Shown here in pieces: positions 1-64,000 of a stretch of 64,000 nt of DNA; within the stretch, counting starts at the first letter, position 1; every line of letters starts with the position of its first letter. The position numbers were made by a program, and so were the translations under genes. The notes below the pieces were generated by a model, which worked only from the letters and a program-made list of their open reading frames with translations, did not search any database and was not told the DNA's origin. Origin of the DNA: Climacium dendroides (taxonomy: Eukaryota; Streptophyta; Bryopsida; Hypnales; Climaciaceae); assembly GCA_950106755.1 (NCBI GenBank), contig OX467092.1:2418001-2482000 (forward strand), written 5' to 3'.

Positions 1-656
1 GAAGCATCGTGTGACCGTGAGGCGAGGCGATTGTGCTAATGGAAACGTAAAAGCTGGCATTGTGGAGTCAAAAAGGAAAAGTTTGCAAACCCCTAATTTA
101 TACCCGGGGGGGAGATTAAAAAGTGTCACGTGTAATCTTGTGACTGGTTTACAACGACTTGTACTTCTAGAATTGGCAAAGTATATCTAGAAAATCCTAA
201 GAGATTAGCACCATATTTTAATATATTTCAATTTCAACATAAATTTTATTATATTATTGTATATAGTAATAAAAAGTATCAAACTATTTTAGAAATAAAT
301 TCTTAAATGAATTTTTTTTTAAAGTATTCCTATTGTTGAAATTTAATTTTTGAATGTAACTAAATGCTAAAAAATTGTGAAGAAAGCACAATAGAAGTAC
401 CTTCTAAGTAACTTTCATGAACTAATTACAATAGGCTCAAGAATTGTTGAAAGTGCTTAATATGTGCATAAAATATATAAATACATGGGAATAGTTGAAA
501 GTAGAATAATATATACTCACATGAAATAAAATTTTATATGAATTATTAAAATGAAGTGTTGGTTGGCTAAAATAAATTAATCTCAAGTAGATTTTGTAAT
601 GCTTAAAAAATTGTTTTAGTGATTGAACTTAGATAAATTAATAAAGACTACCCTAT
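1..656. other. AT-rich intergenic DNA, no gene seen
   Basis: No reading frame of useful length, no splice-flanked coding segment and no RNA gene is visible. The stretch is AT-rich with short homopolymer runs, like the other intergenic DNA in the window. Confidence 0.6.
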
Positions 657-3600
657 GTCGTTGCCATAATTAAAACAAAAGTAAAAGTAATTTTCTAATA
701 TTTTAGTTCATAAAAACTTCAAAATTCAATAACTTTCACATCGTGAGTCAAAACGCCACGAAACCAAGCCAGGCTTTCTAACAGTACCAAGAACGCCACT
801 CGAGGACGCACAGTCCGGGAGATCTCAATGTGATAAACAAACAAATAAACAAAACAAACAACCAAATTTAAGGTATAGATTACATTGTATTCGGTATAGA
901 TTTACTTGATTTATATTGGACACCCAATTAGTTACCCAAATTGCATCAACCCTACTATTAAGATTATTGTGAATGAAACATTTAAAGCAATTAAATGTAG
1001 AAATATCTTAGTGATCAAAAACAAATTTAAAAAAGGACTTAATCAATGATAGTATTAGATACTTAAATATAATTATGTTTCAAATATTACTTTGTTGAAT
1101 GTAGGCAATGTGTAATTTTTAAAACACAAGAATAATTACTATTCCTATCATTCAACAAATTAAATTTTACCACATTCTACACATTTTATCACATTTTCTT
1201 ATGTTTTATAAGCTTTTTAAAACACAATTTTTTGGAATGCATTTTTGTGACTATTTTATAAAATCTAAAATAGATGAAAAAAATAATATTGAACCCTAAA
1301 CTTACATCAACACTCTAAACATCGAAAACCCTTAATGTGTTGAGAACTATGGAAAATTACTATACCTATTAAAGGACAAAATTTATATACAAGATACACA
1401 TAAACTAAAATTGTCCACATTTGTATGTTCCACAATAATTATCCTTATTTCAAACAAAATACTCTTAATACAAAAAAGAACTTAGAATTTCTCATTGTTC
1501 ACACTCATCATATGTATTGAAAATTTGTAGTAGCATAAAGTAAAGTGCACAATAAAGACTAAGGTAGGGATATCCATTGCATCCACTCTTCTCAATTACA
1601 TCCCTATCTATATTTGTCTAACATTTCATATTAGATATGCTCATCTTATCATTTGGATGTCATTATGAGATATCTGATAGTAGAATCACTAACCTTGAAA
1701 AAAATCCTAATCCAAAATAATCAATACCTACATTACAAAGTTCTCTTGTGCATTACATTAGGCTATTCTTAGCTCAATTGATATGAATGTAGCCTTGTGA
1801 TAGGGTTCTTTGCTAAAGAAAAGTGTGAAATTCAATCATTTAATTGATTTGTCCTTCTCATCATTTTTGGTAGTATTTACAAAAAGTAGATTTTATTAAT
1901 TACACAAGCATCAAAAATACAAGAGAAAGATAAAATCTCTATAACCATACCAAGAACAATGACAAAGACAAAAGTCATATCATAGACATGCTATTAACTA
2001 TGTACATTTGGGTTTCACATGGTTTTCCACAAAATGGGTACCACCTTTTTATTATTTAAAAATAATAGTAATTTATAAATGAGATGAGAGTATTGTGGTA
2101 AATGAAATGACAATTGTATTTGAAAAGTTGTGACTTTTTTATAATTAAGTTCACAACTATATGCATCAACATGTGATTACTAAATGTGCATATTAGGTTT
2201 CACTATAGGAGCTACAAATGTTGGCCTCTTCTTTTTAAACATAGATGTGAGACATTTCCATTAGATATAGCTCTTAGACATTATCTATGCAATATGTTGA
2301 TATGCATGGTAAGTGGTGTTGCATAAGCAATAGCATGTTTACAATACAACAAAGAAGTTTTGGTGTTTAGCAATTGTTCATTTCCTTGTTAAATCACAAA
2401 TGTCTGTCATACTAGGCTCAAGTATCAATTCAAACCTATTAACAACAAATTCATGAATACTTGGACAATCTTTGCAATGACGATGTTGAAATCAAGAACT
2501 TAGAAGAGCATAGAAACAAACTTGAGTTTTCATGATGAACGACCTAAGAAGTTTTCATGATGAGCTAATGATTATCTAAGGATAAGGGACTTACATGTAG
2601 AAAATTATGAGCATATAAGGTAAAATGTAACCTTCGTAAATCACCAACAACAAACCCCTTACTCATTTTGTAGGCAGGTTATTTTGTACAATCCCACTAT
2701 TATGCAAGTTTCCACATGTAATTGTGGATTGCGGATTCTTCATCCATGACTTTCATCTCAAACCCATTCTTCATTCAATTGCAGTTTCATGGGAATAGTG
2801 TATTTTGATCAATGCTTCCTCCCCTCCTACCTACCTACTCCTTTCAACCTCCTCCCAATCCCTTTGACTTGCTCCCTGCAAAGCTCCCTGCGAACCTCCC
2901 TTCCATCCTCCCTTTTGACGTCAATGTGATAGTAATTTTGAAAACACTTAGCGCTCCTGAAATCAAGGATGATGGGCATTGAAAGGCAATGAATTATTGT
3001 AGCTTTAGAATTTCAACCATAGTTTTTTGTCGACCATTGTTTTTAATAATACTCTCCAATTAAACTAGCCAATGCAATAAACAACATTCAAAGTATAACC
3101 TCAATAATGGTTGAAAGAATATGCTTCTAATTTTTCTAACCCTTCGAAGATCGCCACTTTGTAAATAACATTCTATCTTCTTTTGTACTCTTTGAGTCTC
3201 TAGTAAGGATATTCTTCTTTGCAAGTCCTTTAAGATGAAGACAATAAACATATTTGCTAAAGGACTGATTTAAAAAAAATAATACAAAGACTTTAACCTT
3301 GTAATAAGAGCAACTTATGGTGCGATTCTCCATTTAGCTTGGGGGGAACAAATTAATGGTGCATTTTAGTTAGTCTGCTATCAAATTCAGTAGCTTTAAA
3401 GTCATAGATATTTGATAATGATATTCCTATACGTATGTTGAAGATGGGGACAAAAGTAAAGGTAAAAATGGTGAAGGCAACAAGGATGATGAATTCAAAA
3501 TCCACTTCTCAAATGATGAATTGTTGACTTCAAATTGTCTAGCAAAATAAGTAACAACACCGATTCAAAAAGATCTTGTTGTGTGGTACATTCAATCTTG

Positions 3601-4357
3601 TAACAATTGGCTTTTGAAAATCTTTTTGCTATTAGGTACCTGAATTCAAAGGCCATGTAACAATTTAATTGTGGATATGATATTTTTTATTGGATATTGT
3701 GGATTTGCAAGTGGTAAACCAAATTCTTGCATCAATTCAATCATTGTTGAATAAATAACAAAAAGCAGAATGCCTTTGGTCTGTATTTAACTTAGGATAC
3801 ATTCTAAAATTGGGATTCCATTAAGTCATTGTCACTGTAATTAGTTGATGATGTGAAAATACATTGCATTCAATCCTCCATGAAATTTGTCTACAAAATT
3901 TTGGCTAGACTTTTGAAAATAATTGAGAATGGCTACTCATTGTTTCAAATTGATACAACTTGATGCAACTTAAAAAATCATTTCTATAATGAAGTAGGTT
4001 TAGTAAAGTAAGAAAACTAGAAAATGTGACTCTAAGTTAGAGTTGGTTGCATTTTGAAGGACGCTAAAGTTCAAAATATTTTGCAATAAATTTTCATAGA
4101 AAGGATGATGTATCTTGTTCAAGTACTAAACCCTAAACCCCACCAAATCTAAAGCAATCTATTACAACAATCACACTCATCCTTCGAAAAGCTACGAAAC
4201 GACAAAGCATAGAACTCAAGATCCTACTTCTACGGAGCTCTAGATCCACACTTCATAGAGGTTCAACAAGGTTGAAACAAGTTGTTGAATTTTGAAGTTT
4301 TTTTGAACTAAAAAATTAGAAAATTACTTTTACTTTTGTTTTGACTATGACAACGAC
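657..4357. mobile_element. Non-autonomous DNA transposon with ~75 bp terminal inverted repeats
   Basis: The first ~75 bases (657-732) are the imperfect reverse complement of the last ~75 (4282-4357). The left end starts GTCGTTGCCATAATTAAAAC and the right end finishes with a close complement ending ACAACGAC. The interior has no transposase-sized ORF, so any activity would need proteins from elsewhere. The length (3.7 kb) and long terminal repeats suit a Mutator-like or foldback-type cut-and-paste element, but I see no convincing target duplication: the flanks are ctaccctat on the left and acaggata on the right. Family assignment is therefore inference. The only other content seen is AT-rich noncoding DNA; a 63-codon minus-strand frame near 3060-3251 looks fortuitous. 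Confidence 0.55.
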
Positions 4358-4365
4358 ACAGGATA

Positions 4366-4715
4366 CACTACACTAATGATGATAAATAGTGTTTGCAACA
4401 CTAATCACAAAGCATAACACTAATTGTCAACAATCCAATTAATGTTACCAACACTAAATGTCAACATAGACACTATTTGTCAACTATTGGGTATAAATTT
4501 TTTACAAGTTTACATTTAGTGTTACCTAACTATTTCATCAAAATGCAAAGAAAAACATATGAACCCAAGAAACCTATTACATGCTCCAAAAAATTACTGC
4601 TCAGAAAAGTAAACACAACACTAAATGCCAACTAATTGAAGTTTAGAGTGACTAGGGTAAAAATCTAGGTAACACTAATCACAACATAACACTATTTATC
4701 ATCATGAGTGTAGTG
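4366..4715. mobile_element. CACTA-like miniature element (MITE), ~350 bp
   Basis: The left end reads CACTACACTAATGATGATAA. The reverse complement of the right end reads CACTACACTCATGATGATAA, so about 28 terminal bases match with one mismatch. Inside are several copies of the motif aacactaa near both ends, as in the subterminal repeats of CACTA elements. No coding capacity is present. A 3-bp target duplication expected for CACTA is not seen (ata on the left, ggt on the right), so one flank may have changed. It lies only 8 bp from the right end of the preceding element. Confidence 0.65.
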
Positions 4716-5428
4716 GGTTGAAAAATGACCCACCAGAGGACCCACATGATAAACTACTGGTGGATCTCCTGCCAATAATTTCCCAATTCTAAGCGACCCT
4801 TTCTCCTAGTGTTATGACTCGTAAAACGTTAGCCCAACTCTACTTATTACTAACAGACCTTTGGACTGTGAGTTTAATTATGGAGACATACGGAATTTTG
4901 CGGACTTTCCTGCATGAATGTGAACTCACGGGACACCCGTTGGACTACCGATTCTGTAAATTTCGTAAGGACTATTAACAAAAAATCTCGACTTCAGATT
5001 TTATTTCTGAAAAATGAAATATAATCGGAATTTGCTTTTAGAACATATTTGCAGCTCTTACTAAGAGCTGAGCGTCAAAAATCAAGACCGTAGAAATGGG
5101 ATCTAGGTAAATATCATGCATGGAAATGGTTGCTCACCAAAAGCTGCATTTTAGAAAATTGCTCGAGGATAATTCCACAAGGCCCTTCGGTTTCAGGTCA
5201 CCTTGCATTATACTCACCACATCAGGTACCTCAAGGGCCCTCTGTAAGCCACTTCGCCAGTCAATGGCTCACAGCTATAACACCAAAACTGTTCACTTCC
5301 ATTTTCTTAGGGCAAGAGAATCGAAAATTTTGATTCCTCCGCTAGTTCAGAAGTTCAGAAGCTGCATAATTGGTAGCGCTAGGTCGCGTCCGCTTGGTTT
5401 GAAGCTTTGAATGCAACACACATTCATA
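4716..5428. other. Intergenic or 3' region downstream of kinase A
   Basis: No convincing gene. Two overlapping plus-strand frames around 5120-5410 have no domain or splice support and look fortuitous. Base composition becomes less AT-rich towards the kinase cluster. Confidence 0.45.
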
Positions 5429-5794
5429 TCAAGACCTGCTTCCGAAGCTCGAGTCTTCTAATTCTGATCGCCGTCTTATGCTTGGCGTGATCAGACTACC
5501 GTTCATATCACCGCTTGTACTAGCAGGCTTGTCTGAAGGCCATCGAAATTCGGTCACTTCCGACCATCGAATGTCGGACACCTCAGACCATTGAGAGTCG
5601 CCAACTTCCGACAATTGCGTGTCGCAACCCTCCAACCATTGCGTGTCGGAGACTTCCACGCATCCAGTAAGACTGTCTGACTCGGAAGCACGTCTCCTGA
5701 CGAGGTCATCTGTCGGCGATCCTTGCTCTAGATGTCGGACAAAATCTTGTGACAGCGTAAGCTCCGAAGATGGCACACGACCAACCGGTCCCAA
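5429..5794 (-). CDS. Possible exon or small gene with five 8-residue repeats
   Basis: This minus-strand frame is open for about 121 codons and encodes five near-tandem octads of the type SDTQWLEG / CDTQLSEV / DSQWSEVS / DIRWSEVT, rich in Ser, Asp, Glu and Trp. The first codon is TTG rather than ATG, and a CTGCAG acceptor-like site sits just upstream of the frame near 5800. It is therefore more likely an internal or 3' exon than a full gene. It lies downstream of kinase A on the same strand, where kinase C has additional 3' exons, so it may be an alternative C-terminal exon of A. I cannot join it in phase with confidence. I do not recognise the repeat. Confidence 0.35.
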   Translation of the reverse strand: MGPVGRVPSSELTLSQDFVRHLEQGSPTDDLVRRRASESDSLTGCVEVSDTQWLEGCDTQLSEVGDSQWSEVSDIRWSEVTEFRWPSDKPASTSGDMNGSLITPSIRRRSELEDSSFGSRS

Positions 5795-6175
5795 AATTCC
5801 TGCAGATGAATATGTTTCATAACAACGAGATTCATCAGGATTTTCCTACTCCAATGGCTAGTGTTGCGTACCAAAGAACTCTCACCTCCTTTAAAATACC
5901 AGCTCTTTCTAAACCCTCTAGCCTTTACCCACTAACCAGCAATGTTAGAGAAGATCAGAATCACAGTCCCCATTTCTGAAGCATAGACTCTAGGAGTAGA
6001 CCGTACAACGTTATCCTCTCCAACTGCATCATTACAACTGAAAAAAAACAAGAAATACACAAAGAAGAACAAATGAATTACAGACGATGTTTAGAGACAA
6101 TATTTTGAGAGAAGATTTGCTACATTATAGAGAATTACCTTAGCTAGAACATGACAGTACAAGAGATTAAAGCGA

Positions 6176-7219
6176 TCAGTAAAGTTCAAGTACGCAACCT
6201 GTTGTGAGTAACCTTTGAACTTGTATCAACTTCATGCGGATGGCGGAGAAGGAAGGCCGTTCAGCAGGATCACCCCAGCATGATATCAAAAGCTCTCTCA
6301 GCAGTGGATGACAGGAAACAGGGAGGTCTGGCCTACAACCCGACAAAATTTTAACCATTAACTCTTTCCAGTCCAGATATGGATAGGGACTATGACCCGT
6401 CAAAATCTGCGAGCAGATCACAGCGAAGCTGTAGACATCGGATGACCTGATGCCTGCACAAGCTGAGGACACTTCGGGAACGGAACTTGGTGCTGATTCA
6501 GACTCTGATTCGGAAGAGGTTTCGTCTTCATCACCGTTCGAAGAATGGAGTCTTCGACCAAGAATCTTCAAAGACTCTGGCGATTTCCATCGAACCAAAT
6601 CGAGTTTTCGTACCTTACGAGAAACGATATATCTGCTCTTTCTTTTCGTCCCAACTAAGCCAAAATCACTCAATTTCAAAACCTTCGAACTCTGGGCTCC
6701 GTCTCTCCTATGGGTGACGAGAATGTTCTTCGTTTTCAGATCTCCATGCGCAAGACCTTGCTCATGCAGGTACTCCACGCCCGTAGCAATCTGCAACATC
6801 ATGTCTACAGCCTCCGGCAGATCGACAGGCTGCGTAGAAGTCGATGTAGAAGATTGTTTGCCAACCACACCCCGCTTAGAATCCATTCTTTTCTGCAATA
6901 AGCTCAGAAGGTCCTCATCCATGTACTCCAAGACGAGCGAGCAACTCCTCTTGTCAATGGTCCAACCATAGGTTTTCACGATGTTCTTATGATCCTTAAG
7001 ACCCACTAAAACAGTGGCCTCCTGTAAGAAGATATCCCTCTGTACTCCGACAAAGTCTTTTCTTGCATACCTCGCTCCTTTCCATGCCGTTTCATACCCG
7101 ATGCCGGACAAACCTTTACCTAACAGGCGCCTGCTCGGCAAATTTCTCGACTGAAACTCAAATGACATGCCCCGTCTGGAGGTCATAGAATTGTTTTCAC
7201 CATATTTCAGAGTGGCCAT
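6176..7219 (-). CDS. Protein kinase A (non-RD, serine/threonine- or dual-specificity-like)
   Basis: This uninterrupted frame from a real ATG (context GCCATGG) encodes 347 residues that are nearly all kinase domain. The glycine loop is at residues 34-41 (GKGLSGIG), the ATP lysine at K54 (ARKDF), the helix-C glutamate at about E67, the catalytic loop HGDLKTKN at 158-165, DFG at 185-187, a SPE version of APE at 213-215 and the DVYSFAV helix at 261-267. HGD replaces HRD, so it is a non-RD kinase; in plants these are often linked to immune or stress signalling, which is a family-level statement. An acidic Ser/Glu insert (about 228-246) lies between the activation segment and the F helix. There is no signal peptide or membrane segment, so it is probably cytosolic. 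It is almost identical to kinase B at 13.1-14.2 kb. Its 5' region is shared with kinase C. Confidence 0.85.
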   Translation of the reverse strand: MATLKYGENNSMTSRRGMSFEFQSRNLPSRRLLGKGLSGIGYETAWKGARYARKDFVGVQRDIFLQEATVLVGLKDHKNIVKTYGWTIDKRSCSLVLEYMDEDLLSLLQKRMDSKRGVVGKQSSTSTSTQPVDLPEAVDMMLQIATGVEYLHEQGLAHGDLKTKNILVTHRRDGAQSSKVLKLSDFGLVGTKRKSRYIVSRKVRKLDLVRWKSPESLKILGRRLHSSNGDEDETSSESESESAPSSVPEVSSACAGIRSSDVYSFAVICSQILTGHSPYPYLDWKELMVKILSGCRPDLPVSCHPLLRELLISCWGDPAERPSFSAIRMKLIQVQRLLTTGCVLELY

Positions 7220-7637
7220 GGCGAATTCCTGAACTTACATACTGCAGCAGTGTTCATGAAAAATCAAAATAAGAGACGGCACTCAAGCGGCTGCGTTCAG
7301 TTCACTCCTACAAGCATCGGTACGTCAAATATGCCTACGCATGATCCGCTGTGGTAATTTGTAATCAGTTTCCTCAATGGCGCCATTCAAGCTATTCATT
7401 ATAATGACAGTAGCCAAAGCTGGAATTTGTGAGGTGATCGTCCCGACATCCTCCAAGCAACTCACGGGAACCTCGTGCGGATGATGTAACAATTGCTGCA
7501 CATTACAAGAGTCACATTCTAAAGTTGTTTAGATCAGCTTACTCAGTCCTGGTATGTGTCGACTGAGACGAATCTGAATAGGAGATATTCAATTACGTCC
7601 GAAGCTCAAAAGAGAGGAATTAAAAAGAAGATGAGAG

Positions 7638-8842
7638 AGGCGTAAAGCACGTGGATACGGATAGCGACCTTCCAACCCTATTTGATACCACTTTCCTAAT
7701 TTCCTTTTGGTGTTCGGAGTGGTGTAGCAAAGTGCATCTAGTCCAAAATAGACATCAGTTCATTCCGAACAATTCTTCTAGCACCAGTCCGAACACAAAG
7801 CGCAAACGGCTCATAAGATTGTCTTCTGTTGTACCAGTGGTACCAGTATACACTCCACAGTAAGCAGCCTCCTCAGGATAAGAAATACAGAGCATGCGGC
7901 GCTGACTCTACTAGAAGAAGAAATAATGCACTACAATCTCCATTTAGCTGGAGAATTTGCTACCGAAAGACTCAGCATAACTTACATCGTTTCAGGAGCG
8001 TTCAAGAAGCATCATTTCTCCCGGATTCAATCTAGCTACAAACCTCGCGTAATTCACAGACAGTACATCAAATTTGAAAAATACGAAAAAGCCATTTCGA
8101 CCGACAAGGTTTACTTTCTCACCAGATTGCTCATGCACGATTTCAAAAATTAGGTCGACGCCGCAGCAGGATGCCGACGTTATGCGAAGCTTCGTCCTCC
8201 ATCCAGCGCAGTAAAGGAACGACGGAAAAGCGACTAAAGCATAGGGCAAGGAAGAGTATGGTAAGAGCAGGTTGCGCACGGCAAGAATAAGTTAAGAGCT
8301 CGTTTGAACTCTACGGGCAACTCTAGAATTGTCTTCCATACTCTACTCGGTACTACCTGGTCCGAGCTCTCTTGGCTTCAACTTCTGTCCATAGTGTCAA
8401 AGAACGGTGTTCGTCGCTTTCTAGCTCAGTGTCAATTTCAAAGCTAATTTCAACGACTTCCAATTACATCTAACGTTAGAGCTCAATAACAAAGAAGGTC
8501 GAGAAAGAAAAGTGAAAAAAGCAATCCTACTGTACCGGTTGTTAGCGAAAACACATTTCAAAAACTCGTCTCTGAAATATTTGACCGCCTTTCGTAACAA
8601 TGGCAGTGTCTAGGGTTAAGAAGTCTGGACTCGGCTTTATCAGAGATTCCAAAACTTCTTCTATACCGTACATTGCTACAGATTGAATTGCACATTCGCA
8701 GAAACAGAGCTATCAGAGAAATCGGCAAACAGAAGCAAGACGCGCACGGGTCCAGGTCATGATCTTTGAACGGTGGAACGGGGAAACTCATGGATGTTTC
8801 TTGTGATGACTCGGCGGCAATTAGAGTAGATTTCGTATGACA
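7638..8842 (-). repeat. Inverted-duplicate 5' region of kinase A (partner at 16.38-17.66 kb)
   Basis: Read on the minus strand, this 1.2 kb matches 16376-17655 read on the plus strand. Shared landmarks are the stretch ending GTGGATACGGATAGCG, the box around TTCGGAGTGGTGTAGC, the segment around TAGTACCAGGTAGAGTATG and the end around TTTCAAAAACTCGT. In both places it lies upstream of a kinase gene and in the same orientation relative to that gene, so it is probably a duplicated promoter and 5' leader. Small frames translated from it (for example 7651-7863) are conserved between copies but lack domains, so I do not call them genes. Confidence 0.7.
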
Positions 8843-8849
8843 CTCCAAC

Positions 8850-11520
8850 GAAACCCTAACCATGCTCTGCAGTGTGAATGTGGTTTGGAAACTTGGATTT
8901 AGAATCTTTGTGGGTTTAACCCTTAAAGGATGGGCTTGTAATGGTGGAAACCATCCCTTTTGGCATTGTGTGAATAGTTGGTTTAAAAAAATACCAAAGT
9001 ACTCACTAAAAATCAAACTACTATACAAGACCTTTCGTCTTCATGCAAAATTTTGAAGATAAATAATTGTACTTGTGTCCTACACACAAAGATTCTCTAT
9101 CATTCATCAACTAGGAAATGGCCACAATGTCTTTGATGGATTAATCCTTAACAGTTGTGGCCTCAATTAGCAAGGTAGTCACTAAAATACTCTGATTATT
9201 GAACCTATAGGTGCATTATTCATTTCTACATTGAACAATTGGAAGTTATCCATTAGACAATTTGGATGGTCAACATCATTCAAGGTTAAATCTTTGACAT
9301 TTAAAAAATCCAAAATCTAAGCATTTATTTTCATTGATAAAATTATGACCATTTTAAAACTATTGGTAGTGGCCAATTTAAGTACTTAGAATCCTTTATT
9401 TCTTAGTTTAGTCCAAATTGTAAATGACTCTCAAACTATTGCCCCTGAAATTCATTAGAGTACATTTTATGTCCTTTGGATGATTTCATACAAGCCTCAA
9501 GGATGAAAAAAAAGAATTTTTTTTGTTGATTTCTTGTAGGAGAGTTACTAAAAGCCAACTTCAATGAATGGTGTTGGATATTCCTTACTTTTGATTTTTG
9601 GTTTCCTTACATAAAAAATGAAAAATTCATAGTATATTGTGTAGTATATTTTGGAAATTTTTGTTCTTTTCTCTTGATATGAATTTTAGCCATCAAATTG
9701 ATCTTTTAAAAATTTGACAAGAACTAGTGGCATGAACTAATCAAGTCTAGTTTCTACTACAATTTGAAAATTTGAAACATTCCTAATATTTTTGTTTTTA
9801 TTACAATTTGAATGTTGGGCCTATAACCATGGAGTGTGTATTTACTAACTTTATAATGATATGACAAAATAATTTGCACCATATTATTCTATACTATATT
9901 GTACACTTGAAAAGAAGTTTCAAATTTTTTAAGCATAATTTATTTATAATATTAAAAATAAATTTTATAACTTATAGAAGACATGTGATTACATTTTTAA
10001 GATTTTAAAATTGTATGTATATATATCATCTTTCATGATAAAGGTAATGATTTTAGAAATATACATCGAGGGAGTTCTACCCCAACAACACGACAATGTA
10101 ACAAATACATTGTTGAAGACATCAAGTAGAGCCCTCATTTGTTTAATAGAGTCAACTTTATCCTTTGACTTTTCAAAAATTTATCCCCCATTTACCTAAA
10201 CCTACTTGGTTGTCATGTGGTAGCCATGTGACAAATTTTTGGCAACTTCAAATATGGACGACTTCAGATATGGGTGACCATGGATGTGGGTGATTTTTGG
10301 TATAGGATAGCTTCGGGTACTAAGCGATCGCCGGTGTAGGGCAATCATAGGTGGCAAATTAGACCCAAATTTGTCTTTTGAAAATCATAGTCAAGTTCTA
10401 GTACCCATAGTCGCCCCATATACACCCAAGGTTACCCTTAGATACCTACATGTACCTACACCCTAACTTGAGGTCATCCCTAGATACCTCCACATGCCCA
10501 CACCCCGACTTGAGGTGGGTGCCCACTCCATTCCATTACAATTTTAAAATGATAGTGAATACTATATTGGCAATCTATGTATGAAATTTGTTGTGATGGG
10601 TTGAAACGTAACACTTTAAGAGTAGTGATTTTATGCATATTTTTTATTCATTAATTGAATGGCCTAATTGAATAGCACTATTCAAATTTTTTATCTTGCA
10701 TTTTATCTCATCCATTATTAATACACTTTGGGAGTATAGTTTAATTATATTAAAATGGAACTATAAAGAGTGAAGACATTTGACATTGTACAAGGGAATT
10801 TAGTAAGAATCAATCAAAGAAAAGGTACTCTTAAGATGTGAAGAAAAGAACATTCAAGAATATTCAAGAGCATTGGAGAAAATCTTCTAAACTATAGTAG
10901 GGATAGGAAATTTATGGATTAGTAACATAATGATGATGAAGTTTAAGTAAACATCTTAAAATCATATTGTGTTTTTTGTCATATCTTTATAATATTGATG
11001 ATTACGTATAAAATATTAAGTGATATGTATGTGATACATGAAGTATGCCAAATGCATTTATTAATATACATTAGGAGGTTAGGGTTAAGGTATTGACAAT
11101 TTGAGGATGGAATGTATTATAAAAATTCACAACAAATTCTTTGAGAGAGATTGGGGAGGAGGATCCTTTTGAATATGATCAAATTGTGCCCCTCATCACA
11201 TGAGAATGTTGTGGGACACTGAACCCATCCCATGAAGGGTGAAAAAGTAGGATTTTAAACCCTGAAAAACTGCTGAATTTATTTTATTTTTCACATTATT
11301 TTATTTTTGCAAATTCTGAATTCATATTTGCAATCAGAGACCCCATATTAGCTAGGTGGGGTCTAAAACATACCCTAAACATGGCTCAAAATAGGGGGCT
11401 TTTTTAACTTTTACCCCTCTAGAACCACCCAAAACTATCCTCCTCAGCTCACGAATTATAGTGTCCTACTTAAATTATAAGCAAACCCAGCCAGCCAAGC
11501 ATAGCCAGCCACCAAACCAA
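8850..11520. other. Gene-free AT-rich intergenic region
   Basis: No coding region, RNA gene or clear mobile element recognised. Short frames near 8862-9056 and 10011-10199 have no support. A degenerate stretch at about 10200-10520 repeats short motifs of the type tgggtgac and cctacat, in both orientations. Composition is strongly AT-rich between 9.0 and 11.4 kb. Confidence 0.5.
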
Positions 11521-11739
11521 AGTTTATGGTTCATGGCAGGGCATCTCGAACTCACCCAAGGCAACCAAGTTACAGTACCAAGCCAACCAACCGAACCAAA
11601 CCCGCCAGCCCATCTCAGCCGTCCAACCATCTGAAGGGCCCAGATGGAAGGAGCCCTTCGAGACGAGGATTGTGCCCTCAGTGTGAATGCAAGGATTTGG
11701 AAACTCAGATTCTGAAACCAGGGTCGATGCCCAACGCTA

Positions 11740-12957
11740 TCACTTGGGCTCGTCTGTTTGACAGGCTGCTGGAAGGTGTTTCTCTATTGTGCTCCACTGC
11801 TCCAGGTCCCTGTGAGATAATTTTAACTCCTCATGCTCGCTCTCCACTTGATTCTTTGCTTCCAGCTGCTGGATTCGTTGCTCCAGGGCCTGGTGAGACA
11901 ATTTTAGATCCTCATGCTCGCTCTCCACTTGATTCTTTGCTTCCAGCTGCTGGATTCGTTGCTCCAGGGCCTGGCGAGACAATTTTAGATCCTCATACCG
12001 GCGATCCGCTTGATTCTTGCTGGCTTTCAACCCCTGAATTTCTTCTTGCAGATCCTTAAGGTAGGCAATAGCATCGCTTAGGACCGAAGCTTTGTCGTTC
12101 TTTGCATGCAAAATAACAAAGTGTATAGTCAGATCATAGAGATTACCATGTGCTATGTGTCTGCATGACGATCAAGTTAGGGTTTCAGGGACAGACGAGA
12201 GAAGGGGGGGAAATAGAGAGGCTTTGGATTTACCTTCGATAGTACAGGCACCAATTCCCTTAGAGCTGCGAAATTCTCTTGCAGTCGACGCCTGCGGAGT
12301 CTCTCTGCCATCATCAAGGTCATCCGTGCCTCATCAGCACCACGATGGAGCATTGACGTGGCAGAGGACGTCAGAGGAGGTCCTTGTGACCGAATACGTT
12401 GCGAAACAGGTCCACGGGTTTGGGCCGCTTGTTGCGTGTCCCGTTGCAAAGTAAGGATCTGTAAGCAACGACGCAGAAGCCTCTGGTTCATGCCTTTCAC
12501 CCTTTTTCGCTGGGGGAGGGGGAGGGCGCGTGTTTTTTGCCATGCCGTGAAAGACCGCAGTAAGGGTGCAGAGGTTGGGACCACGGCGTTCCCAGTATCC
12601 ATAGTGCCTGCAAGATTTCTCCAACTTCATCATCACGTACAACTGGATGAAAAAACATAAATCCAAACTACTTCAAAAATAAACTGTCATACCGTCGGCA
12701 GCTGGAGACGTTGCTGCGGTCGCTGGAGGAGAAGGTGCGGAAGAAGAAGCCGAAGGAACACCCGGTGCGCTGCTCCTCATAGTCGCAACTGAGGCAGTCC
12801 ATGCTTCAGACAGAACGATGGCGGGACTTTTTAAGGGATTCGGTGATAGGCAATTGCCGGTACTTCTTGACACCTCCGTCGACGGTACCACTGCTGCTTG
12901 ATGAGCAGGAGAAGCAACCACCGATGGCACCGCTACCTCTTGTGGCCGCTTCCCCAT
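11740..12957 (-). CDS. bHLH transcription factor with long coiled-coil extension (3 exons)
   Basis: I model three exons: 12957-12693, 12607-12234 and 12099-11740. All junctions are GT-AG and phases agree, giving 332 residues. The start is the ATG of MGKRPQEVAV. The N-terminus is Ser/Pro/Ala-rich. The basic region and helix 1 (MMAERLRRRRLQENFAALRE) lie at about residues 187-206, at the end of exon 2. Exon 3 supplies the loop and helix 2 (DKASVLSDAIAYLKDLQEEI) and then a coiled coil of three 27-residue repeats. The intron between loop and helix 2 is at the usual place for plant bHLH genes. It should bind DNA as a dimer in the nucleus. Glu9 and Arg13 of the basic region are present but His5 appears to be Leu, which argues against ordinary G-box preference. 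Its start is only 125 bp from the stop of kinase B. Confidence 0.85.
11790..12032 (-). repeat. 81-bp coding tandem repeat, 3 units
   Basis: Units of 81 bp start near 11790, 11871 and 11952; the middle one is the best conserved, and the outer units have diverged at their ends. Because 81 is a multiple of 3, the repeat keeps frame and encodes 27-residue heptad-rich segments (QALEQRIQQLEAKNQVESEH type), lengthening the bHLH coiled coil. It is a source of length variation in the gene. Confidence 0.85.
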
Positions 12958-13081
12958 CGCTGCAACACTCCCATTTTACCACATCAGTCACACTCCTCAC
13001 CGCTCCTAATCAACCCCAATCCCCTCACTCACTTACTCCAGACTCTTTTCACTCCCAACTTCACCTTAATTTTGACTGGGG

Positions 13082-14161
13082 CTAAACCTTGATTGTACTG
13101 TACACTAACTCGACATCAGCAGTACAGTTTAGTACACAACCTGTTGTGAGTAACCCTTGAACTTGTATCAACTTCATGCGGATGGCGGAGAAGGAAGGCC
13201 GTTCAGCAGGATCACCCCAGCATGATATCAAAAGCTCTCCGAGCACTGGATGGCAGGAAACAGGGAGATCTGGCCTACAACCCGACAAAATTTTAACCAT
13301 TAACTCTTTCCAGTCCAGATATGGATAGGGACTATGACCCGTCAAAATCTGCGAGCAGATCACAGCGAAGCTGTAGACATCGGATGACCTGATGCCTGCA
13401 CAAGCTGAGGACACTTCGGGAACGGAACTTGGTGCTGATTCAGACTCTGATTCGGAAGAGGTTTCGTCTTCATCACCGTTCGAAGAATGGAGTCTTCGAC
13501 CAAGAATCTTCAAAGACTCTGGCGATTTCCATCGAACCAAATCGAGTTTTCGTACCTTACGAGAAACGATATATCTGCTCTTTCTTTTCGTCCCAACTAA
13601 GCCAAAATCACTCAATTTCAAAACCTTCGAACTCTGGGCTCCGTCTCTCCTATGGGTGACGAGAATGTTCTTCGTTTTCAGATCTCCATGCGCAAGACCT
13701 TGCTCATGCAGGTACTCCACGCCCGTAGCAATCTGCAACATCATGTCTACAGCCTCCGGCAGATCGACAGGCTGCGTAGAAGTCGATGTAGAAGATTGTT
13801 TGCCAACCACACCCCGCTTAGAATCCATTCTTTTCTGCAATAAGCTCAGAAGGTCCTCATCCATGTACTCCAAGACGAGCGAGCAACTCCTCTTGTCAAT
13901 GGTCCAACCATAGGTTTTCACGATGTTCTTATGATCCTTAAGACCCACTAAAACAGTGGCCTCCTGTAAGAAGATATCCCTCTGTACTCCGACAAAGTCT
14001 TTTCTTGCATACCTCACTCCTTTCCATACCGTTTCATACCCGATGCCGGACAAACCTTTACCTAACAGGCGCCTGCTCGGCAAATTTCTCGACTGAAACT
14101 CAAATGACATGCCCCGTCTGGAGGTCATAGAATTGTTTTCACCATATTTCAGAGTGGCCAT
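13082..14161 (-). CDS. Protein kinase B, near-identical paralogue of kinase A
   Basis: The 359-residue frame starts at the ATG of MATLKYGENN, the same start as kinase A. Upstream in-frame codons are open but contain no ATG. All kinase motifs of A are present: glycine loop, ARKDF lysine, HGDLKTKN, DFG, SPE, the acidic insert and DVYSFAV. Differences from A are very few (for example ETVWKGVRYAR for ETAWKGARYAR, and HPVLGEL for HPLLREL). The middle ~700 bp appear identical, including silent sites. The C-terminus diverges after TTGCVL, where the copy ends in a different 3' sequence with its own stop. The sequence further upstream resembles A only at moderate identity over about 250 bp. It is non-RD and probably cytosolic, like A. 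Confidence 0.82.
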   Translation of the reverse strand: MATLKYGENNSMTSRRGMSFEFQSRNLPSRRLLGKGLSGIGYETVWKGVRYARKDFVGVQRDIFLQEATVLVGLKDHKNIVKTYGWTIDKRSCSLVLEYMDEDLLSLLQKRMDSKRGVVGKQSSTSTSTQPVDLPEAVDMMLQIATGVEYLHEQGLAHGDLKTKNILVTHRRDGAQSSKVLKLSDFGLVGTKRKSRYIVSRKVRKLDLVRWKSPESLKILGRRLHSSNGDEDETSSESESESAPSSVPEVSSACAGIRSSDVYSFAVICSQILTGHSPYPYLDWKELMVKILSGCRPDLPVSCHPVLGELLISCWGDPAERPSFSAIRMKLIQVQGLLTTGCVLNCTADVELVYSTIKV

Positions 14162-14209
14162 GGCGAATTCTTGAAAGTGTTGGCCTGGACTTACATATTG
14201 AAACAATGC

Positions 14210-16375
14210 TCATGAAAGGACAATACAGAAGATGGCACTCAAGCGGCTGCATCCAGTTCACTCCTATAAGCATCGATCATTCAATTAATCCTGCACATGG
14301 TCCAATGCAAGGGTGAATTGTAGCAAATTGCGATCAGTTTCCTCAGTGGCGCACTCTTGCGACATTCAATCTCTGCGAACAAATGAAACCAGATACAGCC
14401 ATCGCTTGAGAGTTTGTGGCGATTGGCTACCAGGTATCTAACTAACGAACAGGCACACTTGCGGATGCTGTAAGAAGTGCTTACTACACTTGATATATCC
14501 ATGTTTACGTGATCTTTCTCGTAACGTCCAACTGCCGAATCAAAGTGGGACATGTTGGTAATAGAGCTCAATCATAGACGAACGTCCGAAAATTCCGTAA
14601 AAAAACCACAGAATCGTTCGTATACACATACTGTACCTCTAGGTCAGTTTCAACACTTGTGTGTCGAAATGGTTAAATTTTGGAATTCAGACTGTACAAA
14701 ATGTCAAATTTTCATTTATCAAATTATTCGAAATTGTTTTAATTCTAGCGATTTAGATTTCAAAATGAAGTAAAGACCTTGAAGTAAAATTCCCCTTACC
14801 ACTCCTCATTCTCTTCAGAAGTTCGTCTCTCGTTCTACTTACATCTGTGGTGTAAGTCTGTTGATTGCCCTTTGAGAGTAAGCGAAACAGAGCATGACAG
14901 TCTAACCCTGCTGTTGAGGATTGAAGAACAGAAAGTGCAAGTGCTACACTCTGCAATTTCTTGCAAGAATGATTCAAAGAAGACTTTTTATAATTCACGT
15001 CTTTTTAGGATAAACATTTGTCGCCAAACCTGGTACACGTGTATCAAACTTCGCAAATTAAAACACTCAAGTTGTACATGAAATTTCAAACGCGTGCAAG
15101 GATCTTGAAGGCTGCAAGGTTAGATTTCTTACCGAATTGCTCACTAGAATCAGATGCAGCGGTGGATGTCGACTACGTCCTGCGGGTGCAAAGTTGCGCG
15201 ACTCCGTGCAACTATGACTGAGAGGCTTTCCTTCCGCTGTCGGAGCGGAAGAGCACACGGGAAAGCGGCAAGAAGGAAAGCGGAAGGTGCATGTCGATTT
15301 GTCTGCACAGAGAAAGAGCTTGGCATGTGGGGTGGGAGGTGCGTGGAAACAGGCTCTTGTTAGCAGGTCGTACAACTGAAAGTCTGCCAATGTTCAGGGT
15401 TTTAAGGCTCGAAAAAGAAAGCTTTTCAGATATAAACTTAGAGCGAGTTTTCCACAGTAGGTGGTAAGTTGTCGAATCAGCACTCTGATCCCCACAGTTT
15501 GGATATGGGTCCTGGTTGAAAATTGGTACCTCTACCTTATCGAATCAGCGCTCTGACCGTGTTCACTGTAGTCAGGTTGTCTGCAGTCTATTCACAGCGG
15601 TCGGTTTGTGCAGATTATTTTATTCAATTTATTATCCCTAGCTACTAAAGTACAGCTTGAAGCGATGTGTTTTGCGTTTGTAGCTTTCTTCCATTTTGAG
15701 ATATCTTTCACCTGTTTCCTTGAGGAAGAAGCATGATAAGTTTAGTTGCTGGCCGAAACAACTAAGCAGGACACTACCAAGAAAGTTCCGGAGTACGAGG
15801 GTCGAAGGCGGCTTGTATCGTGGTCTCTGTTCAAAGAACGCAGATTAGACGATGACCATTCTTTTTGAGGAGACGGAATGAAATTGTTATCGCGGAAGGT
15901 TGCTTCCAACTCGCTACAAGTGATGATCTAACCTACTTGTGCGATTGGAATGATGAATCTCGATTTGACATTCTTCAGTGTTTGATTGTTAGCGAACCTC
16001 TTTCTTCCGTGTGATCGACCTTGAAGTAGGGGGAACGTTGTTTGCGTGGTCTGTAGACCAGGTAGTATGGCTGCGGCCTTAAGAATTCTACGCATTGATC
16101 AATTTGAATTTTTCCAAGATTTTCGAGCTTGCTAGCGTATAGCGCTCTTGTCACAGAGGAGCCGTGCCATCAGTCCGCCGCAATCTCTTTTAGTAATCTC
16201 GTTTCTTGGATTTCATGTGAATCACGATCGTTTTAGTAGTTAACAATCTCATCAAATTCTTTTGGTGATTCGACCTTAAAGGTAGTGGGACTAGAAAAAG
16301 TGTTGCTTTTAGGTGTTGTTACCTTAGGGATCAAAGGGTTTAAATCTAAGTGATGTCTGGTCTTCCTAACTTTAT
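14210..16375. other. 5' region of kinase B and divergent intergenic DNA
   Basis: The first ~250 bp resemble the matching region upstream of kinase A (shared motif TCAAGCGGCTGC), suggesting a 5' untranslated exon. A minus-strand frame at 15067-15390 (107 codons) has no recognisable domain and may be leader sequence. Two partial copies of GAATCAGCNCTCTGA lie at about 15475 and 15542. Nothing else is recognised. Confidence 0.4.
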
Positions 16376-17655
16376 CGTATGTGAAATCTACAGAACATGT
16401 TTCAACTTGCCTACTCATCACAAGTAGCATCGGTTTCCCCATTCTACCGTTCAAAGATCACAATCTTGAACCCTGCGCTTCCTTCCTACACCCAATACAT
16501 TCTTGCTCATGTTTGCCGATTTCCGACTGCCCTGCTGTAAAGCTCTGTTCTGCTAATGTGCAATCCAACCTTCTTTCTTCGTAGCAACGCTTAGAAGAAG
16601 TCTTAGATTCTCTGACAATCACTTATAGCATAGCGGCTGCTTCCGCGGCCCAGACTTCTTAACCCTAGACACTGCTATTGTTACGGAGGGCGGTCGAGTG
16701 GTTCAGATACGAGTTTTTGAAATGCGTTTTCGCTAATTACCGGTAGACTTGCTTTTGTCTCTTTTCAACGTTCTTTGATGGTGAGAGCTGTATCCTTAGA
16801 TGTAATTGGAAGTCGTTGAAGCTAGCTTTGAAATTGACACTGCGTTAGAGAACTTTCTCGAACGCCGTTCTCTGACACTATGGATAGAAGGTGACTGAGC
16901 CAAGAGAGCTAAGGACCAGGTAGTACCAGGTAGAGTATGCAAGACAATTCTACAGTTGTCCGTAGATTTCAAACGAGCTCTTAACTTATTCTTGCCGTGT
17001 GCAACCTGCTCTTGCTCACCATGCTCTTCCTTGCCCTATTCTCTAGTCGCTTTTCCGTGGTTCCTTTACTGCGCTGGATGGAGGCGCGAAGCTTAGCTTA
17101 GCATCTGCATCCCGTGGTCGGCATACTGCTGCGGCGTCGATCTAATCATTGAAATCGTGCATGAGCAATCTGGTGAGAAAGTAAACCTTGGCGGTCGAAA
17201 TGGTTCTTTTGTATGTTTCAAATTTGATGTACTGTCTGCGAATTACACGAGGGTTGTAGCTGATTGAATTCGGGAGAAATGATGTTTCTTGAACGCTCCT
17301 GAAATGACGTATGTTATGCTTAGTCTTTCGGCAGCAAATTCTCCAATGAAACAGAGATTGTAGTGCATTATTTCTTCTTCTAGTAGAGTCAGCGCCGCAT
17401 GCTTTGTATTTCTTATCCTGAGGAGGCTGCTTATTGTGGACTGTATACTGGTACCACAGGTATAACGGAAGGCAACCTTATGGACCGTTTGCACTTTGTG
17501 TTCGGACTGGTGTTAGCAGAATTGTTCGGAATGAACTGATGTCTATTTTGGACTAGATGCACTTTGCTACACCACTCCGAACACCAAAAGAAAATTAGGA
17601 AAATGGTATCGAATGGTTGAAAGGCCGCTATCCGTATCCACATGCTTTACGCCTT
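16376..17655 (+). repeat. Inverted-duplicate 5' region of kinase C (partner at 7.64-8.84 kb)
   Basis: This matches the reverse complement of the region upstream of kinase A. It ends where a further ~1.2 kb of probable leader leads to kinase C. The copies differ by many substitutions and small indels, so the duplication is older than the A/B similarity. A TTTGTTTGCAG acceptor-like site near 18103 suggests that the C leader is spliced. Confidence 0.68.
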
Positions 17656-18897
17656 GCTCGCGACGTAGTTATGTTTTAAGCATTAACCTATTTCCTATGC
17701 CCCAAATTAGAAACCTTAGAAACTCGAATTTTTTGTCAATTAGGAAACTTTTAGTCAATTTCAACTCTTCCAGTGTTTGCCAACTTCGTTGCAGTTGTGG
17801 ATATGTCGTGATTAGTCATCGTTACGGTAGGTGTAATGCTGCACTTTTGCACAGAGGAGTCAGGCTGTTGGGGAGATTGAAGCCATTTTAACAGGTCAAA
17901 AAGGAACTTTTGAGGTTTTCTTCTCTGTATTAAGCATTTTCTCTTAAGAATCTGAATGTTGTAGTCCCAGGATATGTAGAGTAAGAGTGCAGTCGTCATC
18001 GCCGACGTTATCAATGGTTTGTGCTTGTGTCTCGAGTCTGATGTGCAATAACAACTTGAAACCTTAGTTGACGTTTCTCATTGTTTGCATGTTTGTTTGC
18101 AGACGTTGAGAGAATCCGCATTAACACCGTAAATAAGAGATTTGAGTATGGCTTCCACTGGTTTCAAGGCTCAATTGAGGAGAGAAATTTGGTCACGATG
18201 CTGAATTACTGCGGATTTTGAACAAAGGTATGAAAATCATTTCATTCTCTCACGCGCTGTGTTCAAAGCGCAGCCTAATGTGTATGTTTGCCCTTTGTTT
18301 CTCAGAATTGCCATTTTGCAGCATAATTGGGTCGTAACTTTAACTAGATGACTATGCTGATATTCAGGAGGTGAAAACAAGGCATATTTGCAGTTTCTAT
18401 TTTTTAGTCAATCCCACATTTTACCGACTTCACTATTGTATATTGGACACTATCATACCTTTTAATGGGCCGGGTTCTTGTGATTAATCATCACATTCTT
18501 CAGGCTGCCATTTGCATGCGGTTCAAAAGAATTGGAGTGGAGATTTACACGTATCATGCTAACAGGATACACGTCGATTTATGTCCCTGCTTTGAATTTT
18601 GCTGACAGAAGATGTATTGCTTGTGTAGCAGGTTCTATCGTATCTTCTTGTCAGAGGAAACAACGGCTAGGGACATGGATTGGACAGGCTTTCATATTTC
18701 TGTTGAACAATCGGTGTACTTATGTTGAAGGATGAAAGATGATCGATGAAGGATGAAAGATATATATTCATATGTTGCGGCTCACCCAAGCTACCTCTAT
18801 TTAGAAACAATTCTAATCGGGATTGCATTCAAGGAATTCGATTCCACAGTTTCTTGCTCATAAGTTCCCAGCGGAGTTGCAGCCTTGCAAGTTTCCG

Positions 18898-20613
18898 ATG
18901 GAGAGCAACATGACTGAATACCTCGACCCTGTTGGCTTTCTAGTTCCTAAGAACACCAATACGACCGAGTACCTCGACCCTGATGGCTTTCCAATTGAAG
19001 AGGACACTATAACTGAGCTCGCCGAGGTTCCTGACTCCCAAATTCAAGAGCATTCGAGGATTGAGCTCTTTGAGCTTGCACAAGGGTCAAGAGGTAGCCT
19101 TCCTGAAGCTGAGTTCTGCCACGGTCGTGTCGTTGAATTGCGCAATGAGTCGTCAGTTGTTCCCGGATCTGATAAATCCAAGTTTATTAGGCTGTCCCGT
19201 GAATCTTTCCCTGACCTCAAAGGTCCACAGTTGGAGTTTTTGAGTGACCTCTGCCTTCTTGCTCATCGTTCGGAGGAATTTTTTCTCAGCGTGGACAGAA
19301 GTCTATGGGTGCGGACGTCTATCATGTCTGATAGGGATACTCAGGAATTATTTTGTCCAAAACACGTAGTTGGAGACCGCTTTAAACTCACCTCTAGCGT
19401 CACCATCCAAAGCAATGTTCTACCATGTGATCCGTTCTGGACAAAGCTTCGGGCTGAAAGAGATGGTGCAAGTGAGAGAGTTCATTTCCCTTGCTCTATT
19501 GTGAAGGAGGCATTTCGACAGGGGAACACATTGATGGAGAAGGTTCTGGAATGGAGGGAGAGGAGAGAAGAATGTGAAATTGGACAGCATGGATCAAAAA
19601 GATCCGTTGATGGAAATTTTAAACCTGCGTCCTTGAAATTGTTTTGGGAAATACAGGCCAAAGGGGAGGATCAAGACGATGTGCAGTCTTTAAAGCAGTT
19701 CGCAGAAGGTTCGGGTGGGACTATTTGGCTGGTCACCTGGAGAGGTGGTATATTTGTGAGAAAGGACCGCGCAAGAGCTTCCAACAATGACAACAATGCT
19801 GACCCTAGAGACGATCTCGACACAGAGCTCAACGTCGTGGAAAAGCTTTCTCATCCGCACATCGTTTATAGTTTTGGTGTGTCTTTTGCTACCAGGAAGA
19901 GCTCTCTATTCATGGAGTATATGCAAAGTGATCTTTTCACTTTCATTCTGGAGAGAGTAACTCGTATGATGAGTGACTGCAAGCCACCGTTCTCGCACCA
20001 GGACTCCATCGACATACTCCTGCAAGTTGCAAAAGCAATGGCGCACATGCACGAAGAGGGTGTGGTACATGGGGATTTGAAGTCTCTCAATATCCTCATA
20101 AGCGAGTTTGTGATATCAGAGGATGTAAAGCATTATTTGGTCAAGGTTGCAGATTTCGGCAGTGCTCAGATAGTGACCTCGAATTCCGAATCCACAGATT
20201 TCCAACCGGGAGCTGCGACTACTAATTATGCAGCACCCGAGGTTTTAATGAGGCGTGTTGACAAAACAGTGATCATTCGTAATCCTGAGCTAATCGATGT
20301 TTACAGCTTTGGCATTGTAGCATTCGAGGTTCTTACAGGAGAGGAGCTATTCAGCGGCATGACTTCTCGGGCGAAGGTGGAAGGCATAATTAATGGTACT
20401 TTGAGACCGCCTCTTCGTGAAGAATGCCAAAAAGACAACTTTTTGCATGACGAGAGTTTGATGTCTCTTATTGAGAGTTGTTGGGATGGCAATCCCTCAA
20501 AAAGGCCGTCATTTTCAAAAGTCATCGATGTCCTCAACAGCGTCAGAACTCAAATTCTGGTAAGCTTCCGAAGATGCATTCCAAGATTTGCTTCTTTCAG
20601 TTTCTCGATTTGA
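18898..20613 (+). CDS. Protein kinase C, non-RD, with TEYLDP repeat N-terminus
   Basis: The frame is open from before the first in-frame ATG (18898, MESNMTEYL) to 20613, 571 residues if unspliced. The N-terminus has two copies of a TEYLDPxGF motif (about residues 5-13 and 23-31), then an acidic linker and a ~200-residue region with no motif I know. The kinase domain spans about 266-550. It has a glycine loop (GSGGTIWLVTW), the ATP lysine (IFVRKD), HGDLKSLNIL near 390, a DFG near 419 (ADFGSAQ), NYAAPEV, IDVYSFGIV and an RPSF C-lobe arginine. HGD again replaces HRD, so it is non-RD. A good donor (CTG|GTAAGC) at 20559 and in-phase downstream exons suggest that the real protein continues by splicing rather than ending at 20613. 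It is a more distant paralogue of A and B and shares its 5' region with A. Confidence 0.8.
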   Translation: MESNMTEYLDPVGFLVPKNTNTTEYLDPDGFPIEEDTITELAEVPDSQIQEHSRIELFELAQGSRGSLPEAEFCHGRVVELRNESSVVPGSDKSKFIRLSRESFPDLKGPQLEFLSDLCLLAHRSEEFFLSVDRSLWVRTSIMSDRDTQELFCPKHVVGDRFKLTSSVTIQSNVLPCDPFWTKLRAERDGASERVHFPCSIVKEAFRQGNTLMEKVLEWRERREECEIGQHGSKRSVDGNFKPASLKLFWEIQAKGEDQDDVQSLKQFAEGSGGTIWLVTWRGGIFVRKDRARASNNDNNADPRDDLDTELNVVEKLSHPHIVYSFGVSFATRKSSLFMEYMQSDLFTFILERVTRMMSDCKPPFSHQDSIDILLQVAKAMAHMHEEGVVHGDLKSLNILISEFVISEDVKHYLVKVADFGSAQIVTSNSESTDFQPGAATTNYAAPEVLMRRVDKTVIIRNPELIDVYSFGIVAFEVLTGEELFSGMTSRAKVEGIINGTLRPPLREECQKDNFLHDESLMSLIESCWDGNPSKRPSFSKVIDVLNSVRTQILVSFRRCIPRFASFSFSI

Positions 20614-20982
20614 TTATCTGTTTTATTAAAAACAAAGAGTGTCACGATTTCACCCGTCACGTTCTCATCCATGCTATTTCATCTGTTCTTCCAAAACCCT
20701 ATGACATCTTTGCAGCTTGTTGCTCACTAACTTATTGCAATACTTGATGATGCAACGGGGGGGTGTTGCAAATGTTGCAACAATAAAACTTCTAGTCTTG
20801 TTCAAGTACGACAGCAATAATTTGAATGCTCTATAATAACTGTAGTTTACTTTTTCACACATTTACTTGAACCTGAACCTGAACTTTTGTATTTTGTTTG
20901 TGGCTTTGCGAGCATTTTTTGGTAGATGCTGTATTATGATGATTAGGATTCTTTTTAATCTATTGGAGATAAGTTTATGCAG

Positions 20983-21292
20983 AACCCAACATCCCGGAGT
21001 GGCCACCGTGAACGGCAGTGTAAATCAAATGATGACAATGCATCTGCTCGTGAGGTAATTTGTAGTACAACATCAGCTCTCGTTGCAGAGAACTTATGCA
21101 TGCATGCATACATACATACATACATACATATGAGTACACACATCAAAGCAAAGACTGGGATTTGGATTGACTCTTAACTTGTCTGAACAACATGCTCAAG
21201 GGACGCAGAAGTTCTGTTGATTTGTCACCTAACAAATTGTTTCGTTCTTGTAGGAACCAACATCTTCAAGCATCGATCACCATCTACCTCAG
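20983..21292 (+). CDS. Probable 3' exons of kinase C (20983-21054 and 21254-21292)
   Basis: After the donor at 20559 (phase 0) there is an acceptor TATGCAG at 20982. It opens a 72-base exon encoding NPTSRSGHRERQCKSNDD and further polar residues, ending at a GAG|GTAATT donor. A second acceptor (TTGTAG, 21253) opens a 39-base exon (EPTSSSIDHHLPQ) ending CAG|GTAATC. Both keep phase 0. The following exon is uncertain: an acceptor at 21415 would add one residue and a stop, and one near 21383 would add about 35 residues. The tail is Ser/Asn-rich and disordered-looking. Confidence 0.5.
21099..21130. repeat. CATA microsatellite
   Basis: A run of about seven CATA units follows a TGCATGCA palindrome, within the intron between the two kinase C 3' exons. 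Confidence 0.8.
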
Positions 21293-21299
21293 GTAATCA

Positions 21300-22908
21300 A
21301 GACTACTTCATTTGTTTTTCAAAGCCTATCTAGAATACTGGAATCTATCGTCCCGACCTGGACAATTTCTCGATAGTTTTCAGACAATTTCTGAGCTTGG
21401 ATGCTTTGTCTACAGATTTGATAGTTCTAATGAGTTGATCATATTATTCACCAATATCTACAGTACTGGAAGTTTCTAGGGTTTTGTATGAGTACGAAAG
21501 GTGGTCACATATCATTCTGGGGGATTTGAGGCCACTCCTCTTTCTCACCTTTGAAGAAGTCAGTTTTTTTTTCATTTCCTTATGATTCTTGACTGAGTCG
21601 TGTAGGTAATATAGAAAGATTAATCATACATAGTGCTATGTATACTGATTCAGTGGATTGTGGAATCTTAGGTATATTCCAAATGCCTCGAAGGTGGATC
21701 GAAAGTACTGAGTTTTTCGACAATATTTCAATGACTGGTGATTATATATTGCAAATCGTCTATTCGATTAGTAAGGCTTCTCCTCTCTTATGCCAGCGTT
21801 GCTTGTGGAGAAACAGAGCGAAGCAACAACTTGATACTTGTACTATATTTTCCAAATATGACTAGCAATTCAGCCAGATCTAGACTGACTCAAATGACTC
21901 TATGTTATTTTACTCTAGTGCTGAGTTTTTCATTATTGATGTAAATCTGAAGGGCTTAAAACGTCTTCGGTGTTTCTGTGGTTTGTGGCTATGATTGGGT
22001 TTTTGTTCCCTGACTAGGGACTGCAAGATGTTTTTCTCAATTCGTGAAGCTTTTGGTTACTCTCGGGATAGAAGGTGAAAGCCTGGACAAGTAGGTTGTG
22101 CATAGTGGATTTTGCAATTTGGGGGCATGGGCATAGGAGTTCCTGTACACTCATTTCTGATTACTAATTTATCTGCTAGGCAATGAGGTCTTGAGATCCA
22201 GTTAAATTTATGACCCAAAGTAAGTACATTATTGCAATGTCTTTTTGCTTTATTGGAATAGCCGGGTCGAGTTAGTTTTGGGTTGCATTTCTGTGTCATA
22301 GAAAATTTCAGTTACTACAATCCATTTGTGTCATTCTCTTCGTCCTCTTAATTGCACTCTTCACCAAGGTCATCTATGTACTGAAAAAGGAATAAGTTCT
22401 TTGATACCGGACTGTAACCATATAGTGCCATATTGGCTCAATGTGATGGTTTCTTGGAAACGTTTGAGTGATTGTGTTTTGTTAGTCGCTAGTTTGATAA
22501 GCTACATGTCAAACTTAGGTAGATTCAAATTAGTGCAGAACAGAAGGGTGAATCTTGCAATGAAATCTGTTTTATTTTCATGAAACAAAAAGGATCAAGT
22601 TCATGAGACCTGTTGAATATTAGTGTCTCTATTATCACATACTTTGTGTTCTCACCAAGGGAGAGTTCGAAATCCTAGAAGAGTTCAAAGCTTATATCAG
22701 AAGGCAAGGGAGAAGTAAAACAATATGTCAGCCTCTCAATTTTGTCAAGTAAGGAGTCTATTTAGGACCACTTCACACTATGGCCGATCAAGTCAAGAGG
22801 CTATGGGAGTGAGTGGCCAAATCTTTGGTGAGAGTACAAAGAAATGGACTTTTAATAGGCAATAATTGATAGGAATAGGAGCTTTAGACTGGCTATAGTG
22901 TGAAGTTG
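21300..22908. other. Region downstream of kinase C, no gene recognised
   Basis: Small frames (for example 21638-21865 and 22326-22583) have no domain. An imperfect inverted pair, CCACTTCACACTATGGCC at about 22770 and its complement near 22890, bounds a ~140 bp segment that could be a small miniature element. No other structure is seen. Confidence 0.4.
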
Positions 22909-23185
22909 GTGCCAGATTGCACTAAAGAAAATAATTTGACTAAAAAATGCCAAAAAAAATGCCAAAATACTTGGATGAAATTGCCAAATTACTTTGAATT
23001 AGAGAAAAATCTTGGATGAAATTGTCAAATTGTAGATAAAAAACAAACTCTAGATATGTGATATGTGCTAATGTAATACCTTCTTTCGAAGATGTAGATG
23101 AATGTTGAAATTTGGAGTACCACTATAACATTTTATATTGCCACTTTGATTTTTTTAAATGAAAAAAAAAGCCATGGTTCTAAAG
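22909..23185. mobile_element. Single arm of the foldback element found whole at 29.7-30.2 kb
   Basis: It starts GTGCCAGATTGCACTA and runs through motifs also found in the complete foldback: AATAATTTGACTAAAAAATG, CTTGGATGAAATTG, GTGCTAATGTAATA, GAATGTTGAAATTTGGAG and CACTATAACATTTTATATTG. It stops at the AAAAAGCCATGGTTCT segment that corresponds to the foldback centre. The opposite arm is missing, so this is a half copy. Confidence 0.75.
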
Positions 23186-23942
23186 TCAATTTTTTCTTGT
23201 GGCATGTCTCCAACTTTGTGCATGATTATATAATGTGGTTGTTAAGTAATAAATCCTTTAATGCCTAGTTTGGGGTCTCTATGAAGTACTTCAAAGATGC
23301 ACCTATCAAAGACTTTAAGATTTCTTCACCTCTTGACTTTAAGAATTTGCAAAATTTACCAAAAAATTCAAAATATATCAATTTTTCTTTTCAAATTTAT
23401 GCTTTTTATTTCTTCACAAATTAAAAATTAACCCTTCATTGAAATCTCGACTCTATCTATGCACATCAACTTAAATGAACTATTTTTTATAATTCTAAAT
23501 TATATACGATGACAAACACAACTTGAAATAAATATATACTTGTACTATTTATTTCAAATAATGATTGGGGCATAATGACCTAAAATCAATCCCAACCTAG
23601 TTTGCAAATCTTATGGTTAGACTCAGTTTACATTTATTCCATTCCAATATTATCAAAATGGTCTTGGCTGCATCAAAATTGTACTCAATTTCACATAAAG
23701 ATTGATTGAGTATAGAAACAAGTTTGAAAGGGTTGAAATTGATTTTCATAATGACAATGTGATAAATTCTAAAGATAAAACCATGAGCTTTACACACATG
23801 GTATAGGATTCACTTATTAGAGATAACCATTAACCCTTAATCCTTTAAGACCCATGGGTTTGAACAAAATGCGAATTTGTTTTAAGAAATAAAAGTTCCA
23901 TAATTTTTTTTTAAATTGCACAAAAGGTAATGGCAATGCTAA

Positions 23943-24835
23943 CCCCTCAAGGACCAAGAAGACACAATGCGTCTTCTTCAAATTTTCAATGGCAAATTCT
24001 CAATAGGTTGAAACAAAACTCAATATTTTATAAATAAGAATCTTGTAGAGTATCAAGTTTTCATACCTATTTCATTTTCTGATTTTCAAAATTATAATGT
24101 AAGAAATACTTTTAGAAAATGTAATCTAATAGAAAAAAAGAACAAACGTAATGTTTTTCTAATGAAAGGAATAGTAGGGATGGAAAAAAAATTCATAGAC
24201 ACTTTTAGTCTTTATTTTGCACAAACAAATTGGTTCTAGAGAATTTTTATCCTAATTTTTTTTTTTTAAATTTTAAAAATAAAAAGTTCAAATTAGTATG
24301 ATTAAGAACACAAAATAATTAGAATGGTTCCAAATTTTTGGAAGATTTTCCAAATAATATGCTAATAATATTAATTGTTAAATTTCAAAAATTGATGCAT
24401 ATGTAAATATTTTAAAACTTGGCAGGATCCAATTTGGTTAGTTTTGGCTTTATACTCCTTTTGTTTGAAAATGTATACAAATTTGAGGGAGTTTTTTATT
24501 TAAAAATTTAAAACTAGTACATTTGCCTTAGATTCCAATATAATTTTTGTGTGTGTGTGTGTGTGTCTAAAAAATCATTAATCATCTTCTTATAATTTTT
24601 CTTCCCCCCAAAGCTGCGTCTTTTGCCTATAAAGTTGATCATCCCAAATTGCTATTATCTAAAAATCCAACAATCAAAATTTTCCACAATATATTCTATG
24701 CATACTATACAAAGTAGTCTTCATTTTTGTATGGTTAAAATTAAAAATTTCAAACACATCCAAGTGCAAATAATATCAAAGTCAAACAACTCATTGAAAA
24801 CTTCCATTGTCAAAAAGTTGTTGGGCCTTAAAAGG
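23943..24835. mobile_element. TTAA-flanked miniature element, copy 1 (~890 bp)
   Basis: The left end is CTAA followed by CCCCTCAAGGACCAA; the right end has GGGCCTTAAAAGG followed by TTAA. A second copy lies at 26163-26928. The two share most of their sequence in order, including the CAAATTTTCAATGGCAAATT, ATAATGTTTTTCTA and TCCATTGTCAAAAAGTTG blocks. There is no coding capacity. A GT microsatellite lies near 24549-24566. Ends and flanks are slightly mutated from the family form TTAA-CCCCT...AGGGG-TTAA. Confidence 0.65.
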
Positions 24836-25603
24836 TTAATGAAGGTTTAATCCCAAGAATTCACCAAATATATAATTTATATCTTAGACATTTTAAAATT
24901 TCTATACTTAGTTAAAATTGAAGTTTCAACTGAATTGAGAAAAAAAGCATAGGATTTGGTAATGAAAATATCAACATTTTCTATAAACAATAAACTTTCC
25001 ATCCCAAAACAAATACTAATTAAACACTTTGCACTACTTTCTTTATAATTTTTGTTTCATAGTAGCAATCTTACTTTTAAATATAAAAATAGAAAGAAAA
25101 TCCAATCTTGTTTGCATAGAAAAAAATAAGTTTTGAAAAAGGGATTTTTCCCATCCAAAAACATTGTCCCAAATTGGACAGTGATAATAAAAGGTTTCAT
25201 TGGACCTCTGGGATTAGAAAGTCTAGGGAACCCAATTTTTGATGCAACATAGTGTTTTTCTTTGTATACTTCTCTTAATAAAAAAAACTTCTTCATGCTA
25301 TTTGGATCTAATGACACACAACATTCTCAATTTGGAATCCAATGACACATGAGACTTCCAATTTGGATCAATATCCCCCCATGTTTGATCAATTCAATGG
25401 TGTATGTCTTACCATATTTTAGTATATAAATTGTGTTTGAAGTTTGAGACTAATGATGAGTTCATCTAACTTTGCAAGTTGCTTGAGAAGCAACATGATA
25501 TATATCATAGTTAACCAATTGTTTTTTTTAAAATTCAAATAGATGTTATATTCAATTTCAAAGTTCTTCTTAAAGTATTGGAGTCTTTCCTAATCCATCT
25601 TAA

Positions 25604-25800
25604 CCCCTTAAGAGCTTTAGAGTAATCCAAATTTTCAAACTTGTAAAGATGTATTATAGAATGCAACTTTGAAGAATACTTTAATGATGATTCTCAAATA
25701 ATAGTTGTAAAATTTAATCCATAGATCATATCCATATGGTTAGATTCTGGTTTATAAACTAATATTTTCAATAAAAGTTGAAGGTAAAAATTGAAAACTT
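25604..25800. mobile_element. Left end of a TTAA-type element related to the one in the NOT2 intron
   Basis: TTAA at 25600-25603 is followed by CCCCTTAAGAGC. The next ~200 bp match the left part of the 40404-40991 element (shared CATCCATATGGTTAGATTC-like block, there TCCATCCATATGGTTAGATTC, and AATAAAAGTTG). The right end is not recognisable, so the copy is partial or decayed. Confidence 0.5.
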
Positions 25801-26162
25801 CTTATAAAATCAATTGTAGATTGAATATTGTACTTTTCTCTAAATTTTTTCCTTTAAATTGAAAATTTTAAACTCTAATCACAATGATTTTTGAAGATTA
25901 TTAATTTTTATTTTTATTCAAGTTGTTTCTAAAGGGTCAAATTTTAAACTGAGAAAATTATCTTTTGAGGTCAAAACCACTTGTATACTTTGAATTATAG
26001 AATAATTGCAAAGCAAAATCTTTATAACCTAAACCATACAAATGTTAAAAAAACTAATACAACAATCTTCAAAAAACTAGATAGATGAAAAAACACATTT
26101 ATGTGTGCTTGAAATGTGTTTACATTAATTTGTTGTTCAAAATTCAAATGCTTGGTCCTAAA

Positions 26163-26928
26163 CCCCTCGAGGACCAAGAGGACACAATGTGTCATCTTTA
26201 AATTTTCAATGGCAAATTTTTGGTAGGGTGAAACAAATCTCAATATTTTGTAAACCAGGATTTTGTAGAGTAATTATTTGACATACTTATTGAATTTTTT
26301 AATTTTCAAATTTTAAATGTCAAAAAATATATTATAAATTATTTAGGAAATATAATCTAATAGAAAAGGAAGAAATTATAATGTTTTTCTATTGAAAGGA
26401 ATAGTAAAAATGCAAGAAAAACATTTTCTTTGAAATTTCTATCTTTATTATGTATTAAAAAATTGGATTTGGAGATTTTTTTTAAAATATAATTTTTAAG
26501 CAATTTTAAAAATGCAAAGTTCAATCTAATGTGATTCCAATTTTTTTGAAGATGTTCCAAACAATATGCTAATAATATCAATTGTTAAAATTCAAAAATT
26601 GATAAAAGATTTTTAAAAATTTATAAATTAAAAAAAACATTTGTCTTATATGTGTGTGTCTAAAAAAGAATTATTCATCTTCTTATAATTTTCCTTCTCC
26701 CAAAGTTGCATTTTTTGCCTATACAGTTGATTACTCCAAATTCCTATTATCTAAAAATCCAACAATCAAAATTTTCCACAATTAATTCCATGCATACTAG
26801 ACAAAGTAGTCTTTATCTTTGAACAGTTAAAATTAAAAATTTCAAGCACATCCATGTGCAAAAAAATTTCAAAGTTAAACAATTCATTGAAAATCTCCAT
26901 TGTCAAAAAGTTGTTGGACCTTGAGGGT
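26163..26928. mobile_element. TTAA-flanked miniature element, copy 2 (~770 bp)
   Basis: The left end is TAAA (a one-base change from TTAA) then CCCCTCGAGGACCAAGAG. The right end is GGACCTTGAGGGT followed by TTAA. The terminal inverted repeat is about 14 bp with a few mismatches. Internal sequence aligns with copy 1 at 23943-24835. No ORF of note. Confidence 0.65.
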
Positions 26929-26939
26929 TTAAGGAATTT

Positions 26940-29677
26940 TGATCAAAACATAGTATAAGTGCATGACTTTGAATCCCAAATGAATGTCTATTTGATATGA
27001 ATTATGATATTTGTACTTTGTTTTGATCAATTTTCTTCATTCCAATATGAATTACCCTCCATTTAAGTATTCAAATTAGATTGTAAGATCATTTTAAAAA
27101 ATCAAATAAAGAATTCTAACTCTTCTAACTTGTTTATATTATCAATTCATATAAAGAATTCTTTCTTCTCTTCACTGATCTATTCTAAATTCTCCTTGAA
27201 GCTTCCTTAATGGATATTAAACCCTACAATCTCAAGACCTTTTTTTTTTTTATCAAAAAACATTCAAAACTATCATTTCTATTGTAAAGAGAAAAATACT
27301 TTAAATGTCATTTTTTTCACATATTAACTATAGGCTTGCAGTCTTGTATCAGACTAATATACAAATGTGTAGTAGAAATTTTAGAAACCTTAACCACATA
27401 GATTGCAAGATATTTGCATTTAAATTGAAGAAAACATGTTTTTTACACCTTAAGTGACTAGATTACTCACTAGATTATAAGACTTTGAATCTTCTTAACT
27501 TAAAATGTTTGTACTATTGATTTTGAATTTGTAATTTTTTATGTTGAAGAATTGAGTTGAGAATTTAGAAAAAAGAACATTCAAACCCAAAAATTTGATT
27601 TTTATTCTTTAAAAATTGTTAAAGGTAGAAGTAGGCACAAGACAAAAGAAAAAACTAAATTATTAATGGTTCTCATATGGAATTGAAACACACTACTAGT
27701 AATCTCCATGGTGAGATAAAGCTAGCAAACAAATTGAACCTTGCAAAACTTTGTTTTTGAAAATTATCAAAACTAAATTCAAAATGAATCCAAAATGTTA
27801 TTTTCTCAAAAAATGTAGTGATTGCTTGCAAAACAAAAAGTTTCATAACTTTCATATGACTAATCCAAATGGGATGAATAAAATAATTACATGTAGATAA
27901 AAATACAATCTATAAGAAAAAAATTCCGATTTTTCATTTCAATTTATTTCTTTTTAGCTTGGCAAACTACTTCTAGGCCTTAGGATAGCATCATCTTTTT
28001 TCTTTGACAACAATTGAAATAAAATTTCTATAAAGGTAATATGTTTTCTATCTTCAAATATTTTTTAGAAAATCATGTCAGAATTGAAATCACACAAGTC
28101 TACAACGTAAAACTTTTGGATTTTTCCTTACTAGTGACTGATTATAGGATGTGAAAAGAGTTGGTTACTTTTAGACCTAAGCTTGGATGGAATTAGTGAA
28201 AAGTTGTTCAAGAAACCTTCAAATTTTTGTCTCTTTCTCCTAAACATGGTTAATTTTGGGTGGCAAATTGCCGAAAGCATTTAAGCTAGAGCCTACCTGA
28301 AATCATAAGAGTTTCCTAAGGAAACTTTGGAATTTTAAAGGTTATCCCCTAAAGGATTAACAATTCTACTTTTAATTTTTTGAGGATTCAAGCATGCTTT
28401 TTTGACTTCAAAACTTGGAATTTTTGCATGAAATCCTTAAAATGCTATTAATTCTAATCTACAAGTAAAGTTTTGTTTTACATCAATTCAATAATACTTT
28501 AAAAGCTATAAAGTTTTCTTAAGGTTTCAATGCCAAAGTGAGTAACTAAAAGCACAATCTATAAAAGATTAAGTGAATTAAATTTATTCTTTAAATTGAT
28601 ATCTCCACAAAACATTTGAACCACTCAATTTTGAATATTAAAATGAAAATTATGAGAAGTTTGATTTTGTGGGCAATAAAGGGAGAAAAAAATATATTGA
28701 GTTGTTTTCTTAATTCAATTTTGAAACTTTTACAAATAAAAACGAAAATATAAGATTTATGGTAGTTCTTATAAATTTTCATACCCTTCAAAAATTGTCA
28801 TGGTTACTAATTGAGAATTTTTTTTAAAATTGGAAATAATTGTAAGGTACAAGTAATATACTCGTATAGAGTTTTTTTTCAAATTTTTTTGAATAGATAT
28901 TTATTTTTTTAAATTAAATCAAATTTATTAATGAAAAATTTTCTAACATAAGTAATTATTTCCAAGATTCTTTAGTAAGTGTCATGAGAATTCTTTTGAA
29001 ATTTTGTGATATAACAATTGAAATATGCCCCTAAATAGTTACATTTTTTATAATCCACTTCAAAAATATCCAATAAATGTGTAAAAATAGTATATAAATA
29101 TTTTATATACTTTTCAAGTTTCCACAAATTTTTTGGAGATTTTTGAAGAAAAATTATAAAAAATCTAAATATTTGGAGTTATATTTCAGTCATTGATATT
29201 TCATTCAATAGAATTTTAAAGTTTGTGAAAATCTTACTACAAAACTCCAAACAAAATTCTCATTTTAACTACTACAAAAATTTACTTGTATTAAAAGTTT
29301 TTTTCATTGATAAATTTTATTTAATTATTTTAAAATAAAAATTGCTTAAATTTTTTTGAAAATTTATTTTATGCAAGTGTGTTACTTGTACTACAACATG
29401 TCCAAATTTGGTTGAAAATCCCTAGTTTCTCAATTAGCTATGGCAATTTTTGTAACTGTTGGAATTTTTTGAGAACCATTGTAAACTCTAAAGTGCTTTA
29501 AGAACCATGTTCATCAAATTCCACATGTTATGAAGTCAAGAAGGGAACTCATCACCCATGAGTTCTAAGGAAATTGTCATTTCAAACTAGGAAAAATGTC
29601 ATTTCAAACATGGTTAACCCCTAAAATAGCACTAAAGACACAAAAGTTCTAATCATGGCTTTTGGGGGCCTTTCTAG
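26940..29677. other. AT-rich intergenic region without genes
   Basis: Extremely AT-rich with homopolymer runs. Minus-strand frames such as 27673-27855 and 28591-28791 are low-complexity and unsupported. Single TTAACCCCTAAA-like ends occur at 29614 and, weaker, near 28345, but no partner end was found for them. Confidence 0.55.
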
Positions 29678-30206
29678 TGCTACATTACACCCCAAAAAAT
29701 AATTTGACTAAATTTTGCAAGAAAACTTTGAATTAAAAAAGAATCTTGGATGAAATCTCCAAATTATGGATGAAAATAGAATTATAGACATACAACATGT
29801 GCTAATGTGATATTTTCTATCCAATATGTGGATGAATGCAAAAATTTGGGGTGCCACTACAAACTTTTGTATTGCCACTTTGGCACTTCATCAAAAATGA
29901 AGATAAAAAAAGGCCTTAGTTCTGATCAAGGCTTTTTTTTTTCATTTTTTAAAAAAGTGCCAAAGTGGCGCTACAAAATGTTATAGTGGTGCTCCAAATT
30001 TCAACATTCATTCACACACAGTTGGATAGAAAATATCACATTAGTACATATCACATGTTTATGATTCGGTTTTCATTCACAATTTGGCGATTTCATCCAA
30101 GATTTTTTTCTTAATTTGAAGTGTTTTGGTAATTTCATCTAAGTTATTTTTGGCATTTTTTTTGACATTTTTTAGCCAAATCATTTTTTCTAGTGCAATC
30201 TGGCAC
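29678..30206. mobile_element. Foldback element, two ~260 bp arms with a short centre
   Basis: Left arm (29678 to about 29930) and right arm (about 29940 to 30206) are inverted copies of each other: CTTGGATGAAATC pairs with GATTTCATCCAAG, GTGCTAATGTGATATTTTC with GAAAATATCACATTAGTAC, and AAGTGGCGCTAC with the GTATTGCCACTTTGG side. The centre is a ~25 bp AAGGC...GCCTT-rich segment. It is probably a non-autonomous foldback MITE. A lone arm lies at 22909-23185. A transcript would form a long hairpin. Confidence 0.8.
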
Positions 30207-30837
30207 CAGAAAGCCAAAAAAAAGAAAAACCTTGGTTCTGATGGATGACTTCCTCTCTTATTGTAGAAACAAAGAATGCATCTAATGAACCAGAAATTGA
30301 ATCATGTTTGAGTGAGTGCCCTGTCACAAAGGCATCGTCCTTCCAAGGTTAAACTCACTCACCCACATTCGCAACAGAAACCCAAGCTTTCTTATTTTAT
30401 TATTACTGCACGGTCAACACCCCGAACTGATTGCCCCAGATAAGTCAAAACCATCTTCCTCCTCTCACGTTGCCATCATTCCGTGGTTGCTAAAAACACC
30501 GAGAATCAACCCAATTCAGACCGACAATCAATCAAAGGGTGTGGGAACCTGAACCCCACCTTGAAACCCAAGGATCCAACTTGGAATCCGGACTGGGGAA
30601 GCATTAATGATTCGGTGCACGCCATGAAAGCCACTCCCACGAAGGAAAGCCCTCCCCGATTCTGTTACGTAGCGCGAAATTCCACTAACTAAATCCTCGC
30701 AAACAACAACAGCAATCAATGACTCCCTTGAATTCCAAGTGTCTTTAAGAATTATGGCATTGAAGAACTCAGCAATTGCAGAGCAATGGCGGGTGATGGG
30801 GGCGCCAAAGGAGATGGGACAACCGGCCTTTTCCCAG

Positions 30838-30845
30838 TATAAAAG
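30838..30845 (+). promoter_or_regulatory. TATA box of the 31.6-35.4 kb gene
   Basis: TATAAAAG lies in a GC-richer window after a long AT-rich region, about 780 bp upstream of the chosen ATG. Transcription would start near 30870, giving a long leader that is probably spliced, because there are several short upstream ATG frames and a TGTGTGGTGAGT donor-like site near 31010. Confidence 0.5.
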
Positions 30846-31371
30846 GTATTATATCTCCACATGCCGATCTCCCCCTCACGGCATGCTTTCAGCTGAACAG
30901 GGCTGTTGAACTTACCTCTTGGCTGGCTCGCCCTACAATAGCCAACAACGCTTGGTGCCTTCAATTCCGGGTGCCTTCAATTCGCTTCTACTTTTTCCTT
31001 CTAGAGATTGTGTGGTGAGTCAGATCGTGTGGTGCTGTAATTCTCGGATGTTCAGAACCTACCCTACAAGTTTGAATTCATTGAGAGCCGCGCCGGGGGA
31101 AGCTTAATATTTCCATCCGGGCAGCTTTGTCGCTGTTTTTTCTTATTAGTTACAGAGTGCTATGCAAAGGATGAGTGAGGCCGATGGATATGTTCGAATT
31201 AGAGTTCTGGAGGGGGCCGAGTGCAGAAGGCATGCAGCCCAAGTTAGAGTGTTTGGATTCCGAATTGATCCGTAAGATTGGGGTGAATTTGCAGGGGCTT
31301 GGGCCATTCGAGTGGTGAGTGTTGGGAGTACTGTGAGATTTTCGTGAGATTGTTGTTGATAGTAGCATTGT

Positions 31372-31555
31372 GAGATCGTTTTCGGTAGCGATATGAGATT
31401 GTTTTCGATAGTTTTGTGAAATTGTTTAGGGTAGTATTGTAAGATTGTTTGGGGAGTATTTGCGAGATTGTTTTCGGGAGTGTCCTGAGCTTATTTTCGG
31501 CACTGTTCAGAGCTTGTTGCAGGCAGCATTGTTAGCTTGTTTCCGGGAGTGTTTA
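31372..31555 (+). repeat. 23-bp minisatellite in the leader, 8 units
   Basis: Eight consecutive units of exactly 23 bp of the form GAGATTGTTTTCGGTAGTNN with diverged last bases run from 31372 to 31555. Less regular units flank them (about 31334-31371 and 31567-31585). The array ends ~60 bp before the ATG at 31616. It could bind a factor in tandem, or form part of the 5' UTR. Confidence 0.85.
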
Positions 31556-31615
31556 TATATATATTCTGAGATTGTTTTCGAACGAGGAATTCATTGGTTT
31601 CCCGTGACCCAAGCC

Positions 31616-34600
31616 ATGGGCTTATGTCTGAGCTGTCGCTGCGGCGAATCCCACCCCAAGTCCTCACTGCTCCCCCTCTCAACCCCCCAAGTCCCTCCTT
31701 CCTCCTCCCCCTCCCTCACCACCTTCCTCCACCTCTGGACCACCGAGACCACCGACACCACCGACACCACCTCAGAAACCACAAACAAACTCTCACAATA
31801 TCCCCTCCAAACAACACCCTCAGTCGACGATTGTTCCCATCTCACCATCCCCCACAGCAGCGAACTCTTCTCCTTACCCAGCTCCGACGCGGGATCCATC
31901 GCTCGCTCCTCCACGTCTTCCACCTCTCTCAGTTGGTCCATGGAGAATCCTATTAAACCCAATATTCAGTTCACCAATCAGTCCATGCAGCCACGAGGGA
32001 GCAGCGCGGCTCGCAGGAAGTCGTGCTCCTCGCTCGGCCAGCAGGAGCTGCTTCCGGAGCACTGGCATAAGAAGAGCCGGGCGGACACGATTGCGCGACT
32101 GGAGAAGTTTTGTGACGTGAAATTTTTTCTGGAGAATGGAACAAGCTCGCAATCATGGGTAGTACCTCACTCCAATGCGGACTACGGCTCCACCATTCTG
32201 GTGCAGGAGTCGTGTCGTGACTTCGCACAGAAGCTTCTTTGGATTGCAAATGATCACTCGGGTGGCATGTTTTCGCGATGCGATGGGGATGCAAAATGCG
32301 AGGTTGTCGTCACCAACGAGCAAACACAAAGTGAGACTGTGCCCGCGGGTGAGAAGAGCTTCCGTAGGGAGACAGAGAATTTCCATGAGACTGTGCCCGA
32401 TGTTGCGAACTTTCTTAGAGATGCAGAGAATTTAGAAAGCAATGTGCCCGTGGTTGCGAGCTTTCTTAGGGATGCAGAGAATTTTCAAAGCAATTTGGAC
32501 GCGGGCGAGACGCCCGTGATGAGCAGGCTTCCGAGTTTGCGGTTTTATGATGGGGAGGAGAATATTCAGTTTACGGATTTCGAAGCAACGTTCGAATTGC
32601 TGGCCGCGGAGATGAGTGCATTGCATTGTAGTGTTGAAGCTGATCAAGCTTCGAGAGCTTCGGTTTCTACCGAGAATGTTGCACCCGGGCTTGGGGTGTG
32701 TCAGTCTGCTCATCGACAGTCTCGGGCAAGGTCAGACTTGGGCGGAGGACGGCAATTTAAGGTAGGATTTAAACCGAAAATAGACACGGTTTGGATTGAT
32801 CAGATATTTGTTGATGTTGCTATAATTCTGAACTGGTTGCAATCAAAGGAGAAGCTTTTATCTGCGCTGAAAGTTTCTTTGAGTACGACATTCTTTGAAG
32901 TTCTTGTGGAAGTCTCGATGATCTCCAAGTAGCAGTCACATCTCTCTGCTATAAATTTGTAGACTCCCTCATCAAAAAAGCTGTCGAATCCTTGCCTGAG
33001 GCACATGGAAATCAAAGGGGATTCTGGAGCACTTAAGTATGTATTGTTTGGATAGGGTATGCAGAAGTAATGAGAGCGCAAAGGTTTCTTAGTAAAATGA
33101 TTTGAAACTAACGCAAGATTTGATGTTTTAGGGGTATGGTGATGCTGAACCTTCTCGTAGTCAATGGGTAACTCGTTGTCCGAGATTATAGGTTGTTGGA
33201 AATGAGGACACTTTTGGACTAGTTTTCTTCTACCTCACTAGCCATGATTAAGAAGAGAGTGGGGTTGGGTTTAAGAGTGCACTATAACCGCCAGTCTCAC
33301 TTTGACACATACTCTGATGCATTTTTTTGAAGAGCGGGAGAATGTTTTTGTGGACCAGCTGTTAAATTGACTAGCCAGGCTGATGGAGAGTTGTTGTTTT
33401 TCTTTCCTGTTTTGGATTTAGGGTTCCCAGCAGAAAGGTCCGAAGAACCCAAAGTCGTTCCGATCAGCCCTGTCGGATATCAGCTCCAACGATACACCTG
33501 CGGATGAGCCTCTAGGGCGGAAGAATCATCAACCCTTGAAATCACAGACATCAACCGGAATGCTGAAAAGAGGTGGTTCACGGTCATTGGACTTACAGAA
33601 CTGTTCTCTTTCTCATCTGGAGCTTGATAAACTCTTGAAGACCAAACGATGGCAATTGCCGCAAGGTATGTTCACTCTCTCACTGGCACATTGTCACCAA
33701 AACAAAACAAAACAAACTAAAGTTCATTGTCTACAATTGAGGATGATTGGTCTTATTAGTTTGTAACTTTTATGACGTTATTCAGACCATTCTATTGCAG
33801 ATGGCCTCTGGTGATTGTGACCGAGGACCGTTCCAGAGGGACGTTTTGGATTTCTTCACTTTCACATTCGGGTTTTAGAGCTCTATCTGATGTTTCAGTT
33901 GTTTGGGCTTCTGGTTTATCAGGAGCAGCAGAAACGTTATGTAGAGGAGGGCCTCAGAGAATTGAAGCGGAAGAATCTCAGAGAACTGAAGTTGCAGACT
34001 CAACAACTATTGAACAATTAGCCGGTGACGAAGGCGGCAGTGCACCATCTCCATCGGGAGACTCTATCCCATCACAGTCGCAGCCAATGAAGGTCTGATT
34101 CACCACTTGCATGTTTTATGTCTCTCAAATTTTATTTAGGCTTAAGGTTAGTATACCCAAGTAAGAAATCTGACCCCTACGTACCAGAATCCTACATTTA
34201 AATCTTTCAATGTATAACAGCATACTGTGTCAATTTGGGTGCATTGTTGATTTGGAGTATATTTATCTTAGTTGGTATTTGCTTTGAACCCTCTACTTTT
34301 GCTTTCATATTCACCAAGCACATTGCGGTTGGAAAAGAGGAAGGTTTAGAATCATAACCCGATTTTCTTTGTGATCTTGCTGGGCCGTCTGTCAACGATT
34401 GTCTCTAAGCACTCACCTCAAAAATGATAGCCATGCTAAGTAGCTGATTATGACCATTCCTCACTATACATATCCAGAAGGAAAACAGCATTCATGGATC
34501 CATTTTATGTCACCAGGGAAGAATGTCAGTCTATGGAGGAGAAGAAGAAGAGCGATTTCCAGCGTCTGTATGCACAGACGATGCCAACGGAGGAGACGAA

Positions 34601-35404
34601 ACACCAATTACTCATGATAATTCAGACAAATCCTTGTCACAGGCTTTTGACAAGCTTCCAGAAACCCCTCCTGGAGAGCTTGCTTCTGAAGACACCTCTC
34701 AACTTCCAGAAGCTACAACAGACTTTCTGGAGTTCTCTGCTGATGGAGCCCAAACTGCTACAGAAGCGGCAGCTGACTGCAGGCCGCGATGGTCGTGTGA
34801 AAATAAGAATTGGCGTGAGGCACCGAGCTCTTTGGGCAACACGGTAATCTCCACGTACTAGACTGGCCTGAACTGACAATACCTCACATCTTCTATTAAA
34901 TTGAACTGGAACAGATCCTGTTGCTGCACCAGTGAGAAAGGTTTCATCAACGTGCACGGTTTCATTTTCATTGAGAAGGCTTGGAGATGTCATTTGGATT
35001 TAGTAAGAACAAACAAATAGATTAAAAATTTGAGTGAGTGAAAATGTGACACAGTTTACATTTCATAGAACAGATACGCAACGCCACATTTTCATTGCCG
35101 TGGATGGTCATGTTCTCATACACTTCGTTCATCAAAAACAAAGAATGATGGATGTAGTGGGGGAACTAACTAACCGGGGAACTGACCAATCTTCAGTTTA
35201 GACCTCTGACTGCTCTCAATCTTTTGAGAAGGAACTTATTCGTCCTTTCATAATGGGAGTTTGCAAAGGGATGGATCTGTATTACCTAAGACAATTAAAT
35301 GTTGCTAGCCCAATTGCCGTGAAATTTTGCAGGTGCACCTGAGCTTCCAGCCCTTCACGAACCGGACTGCTTACCAGAAACCTTACCGGGAGCTTTATCA
35401 GTAG
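31616..35404 (+). CDS. Unknown 665-residue protein, predicted N-myristoylated (5 exons)
   Basis: Model: exons 31616-32761, 33422-33665, 33923-34092, 34478-34843 and 35333-35404, all GT-AG with consistent phase, stop TAG. The frame is open upstream of 31616, but the ATG there has the best context (GCCATGG) and gives MGLCLSCRCG. Gly2 and nearby cysteines suit N-myristoylation and palmitoylation, so attachment to membrane is likely. The N-terminal third is Ser/Thr/Pro-rich. Near residues 238-300 three degenerate ~17-residue repeats occur (VPxVAxFLRDAEN type). The later exons are acidic, disordered-looking and Glu/Ser/Pro-rich. The C-terminus would be VHLSFQPFTNRTAYQKPYRE and a few more residues. 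I recognise no enzymatic domain. Exons 3-5 are less certain: exon 3 also reads as a coiled coil in another frame (QQKRYVEEGLRELKRKNLRE), but that does not join in phase. Confidence 0.6.
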
Positions 35405-35409
35405 ATGTG

Positions 35410-37390
35410 CCTATCGATCCAACACTGCAATTCAGCAACATGAAGGCCTGTATTTGACTACGTTACTGTTGTCAGTTCCAGGTTTTGTTTATCCAAAGGT
35501 GTGCAAGACATGCAGCAAGGATTTGACAATGCTGTTGCAAAAAGAATGGTGTTTGGATCTCGGTCATAATCTCCGAATGAACTAGTATTGAAAAGGAGTG
35601 ATACCCAAAATAGTCTCCATGATATACCTCTATTTGAATAAACATTTTATTGGAAAAATAATTTATAGGATTTATTTCTGGATTCAATTTTTGCAATTTT
35701 GGAAACAAGAAGTTTCACAAGGTTAAGGTCTCTTGCTAGAAAGAACAATCTCATTGTTCACATTAGTGTGTTTCAATTCCATCTTAAACCTACTTCTACT
35801 TACCAATTTTTGAATGAGAAAAAATTATGTGTGTGTTTTTTTCAAATTTTTTTCCTAGACACTCAACTCAATTCTTCAACATAAAAAATTAGAAATTCAA
35901 GAGTAGTGGTATAAAAATTTTAAACCGAAAAGATTCAAAGTCAAGAAATCTAATCAAGCAAGATACAAAAAACCTTGTATTCTTCACTTTAAATGTGCAA
36001 TCTATAATATCAAAGATTATGAAATTTCTTCCAAACATTTTTACACTAGCTTAGTGTAAGATTTCAAAGTTAGATATGTCAAAAAAAAGATCAATTTTAA
36101 AAGTTTTTTGCTCTTCGCAACAAAAATGGCATTTTGATAGAAAAAAGGCCTTGGGACTTAAACAAATTAAATCATACTCTTCTATTTCCTACTTTTTTCA
36201 ATTATGAACATGAAATTTTTTCTATTGAAATTTTTTAATTGAATTCCCAACTTATTTCTTCAACATATTATAGAGAGTTTGAAGTTGTAAGATATAGAAG
36301 CTTATTGCCCATTTCCAACCATTTACAGTATTCAGCATAGTTGCCTATTGGGTTTGGTGGGGGAAATATTTTTCCCAAGCAGGGAAATAGACTTCAGACA
36401 AAATTGAAATTTTTTGGTACTTTTTGGCCCAAGAACAAAACTACTGTGAATTTTTTTTGTCAAGATTCTTTAAACCCCTATTCTTGTTATGTAGGTGTCT
36501 AATTCCAACTGTAGGCTGGTCAGAAAATTGATCAAAAATCAAAAACCCACAATTCATCATCCCGTAGCAGTTAAACATGGACGTGCAAACAGAAATACAA
36601 CAACCTACAAGTTAAAAATGGGTACCTTAGCAATTAAACATGGATGTGCAAATGGAAATACAGCAGCCTATAAGTTAAAAATGGGGGGTTGGTCGGAAGG
36701 GGTTGCTTACTCTACTCACTTTAGTTAAGTTTGAAAGATGAAACCTAACCACTTGGGAAGAGTTTAAAATACTTCTTTCTGAAATTAAAGCATCATGATC
36801 TAGAAACTGGTAAGGTTCTTATTCTGAATTTGAGGAAGGTGTACTCTAACAAGTTAACAAAAAGTTCCTATGGTTGGATTCGTTATAAGTACTTCGAAGG
36901 AGATTTGGGCCTAAAAACATCAAATTCCTGAAGGGTTAACTAAGACATTTCGTTGATGTTGACCTAACTTATGTCACAGTACTTCAGAACCACCAGCCAA
37001 TAACCACTCGCACAATCACCGACTGTAACAAACGACATAGTATTTCAAATCTTATACTACTAGCAAAAGCAAGCTGCACACTAATTCTCAATCACAACGG
37101 ACATACCAACATATAGAGCTTGTCCAAATAACAGCAACAAGTGAAAAATTCAACAATCAACAACTATTACCCAAAAAATGTTACAACTCACACAAAAACT
37201 GTTACAACTCAGCCAGCGTTGCCGAACCGAGAGGATTGGAAGCTCACAGTACAAAATGAACTGGAGACAGTTGACTTAAAAGTTGAAAGCTGCAATGTCA
37301 ACTAGCTTCGTTAAATAAAAGGGACAAGTATGAACATCTGAACACAAAAGAAACGACCATGTGATTGGACATGTCGTTGCAGATCGCTCA
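35410..37390. other. Intergenic region between two genes
   Basis: AT-rich, no gene. The only structure seen is a two-unit tandem repeat at 36567-36690. Confidence 0.5.
36567..36690. repeat. 63-bp tandem duplication, 2 units
   Basis: Unit 1 (36567-36629) and unit 2 (36630-36690) both start GCARTTAAACATGGAYGTGC and end with AAGTTAAAAATGGG-type sequence. Both are open in one frame on the plus strand, but with no start context or partner exons, so coding is unproven. Confidence 0.75.
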
Positions 37391-37397
37391 GCTTAGC

Positions 37398-40300
37398 TTA
37401 TTGTTGAACAGGCAACTGCGGACATTTCTCCAACATGTCATAGTGCAAAACAAAGTTCTCCTGATGACAAACCACCAGATTCCGTTATTTATTCCTCCAC
37501 AAATTCCAGAAATACACACTAACATTGTACAAATGCTTAACACAGAACGTCTTCCAAACAGATAAGACCCCAATATCTTCTCAATTCTCATGAATCATTT
37601 CTTACTAGTTCAACCTAAACTTGCTACAGACAAGAATCCAGTGATTTGGCAGAAGAAAGCATACCTTACACCCTATCTCCAAAGTTGTAGGATCCAAAAA
37701 GAAAAATGTGCCGCGCTCATATGCTGAATTCTTTACCAATGGCTCACTGTTGGGAGCACGCTTCAGCCATCTCTTGAGTTCCTTGTGAAAGAACCAACCC
37801 CTATTTGACCTGGTATGAACAAGTACACCCTGATGAATAATCTACAATGAAAAAAATCAGCCAACATAATTTGAAAAGAGAATTAACAATACGAGTCATA
37901 AGAGAAACAAGCAGCCAGTTTTCAGGTACAATAAATAACTTACAACTCATCAGCCGCATACAATTGAGCCTCATCTCTTGGCATGCTGCACTCAAAATTG
38001 GACGAACACAATGCCTTAGAGTCGGATGAATAGAATAAAAAGATTCATAAAAAGGACGCCCAAGCCACTCAAATTACAAACCCTTACCTGTAGAAGATAT
38101 AAAACAAAGTATTATCTTGGAACTTGGCATAGTGATTTGCCTGCAAGATGACAACAAACCAAGCTTAATGAAAGCATTAGAGGGATTTCTCTGGCAATGT
38201 AGAGTAAGAGTATTGATTCCCAGAAAATAGAACGGAAAAAAGACTGCTGCCGACCAAATGTCCAAAAATACTCCATTGTCTTCCATATTGACATAACATC
38301 AGCAAACAGGTATAATTCAACTGCGACACCAGTAGACTTCCTGGAAACGTGGGAGAGGTTTACCTGCAATTGCGGAGCTTTCTGATCGTAACACGGAGGA
38401 ACCACAAACTCCGGTTCACCTCGCACAGGTTCGTCAGCCCATGGAGAAGCAAATGTTTTGTACAAGTTCTCCCTTGAGTTAAGATTCAGTCCCAGGGTCG
38501 TAAGATCCGTACCCAAAGCTAACGTGGTTAAGTCTGGATCACTCATCCTTATTACACTCAATAAACCTAGTAAACCAAAACGGTCAGGTTGATGTGCTGA
38601 ACCTCCTGGCTTTGAAGAGTCCCGAAGTGTTCCGACCATTCCCGCTAGCTGCTGTTGCTGAGTAAATGTTGCCGCTGTTCTTGATGGTGACTGGTGGTGA
38701 TAGTTCAAACTGTGATCATACTGACCCAATGCTCCACCAACCCCAGAACGATGCACTTGCGTTGCACCAGACCCTGGAGGACCAACCGTCTGCAGAAACA
38801 ATCACATAATATCCCAATTTCAGACTGATTTTGTGAAATGAAACATGGAAACATTTGCCCTAACCTATAGTTCACATACTTAAACCAGCTGGAAACATGG
38901 ACACACTTAAATCTTAACTGAAAACCAACTAGCATCAATATGTTTCAGAACTAAAGAGGTGAATCATGTTCAATCTTTGTAAAATAGGATGCAGAAACAT
39001 CTGCATCGGTCGGTGAATAGACATTTCAAACGATACCCTTACTCACATAACCCTACAATCCCTTCCTAGAATGATAAATCAGCAGCATCCATATTACAAC
39101 AATGTATAATGACCTCACCGGAGAATGGTAAGAAGCAGAGACACCACGAGCAGGAGAGAACGAATCTCCAACACCAGCATGCAGATGTAAGTCGGAGGCA
39201 TTCCCAGCTGGCTGCTGCTGAAACAAATGACGGTTTGATCCATAGGACCCTCCCTGCGAAAATCCAGAAGACCTCCCCATCTGCACTGAAACCATGTGAC
39301 TAACTAAACTTAACTGAAGCACCAATCAAAGTTCCACTCACTTCCTGAAAACAGTCACCCACAGACAAACTGCTGCTCAATTATGTTATTGAGCGACGAA
39401 AGAGTATCATTCGGTGGCAGCAGGCCCGCCCGACCATGGAATCCAAATTTGCATTTGCTTTGAAAGCAGCTCTATTAATTTAGAACTTGCCCAACTAACT
39501 TAACAACCAACTTTCGATAAAACCCTAACTTTTCGAACTTAGCAACGCATTTACCCTTCACGATGATCCTACGCATGGCAGCACTTCCTATTACTTCACG
39601 GTGACTGTTGTTTTTCATGTGTTTTTCATCGGAAAATTTCATCTGTTATACACCATTAGAACTTCAAAATGCCATTTGTCAACAACATAAACATGAACCT
39701 TTGTGGTACATGATCATAGAGAAGTAAAGCACTCCCAGGAAATTGCAACTATGCAAAGCTAAATCCCCCGTTCATTTCTGAGAGAGATTCAATGCCGAGA
39801 GTAGGGTTTGGAGTACAATTCCAGGAATTTCGCACAAATCCAAATATTACAACTTCATCCAGTTATCCACTCATCCACTCATTTTCATCAATTTCCTTTT
39901 TATAGTTGGGACTCGTCAAAACAATCCCCCTCGTTGAGCATCGACCTCCTCGTTGGGGATTTATTTCGACAATGCCCTCCTCGTCAGGTATTCCAGCACA
40001 CTAAAACCTCTTGTACATATTCGTGTCCAAACGTTTCTGTGTTCAGAGTACACTTTCCCTCAAATTTCTAGAATGATTGTGTTTACTCTAAAGCAATCTT
40101 CTCAGTAACATATCATACTCATAATGACGAAAATTCTTGGTCAAGAACTTATTTACCAAGAGGTGTTGCGCTTGCATAGCTGCCATTTCGTGTTGCTGAT
40201 CCTTGTGGTGTTGCTGCAATTCAGATGCCAGATCATGGCTCCCACCTGCACGTTAAACATGTCTTCGAATTAGGAGTAGCAATTAGTCATTCAATAATGT

Positions 40301-43300
40301 ACTTCTATCCGCTTCAAGTTTGTAACCTTTCACACAGATGTTCTTCAGCATGTAGGAAAGCAAAAATGCTATCCGTCAATGCAATTACTCTAATCATGCT
40401 TAACCCCTAAACGTCCAGAGTCTTCTCCAGAATTAACGATTTGGGGAAATCCATCATAAAGTACTATTTGGAAGAATATTTTGGAATTCATATGCAAATA
40501 AAAGTTGTAGATTTTGAATTTTAGATTCCATCCATATGGTTAGATTCACCAATGCTATCACCAATATTTTTTTATAAATTTTGAAAGTGAAAGTTCAGAG
40601 TTCCTTCAAAATTCAATTAAAAGCAATATTTTATTAAAACTTGTTGGAATGGATTTGAAAGGAGGTTCTCTTGACATGGTGATTTTTTGAAATTTTTGTG
40701 TTCTTTTACATCTATGACCTCATTTTTGCAAATTCAATTTTGAACTAGAGTCAATGTAATTTAGGCTTGGTCAACCACTTGCCATTCTGCCAAATTTGTG
40801 ATTTTAGAAAAATATGTACTCTAGTAACACCAAATCCAACCATTAACCATTAGATATGACAACAACGTACTACAACAACATGATAAAGTATCTCCACAAA
40901 TTAGGATGACTTTCATCCAAGCAGAATGAGAAAGACCCAACAGTTTCAATCTGTTCATGGTCCAGAAATTGGACGTCGGAGCGCTTAGGGGTTAAACTAC
41001 CAAGTATCTGGTAAACCTAAGCAAACAAAACAGCTCATATTGATCCATACCTTTGTAACCTGGCAAAGCTGGGAAATCTTCATTTTGTATGCTGAACTCC
41101 TGGTTTTGCTGAACTATGGCGTTGATTCCAACCCCTTGCTTTCTCAAGCTACCTGCCACGACAACACGATGCTGAACGATCTATCCAGGTGCCAAAACTA
41201 ACCAAGCCTACTTAACCAATATACAAGCTAAACAAGATCCACGTCCTCGAGAAATAATGCTATATCAAAACAAATGGGAAATCATCGTATGTCTAATCCA
41301 GTCGTTTAAAATGAGGAACATACAAAGTATGACTAGCCTAAATCCTAAACCTTAACATTATCCCGAAAATCTCCGTATTCACAGCAAATCGTCAAGAAAG
41401 CGGTAACAGACCAAAGTGCAAGGAAAATGGAGATCTAAGAATAAAACACACCGACACGACATAGCTACTGTACCTTGCATATTCCCAGACGGTGACTGCC
41501 GAGTTGTCAGTTGAGGAAAATCGTTGATATCAAAAGGAACGCCATCATTGCCATTTCCAACACTACCAGGGCTCATGCCTCCAACATGGCCATTCGCAGA
41601 ATGAAGTTGTCCCTGCATTCCTGAGCTTGGGGAAGTTGAAAAATTGTTTCCCAACAAGGAGGACACACCTTGAGGTGGTGCTGCAAAAAAACATGATAAA
41701 ATTAGGTTTCGCAGCACGCCTAGAACCTTTCATCTCAAACCTACATAATTTCTTTAGTCTGACCAAATTACCGAGTCCAAGCATAAAAAGAGCACTGAAA
41801 GTAAGCAAAGCATAAAGGAGGAAACAAACGAACAGATCTAGGGAATAGAAAATCAAACGGAGGATACACAAAACAATAAATACGGTATCAAGCATCGGAA
41901 TAGATGAACGTGGAACCAGAATACCTCGACTAAGAATTGCCAGAAGATCCCCTGAGGAGTTATAAGTAGACGAAGACATGTTTACACCTTGCTGCAGTAG
42001 AGAATTGGCAGGCCTCCCTGGGCCTTGCACACCAATCCCACTGCTACCACTAAGTTGTCCCATATTCACACGCGAACTACTCAAATTTTGCATATTCACA
42101 CCACCCCCGGCATTCAACGCTCTTGTTAGACCACCCCCTCCACCGAGACTCACACCCCCGGCTCCAATACCCCCGACAGAGCTTGCTATGCGGGGCCCTA
42201 CATTCCCCATCTGCGATGGTGATCCTCCCATGCCTGACAGAGAGCCACGGTTTGCAATAGAGCTAGACCCAGCAGACCCTACACCAGATCCCCCAACTCC
42301 GTTCACGTTACTGCTGAAGGAATGATTGCCCCCTACACTAGTTCCTGTGCGATTCGTCATTGACGAATGTCCGTGAAGCCCTCCTTGCGACAACTGCTGG
42401 CAAGCCGCAAAAACGAAGAACCAGATGGAATCAATTCATTACTTTTGTGAGTGACGTCTCTATCATTTACAAGGGTAACAAAAACAGTAATAAACCTCAT
42501 CTCAAATATTGACTTGATCCGCATACTTGCAATATAGTACTGCCACGCCCATAAAACGAGAAGACATGTATCAAGGCGACTGATCGAAGTCAAGCGCAGC
42601 CAATGAAGTAGAAGCAGTAACAAAGAGAACATCCAATTGCGGAAAAAGCTTCCAAGATTATCTCCTCGACTCAACCAGACAAAAACCATGAGTGCTCCCT
42701 GATTTTCATAGTCTAGTGCGCACTCTTAACACTTCATCAACTCTTTCCAAGAAAAAACGAACTTGCTTTGCGCATAACATAAGGCTTCGCCTCAGTCACG
42801 GCAACAATCAGAAGAAAGCCGAAAGGAATAAGCATAAAAATGCAGTAATTATCACCTGAGAGAGACCAACGCCCAGATTGTTGGTTGAGAACCGACCGGA
42901 AGCCACGCTACCAGTAGACTGATGAGCGACACCGGAGGGTCCTCCAAACCCCACGTTTCTCGAGGATAAAGCATTAGGCATTGCCTGCATATTGTAGCTC
43001 CCTTGATTATGCAATCCTTGAAGGTTCCCTGCATTAAAGAACGATTGTAGGGCCCGGCATGTATGTGATGCTTTAATTATGCTTGCTCAGCATCAGAAAG
43101 ACACAGAAATGCAAGGGGGAGAAAATGTAGTACCCTAAGACTTCCCACTAAAATGATGGAGACGAAGTTGATACCAACCATGAAGATGTAGAAGATTCGT
43201 ATTAAGAAAAGTAATTAAGCAAGCGAATTGAAATTGTTGAGAGAAACGTGAAAGTCACATACCTGCGTGGTGGAAACCGGGAGCTGCACCTGATTGTGAC

Positions 43301-43377
43301 GTAAAAGCAGAAGACCCGAAGGGTCTGGCTGTGCTTCCGGAGCCATCAAGCAATGAGGTAGCCGAACTGTTCAGCAT
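37398..43377 (-). CDS. NOT2: CCR4-NOT transcription complex subunit 2 (NOT2/VIP2)
   Basis: I model 12 coding exons: 43377-43263, 43028-42856, 42393-41925, 41680-41474, 41152-41051, 40245-40157, 39280-39119, 38789-38364, 38140-38088, 37985-37944, 37809-37665 and 37460-37398. All are GT-AG and all phases fit (2046 bases, 681 residues). The N-terminal half is Gly/Ser/Asn-rich as in plant NOT2 (FHHAGNLQGLHN, GNVGPRIASS). Conserved blocks follow: FDINDFPQLTTR, QNQEFSIQNEDFPALPGYKG, MGRSSGF, then GLLGLLSVIRMSDPDLTTLA near residue 505 and the NOT-box (TLFYIFYSMPRDEAQLYAAD, RGWFFHKE, NFVLHYDMLEK). NOT2 is the scaffold that joins NOT1 and NOT3/5 for mRNA deadenylation and transcription control, in nucleus and cytoplasm. 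The segment after RGWFFHKE (LKRWLKRAPNSEP) departs from seed-plant NOT2. An untranslated first exon near 44.4-44.9 kb is likely. Confidence 0.92.
40404..40991. mobile_element. TTAA-flanked miniature element inside a NOT2 intron (588 bp)
   Basis: Exact TTAA occurs on both sides (40400-40403 and 40992-40995). The ends are CCCCTAAACGTCC and, in complement, CCCCTAAGCGCTCCGACGTCC, which pair with one small gap. It lies wholly within the intron between NOT2 exons 5 and 6. No ORF is present. Its left part matches 25604-25800. Confidence 0.8.
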
Positions 43378-43399
43378 AGACTGCAGCCAAATAAAGATA

Positions 43400-45678
43400 A
43401 CAAACCAGAATGACTGATGGATACTGATGACTAAATAGGGCAAAAACCAGAACAGACACAGCAAACTAGCAATACTGGAAAAACACTATGCACTGCACCA
43501 GAACGACGAAGCAATGACGACAATAATCCCAGCGATACGAGAACACAGATGGAGAACACATATACCTCTTTGTTGGCATTGGTTTCATGACGAAGAGGAT
43601 AGTACATGATGGACGAGCCGTATTCAAGCATCTAATTAGCATCTCGTTAATGCAAGCCTTTCCCTTGGAACGTTTACTATGTCCTCATCATATCTGTCAC
43701 CAGCATTTTGGTCTCAGTAGACGTTCACAACAATATGTACGTCGTACGTTCTACAACGTCGATCGACAAATTTGCTCATCCACTCTCATTAAGATTAACA
43801 ACTACCTTTCGTTCCTGGCAAAACTATTTACAACCTAACAACAGCCAATTCGAGCTTTCATGATCGAGACAGGCTTGTGAACCGACGAATAGAAAACAGA
43901 AGATGAAGGACGTAAAGAATAGCACTATCTCATATAAACTAAACCGCAGCTTGAATCTTTAGCTAGGTACTAGGTAAAGTCGTGCCATTGATAATCGCAA
44001 TGCAGAGTACAGAAACAAGCAATTTCTCAACCAAGTCCTCATCACAAAACGAAACAAAAAAACGAATGAAACTACAGTATGAAGATGAAACCTACAAGAT
44101 CATCAACCACAAAAGCTCAACATTCACTAAAACTCACACAGCAACACACTACTCTACCTACAAACCCTAACACCTCGAGCTAAACAACTAAACATAAACC
44201 TAACACCAAACGTCCCAAACTGAAAGCTCTCTTAACAGCATAAACCGAAAAAAACCACGACAACCAGAAAAAATACAAACAAAAGCAATAAAACACAATT
44301 TAGAAACCACGAAGCACCAGAAACAACCAACTGCACCAGAACATGAAATTCTTCATAAAAAATAAAACCGAAAGAGCTCAACCTTAAATCCTCCTTTAAA
44401 CTTAATCAAACTGAGCATAGCGTTCTCACATAAGTTAACTTACTTACTCGCTCACTCACCGGGAACTAGAATGGCGAGCGATGGTTGTGTTCGTAGCTAT
44501 ATCTGGCGCGCCGGCAGAGTTTAAAAAATGGGCTAACTGAAGGGAGGACGCCGGGACGGAGGTGAATAGAAAAGTTCGAAGAGGAGGTGAATAGAAAATT
44601 GGATTGCGAGGGAAGGGATCGGGAGTGTGAAAGACGTGAAGACAGAATCTTGGGAAAGGGGCAAAAAGAGAAAGGGAGAACAGGATGGAGGGAAGGGGAG
44701 GGGGCGGAAATGGAGCTGTGGTAGGGTTGCGGATGGAAAGCAGCAGGCAGACGAGTAAAACCGACGACGACGAGTTTTCTGGATGAAAACGATGGGATGA
44801 CGATGACAGATTTTGGATGAGTCGTGGATGAGATATGGATGAACTATTAAGGAACTGCCGTGTGGATGAATGGTGGATGCGGTATGGATGATGGATGCCA
44901 TTTGTGGATTGAGTAGGGATGGATTGGTATTATAACATTGTTAACCAAGATTAGGGATTCCTTTGCACTCCTAAAATGAAGGATGGACAAACAATTTTCA
45001 ATTCTATAGTCACTTGTTAAATTAGAGATTATAATAAATCAATTCTAGACTTACAATTAAACACAAATAGTCGCGTAGGTATCTTGAAAAGGTATCCTTT
45101 GGGGATCTTTGGAGGATAGACTTCATAGTTTAGCAATGTTATGCCAAAGGCTACTTTCAATTTGATATATGGTAGAACCATTCACTTCAATGGATATACA
45201 TGATATATGATATATGATATCTAAAACCATTCACTTCAATGGATGTACAAAGATAAAGTTAAAATTATAATTAGGAGTTATTTTTGCTTGTGAACAAAGG
45301 ATTCAGTAAAGTCTCTATTAAATTGCAACCATATTTTGTTGTATGTGTAAATTTGGAGACATCGCACAAAGATAGTTTAATATCATATTTTGGAACACTT
45401 TAAAAGACCCTACTTTATAACACAAGGACAAGCAAAAATTGATGTATTTACTTTATGGTATCCATCCTTGAACCTCTTGTCATTCAAAAATGCTCTCATA
45501 AGTGACATATTCCTATTAAATATATATTTTTAGAAAAATAATGCCATGTGGATACTAAAAAAATTTAAAATCTATAAAAAATCTCCATATTCAAGAATAA
45601 TTGATAAATGAAGGTACTCAAATCAATTCAAATAAGATAGTGTAACATGTAGAAATAATAAGAACTTGTACTCCCTTT
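43400..45678. other. NOT2 upstream region and intergenic DNA
   Basis: About 44.4-44.9 kb is GC-richer and pyrimidine-rich on the minus strand (many CTTCC/CCTTT tracts), typical of a plant 5' UTR and promoter, so the NOT2 first exon is probably here. A minus-strand 122-codon frame at 44533-44901 is low complexity and not called. GGATG-type short repeats occur at 44815-44925. Two direct copies of CATTCACTTCAATGGATRTA lie at about 45178 and 45228. The rest is AT-rich. Confidence 0.45.
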
Positions 45679-45817
45679 CACTACAAAAAAACAAGTATCT
45701 ACAATGACTATAATACAACATTGATTGCAAAATGACTATTTTGTAGTCATTGTGGACAAAAAATGACTACTTTAGTCATTCTGGAGAAGTCATTTATACC
45801 CTTGTTTTTTTGTAGTG
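45679..45817. mobile_element. CACTA miniature element, 139 bp
   Basis: Ends are CACTACAAAAAAACAAG and its exact complement CTTGTTTTTTTGTAGTG. The element is flanked by TTT on both sides (45676-45678 and 45818-45820), the 3-bp target duplication expected for CACTA (CMC/EnSpm). The internal motif ATGACTA and its complement repeat near both ends. Confidence 0.9.
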
Positions 45818-46180
45818 TTTGTTCCACTAAAACTCTTTAAATCTAACATAGTGACTATATGTAACATTAAAGAATTCTATTTATTGATTTTGATCATTGA
45901 ACAAGCAAAGTAGAATTCAAATCAATTCCTATTCAATCAATTCCAAAAATTTCAAGTTGCTTGCTCGATGCTCAATGATTGAATCAATAAATGGAGCAAT
46001 TTTAGTGGTACATCACTATAAGAATCCCTTGTTTTTTTGGACATTAGCAACAAACATCCATGCTTTTTAAAACAGGAACATGAAGATGGAATTGCAACCA
46101 TGGGAGGCAAAATTGAGTTAGATGTTCCAATAAATGTTTGAATGTCATAAACAAAACGAGTTGATGTCCTATACAACAAT

Positions 46181-46329
46181 CACTAAAAGAAAATTGTGTT
46201 GGTTTACACAAAACCAAGATGATGTTTTTCAATGATGTTTTTCAACGCAAAATTTGGCGCTAGAAACAAGAAATCGCAAAAAAAACATCATCTTGGTTTT
46301 ATTGAGACCAATGCAATTTTCTTCTAGTG
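46181..46329. mobile_element. CACTA miniature element, 149 bp
   Basis: The ends CACTAAAAGAAAATTG and complement of CAATTTTCTTCTAGTG match over about 50 bp, including AAAACCAAGATGATGTTTTT. AAT flanks both sides (46178-46180, 46330-46332). The arms are nearly the whole element, so it is a compact hairpin. Confidence 0.9.
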
Positions 46330-47059
46330 AATGATATTCTTGAAGACATCAATAAAAATATAATCATATTCTATACAAAAAAAACATAGAAGTGACATAT
46401 TGACAAAGGATTTTGGTTTAATTCTAGGTAAGTTAGTAAAAATTACTATGGACTAAGGTAAAACATTGATCGCATATAAAAATATAGGAAAAAGGCAATC
46501 ATGTGATATGTTTTGAAAAAAAAAATTAATTTCAATTTTAATTTAAAAAAAATAAGAATGGCATTTGATGTGGCATTTGAGTGACATGGCATCCAACAAG
46601 GATGAAGTGGCATGCCACATTAGCACACTATGACACCATCTAAAAATTTCAATAATGTTTTTCTAAATATCAATTGAGACATCAACTAAAACATCAATTG
46701 AGACATCCAAATGTTTTTGTAATATCAACAAAGAAGTCAACAAAGACATCTAGATCTTTTTTGTGACATCAACTTCGACAACTTTGTATAATTTAGAGAA
46801 TTCACGTATTCCATAAGGTTTGTCTTCCCTCTTATCACTCCACTTGTATAAATAGTTTGTCTTTTTTTATCAATATACTCACAATAAATACCATATTTGG
46901 TATTTATGTCGCATGGCTTGACCTTGTCTGCTATGACATTGTTCTAAAAACAAGGCATGTTTGTCAAATTTCACCATATTTTTGTCATGTCAATTTAGAT
47001 GGATTTTTTTGAACATCAATGGGGTATGCCTGATGTTAGAAAAAATGTATATGTACATT

Positions 47060-48185
47060 CACTACAAGAAACAAGGAGTTCTACAACTATTGTTTGCAAC
47101 TGGTTTTGTAGTTGCATGGGCCGTTTGCAACTAGGTGACAATTTAGAGTTTACAGTTGTAGTAAACAAGTTGCATTAGTTGCAAAGCAGTTGCAAAAAAT
47201 TTCAAAGTTGTTTCTCATTCGATAGTATATTTGAAAGTTCGTCAATGAACTCTTCTGATGTAGTCGCTTACGTGGAAGTTATTTGTATGCAACTTGTTTG
47301 TGATTGGAATGCAACTGGTTTGCAACTAATGTGCTTGGTTTGCAACTTATTTATGACTTGTCTATAATTCATAGACTTGTAGATTTTGAAATTTTAATCT
47401 CAAAATTTGTAGATTCAAAATTTGACATCTATCTTTTTTTAGATCACCAAATCTAGAAATATCTTAGATGTTAAATATTTATAGATTTTTGTAGATTATA
47501 GAAATCTACAAATTGTGAAAATCTACAAATTATAGAAATCTATAAGTTGTAAAAATCTACAAATTATAAAAATGTATAAGTTGTGAAAATCTACAAAATA
47601 TATAAATATTAGAATTTCATTATCAAAATTCATAACACAAGAAAGTTATAACTTACAATTCTTATATGTTCAACTTAATGGTATTTTGTCAATTGATGGA
47701 TAATTAATAAAAGACTTAATAGTAGTTGCAATTGTAGTCTAGTTGCACTATAATTGCAGTCCAGTTGCATTGTAGTTGTAGTTTAGTTGCATTACACTTG
47801 TAGTCTAGTTGCATTACACTTGTAGTCTAGTTGCATTACACTTGTAGTCTAGTTGCATTGTAATTGTAATCTAATTGCACTCTAATTGAATTGCTATTGA
47901 ATTTAAATTATATGCAACTGTAGATAGACACATCGAACTCTACAGAATGTAAAATTGTCCACAACAATTGTGATGAATATTGAATGTAAAATACCTCACA
48001 TCAACTCTTTTGTTACATTCCTATGAGCGTAAATACATTTTGTGACTACTTTGCAACTATTTTGCAATTACAGTGTAATTATATCAAAGTTAGAACAAAT
48101 ATAGAGGATTGTAGTTGTAGGACAGTTGCATAGGACACGTAGTTGCATTTCAGTTTGTTGTAATGGACACGTTTTTCTTCTAATG
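47060..48185. mobile_element. Non-autonomous CACTA element, 1.13 kb
   Basis: The left end is CACTACAAGAAACAAGG; the right end in complement is CATTAGAAGAAAAACGTG (one change in the CACTA core). It is flanked by ATT on both sides (47057-47059, 48186-48188). Many TTGCA/TGCAA motifs occur near both ends, typical of CACTA subterminal repeats. A 22-bp tandem array lies inside. No transposase is present. Confidence 0.85.
47741..47872. repeat. 22-bp tandem array within the CACTA element
   Basis: Six units of exactly 22 bp start AGTTGCA and end GTAGTCT or a close variant. Units 3-5 (47785-47850, AGTTGCATTACACTTGTAGT plus CT) are identical; the outer ones diverge. This is the usual pattern of local expansion in a subterminal region. 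Confidence 0.9.
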
Positions 48186-48531
48186 ATTTATCAGCTTGTC
48201 CAAAAAAATGGTTTTTTCTTATAGTGTATACACTATTTGTAATTTAGATGTTTTTAATGGAACTAAGGGAATATTAATTTTAGAAGTATATAAATTTGTA
48301 ATGTATTGTAGTTGTATTGTTTATGTCTTTTGAACATATAGTGAGGTAGAAGTTACATATGAATCCAATTTAAACCCAATTAAATTTATTTTTTTAATTC
48401 CCAACCCAAACCCGCAATTCAAAACCAAACCAAATCAAACCAACCCCAACTCTAATTCTTACCACCTTGGGAACCACCTCCACTATTTATAATTTTGGAT
48501 TGATATGGAATATGCAATCACTATGGGATAT

Positions 48532-48641
48532 TGTCACGGACACTCTAGGACCTTCTAAGCTTTTCCATAGTCCATAGCACCTTCTAGAAACTTCCAAACT
48601 CTTCCAAAAACTTCCATAGTCTTCTAGAGTCTTTCCAAAAG
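48532..48641 (+). repeat. Truncated 5' LTR of the gypsy element
   Basis: About 110 bp match the start of the 3' LTR (TGTCACGGACACTCTAG...CTTCTAGAGTCTTCC). The remaining ~310 bp of LTR, with TATA box, R and U5, and a recognisable primer binding site, are missing before the gag ATG at 48693. It includes a perfect heat-shock-element pattern TTCTAGAAACTTC (48582-48594). Confidence 0.85.
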
Positions 48642-48692
48642 ATGGGTAATCTAGTCCGCACAAAATTTAGTTTTATTATTAAGTGAATTAAG

Positions 48693-49545
48693 ATGACAGG
48701 AAGTGAAGATGCAGGTATGATACAATCTAAATTAGATGTTATCTTAAAGGCCATTGATTTTTTGTCTATGAGAACAAATGTCTTTAAAGATTTTTCTGCA
48801 AAAACAAAGATAGATGAGGCATCTCAATCCATGTAAGCTGCCTCAATTATAGAAACGAGTTTACCTACTCACAACTACAACTCAAGTATGTCAACCACAT
48901 AGGAGTATCATTTTAGTCTTCCCAACAAATTTAATGGGATACGATCAAAATTTTGAGGATTTGTGAATCAAGTTCAACTCGTCATCTATCTTTACCCCCA
49001 ACAATTTCCATCAGACGAATCACGAGAGGCTTGATTGGAAGCTTGCTCAATGGACAAACTTTGTCTTGGTTTTCATCCCTATTTGAAAGAAGATCTCCAA
49101 TTTTGAGCAACTTTGATACATTTCTAGCAGCCTTCGCCGAGGCGTTTGGAGAATATGACAAGAATCGTTGGACGACAACTAAGATTCGTGCACTACGGTA
49201 AAGATCACACTCAGCCTCAACGTATGCATCGAAATTTTGACAACTTACTTGCGACATCAATTGGAGAAAAGAAGCAATGATAAGCCAATTCCAATGGGGC
49301 TTACGAGACGATGTAAATGATTTGTTATTATTATTTTTGGATCCTCAAACATTGAACAAAGCAATAAGCTAAGCTGAAAAGTGTGACAATCGATTAATTC
49401 AAAGGCGTCAAGATCAACGATTTTAGATTGTTTTAACACCACAAGCGAATCGTTCATCAACAGTAAAAATAATACAAATGACAGATTCTAAAGGCCCAGA
49501 AAACATGCAAATTGATGCAGTACGCTACGGACCATTGATCGTATA
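48693..49545 (+). pseudogene. gag remnant (gypsy)
   Basis: From ATG (MTGSEDAG) the frame meets a stop after about 48 codons. The capsid-like retrotrans_gag block is clear at 48953-49201 (LLNGQTLSWFSSLFERRSPI, FLAAFAEAFGEYD) and continues in another frame (QFQWGLRDDVNDLL). The remnant ends at PENMQIDAVRYGP, which in related elements sits just before the CCHC zinc knuckle. Knuckle and protease are absent. It would have packaged element RNA. Confidence 0.8.
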
Positions 49546-49559
49546 AGAAAAAAAATGAC

Positions 49560-49843
49560 GTTTTGATGTATAATTTATCACAAATTGAGCTTTCAACATT
49601 AAGAGAGTATATTGAAGAAATCTCACAAAAAACTTTATTCAACATTCTAAATTTCTAGCAAGAGCTCTAATACTTTTTGTAAAGAAGAAATATGGTTCTT
49701 TATGGATGAGTGTTGACTATAGCAGCTTAAACAAAATTACAGTAAAAAATCGATATCCTTTACTGCTGTTAATGCACATAAAAGAAGGGGACGAGTGGAA
49801 GACAACATTTCAAACAAAATATGAATATTTTGAATACAATGTT
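49560..49843 (+). pseudogene. Reverse transcriptase remnant, 5' part
   Basis: Reads [18 protein letters not shown], then [20 protein letters not shown] and NRYPLL, then jumps to [20 protein letters not shown]. The ~30 residues that normally lie between, with the first catalytic aspartate (FTKLDLR in relatives), are deleted. The frame continues at 57328 across the nested insert. Confidence 0.82.
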
Positions 49844-49939
49844 GTCTTGTTGTAAATTTGTACATAGTGTAAAAATATATTATAATATATTTTATTGAGT
49901 AGTTTTAAGGTGACACCGTTCCGAGAGGTGCATAACATT

Positions 49940-49947
49940 TATATAAG
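49940..49947 (+). promoter_or_regulatory. TATA box before the accessory ORF, left arm
   Basis: TATATAAG lies 68 bp before the ATG at 50015. The corresponding position in the right arm (complement of TTATATATATA near 57238-57248) and in the host gypsy element (TATAAAAA, 59795) also has a TATA box, so position is conserved in all three copies. Confidence 0.5.
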
Positions 49948-50014
49948 AGAACAATTTGCCTTAGAGCTTCATTGAAATCCTATAGTAGATTTTGTTTCCT
50001 ACTTCAGAGTTAGA

Positions 50015-50472
50015 ATGTTGAACTGGAGGGTTTTTCTGAGTCTCAAGATGAAGAACCTCAACTGGAGGCTAAATTTAAACTTTCGTTGTTACAACTGCCG
50101 AATCAACCTCTTTTATTACAAGATCTTGCATTGCCACCTAGGCATTTTCAAGATGAAGCTGGGCCTTTTCAACCATCAAAGCAACCTCGTGTGGAGCGGC
50201 GATGGCATGGTAATCTTGACACCGATGCTCATACTTTGGTGATCTTGCTCCAAGTTGGGTATGTTAAGCTAGGCACTCAGAAAGTGACATTCAAGGTGAA
50301 TTATAATGGTAAAAACATCGATTAATATTTTTGTATGGCTCAGCCGGTGAAAGGTAATTGTGGCCACTAACGTTGATTGGAAGGTTCAGTCAACCCATTG
50401 ACAAAAGCCGAGCGTACAAATTATGTTGTTGCCACCATCAAATGCATTCTCAACTTTTCGCAAATGGAGTGA
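50015..50472 (+). pseudogene. Accessory ORF, left-arm copy (degenerate)
   Basis: About 152 codons, with a one-base frameshift soon after the start and later in-frame stops (one after GKNID). Recognisable blocks are LNWRVF, RVERRWHGNLDTDAH, VILLQVGYVKLGTQKVTF, LEGSVNPLTKAERTNYV and IKCILNFSQME. It aligns end to end with the right-arm copy and with the gypsy copy at 59890-60351. I know no family with this signature. The basic RWHGNL and the hydrophobic VILLQVG strand suggest a small folded protein rather than a disordered one. Confidence 0.65.
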
Positions 50473-52010
50473 AGCTTTAATTGGAACTCTAATTTTTTTA
50501 CCTTTTTTAGGCATTTATTTGATGTTAGTTCCTAATTTTTGTTTTGGATATTTTAAAGAAAATCATAGTGTATGATTATAATTGTAGTAGAGAAGTTGGT
50601 GATGAAAAATTAGCTAAGAGGTTTGAAGTAAGAAATGAGTGTGAATGGGGATGTAGTTGGAATCTTAGGTGAGGTCTTGGTAGGAGCATAGGCTGAAGTG
50701 CCCCACCTCTCACCTTAGATGAGGAGGAAAAGTAAGAAAAGGGAGTTTTTTTGTGTGCGTATGTAGAAGGAGAGAAGAGTGGGAGCTCTGGGGTTTGAGA
50801 GGCCAAATTTTGGATTGATGTAGCTCATGGAGCATGGATTATTGAGAAATGAAACTTTGCCATCATATTTTTGGTACTTATAGCTTTCCAAAGAATATTC
50901 ACAAGTGAAATTTGGAGTTGGGATTCAAAAATTATTAAGGTTTGAAATTGTAAAGACTTAAGGACCTCCATCGAGATGTCAGAGGCTTCTTCAAGTCATA
51001 ATTTTTGATGTATTTATTATCTTGCTTTGAGATTTGGAGGGTGTATTTTTCTTCTTAATATCTTTCTAAAAAGATATTATATGTCTCATTTAAAGTTTGG
51101 AGCAAGAAGTTATAGGGTATTAAAATCTAGATTGAAGTTTAGACTTTTTGATTGAGAAGTTGAGGCTCTACCTTTCACAACCTTCGAATAGTATCTTAGA
51201 ATATTGTGAAACTTTCACAAGTTGTAGATAAGTGTAAGATCTTTTCAAATTGATGTCAAACTTGTTATTTGAAGTCCTAAATCAAAAGTTAATGAAGATT
51301 GAAGAGACAATAGTTGGTTTGAGGAGGGAGAAGAGGACCTCTACTTTGCCTTCTAATAACTTTTGAACAATAGTTTAAATTGAATTAAAATTTTCAAAGT
51401 GGTTAAATTGTGCTATTAGTTTTTTAAATCGCTATAGCATTTATCGTTTGGATTCTTAGAGCATCTGTAGCACTAGTTTGGAGGTCGTAGATAATGTAGA
51501 ACTTATTTTCCTTAGTTTCTATTAGAATTTTTAAAAGTTGACAAATGAAAGAAGATTTTAAGACTCAAGATTGAAGATTTGAAGTTCAAAGATGTGTATT
51601 GTGACTTATGACTTTTTGTTCTTCGCCGGATTTGGAAGTCCTTTGTCTTTATTTGTTATTCCTAATCGATTGGGAGGCTCATTGTTGTTTAGTTTCTGCA
51701 TTGTAAACCTATTGCAAGCTATGGTTATTCAATAAATGCTCCATTTTGTGTTTGTGGCGACGAAATGGGGTTAATGGTTCACATGGTCGATTTTATATGT
51801 TGTTTCCATTGATGAAAAGCGTCTTCTGGTCACCGTGGGTTTGAGGTTTAGGAGCCCATCATTCGGACGGTCAGCTTGTGTCTGATTGTCTTATTTTACT
51901 TGTCCAAGGACATGTTTCTTATTACTCACCCTTACCCCTTTTAGAGCTACCATAGGATAAGATGATTGAAGATTGGGTGAAGATTCAAGTTTAAAGATTT
52001 TAAAAACTAA
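50473..52010 (+). other. Left arm downstream of the accessory ORF
   Basis: Noncoding, matching the complement of the right arm. It contains the seed-like site GAGGTTTGAAGT (50619-50630 or so) where the other arm has its heptamer array, and repeated TATAACTTTTG/CAAAAGTTAT motifs. No gene. Confidence 0.6.
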
Positions 52011-52200
52011 ATGAAGATTCGAATTTCGAGATTCTCCGTCTATACTCAGCAACTTGCAGCTAAATACCCTATGTATTCCCTAAGCGTCCTCTTCTTTACC
52101 CGACAACATTGTCGAGTTGAGAGAGTTTGCTTCGGGAAATCGCGAAGATTCTGGCTGCGACTGGGAATAGTTTTGTTATGGGTTTTGTCAAATCTTCTTA
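52010..52200. other. Loop of the nested foldback
   Basis: About 190 bp unique to the centre. It contains the short perfect palindrome CGACAACATTGTCG. A 67-codon plus-strand frame (52011-52214) spans it, starting in the arm; I see no domain in it. It might be the remnant of a larger internal region. Confidence 0.5.
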
Positions 52201-53800
52201 TCTTGAGTCTTTAGTCTTCAATCTTCAAAACTTGAATCTTCACTTGATCTTCCGTTGGCCTATCATGTAGTGGTTCTATAGGGCCAAAAGTAAAGGTGTG
52301 TAATAAGAAATAAGTCTTCGGACGGGTAAAACGGGACGGCCAAACCACGAGTTGACCGTCCGGAAATTGGCTCCTAAACTTCAAACCTACGGTGACCAGG
52401 AAGCGCTTTTCACCAATAGGAACAACATAGAAGATCGACCATGTGGGTAATCAATCCCACTTCGTCGCCACAAACATAAAATGGGGATAATATTGTCATA
52501 AGAATGACTCCATAGCCCGCAACCAAATTTACAATGCAAAATTTAAATAACAACTAGCCTCCAAAACAGGCTGGAAAAACAAGAAATTCACAACGAGCCT
52601 CCAAAACCGGTTAGGATAAACAAGCCACAAGCCACAACACACGAATCTTCAATCTTCTTCCACTTTGAGTCTCAAATCTTCAATCTTGAGTCTTCAAAAT
52701 TTCTTTCACTCACAAACTTGAAGAAATTCCAACAAAAACTAAGAAAAACTAAGTCCCAAGCAAGCTGCAAACTTTGATTTAGTGTCACAGATGCTCTAGG
52801 AACTCAAATGCTAAGTGCTTCAGCAATTTAGAAAGCTAACAGCACAATCTAATCACTCACAAAATTTGAAACTATTCTAAGATACTGTTCAAAAGTTATT
52901 AAAGGACAAAGTAGAAGTCTTCTTCTTCCTTACTAACCAAACACTGTCTCTTTAAACCTCAATAACTTTTGATTACAAGATCGAAATACTATGTGTGAGA
53001 GCAATTTGAAAAGCTCTCACTACTATCTACAAGTTGTGAAAATATCACAATAATCTAAGATACTGTCCAAAAGTTATGAGAGGTAGAGTCTCGGCCTTCT
53101 CAAACAAGAAGATAGAAATCTTCTTAACCTTTGATACTTCATAACTTTTGCATTACAACTCCAATTTGTATAAATTAACACAATTTGAAAAACTAAAATG
53201 ATAATCTAAAACATATCAAAGTTTCAATTCCATCAAAAAAATTGACCAAAAGTTGTAGGCGTTGAAGTTACGGCCTTTTTCCTTTAAGTTCAAACTCCAC
53301 TCCAGACTTCATTACCTCATAACTTTTTGATAAACACTCCAAACGACAAATATCATATCTTTTTAAAAAGACATAAACAAGGACAATACACCTCCCAAAT
53401 ATCAAGTCAAATCAGTAAGTACTCCAAAAGTTATAGCTTGTTGAAGCCTCTGACCACTCAATGGAGATCCTTGGGTCTTCACAATTTCAAACTTTCATAA
53501 CTTTTGACTCCCAACTCCAAATTCAACTTACAAATACTCTTTGAAAAGCTCTGAATACAAGGAATGTTGTCCCAAATTTTCATTACTCAATTGTTTATGC
53601 TCCATGAGCTACAACCACTCAAAATTCGGCCAAAAACCTCCCATAATACATATACATACTTCACTTCATTTCTCTACCAACTAAGCATCTTTTCCCTCTT
53701 TTCCTCCCCATCTAAAGTGAAGGGTGGGGCACAACAGCCCATGCCTCTACCAAGACCCCACCTAAGATTCCAAACTAAATCCCCATTCACATTTTCCCTT

Positions 53801-56573
53801 AACTCCAAACTCCAAACTCCAAACTCCAAACTCCAAACTCCAAACTCCAAACTCCAAACTCCAAACTCCAAACTCCAAACTCCAAACTCCAAACTCCAAA
53901 CTCCAAACTCCAAACTCCAAACTCCAAACTCCAAACTCCAAACTCCAAACTCCAAACTCCAAACTCCAAACTCCAAACTCCAAACTCCAAACTCCAAACT
54001 CCAAACTCCAAACTCCAAACTCCAAACTCCAAACTCCAAACTCCAAACTCCAAACTCCAAACTCCAAACTCCAAACTCCAAACTCCAAACTCCAAACTCC
54101 AAACTCCAAACTCCAAACTCCAAACTCCAAACTCCAAACTCCAAACTCCAAACTCCAAACTCCAAACTCCAAACTCCAAACTCCAAACTCCAAACTCCAA
54201 ACTCCAAACTCCAAACTCCAAACTCCAAACTCCAAACTCCAAACTCCAAACTCCAAACTCCAAACTCCAAACTCCAAACTCCAAACTCCAAACTCCAAAC
54301 TCCAAACTCCAAACTCCAAACTCCAAACTCCAAACTCCAAACTCCAAACTCCAAACTCCAAACTCCAAACTCCAAACTCCAAACTCCAAACTCCAAACTC
54401 CAAACCCCAAACCCCAAACTCCAAACTCCAAACTCCAAACTCCAAACTCCAAACTCCAAACTCCAAACTCCAAACTCCAAACTCCAAACTCCAAACTCCA
54501 AACTCCAAACTCCAAACTCCAAACTCCAAACTCCAAACTCCAAACTCCAAACTCCAAACTCCAAACTCCAAACTCCAAACTCCAAACTCCAAACTCCAAA
54601 CTCCAAACTCCAAACTCCAAACTCCAAACTCCAAACTCCAAACTCCAAACTCCAAACTCCAAACTCCAAACTCCAAACTCCAAACTCCAAACTCCAAACT
54701 CCAAACTCCAAACTCCAAACTCCAAACTCCAAACTCCAAACTCCAAACTCCAAACTCCAAACTCCAAACTCCAAACTCCAAACTCCAAACTCCAAACTCC
54801 AAACTCCAAACTCCAAACTCCAAACTCCAAACTCCAAACTCCAAACTCCAAACTCCAAACTCCAAACTCCAAACTCCAAACTCCAAACTCCAAACTCCAA
54901 ACTCCAAACTCCAAACTCCAAACTCCAAACTCCAAACTCCAAACTCCAAACTCCAAACTCCAAACTCCAAACTCCAAACTCCAAACTCCAAACTCCAAAC
55001 TCCAAACTCCAAACTCCAAACTCCAAACTCCAAACTCCAAACTCCAAACTCCAAACTCCAAACTCCAAACTCCAAACTCCAAACTCCAAACTCCAAACTC
55101 CAAACTCCAAACTCCAAACTCCAAACTCCAAACTCCAAACTCCAAACTCCAAACTCCAAACTCCAAACTCCAAACTCCAAACTCCAAACTCCAAACTCCA
55201 AACTCCAAACTCCAAACTCCAAACTCCAAACTCCAAACTCCAAACTCCAAACTCCAAACTCCAAACTCCAAACTCCAAACTCCAAACTCCAAACTCCAAA
55301 CTCCAAACTCCAAACTCCAAACTCCAAACTCCAAACTCCAAACTCCAAACTCCAAACTCCAAACTCCAAACTCCAAACTCCAAACTCCAAACTCCAAACT
55401 CCAAACTCCAAACTCCAAACTCCAAACTCCAAACTCCAAACTCCAAACTCCAAACTCCAAACTCCAAACTCCAAACTCCAAACTCCAAACTCCAAACTCC
55501 AAACTCCAAACTCCAAACTCCAAACTCCAAACTCCAAACTCCAAACTCCAAACTCCAAACTCCAAACTCCAAACTCCAAACTCCAAACTCCAAACTCCAA
55601 ACTCCAAACTCCAAACTCCAAACTCCAAACTCCAAACTCCAAACTCCAAACTCCAAACTCCAAACTCCAAACTCCAAACTCCAAACTCCAAACTCCAAAC
55701 TCCAAACTCCAAACTCCAAACTCCAAACTCCAAACTCCAAACTCCAAACTCCAAACTCCAAACTCCAAACTCCAAACTCCAAACTCCAAACTCCAAACTC
55801 CAAACTCCAAACTCCAAACTCCAAACTCCAAACTCCAAACTCCAAACTCCAAACTCCAAACTCCAAACTCCAAACTCCAAACTCCAAACTCCAAACTCCA
55901 AACTCCAAACTCCAAACTCCAAACTCCAAACCCCAAACCCCAAACCCCAAACTCCAAACTCCAAACTCCAAACTCCAAACTCCAAACTCCAAACTCCAAA
56001 CTCCAAACTCCAAACTCCAAACTCCAAACTCCAAACTCCAAACTCCAAACTCCAAACTCCAAACTCCAAACTCCAAACTCCAAACTCCAAACTCCAAACT
56101 CCAAACTCCAAACTCCAAACTCCAAACTCCAAACTCCAAACTCCAAACTCCAAACTCCAAACTCCAAACTCCAAACTCCAAACTCCAAACTCCAAACTCC
56201 AAACTCCAAACTCCAAACTCCAAACTCCAAACTCCAAACTCCAAACTCCAAACTCCAAACTCCAAACTCCAAACTCCAAACTCCAAACTCCAAACTCCAA
56301 ACTCCAAACTCCAAACTCCAAACTCCAAACTCCAAACTCCAAACTCCAAACTCCAAACTCCAAACTCCAAACCCCAAACCCCAAACCCCAAACTCCAAAC
56401 TCCAAACTCCAAACTCCAAACTCCAAACTCCAAACTCCAAACTCCAAACTCCAAACTCCAAACTCCAAACTCCAAACTCCAAACTCCAAACTCCAAACTC
56501 CAAACTCCAAACTCCAAACTCCAAACTCCAAACTCCAAACTCCAAACTCCAAACTCCAAACTCCAAACTCCAA
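53801..56573. repeat. Heptanucleotide satellite (AACTCCA)n, ~396 copies
   Basis: An uninterrupted 7-bp periodicity of AACTCCA (complement TGGAGTT) runs for 2.77 kb, almost error-free. Variant units AACCCCA occur in three small clusters: two units at about 54402, three at about 55928 and three at about 56369. The sequence is two changes from the plant telomere unit CCCTAAA in register and the variant one change, but there is no true telomere unit. Long frames translated from it are artefacts of the repeat. It lies in the right arm of the nested foldback only. Confidence 0.95.
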
Positions 56574-56708
56574 GCTAAATACTGTCACTAATTTTTCATT
56601 CTACATTAATAATCACACACTAATTTCAATAAAATACTCAAAGTAAAAAAACTAACATCCAATAAATGCTCACTAGAGGTAAAAAGAACTAGAGTTTCAA
56701 TCAAAGCT

Positions 56709-57167
56709 TCATTTCATTTGCAAAAAGTTGAGAATGCGTTTGATAGTGGCAGCAACATAATTTGCACGCTCGGCTTTCATCAATGGGTTGACTGGACCTT
56801 CTAACCAACGTTGGTGGCCACGACTACCCTCCACCGGCCGAACCATACAATAGTACTGATCGATGTTTTTGTCCTTATAACTCGCCTCGAATGTCACTTC
56901 TCGAGTGCCTAGCTCAACACACCCAACTTGGAGCAAGATCATCAAAACACGAGCATCGGAATCAAGATTTCCGTGCCATCGCCGCTCTATGCGAGGTTGC
57001 TTCGACGGTCAAGAAGGCCCAGCTTCATCTCGAGGATGCCTAAGTAGCAATGCAAGATCTCATACCAAAAGGGGCTGCTCCGGTAGTTGTGACAAGGAAA
57101 GCTCGAATTCAGCCTCCGGTTGAGGCTCTTCATCTTGAGACTCAGAAAAAACCCTCCAGTTTGACAT
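56709..57167 (-). pseudogene. Accessory ORF, right-arm copy (frameshifted)
   Basis: This is the best preserved foldback copy: ATG at 57167 (MSNWRVFSESQDEEP), then ELSLSQLPEQPL, then a frameshift, then QPRIERRWHGNLDSDARVLM, ILLQVGCVELGTREVTF, YYCMVRPVEGSRGHQRWLEG and ILNFLQMK with TGA at 56709. About 153 codons overall. The gypsy copy shares MSNWRVF, the SMSQLPDQPL block, PRIDQPWHDNL and VLVILLQVG. It faces the left-arm copy across the loop. It has an upstream TATA box. Function unknown. Confidence 0.65.
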
Positions 57168-57327
57168 TCTAACTGTAAAGTAGGAAACAAAATTCACTAT
57201 TGAAAAACAATGAAGCTCTAAGGCAAACCGTCCTCTTATATATATATCGGAACGGCGTCACCTTGAAGCTATCTAATAAAATATATTATAATATGTTTTT
57301 ATATAATACACAAATCTACAACAGGAC

Positions 57328-57645
57328 AACGTTATGTTGTTCGAACTATCAAATGCACCAGCTATCTTTCAACATTTAATGAATGACATTTTCCGCGAGT
57401 TTTTAGACCAATTTGTCGTATGTTACCTTGACAACATTTTGATATATTCTAAAAATATTGAAAAATATGAAAAGCACGTAAAACTTGTATTGCAAAAACT
57501 ACGAGATGCAGAGTTATACGCCAAATTGGAAAAATGTGTATTTCATCAACCACAAGTAGAATTTCTTGGATACATCATCTCCGACAAAGGATTATTGATG
57601 AATCCAAAGAAGATTCGAACTATCACAGATTGGTCAACTCCTTGA
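57328..57645 (+). pseudogene. Reverse transcriptase remnant, 3' part
   Basis: Continues the RT interrupted at 49843: MLFELSNAPAIFQHLMNDIF, then the catalytic box as YLDN instead of YLDD within VVCYLDNILIYSKNIEKYEK, then CVFHQPQVEFLGYIISDKG. The Asp-to-Asn change alone would be expected to kill polymerase activity. Confidence 0.9.
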
Positions 57646-58260
57646 ACAGTGTGTGATGTTCAATGCTTTCTTAGATTTGCAAACTTCTGTCGGATCTTTA
57701 TCAAAAACTACTCACAACTAGTGGCTCCGCAAACGTGGTTAATTTGCAAAGACAAGTTAAATTAGGGGCTAGAAGCAAAGAAAACCTTTTCAACATTTGA
57801 AGTTAGCTTTTACAATAGCCCCAATTTTAACCCATTCAGACTTTTTCAAGCCATTATATATAGAAATAGATGCTTTAGACTTTGCACTAAGAGCAGTTCT
57901 TTCACAAATGGGAGCAGAAGAGAAACTCCACCTAGTTGCATTCTATACAAGAAAGTTTTCAGCAAAGATTAATTATGAGATTCATGACAAAGAACTTCTT
58001 GCAATTGTGAATTCTTTTTAGGAATGACGTCTATTACTTGAAGGTGCATCCCATCCCATGACTATATACAACTATACATAGACCACAAAAATCTTGAATA
58101 TTTCATGTCTGCTCAGGTTTTAAATCAACAACAAGCTTGTTGGAATACGTCATTACATATCGTCCTAGAAAACAACAAGGATTATCAAATGCCTTGTCTC
58201 GAAGATCGAATTTAGCACCAAAAGAAGGAGAAGCAGCATACGACCAACAACAAATGATTC
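57646..58260 (+). pseudogene. RNase H remnant (gypsy)
   Basis: After a connection segment (QCFLRFANFCRIFI) the RNase H block reads PLYIEIDALDFALRAVLSQM and DKELLAIVNSF, retaining an Asp and the Glu of the active site. Stops follow, and the third part (TDHKNLEYF-like) is only partly readable. Confidence 0.82.
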
Positions 58261-58299
58261 TTCTTAAGTCTGAAAAATTCCAGCTTTGAGCAACAACTA

Positions 58300-59510
58300 T
58301 GGCAATACCAGTTGATTCTTTATTCCTTGATCAAATTTGTATGGCATCAACTTCAGATCCTTTAATTCTTAACATCGAGCGTCGGATTCATCACGATGAC
58401 AATATTTTTAAGTTGGCAGACAATCTTTTATATTTTGAGGAACGATTATATGTTCCAAAAGGTCCTTTATGACTTCAAGTTCTTCAAACCCGACATGACT
58501 TTTCTACCGCTAAACATTTTGGGTTCAACAAAATGTTAGAACTTGTATCACAAGATTTTGGATGGCCTCAAATATGAAAGACTGTTAAAAACTTTGTATT
58601 ATCTTGTGACACTTGTTTATGATCCAAAAATTTATGCCATCAACCACATGGACTTCTTTAGCCATTACCCATTCTGAAACGACCATGGTCTTCAATTTCT
58701 ATAGATTTTATTACGGATTTACCACCATCAAAATCATAAGACTCCATATGTGTAATTGTGGATTGACTTACAAAAATAGCACACTTTTCTCCATGCAAGA
58801 AGACAATCACTAGCGAAGAAACAGCAAGGCTCTTTTTTGAGACTATTTATCGATATCATGGATTACTAGATGATATTATATCAGACCGGGGACCACAATT
58901 TGTCTCCAAATTTTGAAAATCCTTTTTAAAAATTTTGAAAATGGACATCAAACTTTCTTCTACATTTTACCCTCAAACGGATGGACAAACGGAACGTGTA
59001 AATCGAATGTTGGAACAATATCTACGTTGCACCATCAACTATCAACAAGATGATTGAACTTTACATTTGAGTTTGGCAGAGTTTGCATACAATAATACTA
59101 TCTACATTTTACATGTTAGACACCATTTTACGCTAACTATGAGTATCATCCGAAATTTGATTTGCTTAATATATCTAAGATAGACAATTTAACATCAAAA
59201 GATTTGGCATTAAGGTTATCTAAGCTCCAAGAAACAATGAAATTTCATCTACAAGAAGCTCAAGTTCATTACAAAACATATGTAGATATGTTGCGTAAAG
59301 AATCACCTCTATTAAAAGTTGATAAAAAGATTTGGTTATTCCGACGCAATATCAAAACTACTAAACCATGCAACAAATTAGATTATCGATGCTTGGGACC
59401 AATTTTTATTCTAAAACAAATCAACGCTATTGCCTTTCGGTTGGAGCTTTCAACATCGATGAAAGTACATCCGATATTTCACATTTCTCTTCTAGAACCG
59501 TATAAATAAT
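58300..59510 (+). pseudogene. Integrase remnant (gypsy)
   Basis: An HHCC-like region (RHDFSTAKHFGFNKM, SCDTC) is followed by the catalytic core (SISIDFITDLPPS, IISDRGPQFVSKF, TFYPQTDGQTERVN) and the C-terminal domain at 59162-59509 (LLKVDKKIWLFRRNIKTTKP, MKVHPIFHISLLEPYK). At least seven in-frame stops or shifts disrupt it. It would have inserted cDNA. Confidence 0.88.
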
Positions 59511-59545
59511 CATATCTTCCGAGAAGAAGTCAACCACCATCGCCT

Positions 59546-59752
59546 TTGATTGAAATAGATAATCATAAAGAATATAAGGTGGAAAAGGTATTTGATTCAC
59601 GTCGCAGACGTGATAACGTGGAATATTTGGCACATTGGCATGGATATGACATCAATGAATGCACATGGAAATCAACAACAAATTTGACTAATGCACCGCA
59701 AAAGGTATATGAATTTCACCAATTATATCTTGATAAACCACGGTTCATTTAA
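59546..59752 (+). pseudogene. Chromodomain at integrase C-terminus
   Basis: Residues YKVEKVFDSRRRRDNVEYLA, HWHGYDINECTWKSTTNL and VYEFHQLY form a chromodomain, with the aromatic positions Y/W/Y-like retained. In chromoviruses this module targets integration to particular histone marks. The reading frame is intact over this part. Confidence 0.88.
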
Positions 59753-59794
59753 AAGTAGTAATGTCTTGGACAAGCCTCCCCGTCCAAAATCTGA

Positions 59795-59802
59795 TATAAA
59801 AA
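59795..59802 (+). promoter_or_regulatory. TATA box before the accessory ORF of the gypsy element
   Basis: TATAAAAA lies 43 bp after the chromodomain stop and 95 bp before the accessory ATG. This suggests a separate transcript for the ORF, as in the two nested copies. Confidence 0.5.
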
Positions 59803-59889
59803 GGGGAAAATTCATACAATAGTATAGTCTTCATTTTAGTTTCAAGAAAAGTTAGTAGTCTTTTATTAAGCCTCAATGGAAATTCCAAT

Positions 59890-60351
59890 ATGTCTAATTG
59901 GAGAGTTTTCAAAGACTTGTTAGATCTAGAACATGAGCTTAAGCTTGAGCTTGAGCCAGAGATTGAGCTTTCTATGTCACAACTTCCGGACCAGCCGTTA
60001 TAACCTCCAGATGTTGCAGTATCACAATCTGAAGACAAAGATAGATCTTCGGTACAACAAAAGCGACCTCGCATAGATCAACCTTGGCACGACAATCTTC
60101 AATCTAATACTCGAGTTTTGGTAATATTGTTGCAAGTTGGAAATCTTGAATTCAACGGTCCAGAAGTAACATTCCTAGAATGTTTTGAAGGTTTGAACAT
60201 TGAGCACTATCGCCCTAGAGTTCACCCTATGTAAGGAGGTCATGGTTACAATCATTGACTTCAAGGACCAGTACATCTTCTACCACCAGAACAAAGAGCA
60301 ATTTATGTTGTAGATACTCTTCTTTGTATTTTTAATTTCTTGCAAATATGA
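59890..60351 (+). pseudogene. Accessory ORF of the gypsy element (154 codons, 3 stops)
   Basis: From ATG (MSNWRVFKDLLDLEHELKLE) to TGA the frame is unshifted over 154 codons, with three internal stops (after QPL, HPM and YNH). Conserved blocks shared with the foldback copies are MSNWRVF, LSMSQLPDQPL, KRPRIDQPWHDNL, RVLVILLQVG, PEVTF and IFNFLQI. It lies between the chromodomain and the polypurine tract, where other gypsy lineages sometimes carry env-like or additional ORFs. There is no signal peptide or transmembrane segment, so it is not env-like. Unknown function. Confidence 0.7.
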
Positions 60352-60389
60352 AGCATGTATCACATAAGCTCCTTTTGGAACTCGTCGCT

Positions 60390-60403
60390 AGAAAGAGAGG
60401 TGA
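60390..60403 (+). other. Polypurine tract of the gypsy element
   Basis: AGAAAGAGAGGTGA directly precedes the 3' LTR, at the expected position for plus-strand priming. Confidence 0.75.
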
Positions 60404-60823
60404 TGTCACGGACACTCTAGAACCTTCTAAGCTTTTCCATAGTCTTCTAGCACCTTTTAGAAACTTCCAAACTCTTCCAGAAACTTCCATAGTCTTCTAG
60501 AGTCTTCCAAAAGTTTCCATTGTATTCCGGAAGCTTCCATAGTGCTCTAGAAGCTTCTATAGTGTTCTAGAAGATTGTATATTGCCCTAGAAGCTTCCGT
60601 AGACCTCTAGAGTCTTTTATAGAGTTCTAGAATAACCGCTTGATTGATGGTATATATAGAAGTCGAGGTTGAGGTAGTCCTCAATCTCGACAACGCAAAT
60701 CTTCAATCTTAGTTCTTGAATCCATTTCTAGCCTTGTACTTCTTGACTCTAATATCAAGTCTTGTTATCTGAAACTCATTTTGTCTCGTCTTATCTTGCT
60801 TTATATCTTACTTGTCCATTACA
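60404..60823 (+). repeat. 3' LTR, 420 bp, with heat-shock-element array
   Basis: It starts TGTCACGG and ends CCATTACA, then GATAT. U3 is made of repeated CTTCTAGA/GAAGCTTCC motifs and has two perfect TTCnnGAAnnTTC patterns (60475-60487 and 60525-60537) plus several with one mismatch. A TATATATAG box is at 60650. Just downstream (60662-60691) is a 13-bp stem-loop. Confidence 0.88.
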
Positions 60824-60828
60824 GATAT

Positions 60829-61224
60829 TGCCATATTGTCGTATTCATAGTCGTATTATGTATCCATATATATCTTCCATATTCATACTTGTATCCATAT
60901 TTTTATTCATACCCCAGATCTACAGCTCAGGGATTGGTTTCAATTTTTTTTGTGAGTACATCAATGGTTTGCAATTTTCGAAAATTGAAAGTGAGGGAAT
61001 TAATCAAAAACATGTTCGCATCTTTTCACCAAATAGGATAGTAACTTAACAAAAATTTTAGACCGCTCCACAAAAACATCCTTTATTCAAGGTCAATTTT
61101 ATACATTTCTTATCCAATTCTTAAACCATTGTTTTTTACAAAATCTCACCAAATTTCAATTTCAAAAAAACAAAAACCTACTTTTGGTGAATTCTTAAAA
61201 TTCATCAATGTACATGATAACTAA
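60829..61224. other. Flanking DNA 3' of the gypsy element
   Basis: AT-rich; two overlapping frames near 60762-61049 begin in the LTR and have no domain. No gene. Confidence 0.5.
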
Positions 61225-61859
61225 CCCCTAAATGCCCGAGGCACCAAATTTTGGTGTTGATTATACTTTAAAGTTAAATAAAACCTAACCAAGTTATTAT
61301 TTTTTTAGTAGTTTATATTTTTTTAAATCTTTTTGAAGTCACCAAAAATTCAATTTTGAAAATGAATGATTATGATTTTTCTATTCAAGATTTTGTGCAA
61401 CAATGTCCATTGCAAATCTTGATTTTCTAGTATTGAGGACTCTTGAAAATGAGTCTCAAATACACTAGATCTTGGAGAAAAAATCATATTAGAAATTCAT
61501 TTAAAATTAATTGTAAAGTAGATTTTGAAAAATTGTAAATTGATTGGGATTATGCATACTATGCCCTTCAACTTCATATTTTTTTGGTGACCAATTTTTT
61601 AGAATTGACATGTGAAAAGAGGATTGAAAGACTTCAAATCACTTTCACAATTTTAATTGTCTCAAGATCAAACATCTTTCAATCTATAAATGATATTGTT
61701 GAATTAATATATTTTTCCATATGATCTCTAATAAATTTAGTTTATATTTGTACAATTATAATTCAATTTTTTTATAAAACTTATCAAAATGTTGATTTTT
61801 TGTTCAATTTAGAACAAATTCCAAGAAACTCAAAAAAAAAGTCCTTGGGTATTTAGGGG
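61225..61859. mobile_element. TTAA-flanked miniature element, 635 bp
   Basis: The ends are CCCCTAAATGCCCGAGG and in complement CCCCTAAATACCCAAGG (17 bp, two transitions). It is flanked by CTAA on the left (61221-61224) and TTAA on the right (61860-61863). No ORF. It has the same end signature as the elements at 23.9, 26.2 and 40.4 kb. Confidence 0.8.
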
Positions 61860-61863
61860 TTAA

Positions 61864-64000
61864 ATGAAAACTATTAGTGATAATTGTTTAAACTTCAATT
61901 GTGTACATATGTTGGAAGCATCTACAAACACATTTTCCTTTTGGAAAAATCTCAAAATTTATACTTCTAAAAGTTCAAAGTCTAAGAATTGCATGCCCAA
62001 ATTTTGTATAGACAGTAGATATCAATATATTTAAACAAGTGAACTAGTCTTGTGGAAGCTAAGCATTCAAAAACACCCCCCAAAGCTGGGGGTAGGGTGA
62101 GACTAAGCTTATTAGGATTTTATTGAAACCAATTTTTTTCTACATATTGCTATATATCAACAAAGGATTAAAAAATACGTGCCTAAAATTGCATGAGTAC
62201 ATATCTCCAAATATATCTCCATATATATATATATGTTATGAATTCCAAATAATTTATTTTTTAATAAATATGATCAATAATGACCACCTTTAAAGGAAGA
62301 AGGGTGGCTAGTGTTTTTGAAGGATTAGAGTATTAGAAGTCATTGGATATTAAAATTTGAGAATAGCATATTATCATTATTATGTAGTATTTAAATTGTA
62401 AAAGCCCTTTGCAATATAAGAAATGAAGGGCCATTAATAGATAAGCAAGTATCATTAAAGGATTGCAACAAACTTGGCCAAATAAAATGTTTGGGCCATA
62501 TTTGAAATATTGAATATTAAAAATTTGTGTAATTTGGACATCAATGACTTCAATTCTTGTCTCAAACCTATTTAAGTCTTTGTAATCAACATTGAGATTT
62601 TCTACTATTGTAGTTAGATCTTAGGTTTGGCCTTCTAGTGCCAAATATTTAATTTAAGTCTAAAATAAACTTTGATACTTTAAAATATTATTTTTTGAAA
62701 AATTAAGCATAGAATATACTAAAATTAAAAAAATTGCAACTACTTTACATTTCTCTAAAAGGCACTTGTAACTAGTGTACAAAGATGAGAAGACAAGTTC
62801 TTTAACAAAGTGGGGTGGTTGGAGGTCCCCCACATGGAATATATAAATTATGATTAGTATTAATAGCTCAACTCATAGTCAAGTCAAAAACAAGAAATGT
62901 GTTCAAAGTAGAATTTTAGACCTCATTTAAGAATAATTTTTTTCAAAACATTTTGAACTAAACTAATGTAGAAAATTGAACTAACTTTCATCCTCAATTT
63001 TTTTTGAGATTGTGAGCCTTTGATCAAAAGTTATGGACAAAATTTAGAGAGGGATTGGAAAAGACAATTTTTCATATTTTGAAACATTCTCTCTAAATTT
63101 TGTCCATAACTTTTGTTTGGAGGATCAAAATCACAAATGGTCATATGGAGATGGAATTTAGCTTCATTTCCCAATTTTTCTTAGTAAAAAGTTAAAAAAA
63201 AAAAGTTTATTCTACTATGACAATATGAAGTTGAAATTCTACATTGAACACAATTCATGCATTTTAATAATGAATAGTCAAGCTCTCATCATCAAATTGT
63301 CCCATATTCTTTGAGGATTCATGATAGGCAATGGATTTAATTATGAAAATGACCTCTCCATCCTTCATTTGCACCCAATGTTAGTTCCTTTAGTGGGCCA
63401 TCAAAAGTTTTCTTGATGATAGATGATTAAATGAAAGATTGGTATTTGACTCAATGGATTATTATTGCATTCTCTAAACTTTCAACTAAGCATCTTTACA
63501 TTTATTTGTTGATTTGGCTATAAGTAGTTTCAAAATGAACATAGAAATATTAATTTAAACCTAATTTACTATATGGGTACAATAGTCCTCAATAAAGTTA
63601 GAATTAGCTCAAATTGTTATCATCTTTTTTATCATTAAGGTGTGATTTTAGAAATTGCATTGGACCTTCAAATAGTGTAAGTACATGAGATGGGAAATCA
63701 TCTTTGTAAATTTTTTTTAAATGTGGGATGCACATGTTTATAGTTGACTATAAGAAAGTTATGCAATAGCTAGGAATGCACTCTATTTATTTGATTTATA
63801 AATTGTAAAACAAAGCCATTAAATTATTAAGCAAATTTGTAGTTTGTATACATTTAAAAGTCAAAATGAGTTTTTGATTTCATTTTTACCTTATCATTTT
63901 CATTTAGATTGACTAAAAAAATTCATGTAGGTGAATCAAATTTGATGTGTTAGTACCATAAATCTTTTTGTAAAGGTCAAATTTATTAAGATATAACTTA
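61864..64000. other. AT-rich intergenic DNA, no gene
   Basis: No coding region recognised. It holds an AT dinucleotide run near 62222-62234 and a perfect inverted repeat at 63026-63114. Confidence 0.55.
63026..63114. repeat. Perfect 26-bp inverted repeat with 37-bp spacer
   Basis: AAAAGTTATGGACAAAATTT plus AGAGAG at 63026-63051 is the exact complement of 63089-63114. A transcript would form a small hairpin of miRNA-precursor size. Confidence 0.85.

Follow-up and report, generated by a model that had tools for sequence, protein, structure and literature searches.

A sense-strand accessory gene of gypsy retrotransposons, apparently of mosses, and a nested foldback best read as a head-to-head LTR pair

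The window, i.e. the whole 64,000-nucleotide stretch of Climacium dendroides DNA analysed here, contains a decayed Ty3/gypsy chromovirus (48532..60823, plus strand), identified by its LTR ends, a chromodomain and a piece of RT, which carries an accessory gene and is split by a foldback. Its LTR start TGTCACGGACACTC is found at 48532 and 60404 and its LTR end TTACA at 60823; the LTR termini are thus TGT...ACA, and GATAT flanks the element on both sides as a target-site duplication (48527..48531 and 60824..60828). The 5' LTR is a truncated remnant (48532..48641, plus strand) with 94% identity to positions 60404-60513 of the 3' LTR (60404..60823, plus strand), which is adjoined by a presumed polypurine tract, AGAAAGAGAGG (60390..60400, plus strand), read from the sequence. 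The chromodomain (59573..59722, plus strand; PF00385, E 2.5e-12) lies downstream of the integrase, for which the zinc-binding match has an E of 8.1e-15 and the core reaches 28.5 bits, under the cut-off of 32.6. The initial annotation described the RT gene as split by the foldback. On the right, 3' of the foldback, this is confirmed by an RT match (57346..57579, plus strand; PF00078, E 3.5e-18) that starts at profile position 123 of 205. The left part has no Pfam match in three frames and was read by eye, so that Pfam shows the split on the right side only.

A search of all six frames of the window with a profile of relatives identified three copies of the accessory gene and no fourth, all of them broken. 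The chromovirus copy (59890..60351, plus strand) is located on the sense strand, 3' of pol and between the chromodomain and the polypurine tract, where a 154-codon ORF had been annotated; the position holds, but the frame, of 153 codons plus a stop, is interrupted by stops at codons 38, 115 and 123 and so does not qualify as an ORF. The copy in the left arm of the foldback (50015..50478, plus strand) is frameshifted at about codon 8 and contains additional stops, and that in the right arm (56709..57167, minus strand; 152 codons plus a stop) is interrupted by stops at codons 36 and 53. As initially proposed, the frames of the chromovirus and both arms are homologous end to end: the chromovirus and right-arm proteins align with a local score of 306 versus a maximum of 54 in 1000 shuffles, and the remaining five frames of the former copy give scores of 21-34.

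The foldback itself (49843..57328) consists of two diverged arms, recognised as inverted pairs and read as LTR-derived, with their U3 ends outwards; both ends start with TGTCYTGTTGTARAT. The flanks ATGT (49839..49842) and ACGT (57329..57332) may represent a 4-bp target duplication with one mismatch. Between the arms lies an unpaired centre (51993..52227), the innermost inverted pair listed being 51937-51992 / 52228-52283, and 396 copies of the 7-base unit AACTCCA occupy 53801..56573 in the right arm only. Neither the inner boundary of the foldback LTR nor a primer-binding site could be located. The arms differ by 16-26%, more than expected of a freshly made palindrome. In the arm ORF, transversions are much scarcer (7/464) than in the inner arm (131/1351; Fisher 1e-10), a pattern that fits selection or gene conversion.

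The two ends of the foldback align with the 3' LTR of another gypsy element, here called L001, and begin at the very base where that LTR starts; the inner right arm is also collinear with L001 (E 8e-6 to 1e-4). Matches to the end pattern TGTCYTGWTGTARAT with up to two mismatches were confined to the two foldback ends, a count that is no evidence since 1.95 are expected by chance. L001 has an intact pol frame (2-2314), in which RNase H and the integrase zinc-binding domain are matched, followed by the purine tract AGAGGGGG (2346-2353), the LTR start TGTCCTGATGTAAAT (2359) and the accessory frame (2589 onward). Because the frame is downstream of the polypurine tract, the accessory gene would lie inside the LTR, and in the L001 lineage it thus seems to be coded within the terminal repeats, a position taken from this one truncated 3.3-kb locus, in which the 3' third of the gene is damaged, together with the foldback ends; no element with both LTRs was seen. 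The end of the L001 pol gave no chromodomain match, tblastn with this pol found no match in the window, and a scan of IMG/VR gave no relative of its integrase piece. The record that contains L001 is labelled a cyanobacterial bin and that of the relative P0010 a Bacilli bin; both are presumably moss contamination.

The claim that the chromovirus cassette recurs once in each foldback arm, complete with leader and TATA box, is upheld for the gene copies and fails for the leader. The likeness of the chromovirus leader to the two foldback leaders is at chance level (217/500 and 175/500 shuffles score as high), as is its likeness to the L001 leader (367/500); that of the foldback leaders to the L001 leader is equalled by 1/500 shuffles for the left arm and 10/500 for the right. 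The sequence taken for a 'TATA box' in the chromovirus coincides in part with a run of 13 purines, and the matches to a TATA-like motif were obtained with a permissive pattern and no chance control.

Beyond the window the gene belongs to a large family with many intact members. With the right-arm copy as query, 68 of 77 candidates were related at E <= 0.001, 56 of them at least 136 aa long, and a profile search over 7860 candidates retrieved 939 at E <= 0.01 (120 listed); the only plant named among the matches listed is the moss Ceratodon. The initial statement that no described family has this signature agrees with Pfam, which returned no family for two window copies (E up to 1) and five relatives (E up to 10), and with NCBIfam, which returned none for four relatives (E up to 1). 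Rfam gave no match at gathering scores, and no relative of the gene was found in IMG/VR or among plasmids. The titles and abstract starts listed by literature searches contained nothing on this gene family, on such an accessory ORF in mosses or on genes located within plant LTRs. In a tree of 103 rows, the chromovirus copy clusters with P0101, P0093 and P0111 (146, 148 and 124 aa; SH-aLRT 98), and the foldback copy with P0003, P0004, P0006 and P0007 (SH-aLRT 98) within a separate 66-row clade (100). The two copies thus belong to separate old subfamilies, and therefore neither is the direct source of the other. Two proteins, P0112 and P0120 (Ceratodon KC19_5G095800), contain two domain copies each, are 70% identical to one another and branch outside the single-domain rows when the tree is midpoint-rooted, a root that serves for drawing only and at which long branches meet.

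Although all window copies are broken, comparisons between lineages indicate that the frame was once selected as a protein, as had been suggested. The dN/dS ratios of five pairs are 0.20 for right arm-L001 (bootstrap 0.09-0.37), 0.26 for right arm-chromovirus (0.13-0.43), 0.31 for chromovirus-L001 (0.15-0.56), 0.36 for chromovirus-left arm (0.16-0.60) and 0.19 for L001-left arm (0.09-0.38), with synonymous sites of these deep pairs near saturation (dS 1.2-1.8). Deep neutral simulations (three settings of 500) gave medians of 0.58-0.82, a lowest 2.5% bound of 0.37 and no value at or below 0.26. In contrast, the ratio between the two arms (0.54, 0.30-0.96) is indistinguishable from neutrality: neutral drift with the transition-rich spectrum of the ORF itself gives P 0.387, and three other settings give 0.09-0.30.

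The accessory protein comprises approximately 137-152 residues and includes positions conserved across subfamilies. A first structure model built from 68 relatives had a pLDDT of 44 and was set aside. The second (99 of 142 proteins) predicts an ordered, conserved C-terminal domain of approximately 85 residues, in which two long strands lead through a loop to a short strand and then a long helix, preceded by an N-terminal part (SQDxE..LSLSQLP) of low model confidence. Comparison of this model with PDB, VIA and BFVD gave no trusted structural match, and the best hit of a sequence search of solved structures (E 0.49) is at chance level. A double-stranded-RNA-binding fold was considered in view of the strand-strand-helix order, with no search match backing this reading. 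Only 8/144 proteins have a KRPR-like basic motif, and nuclear localisation is therefore not claimed.

Considering these observations as a whole, we find it probable that the accessory gene is a sense-strand gene of Ty3/gypsy retrotransposons, apparently of mosses, and that the foldback represents a head-to-head LTR pair of a second lineage. The gene lies between chromodomain and polypurine tract in the chromovirus, and in the L001 lineage it would lie downstream of the tract, within the LTR, and there be under the control of the LTR promoter; a full L001-type element would presumably carry it in both LTRs. We infer that such a pair of LTRs was put into the chromovirus RT by integrase-like chemistry, and a pair of gene-bearing LTRs would account for one gene copy per foldback arm. 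Most likely, the gene is shared by several moss gypsy lineages, and its product may act in trans for the element. A regulatory role, e.g. in helping expression or escape from silencing, seems the likeliest but can be put forward only tentatively. It is also conceivable, if speculative, that the LTR constitutes a complete mobile gene, with promoter, 150-residue frame and terminator in one repeat, so that any solo LTR, full element (twice) or inverted LTR pair could express the trans-acting protein, and that this module spread among unrelated gypsy lineages and into moss host genes.

Other explanations differ in the origin of the gene or the nature of the foldback. A moss host gene may have been captured more than once by mobile elements, with the family of P0112 and P0120 as donor; their duplicated domains and their outlying branch agree with this. 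Yet only these two tandem-domain proteins were present among 36 found (7998 candidates sharing most words scored), and since the midpoint root is a mere drawing aid at which long branches converge, the opposite course, in which an element gene was domesticated, agrees with the tree equally well. We regard host capture as a rather unlikely though reasonable alternative. The long inverted arms, as well as the asymmetric satellite confined to one arm, would suit a foldback or Mutator-like DNA transposon that took the gene from a gypsy LTR. Such foldback/MULE transposons have a target duplication of about 9 bp, whereas the flanks here agree only over 4 bp as ATGT/ACGT; moreover, the arm ends correspond to the LTR start beside the L001 purine tract, the arm interior matches the L001 LTR too, and no ORF of at least 80 aa is listed in the arms outside the satellite array. 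We consider this origin improbable, and the foldback is best read as two LTRs placed head to head in the chromovirus RT.

The initial annotation proposed that one element took the cassette from the other, or that the foldback derives from the 3' end of a related chromovirus. The homologous frames speak for it, and a derivation from a gypsy 3' end is retained, but from another lineage and specifically from its LTR: L001 has no chromodomain match, the likeness between chromovirus and foldback leaders does not exceed chance, and the separate subfamilies in the tree weaken the proposal to the point of being very improbable. Finally, the frame might have been kept as RNA or DNA, e.g. as a promoter or silencer element, which would be compatible with three broken window copies and with a long hairpin that the foldback RNA could form. 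Between-lineage dN/dS ratios well below the neutral medians and the residues conserved across subfamilies leave this explanation with very little probability.

Under the preferred reading of a gypsy accessory gene, several known systems offer parallels. The chromovirus copy resembles the sense aORFs of plant LTR-retrotransposons such as Athila and Bagy2, as far as these are described in the available part of PMC7264820, in position, strand and being extra to gag-pol, but it has no Pfam match, and that part of the source does not mention a gene within the LTR as proposed for L001. Antisense additional ORFs are described there as having no similar genes outside elements; one of them, gene23 of Grande, has its own promoter and encodes a nuclear protein (PMC7264820). 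The gene described here is likewise an accessory gene of gypsy elements and may have a promoter of its own, but it is sense rather than antisense. Tcn1-like chromoviruses occur in non-seed plants and fungi, and, according to PMC2864245, SM-Tcn1 shares with the window element the chromodomain, the TG...CA LTR and the 5-bp duplication, but has two ORFs, gag and pol, and differs from the window chromovirus with its accessory frame; this material could be related. MMTV sag is coded in an LTR, as the gene in L001 seems to be. It is situated in U3 and expressed from the 3' LTR, whereas the L001 frame is downstream of the presumed LTR TATA box. The proposed trans role has a possible analogue in VANC, the anti-silencing proteins of VANDAL DNA transposons, set apart by element class.

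The additional ORFs of plant retrotransposons are mostly of obscure origin and role. The family described here is coded on the sense strand, common to at least two gypsy lineages, selected as a protein and seemingly LTR-coded in one lineage, and the annotation of the Ceratodon genome includes a relative with tandem domains; the LTR-pair reading puts a known element class in place of a supposed foldback transposon. Gene targeting is routine in mosses, in which gene exchange between retrotransposons, and the roles of such genes, become testable.

The decayed Ty3/gypsy element at 48532–60823 is delimited by TGTCACGGACACTC, the LTR start found at both 48532 and 60404, and by an LTR end TTACA at 60823, with GATAT on either flank. 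Together with a chromodomain at 59573–59722 (PF00385, E 2.5e-12), upstream of which lie integrase pieces, these features confirm the chromodomain-bearing gypsy element (hereafter chromovirus) of the initial annotation. Its 5' LTR is reduced to ~110 bases; in the 3' LTR, subrepeats of 20 and 50 bases fill much of the first part (60435–60611); a 22-base tandem array of seven copies (47730–47888) lies upstream of the element. The 7.5-kb foldback (49843–57328), which consists of two inverted arms, is located in front of a reverse transcriptase (RT) piece that runs from 57346 on and starts at position 123 of the 205-position Pfam profile. The RT gene reads as split by the foldback, its right side being identified by Pfam and its left side, where no Pfam match was obtained, only by eye.

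Three copies of the accessory frame are present in the window, and a search of all six frames with a profile of its relatives found no fourth. The chromovirus copy (59890–60351) had been described as an ORF; the frame is there, but it is interrupted by stops at codons 38, 115, and 123. The right-arm copy (57167–56709, minus strand) has stops at codons 36 and 53, and the left-arm copy (from 50015) is shifted out of frame near codon 8 and contains additional stops. Homology of the frame between chromovirus and foldback is well supported, with a score of 306 for the chromovirus versus right-arm proteins, compared to a maximum of 54 in 1000 shuffles and 21–34 for the remaining five frames. The proposed common leader was not supported, as 217/500 and 175/500 shuffles scored as well. 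A lax pattern detects a TATA-like sequence 75 to 95 bases upstream of the ATG in each copy.

Between lineages, including the truncated gypsy locus L001 from outside the window, dN/dS (NG86; dS 1.2–1.8 and thus near saturation; usable resamples, 414–495 of 500) was 0.20 for the right arm vs. L001 (bootstrap 0.09–0.37), 0.26 for the right arm vs. the chromovirus (0.13–0.43), 0.31 for the chromovirus vs. L001 (0.15–0.56), 0.36 for the chromovirus vs. the left arm (0.16–0.60), and 0.19 for L001 vs. the left arm (0.09–0.38). Neutral simulations of similar depth gave medians of 0.58–0.82 with 2.5% bounds of 0.37–0.51, and none of 500 runs in each of three settings was as low as 0.26. Because the observed values fall below these simulations, the accessory frame was maintained as a protein while the lineages diverged, in agreement with the selection suggested earlier. 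Left and right arm yielded 0.54 (0.30–0.96), a value compatible with neutrality, as 39% of neutral runs with the ORF's own spectrum reached it.

With the right-arm copy as query, 68 of 77 candidates were related at E <= 0.001 (identity up to 83%), 56 of them at least 136 aa long; as the database holds called proteins, broken copies are under-represented. A profile search retrieved 939 of 7860 candidates at E <= 0.01, of which 120 were listed. Named relatives include Ceratodon purpureus M758_4G185300, whose cluster has 25 members, whereas P0010 and P0091, from records called Bacilli and Synechococcales bins, are taken for contamination. Ceratodon, the one species named among the listed relatives, suggests a moss host. 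Three Ceratodon relatives with locus tags 6G, 4G, and 5G (P0138–P0140, 137 aa) are almost identical, a pattern that recent mobility of the gene would produce. With the equally similar P0137 (a cluster of 41 members; 137–139 aa overall), they probably represent an element family that was active recently and carries a different type of accessory gene. The claim that no described family carries this signature held for Pfam and NCBIfam, which matched none of the family proteins tested. Conserved residues are concentrated in the C-terminal part, predicted to form two long strands (pLDDT about 70–78), a loop (54–63), a short strand, and a long helix (79–85); the whole model has a pLDDT of 59.8, and fold libraries gave no trusted match.

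A quick tree without bootstrap, rooted for drawing only, was built from 103 rows: 97 proteins of an alignment that takes in 99 of the 142 fetched, four domains from two tandem proteins, and two window copies. It placed the chromovirus copy, on a long branch, with P0101, P0093, and P0111 (SH-aLRT 98), and the foldback copy with P0003, P0004, P0006, and P0007 (98) inside a 66-row clade (100). These separate groups argue against direct capture of the cassette by one element from the other; despite the tree's limits, neither window copy is the direct source of the other. The tandem proteins, P0112 and P0120 (Ceratodon KC19_5G095800), each contain two domain copies, and the two proteins are 70% identical; they may represent a host donor of the domain or a domesticated element gene, and a root set for drawing does not give the direction between the two.

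L001, the only locus from a scan of genome contigs (3322 bases, from a cyanobacterial bin record), encodes an intact gypsy pol frame (2–2314) in which RNase H and the integrase zinc-binding domain are matched and the integrase core scores slightly under its cut-off. Pol is followed by AGAGGGGG (2346–2353), TGACA, and then TGTCCTGATGTAAAT, which begins at 2359; the accessory frame opens at 2589, and at 2950–3060 other sequence replaces its 3' third, apparently through a deletion within the LTR. The foldback outer ends, TGTCTTGTTGTAAAT and TGTCCTGTTGTAGAT, both align to the TGTCC start at 2359 in L001, leader similarity to L001 was matched by 1/500 (left arm) and 10/500 (right arm) shuffles, and more L001 pieces match the inner right arm collinearly (E 8e-6 to 1e-4). 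Based on this one truncated locus and the foldback ends, the accessory gene of L001 seems to lie 3' of the polypurine tract, within the LTR, and the foldback is best read as two L001-type LTRs with their U3 ends outward. Its suggested derivation from the 3' end of a related chromovirus is therefore retained as regards a gypsy LTR, but the end of L001 pol has no chromodomain match. Neither an inner LTR border nor a primer-binding site was found in the foldback. Its flanks, ATGT/ACGT, agree over 4 bp with one mismatch, a possible 4-bp duplication. The arms differ by 16–26%, suggesting either an origin from different copies or a long period of decay. Given this divergence, the AACTCCA array restricted to the right arm (53801–56573; 396 copies, 2.77 kb, 99% matching) probably reflects a late expansion, or else an assembly effect.

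If the TATA-like sequence within the LTR is the element's own promoter, a short message for the accessory protein could start from any LTR. The protein might act in trans, e.g. by controlling expression or by helping the element to escape silencing. Judged by the other accessory genes treated in PMC7264820, a regulatory role would be most plausible. A figure legend of PMC2864245 lists an extra ORF, its function unknown, in a gypsy element, and the words "ORF" and "accessory" are absent from the main text of PMC7466625 on Physcomitrium elements. Elsewhere in the window, two short hairpins of MITE-like size occur at 46177–46333 and 63003–63137 (arms of 53 bases, 85%, and 49 bases, 86%), and the minus strand at 6200–7200 resembles a protein kinase gene, judged by eye.
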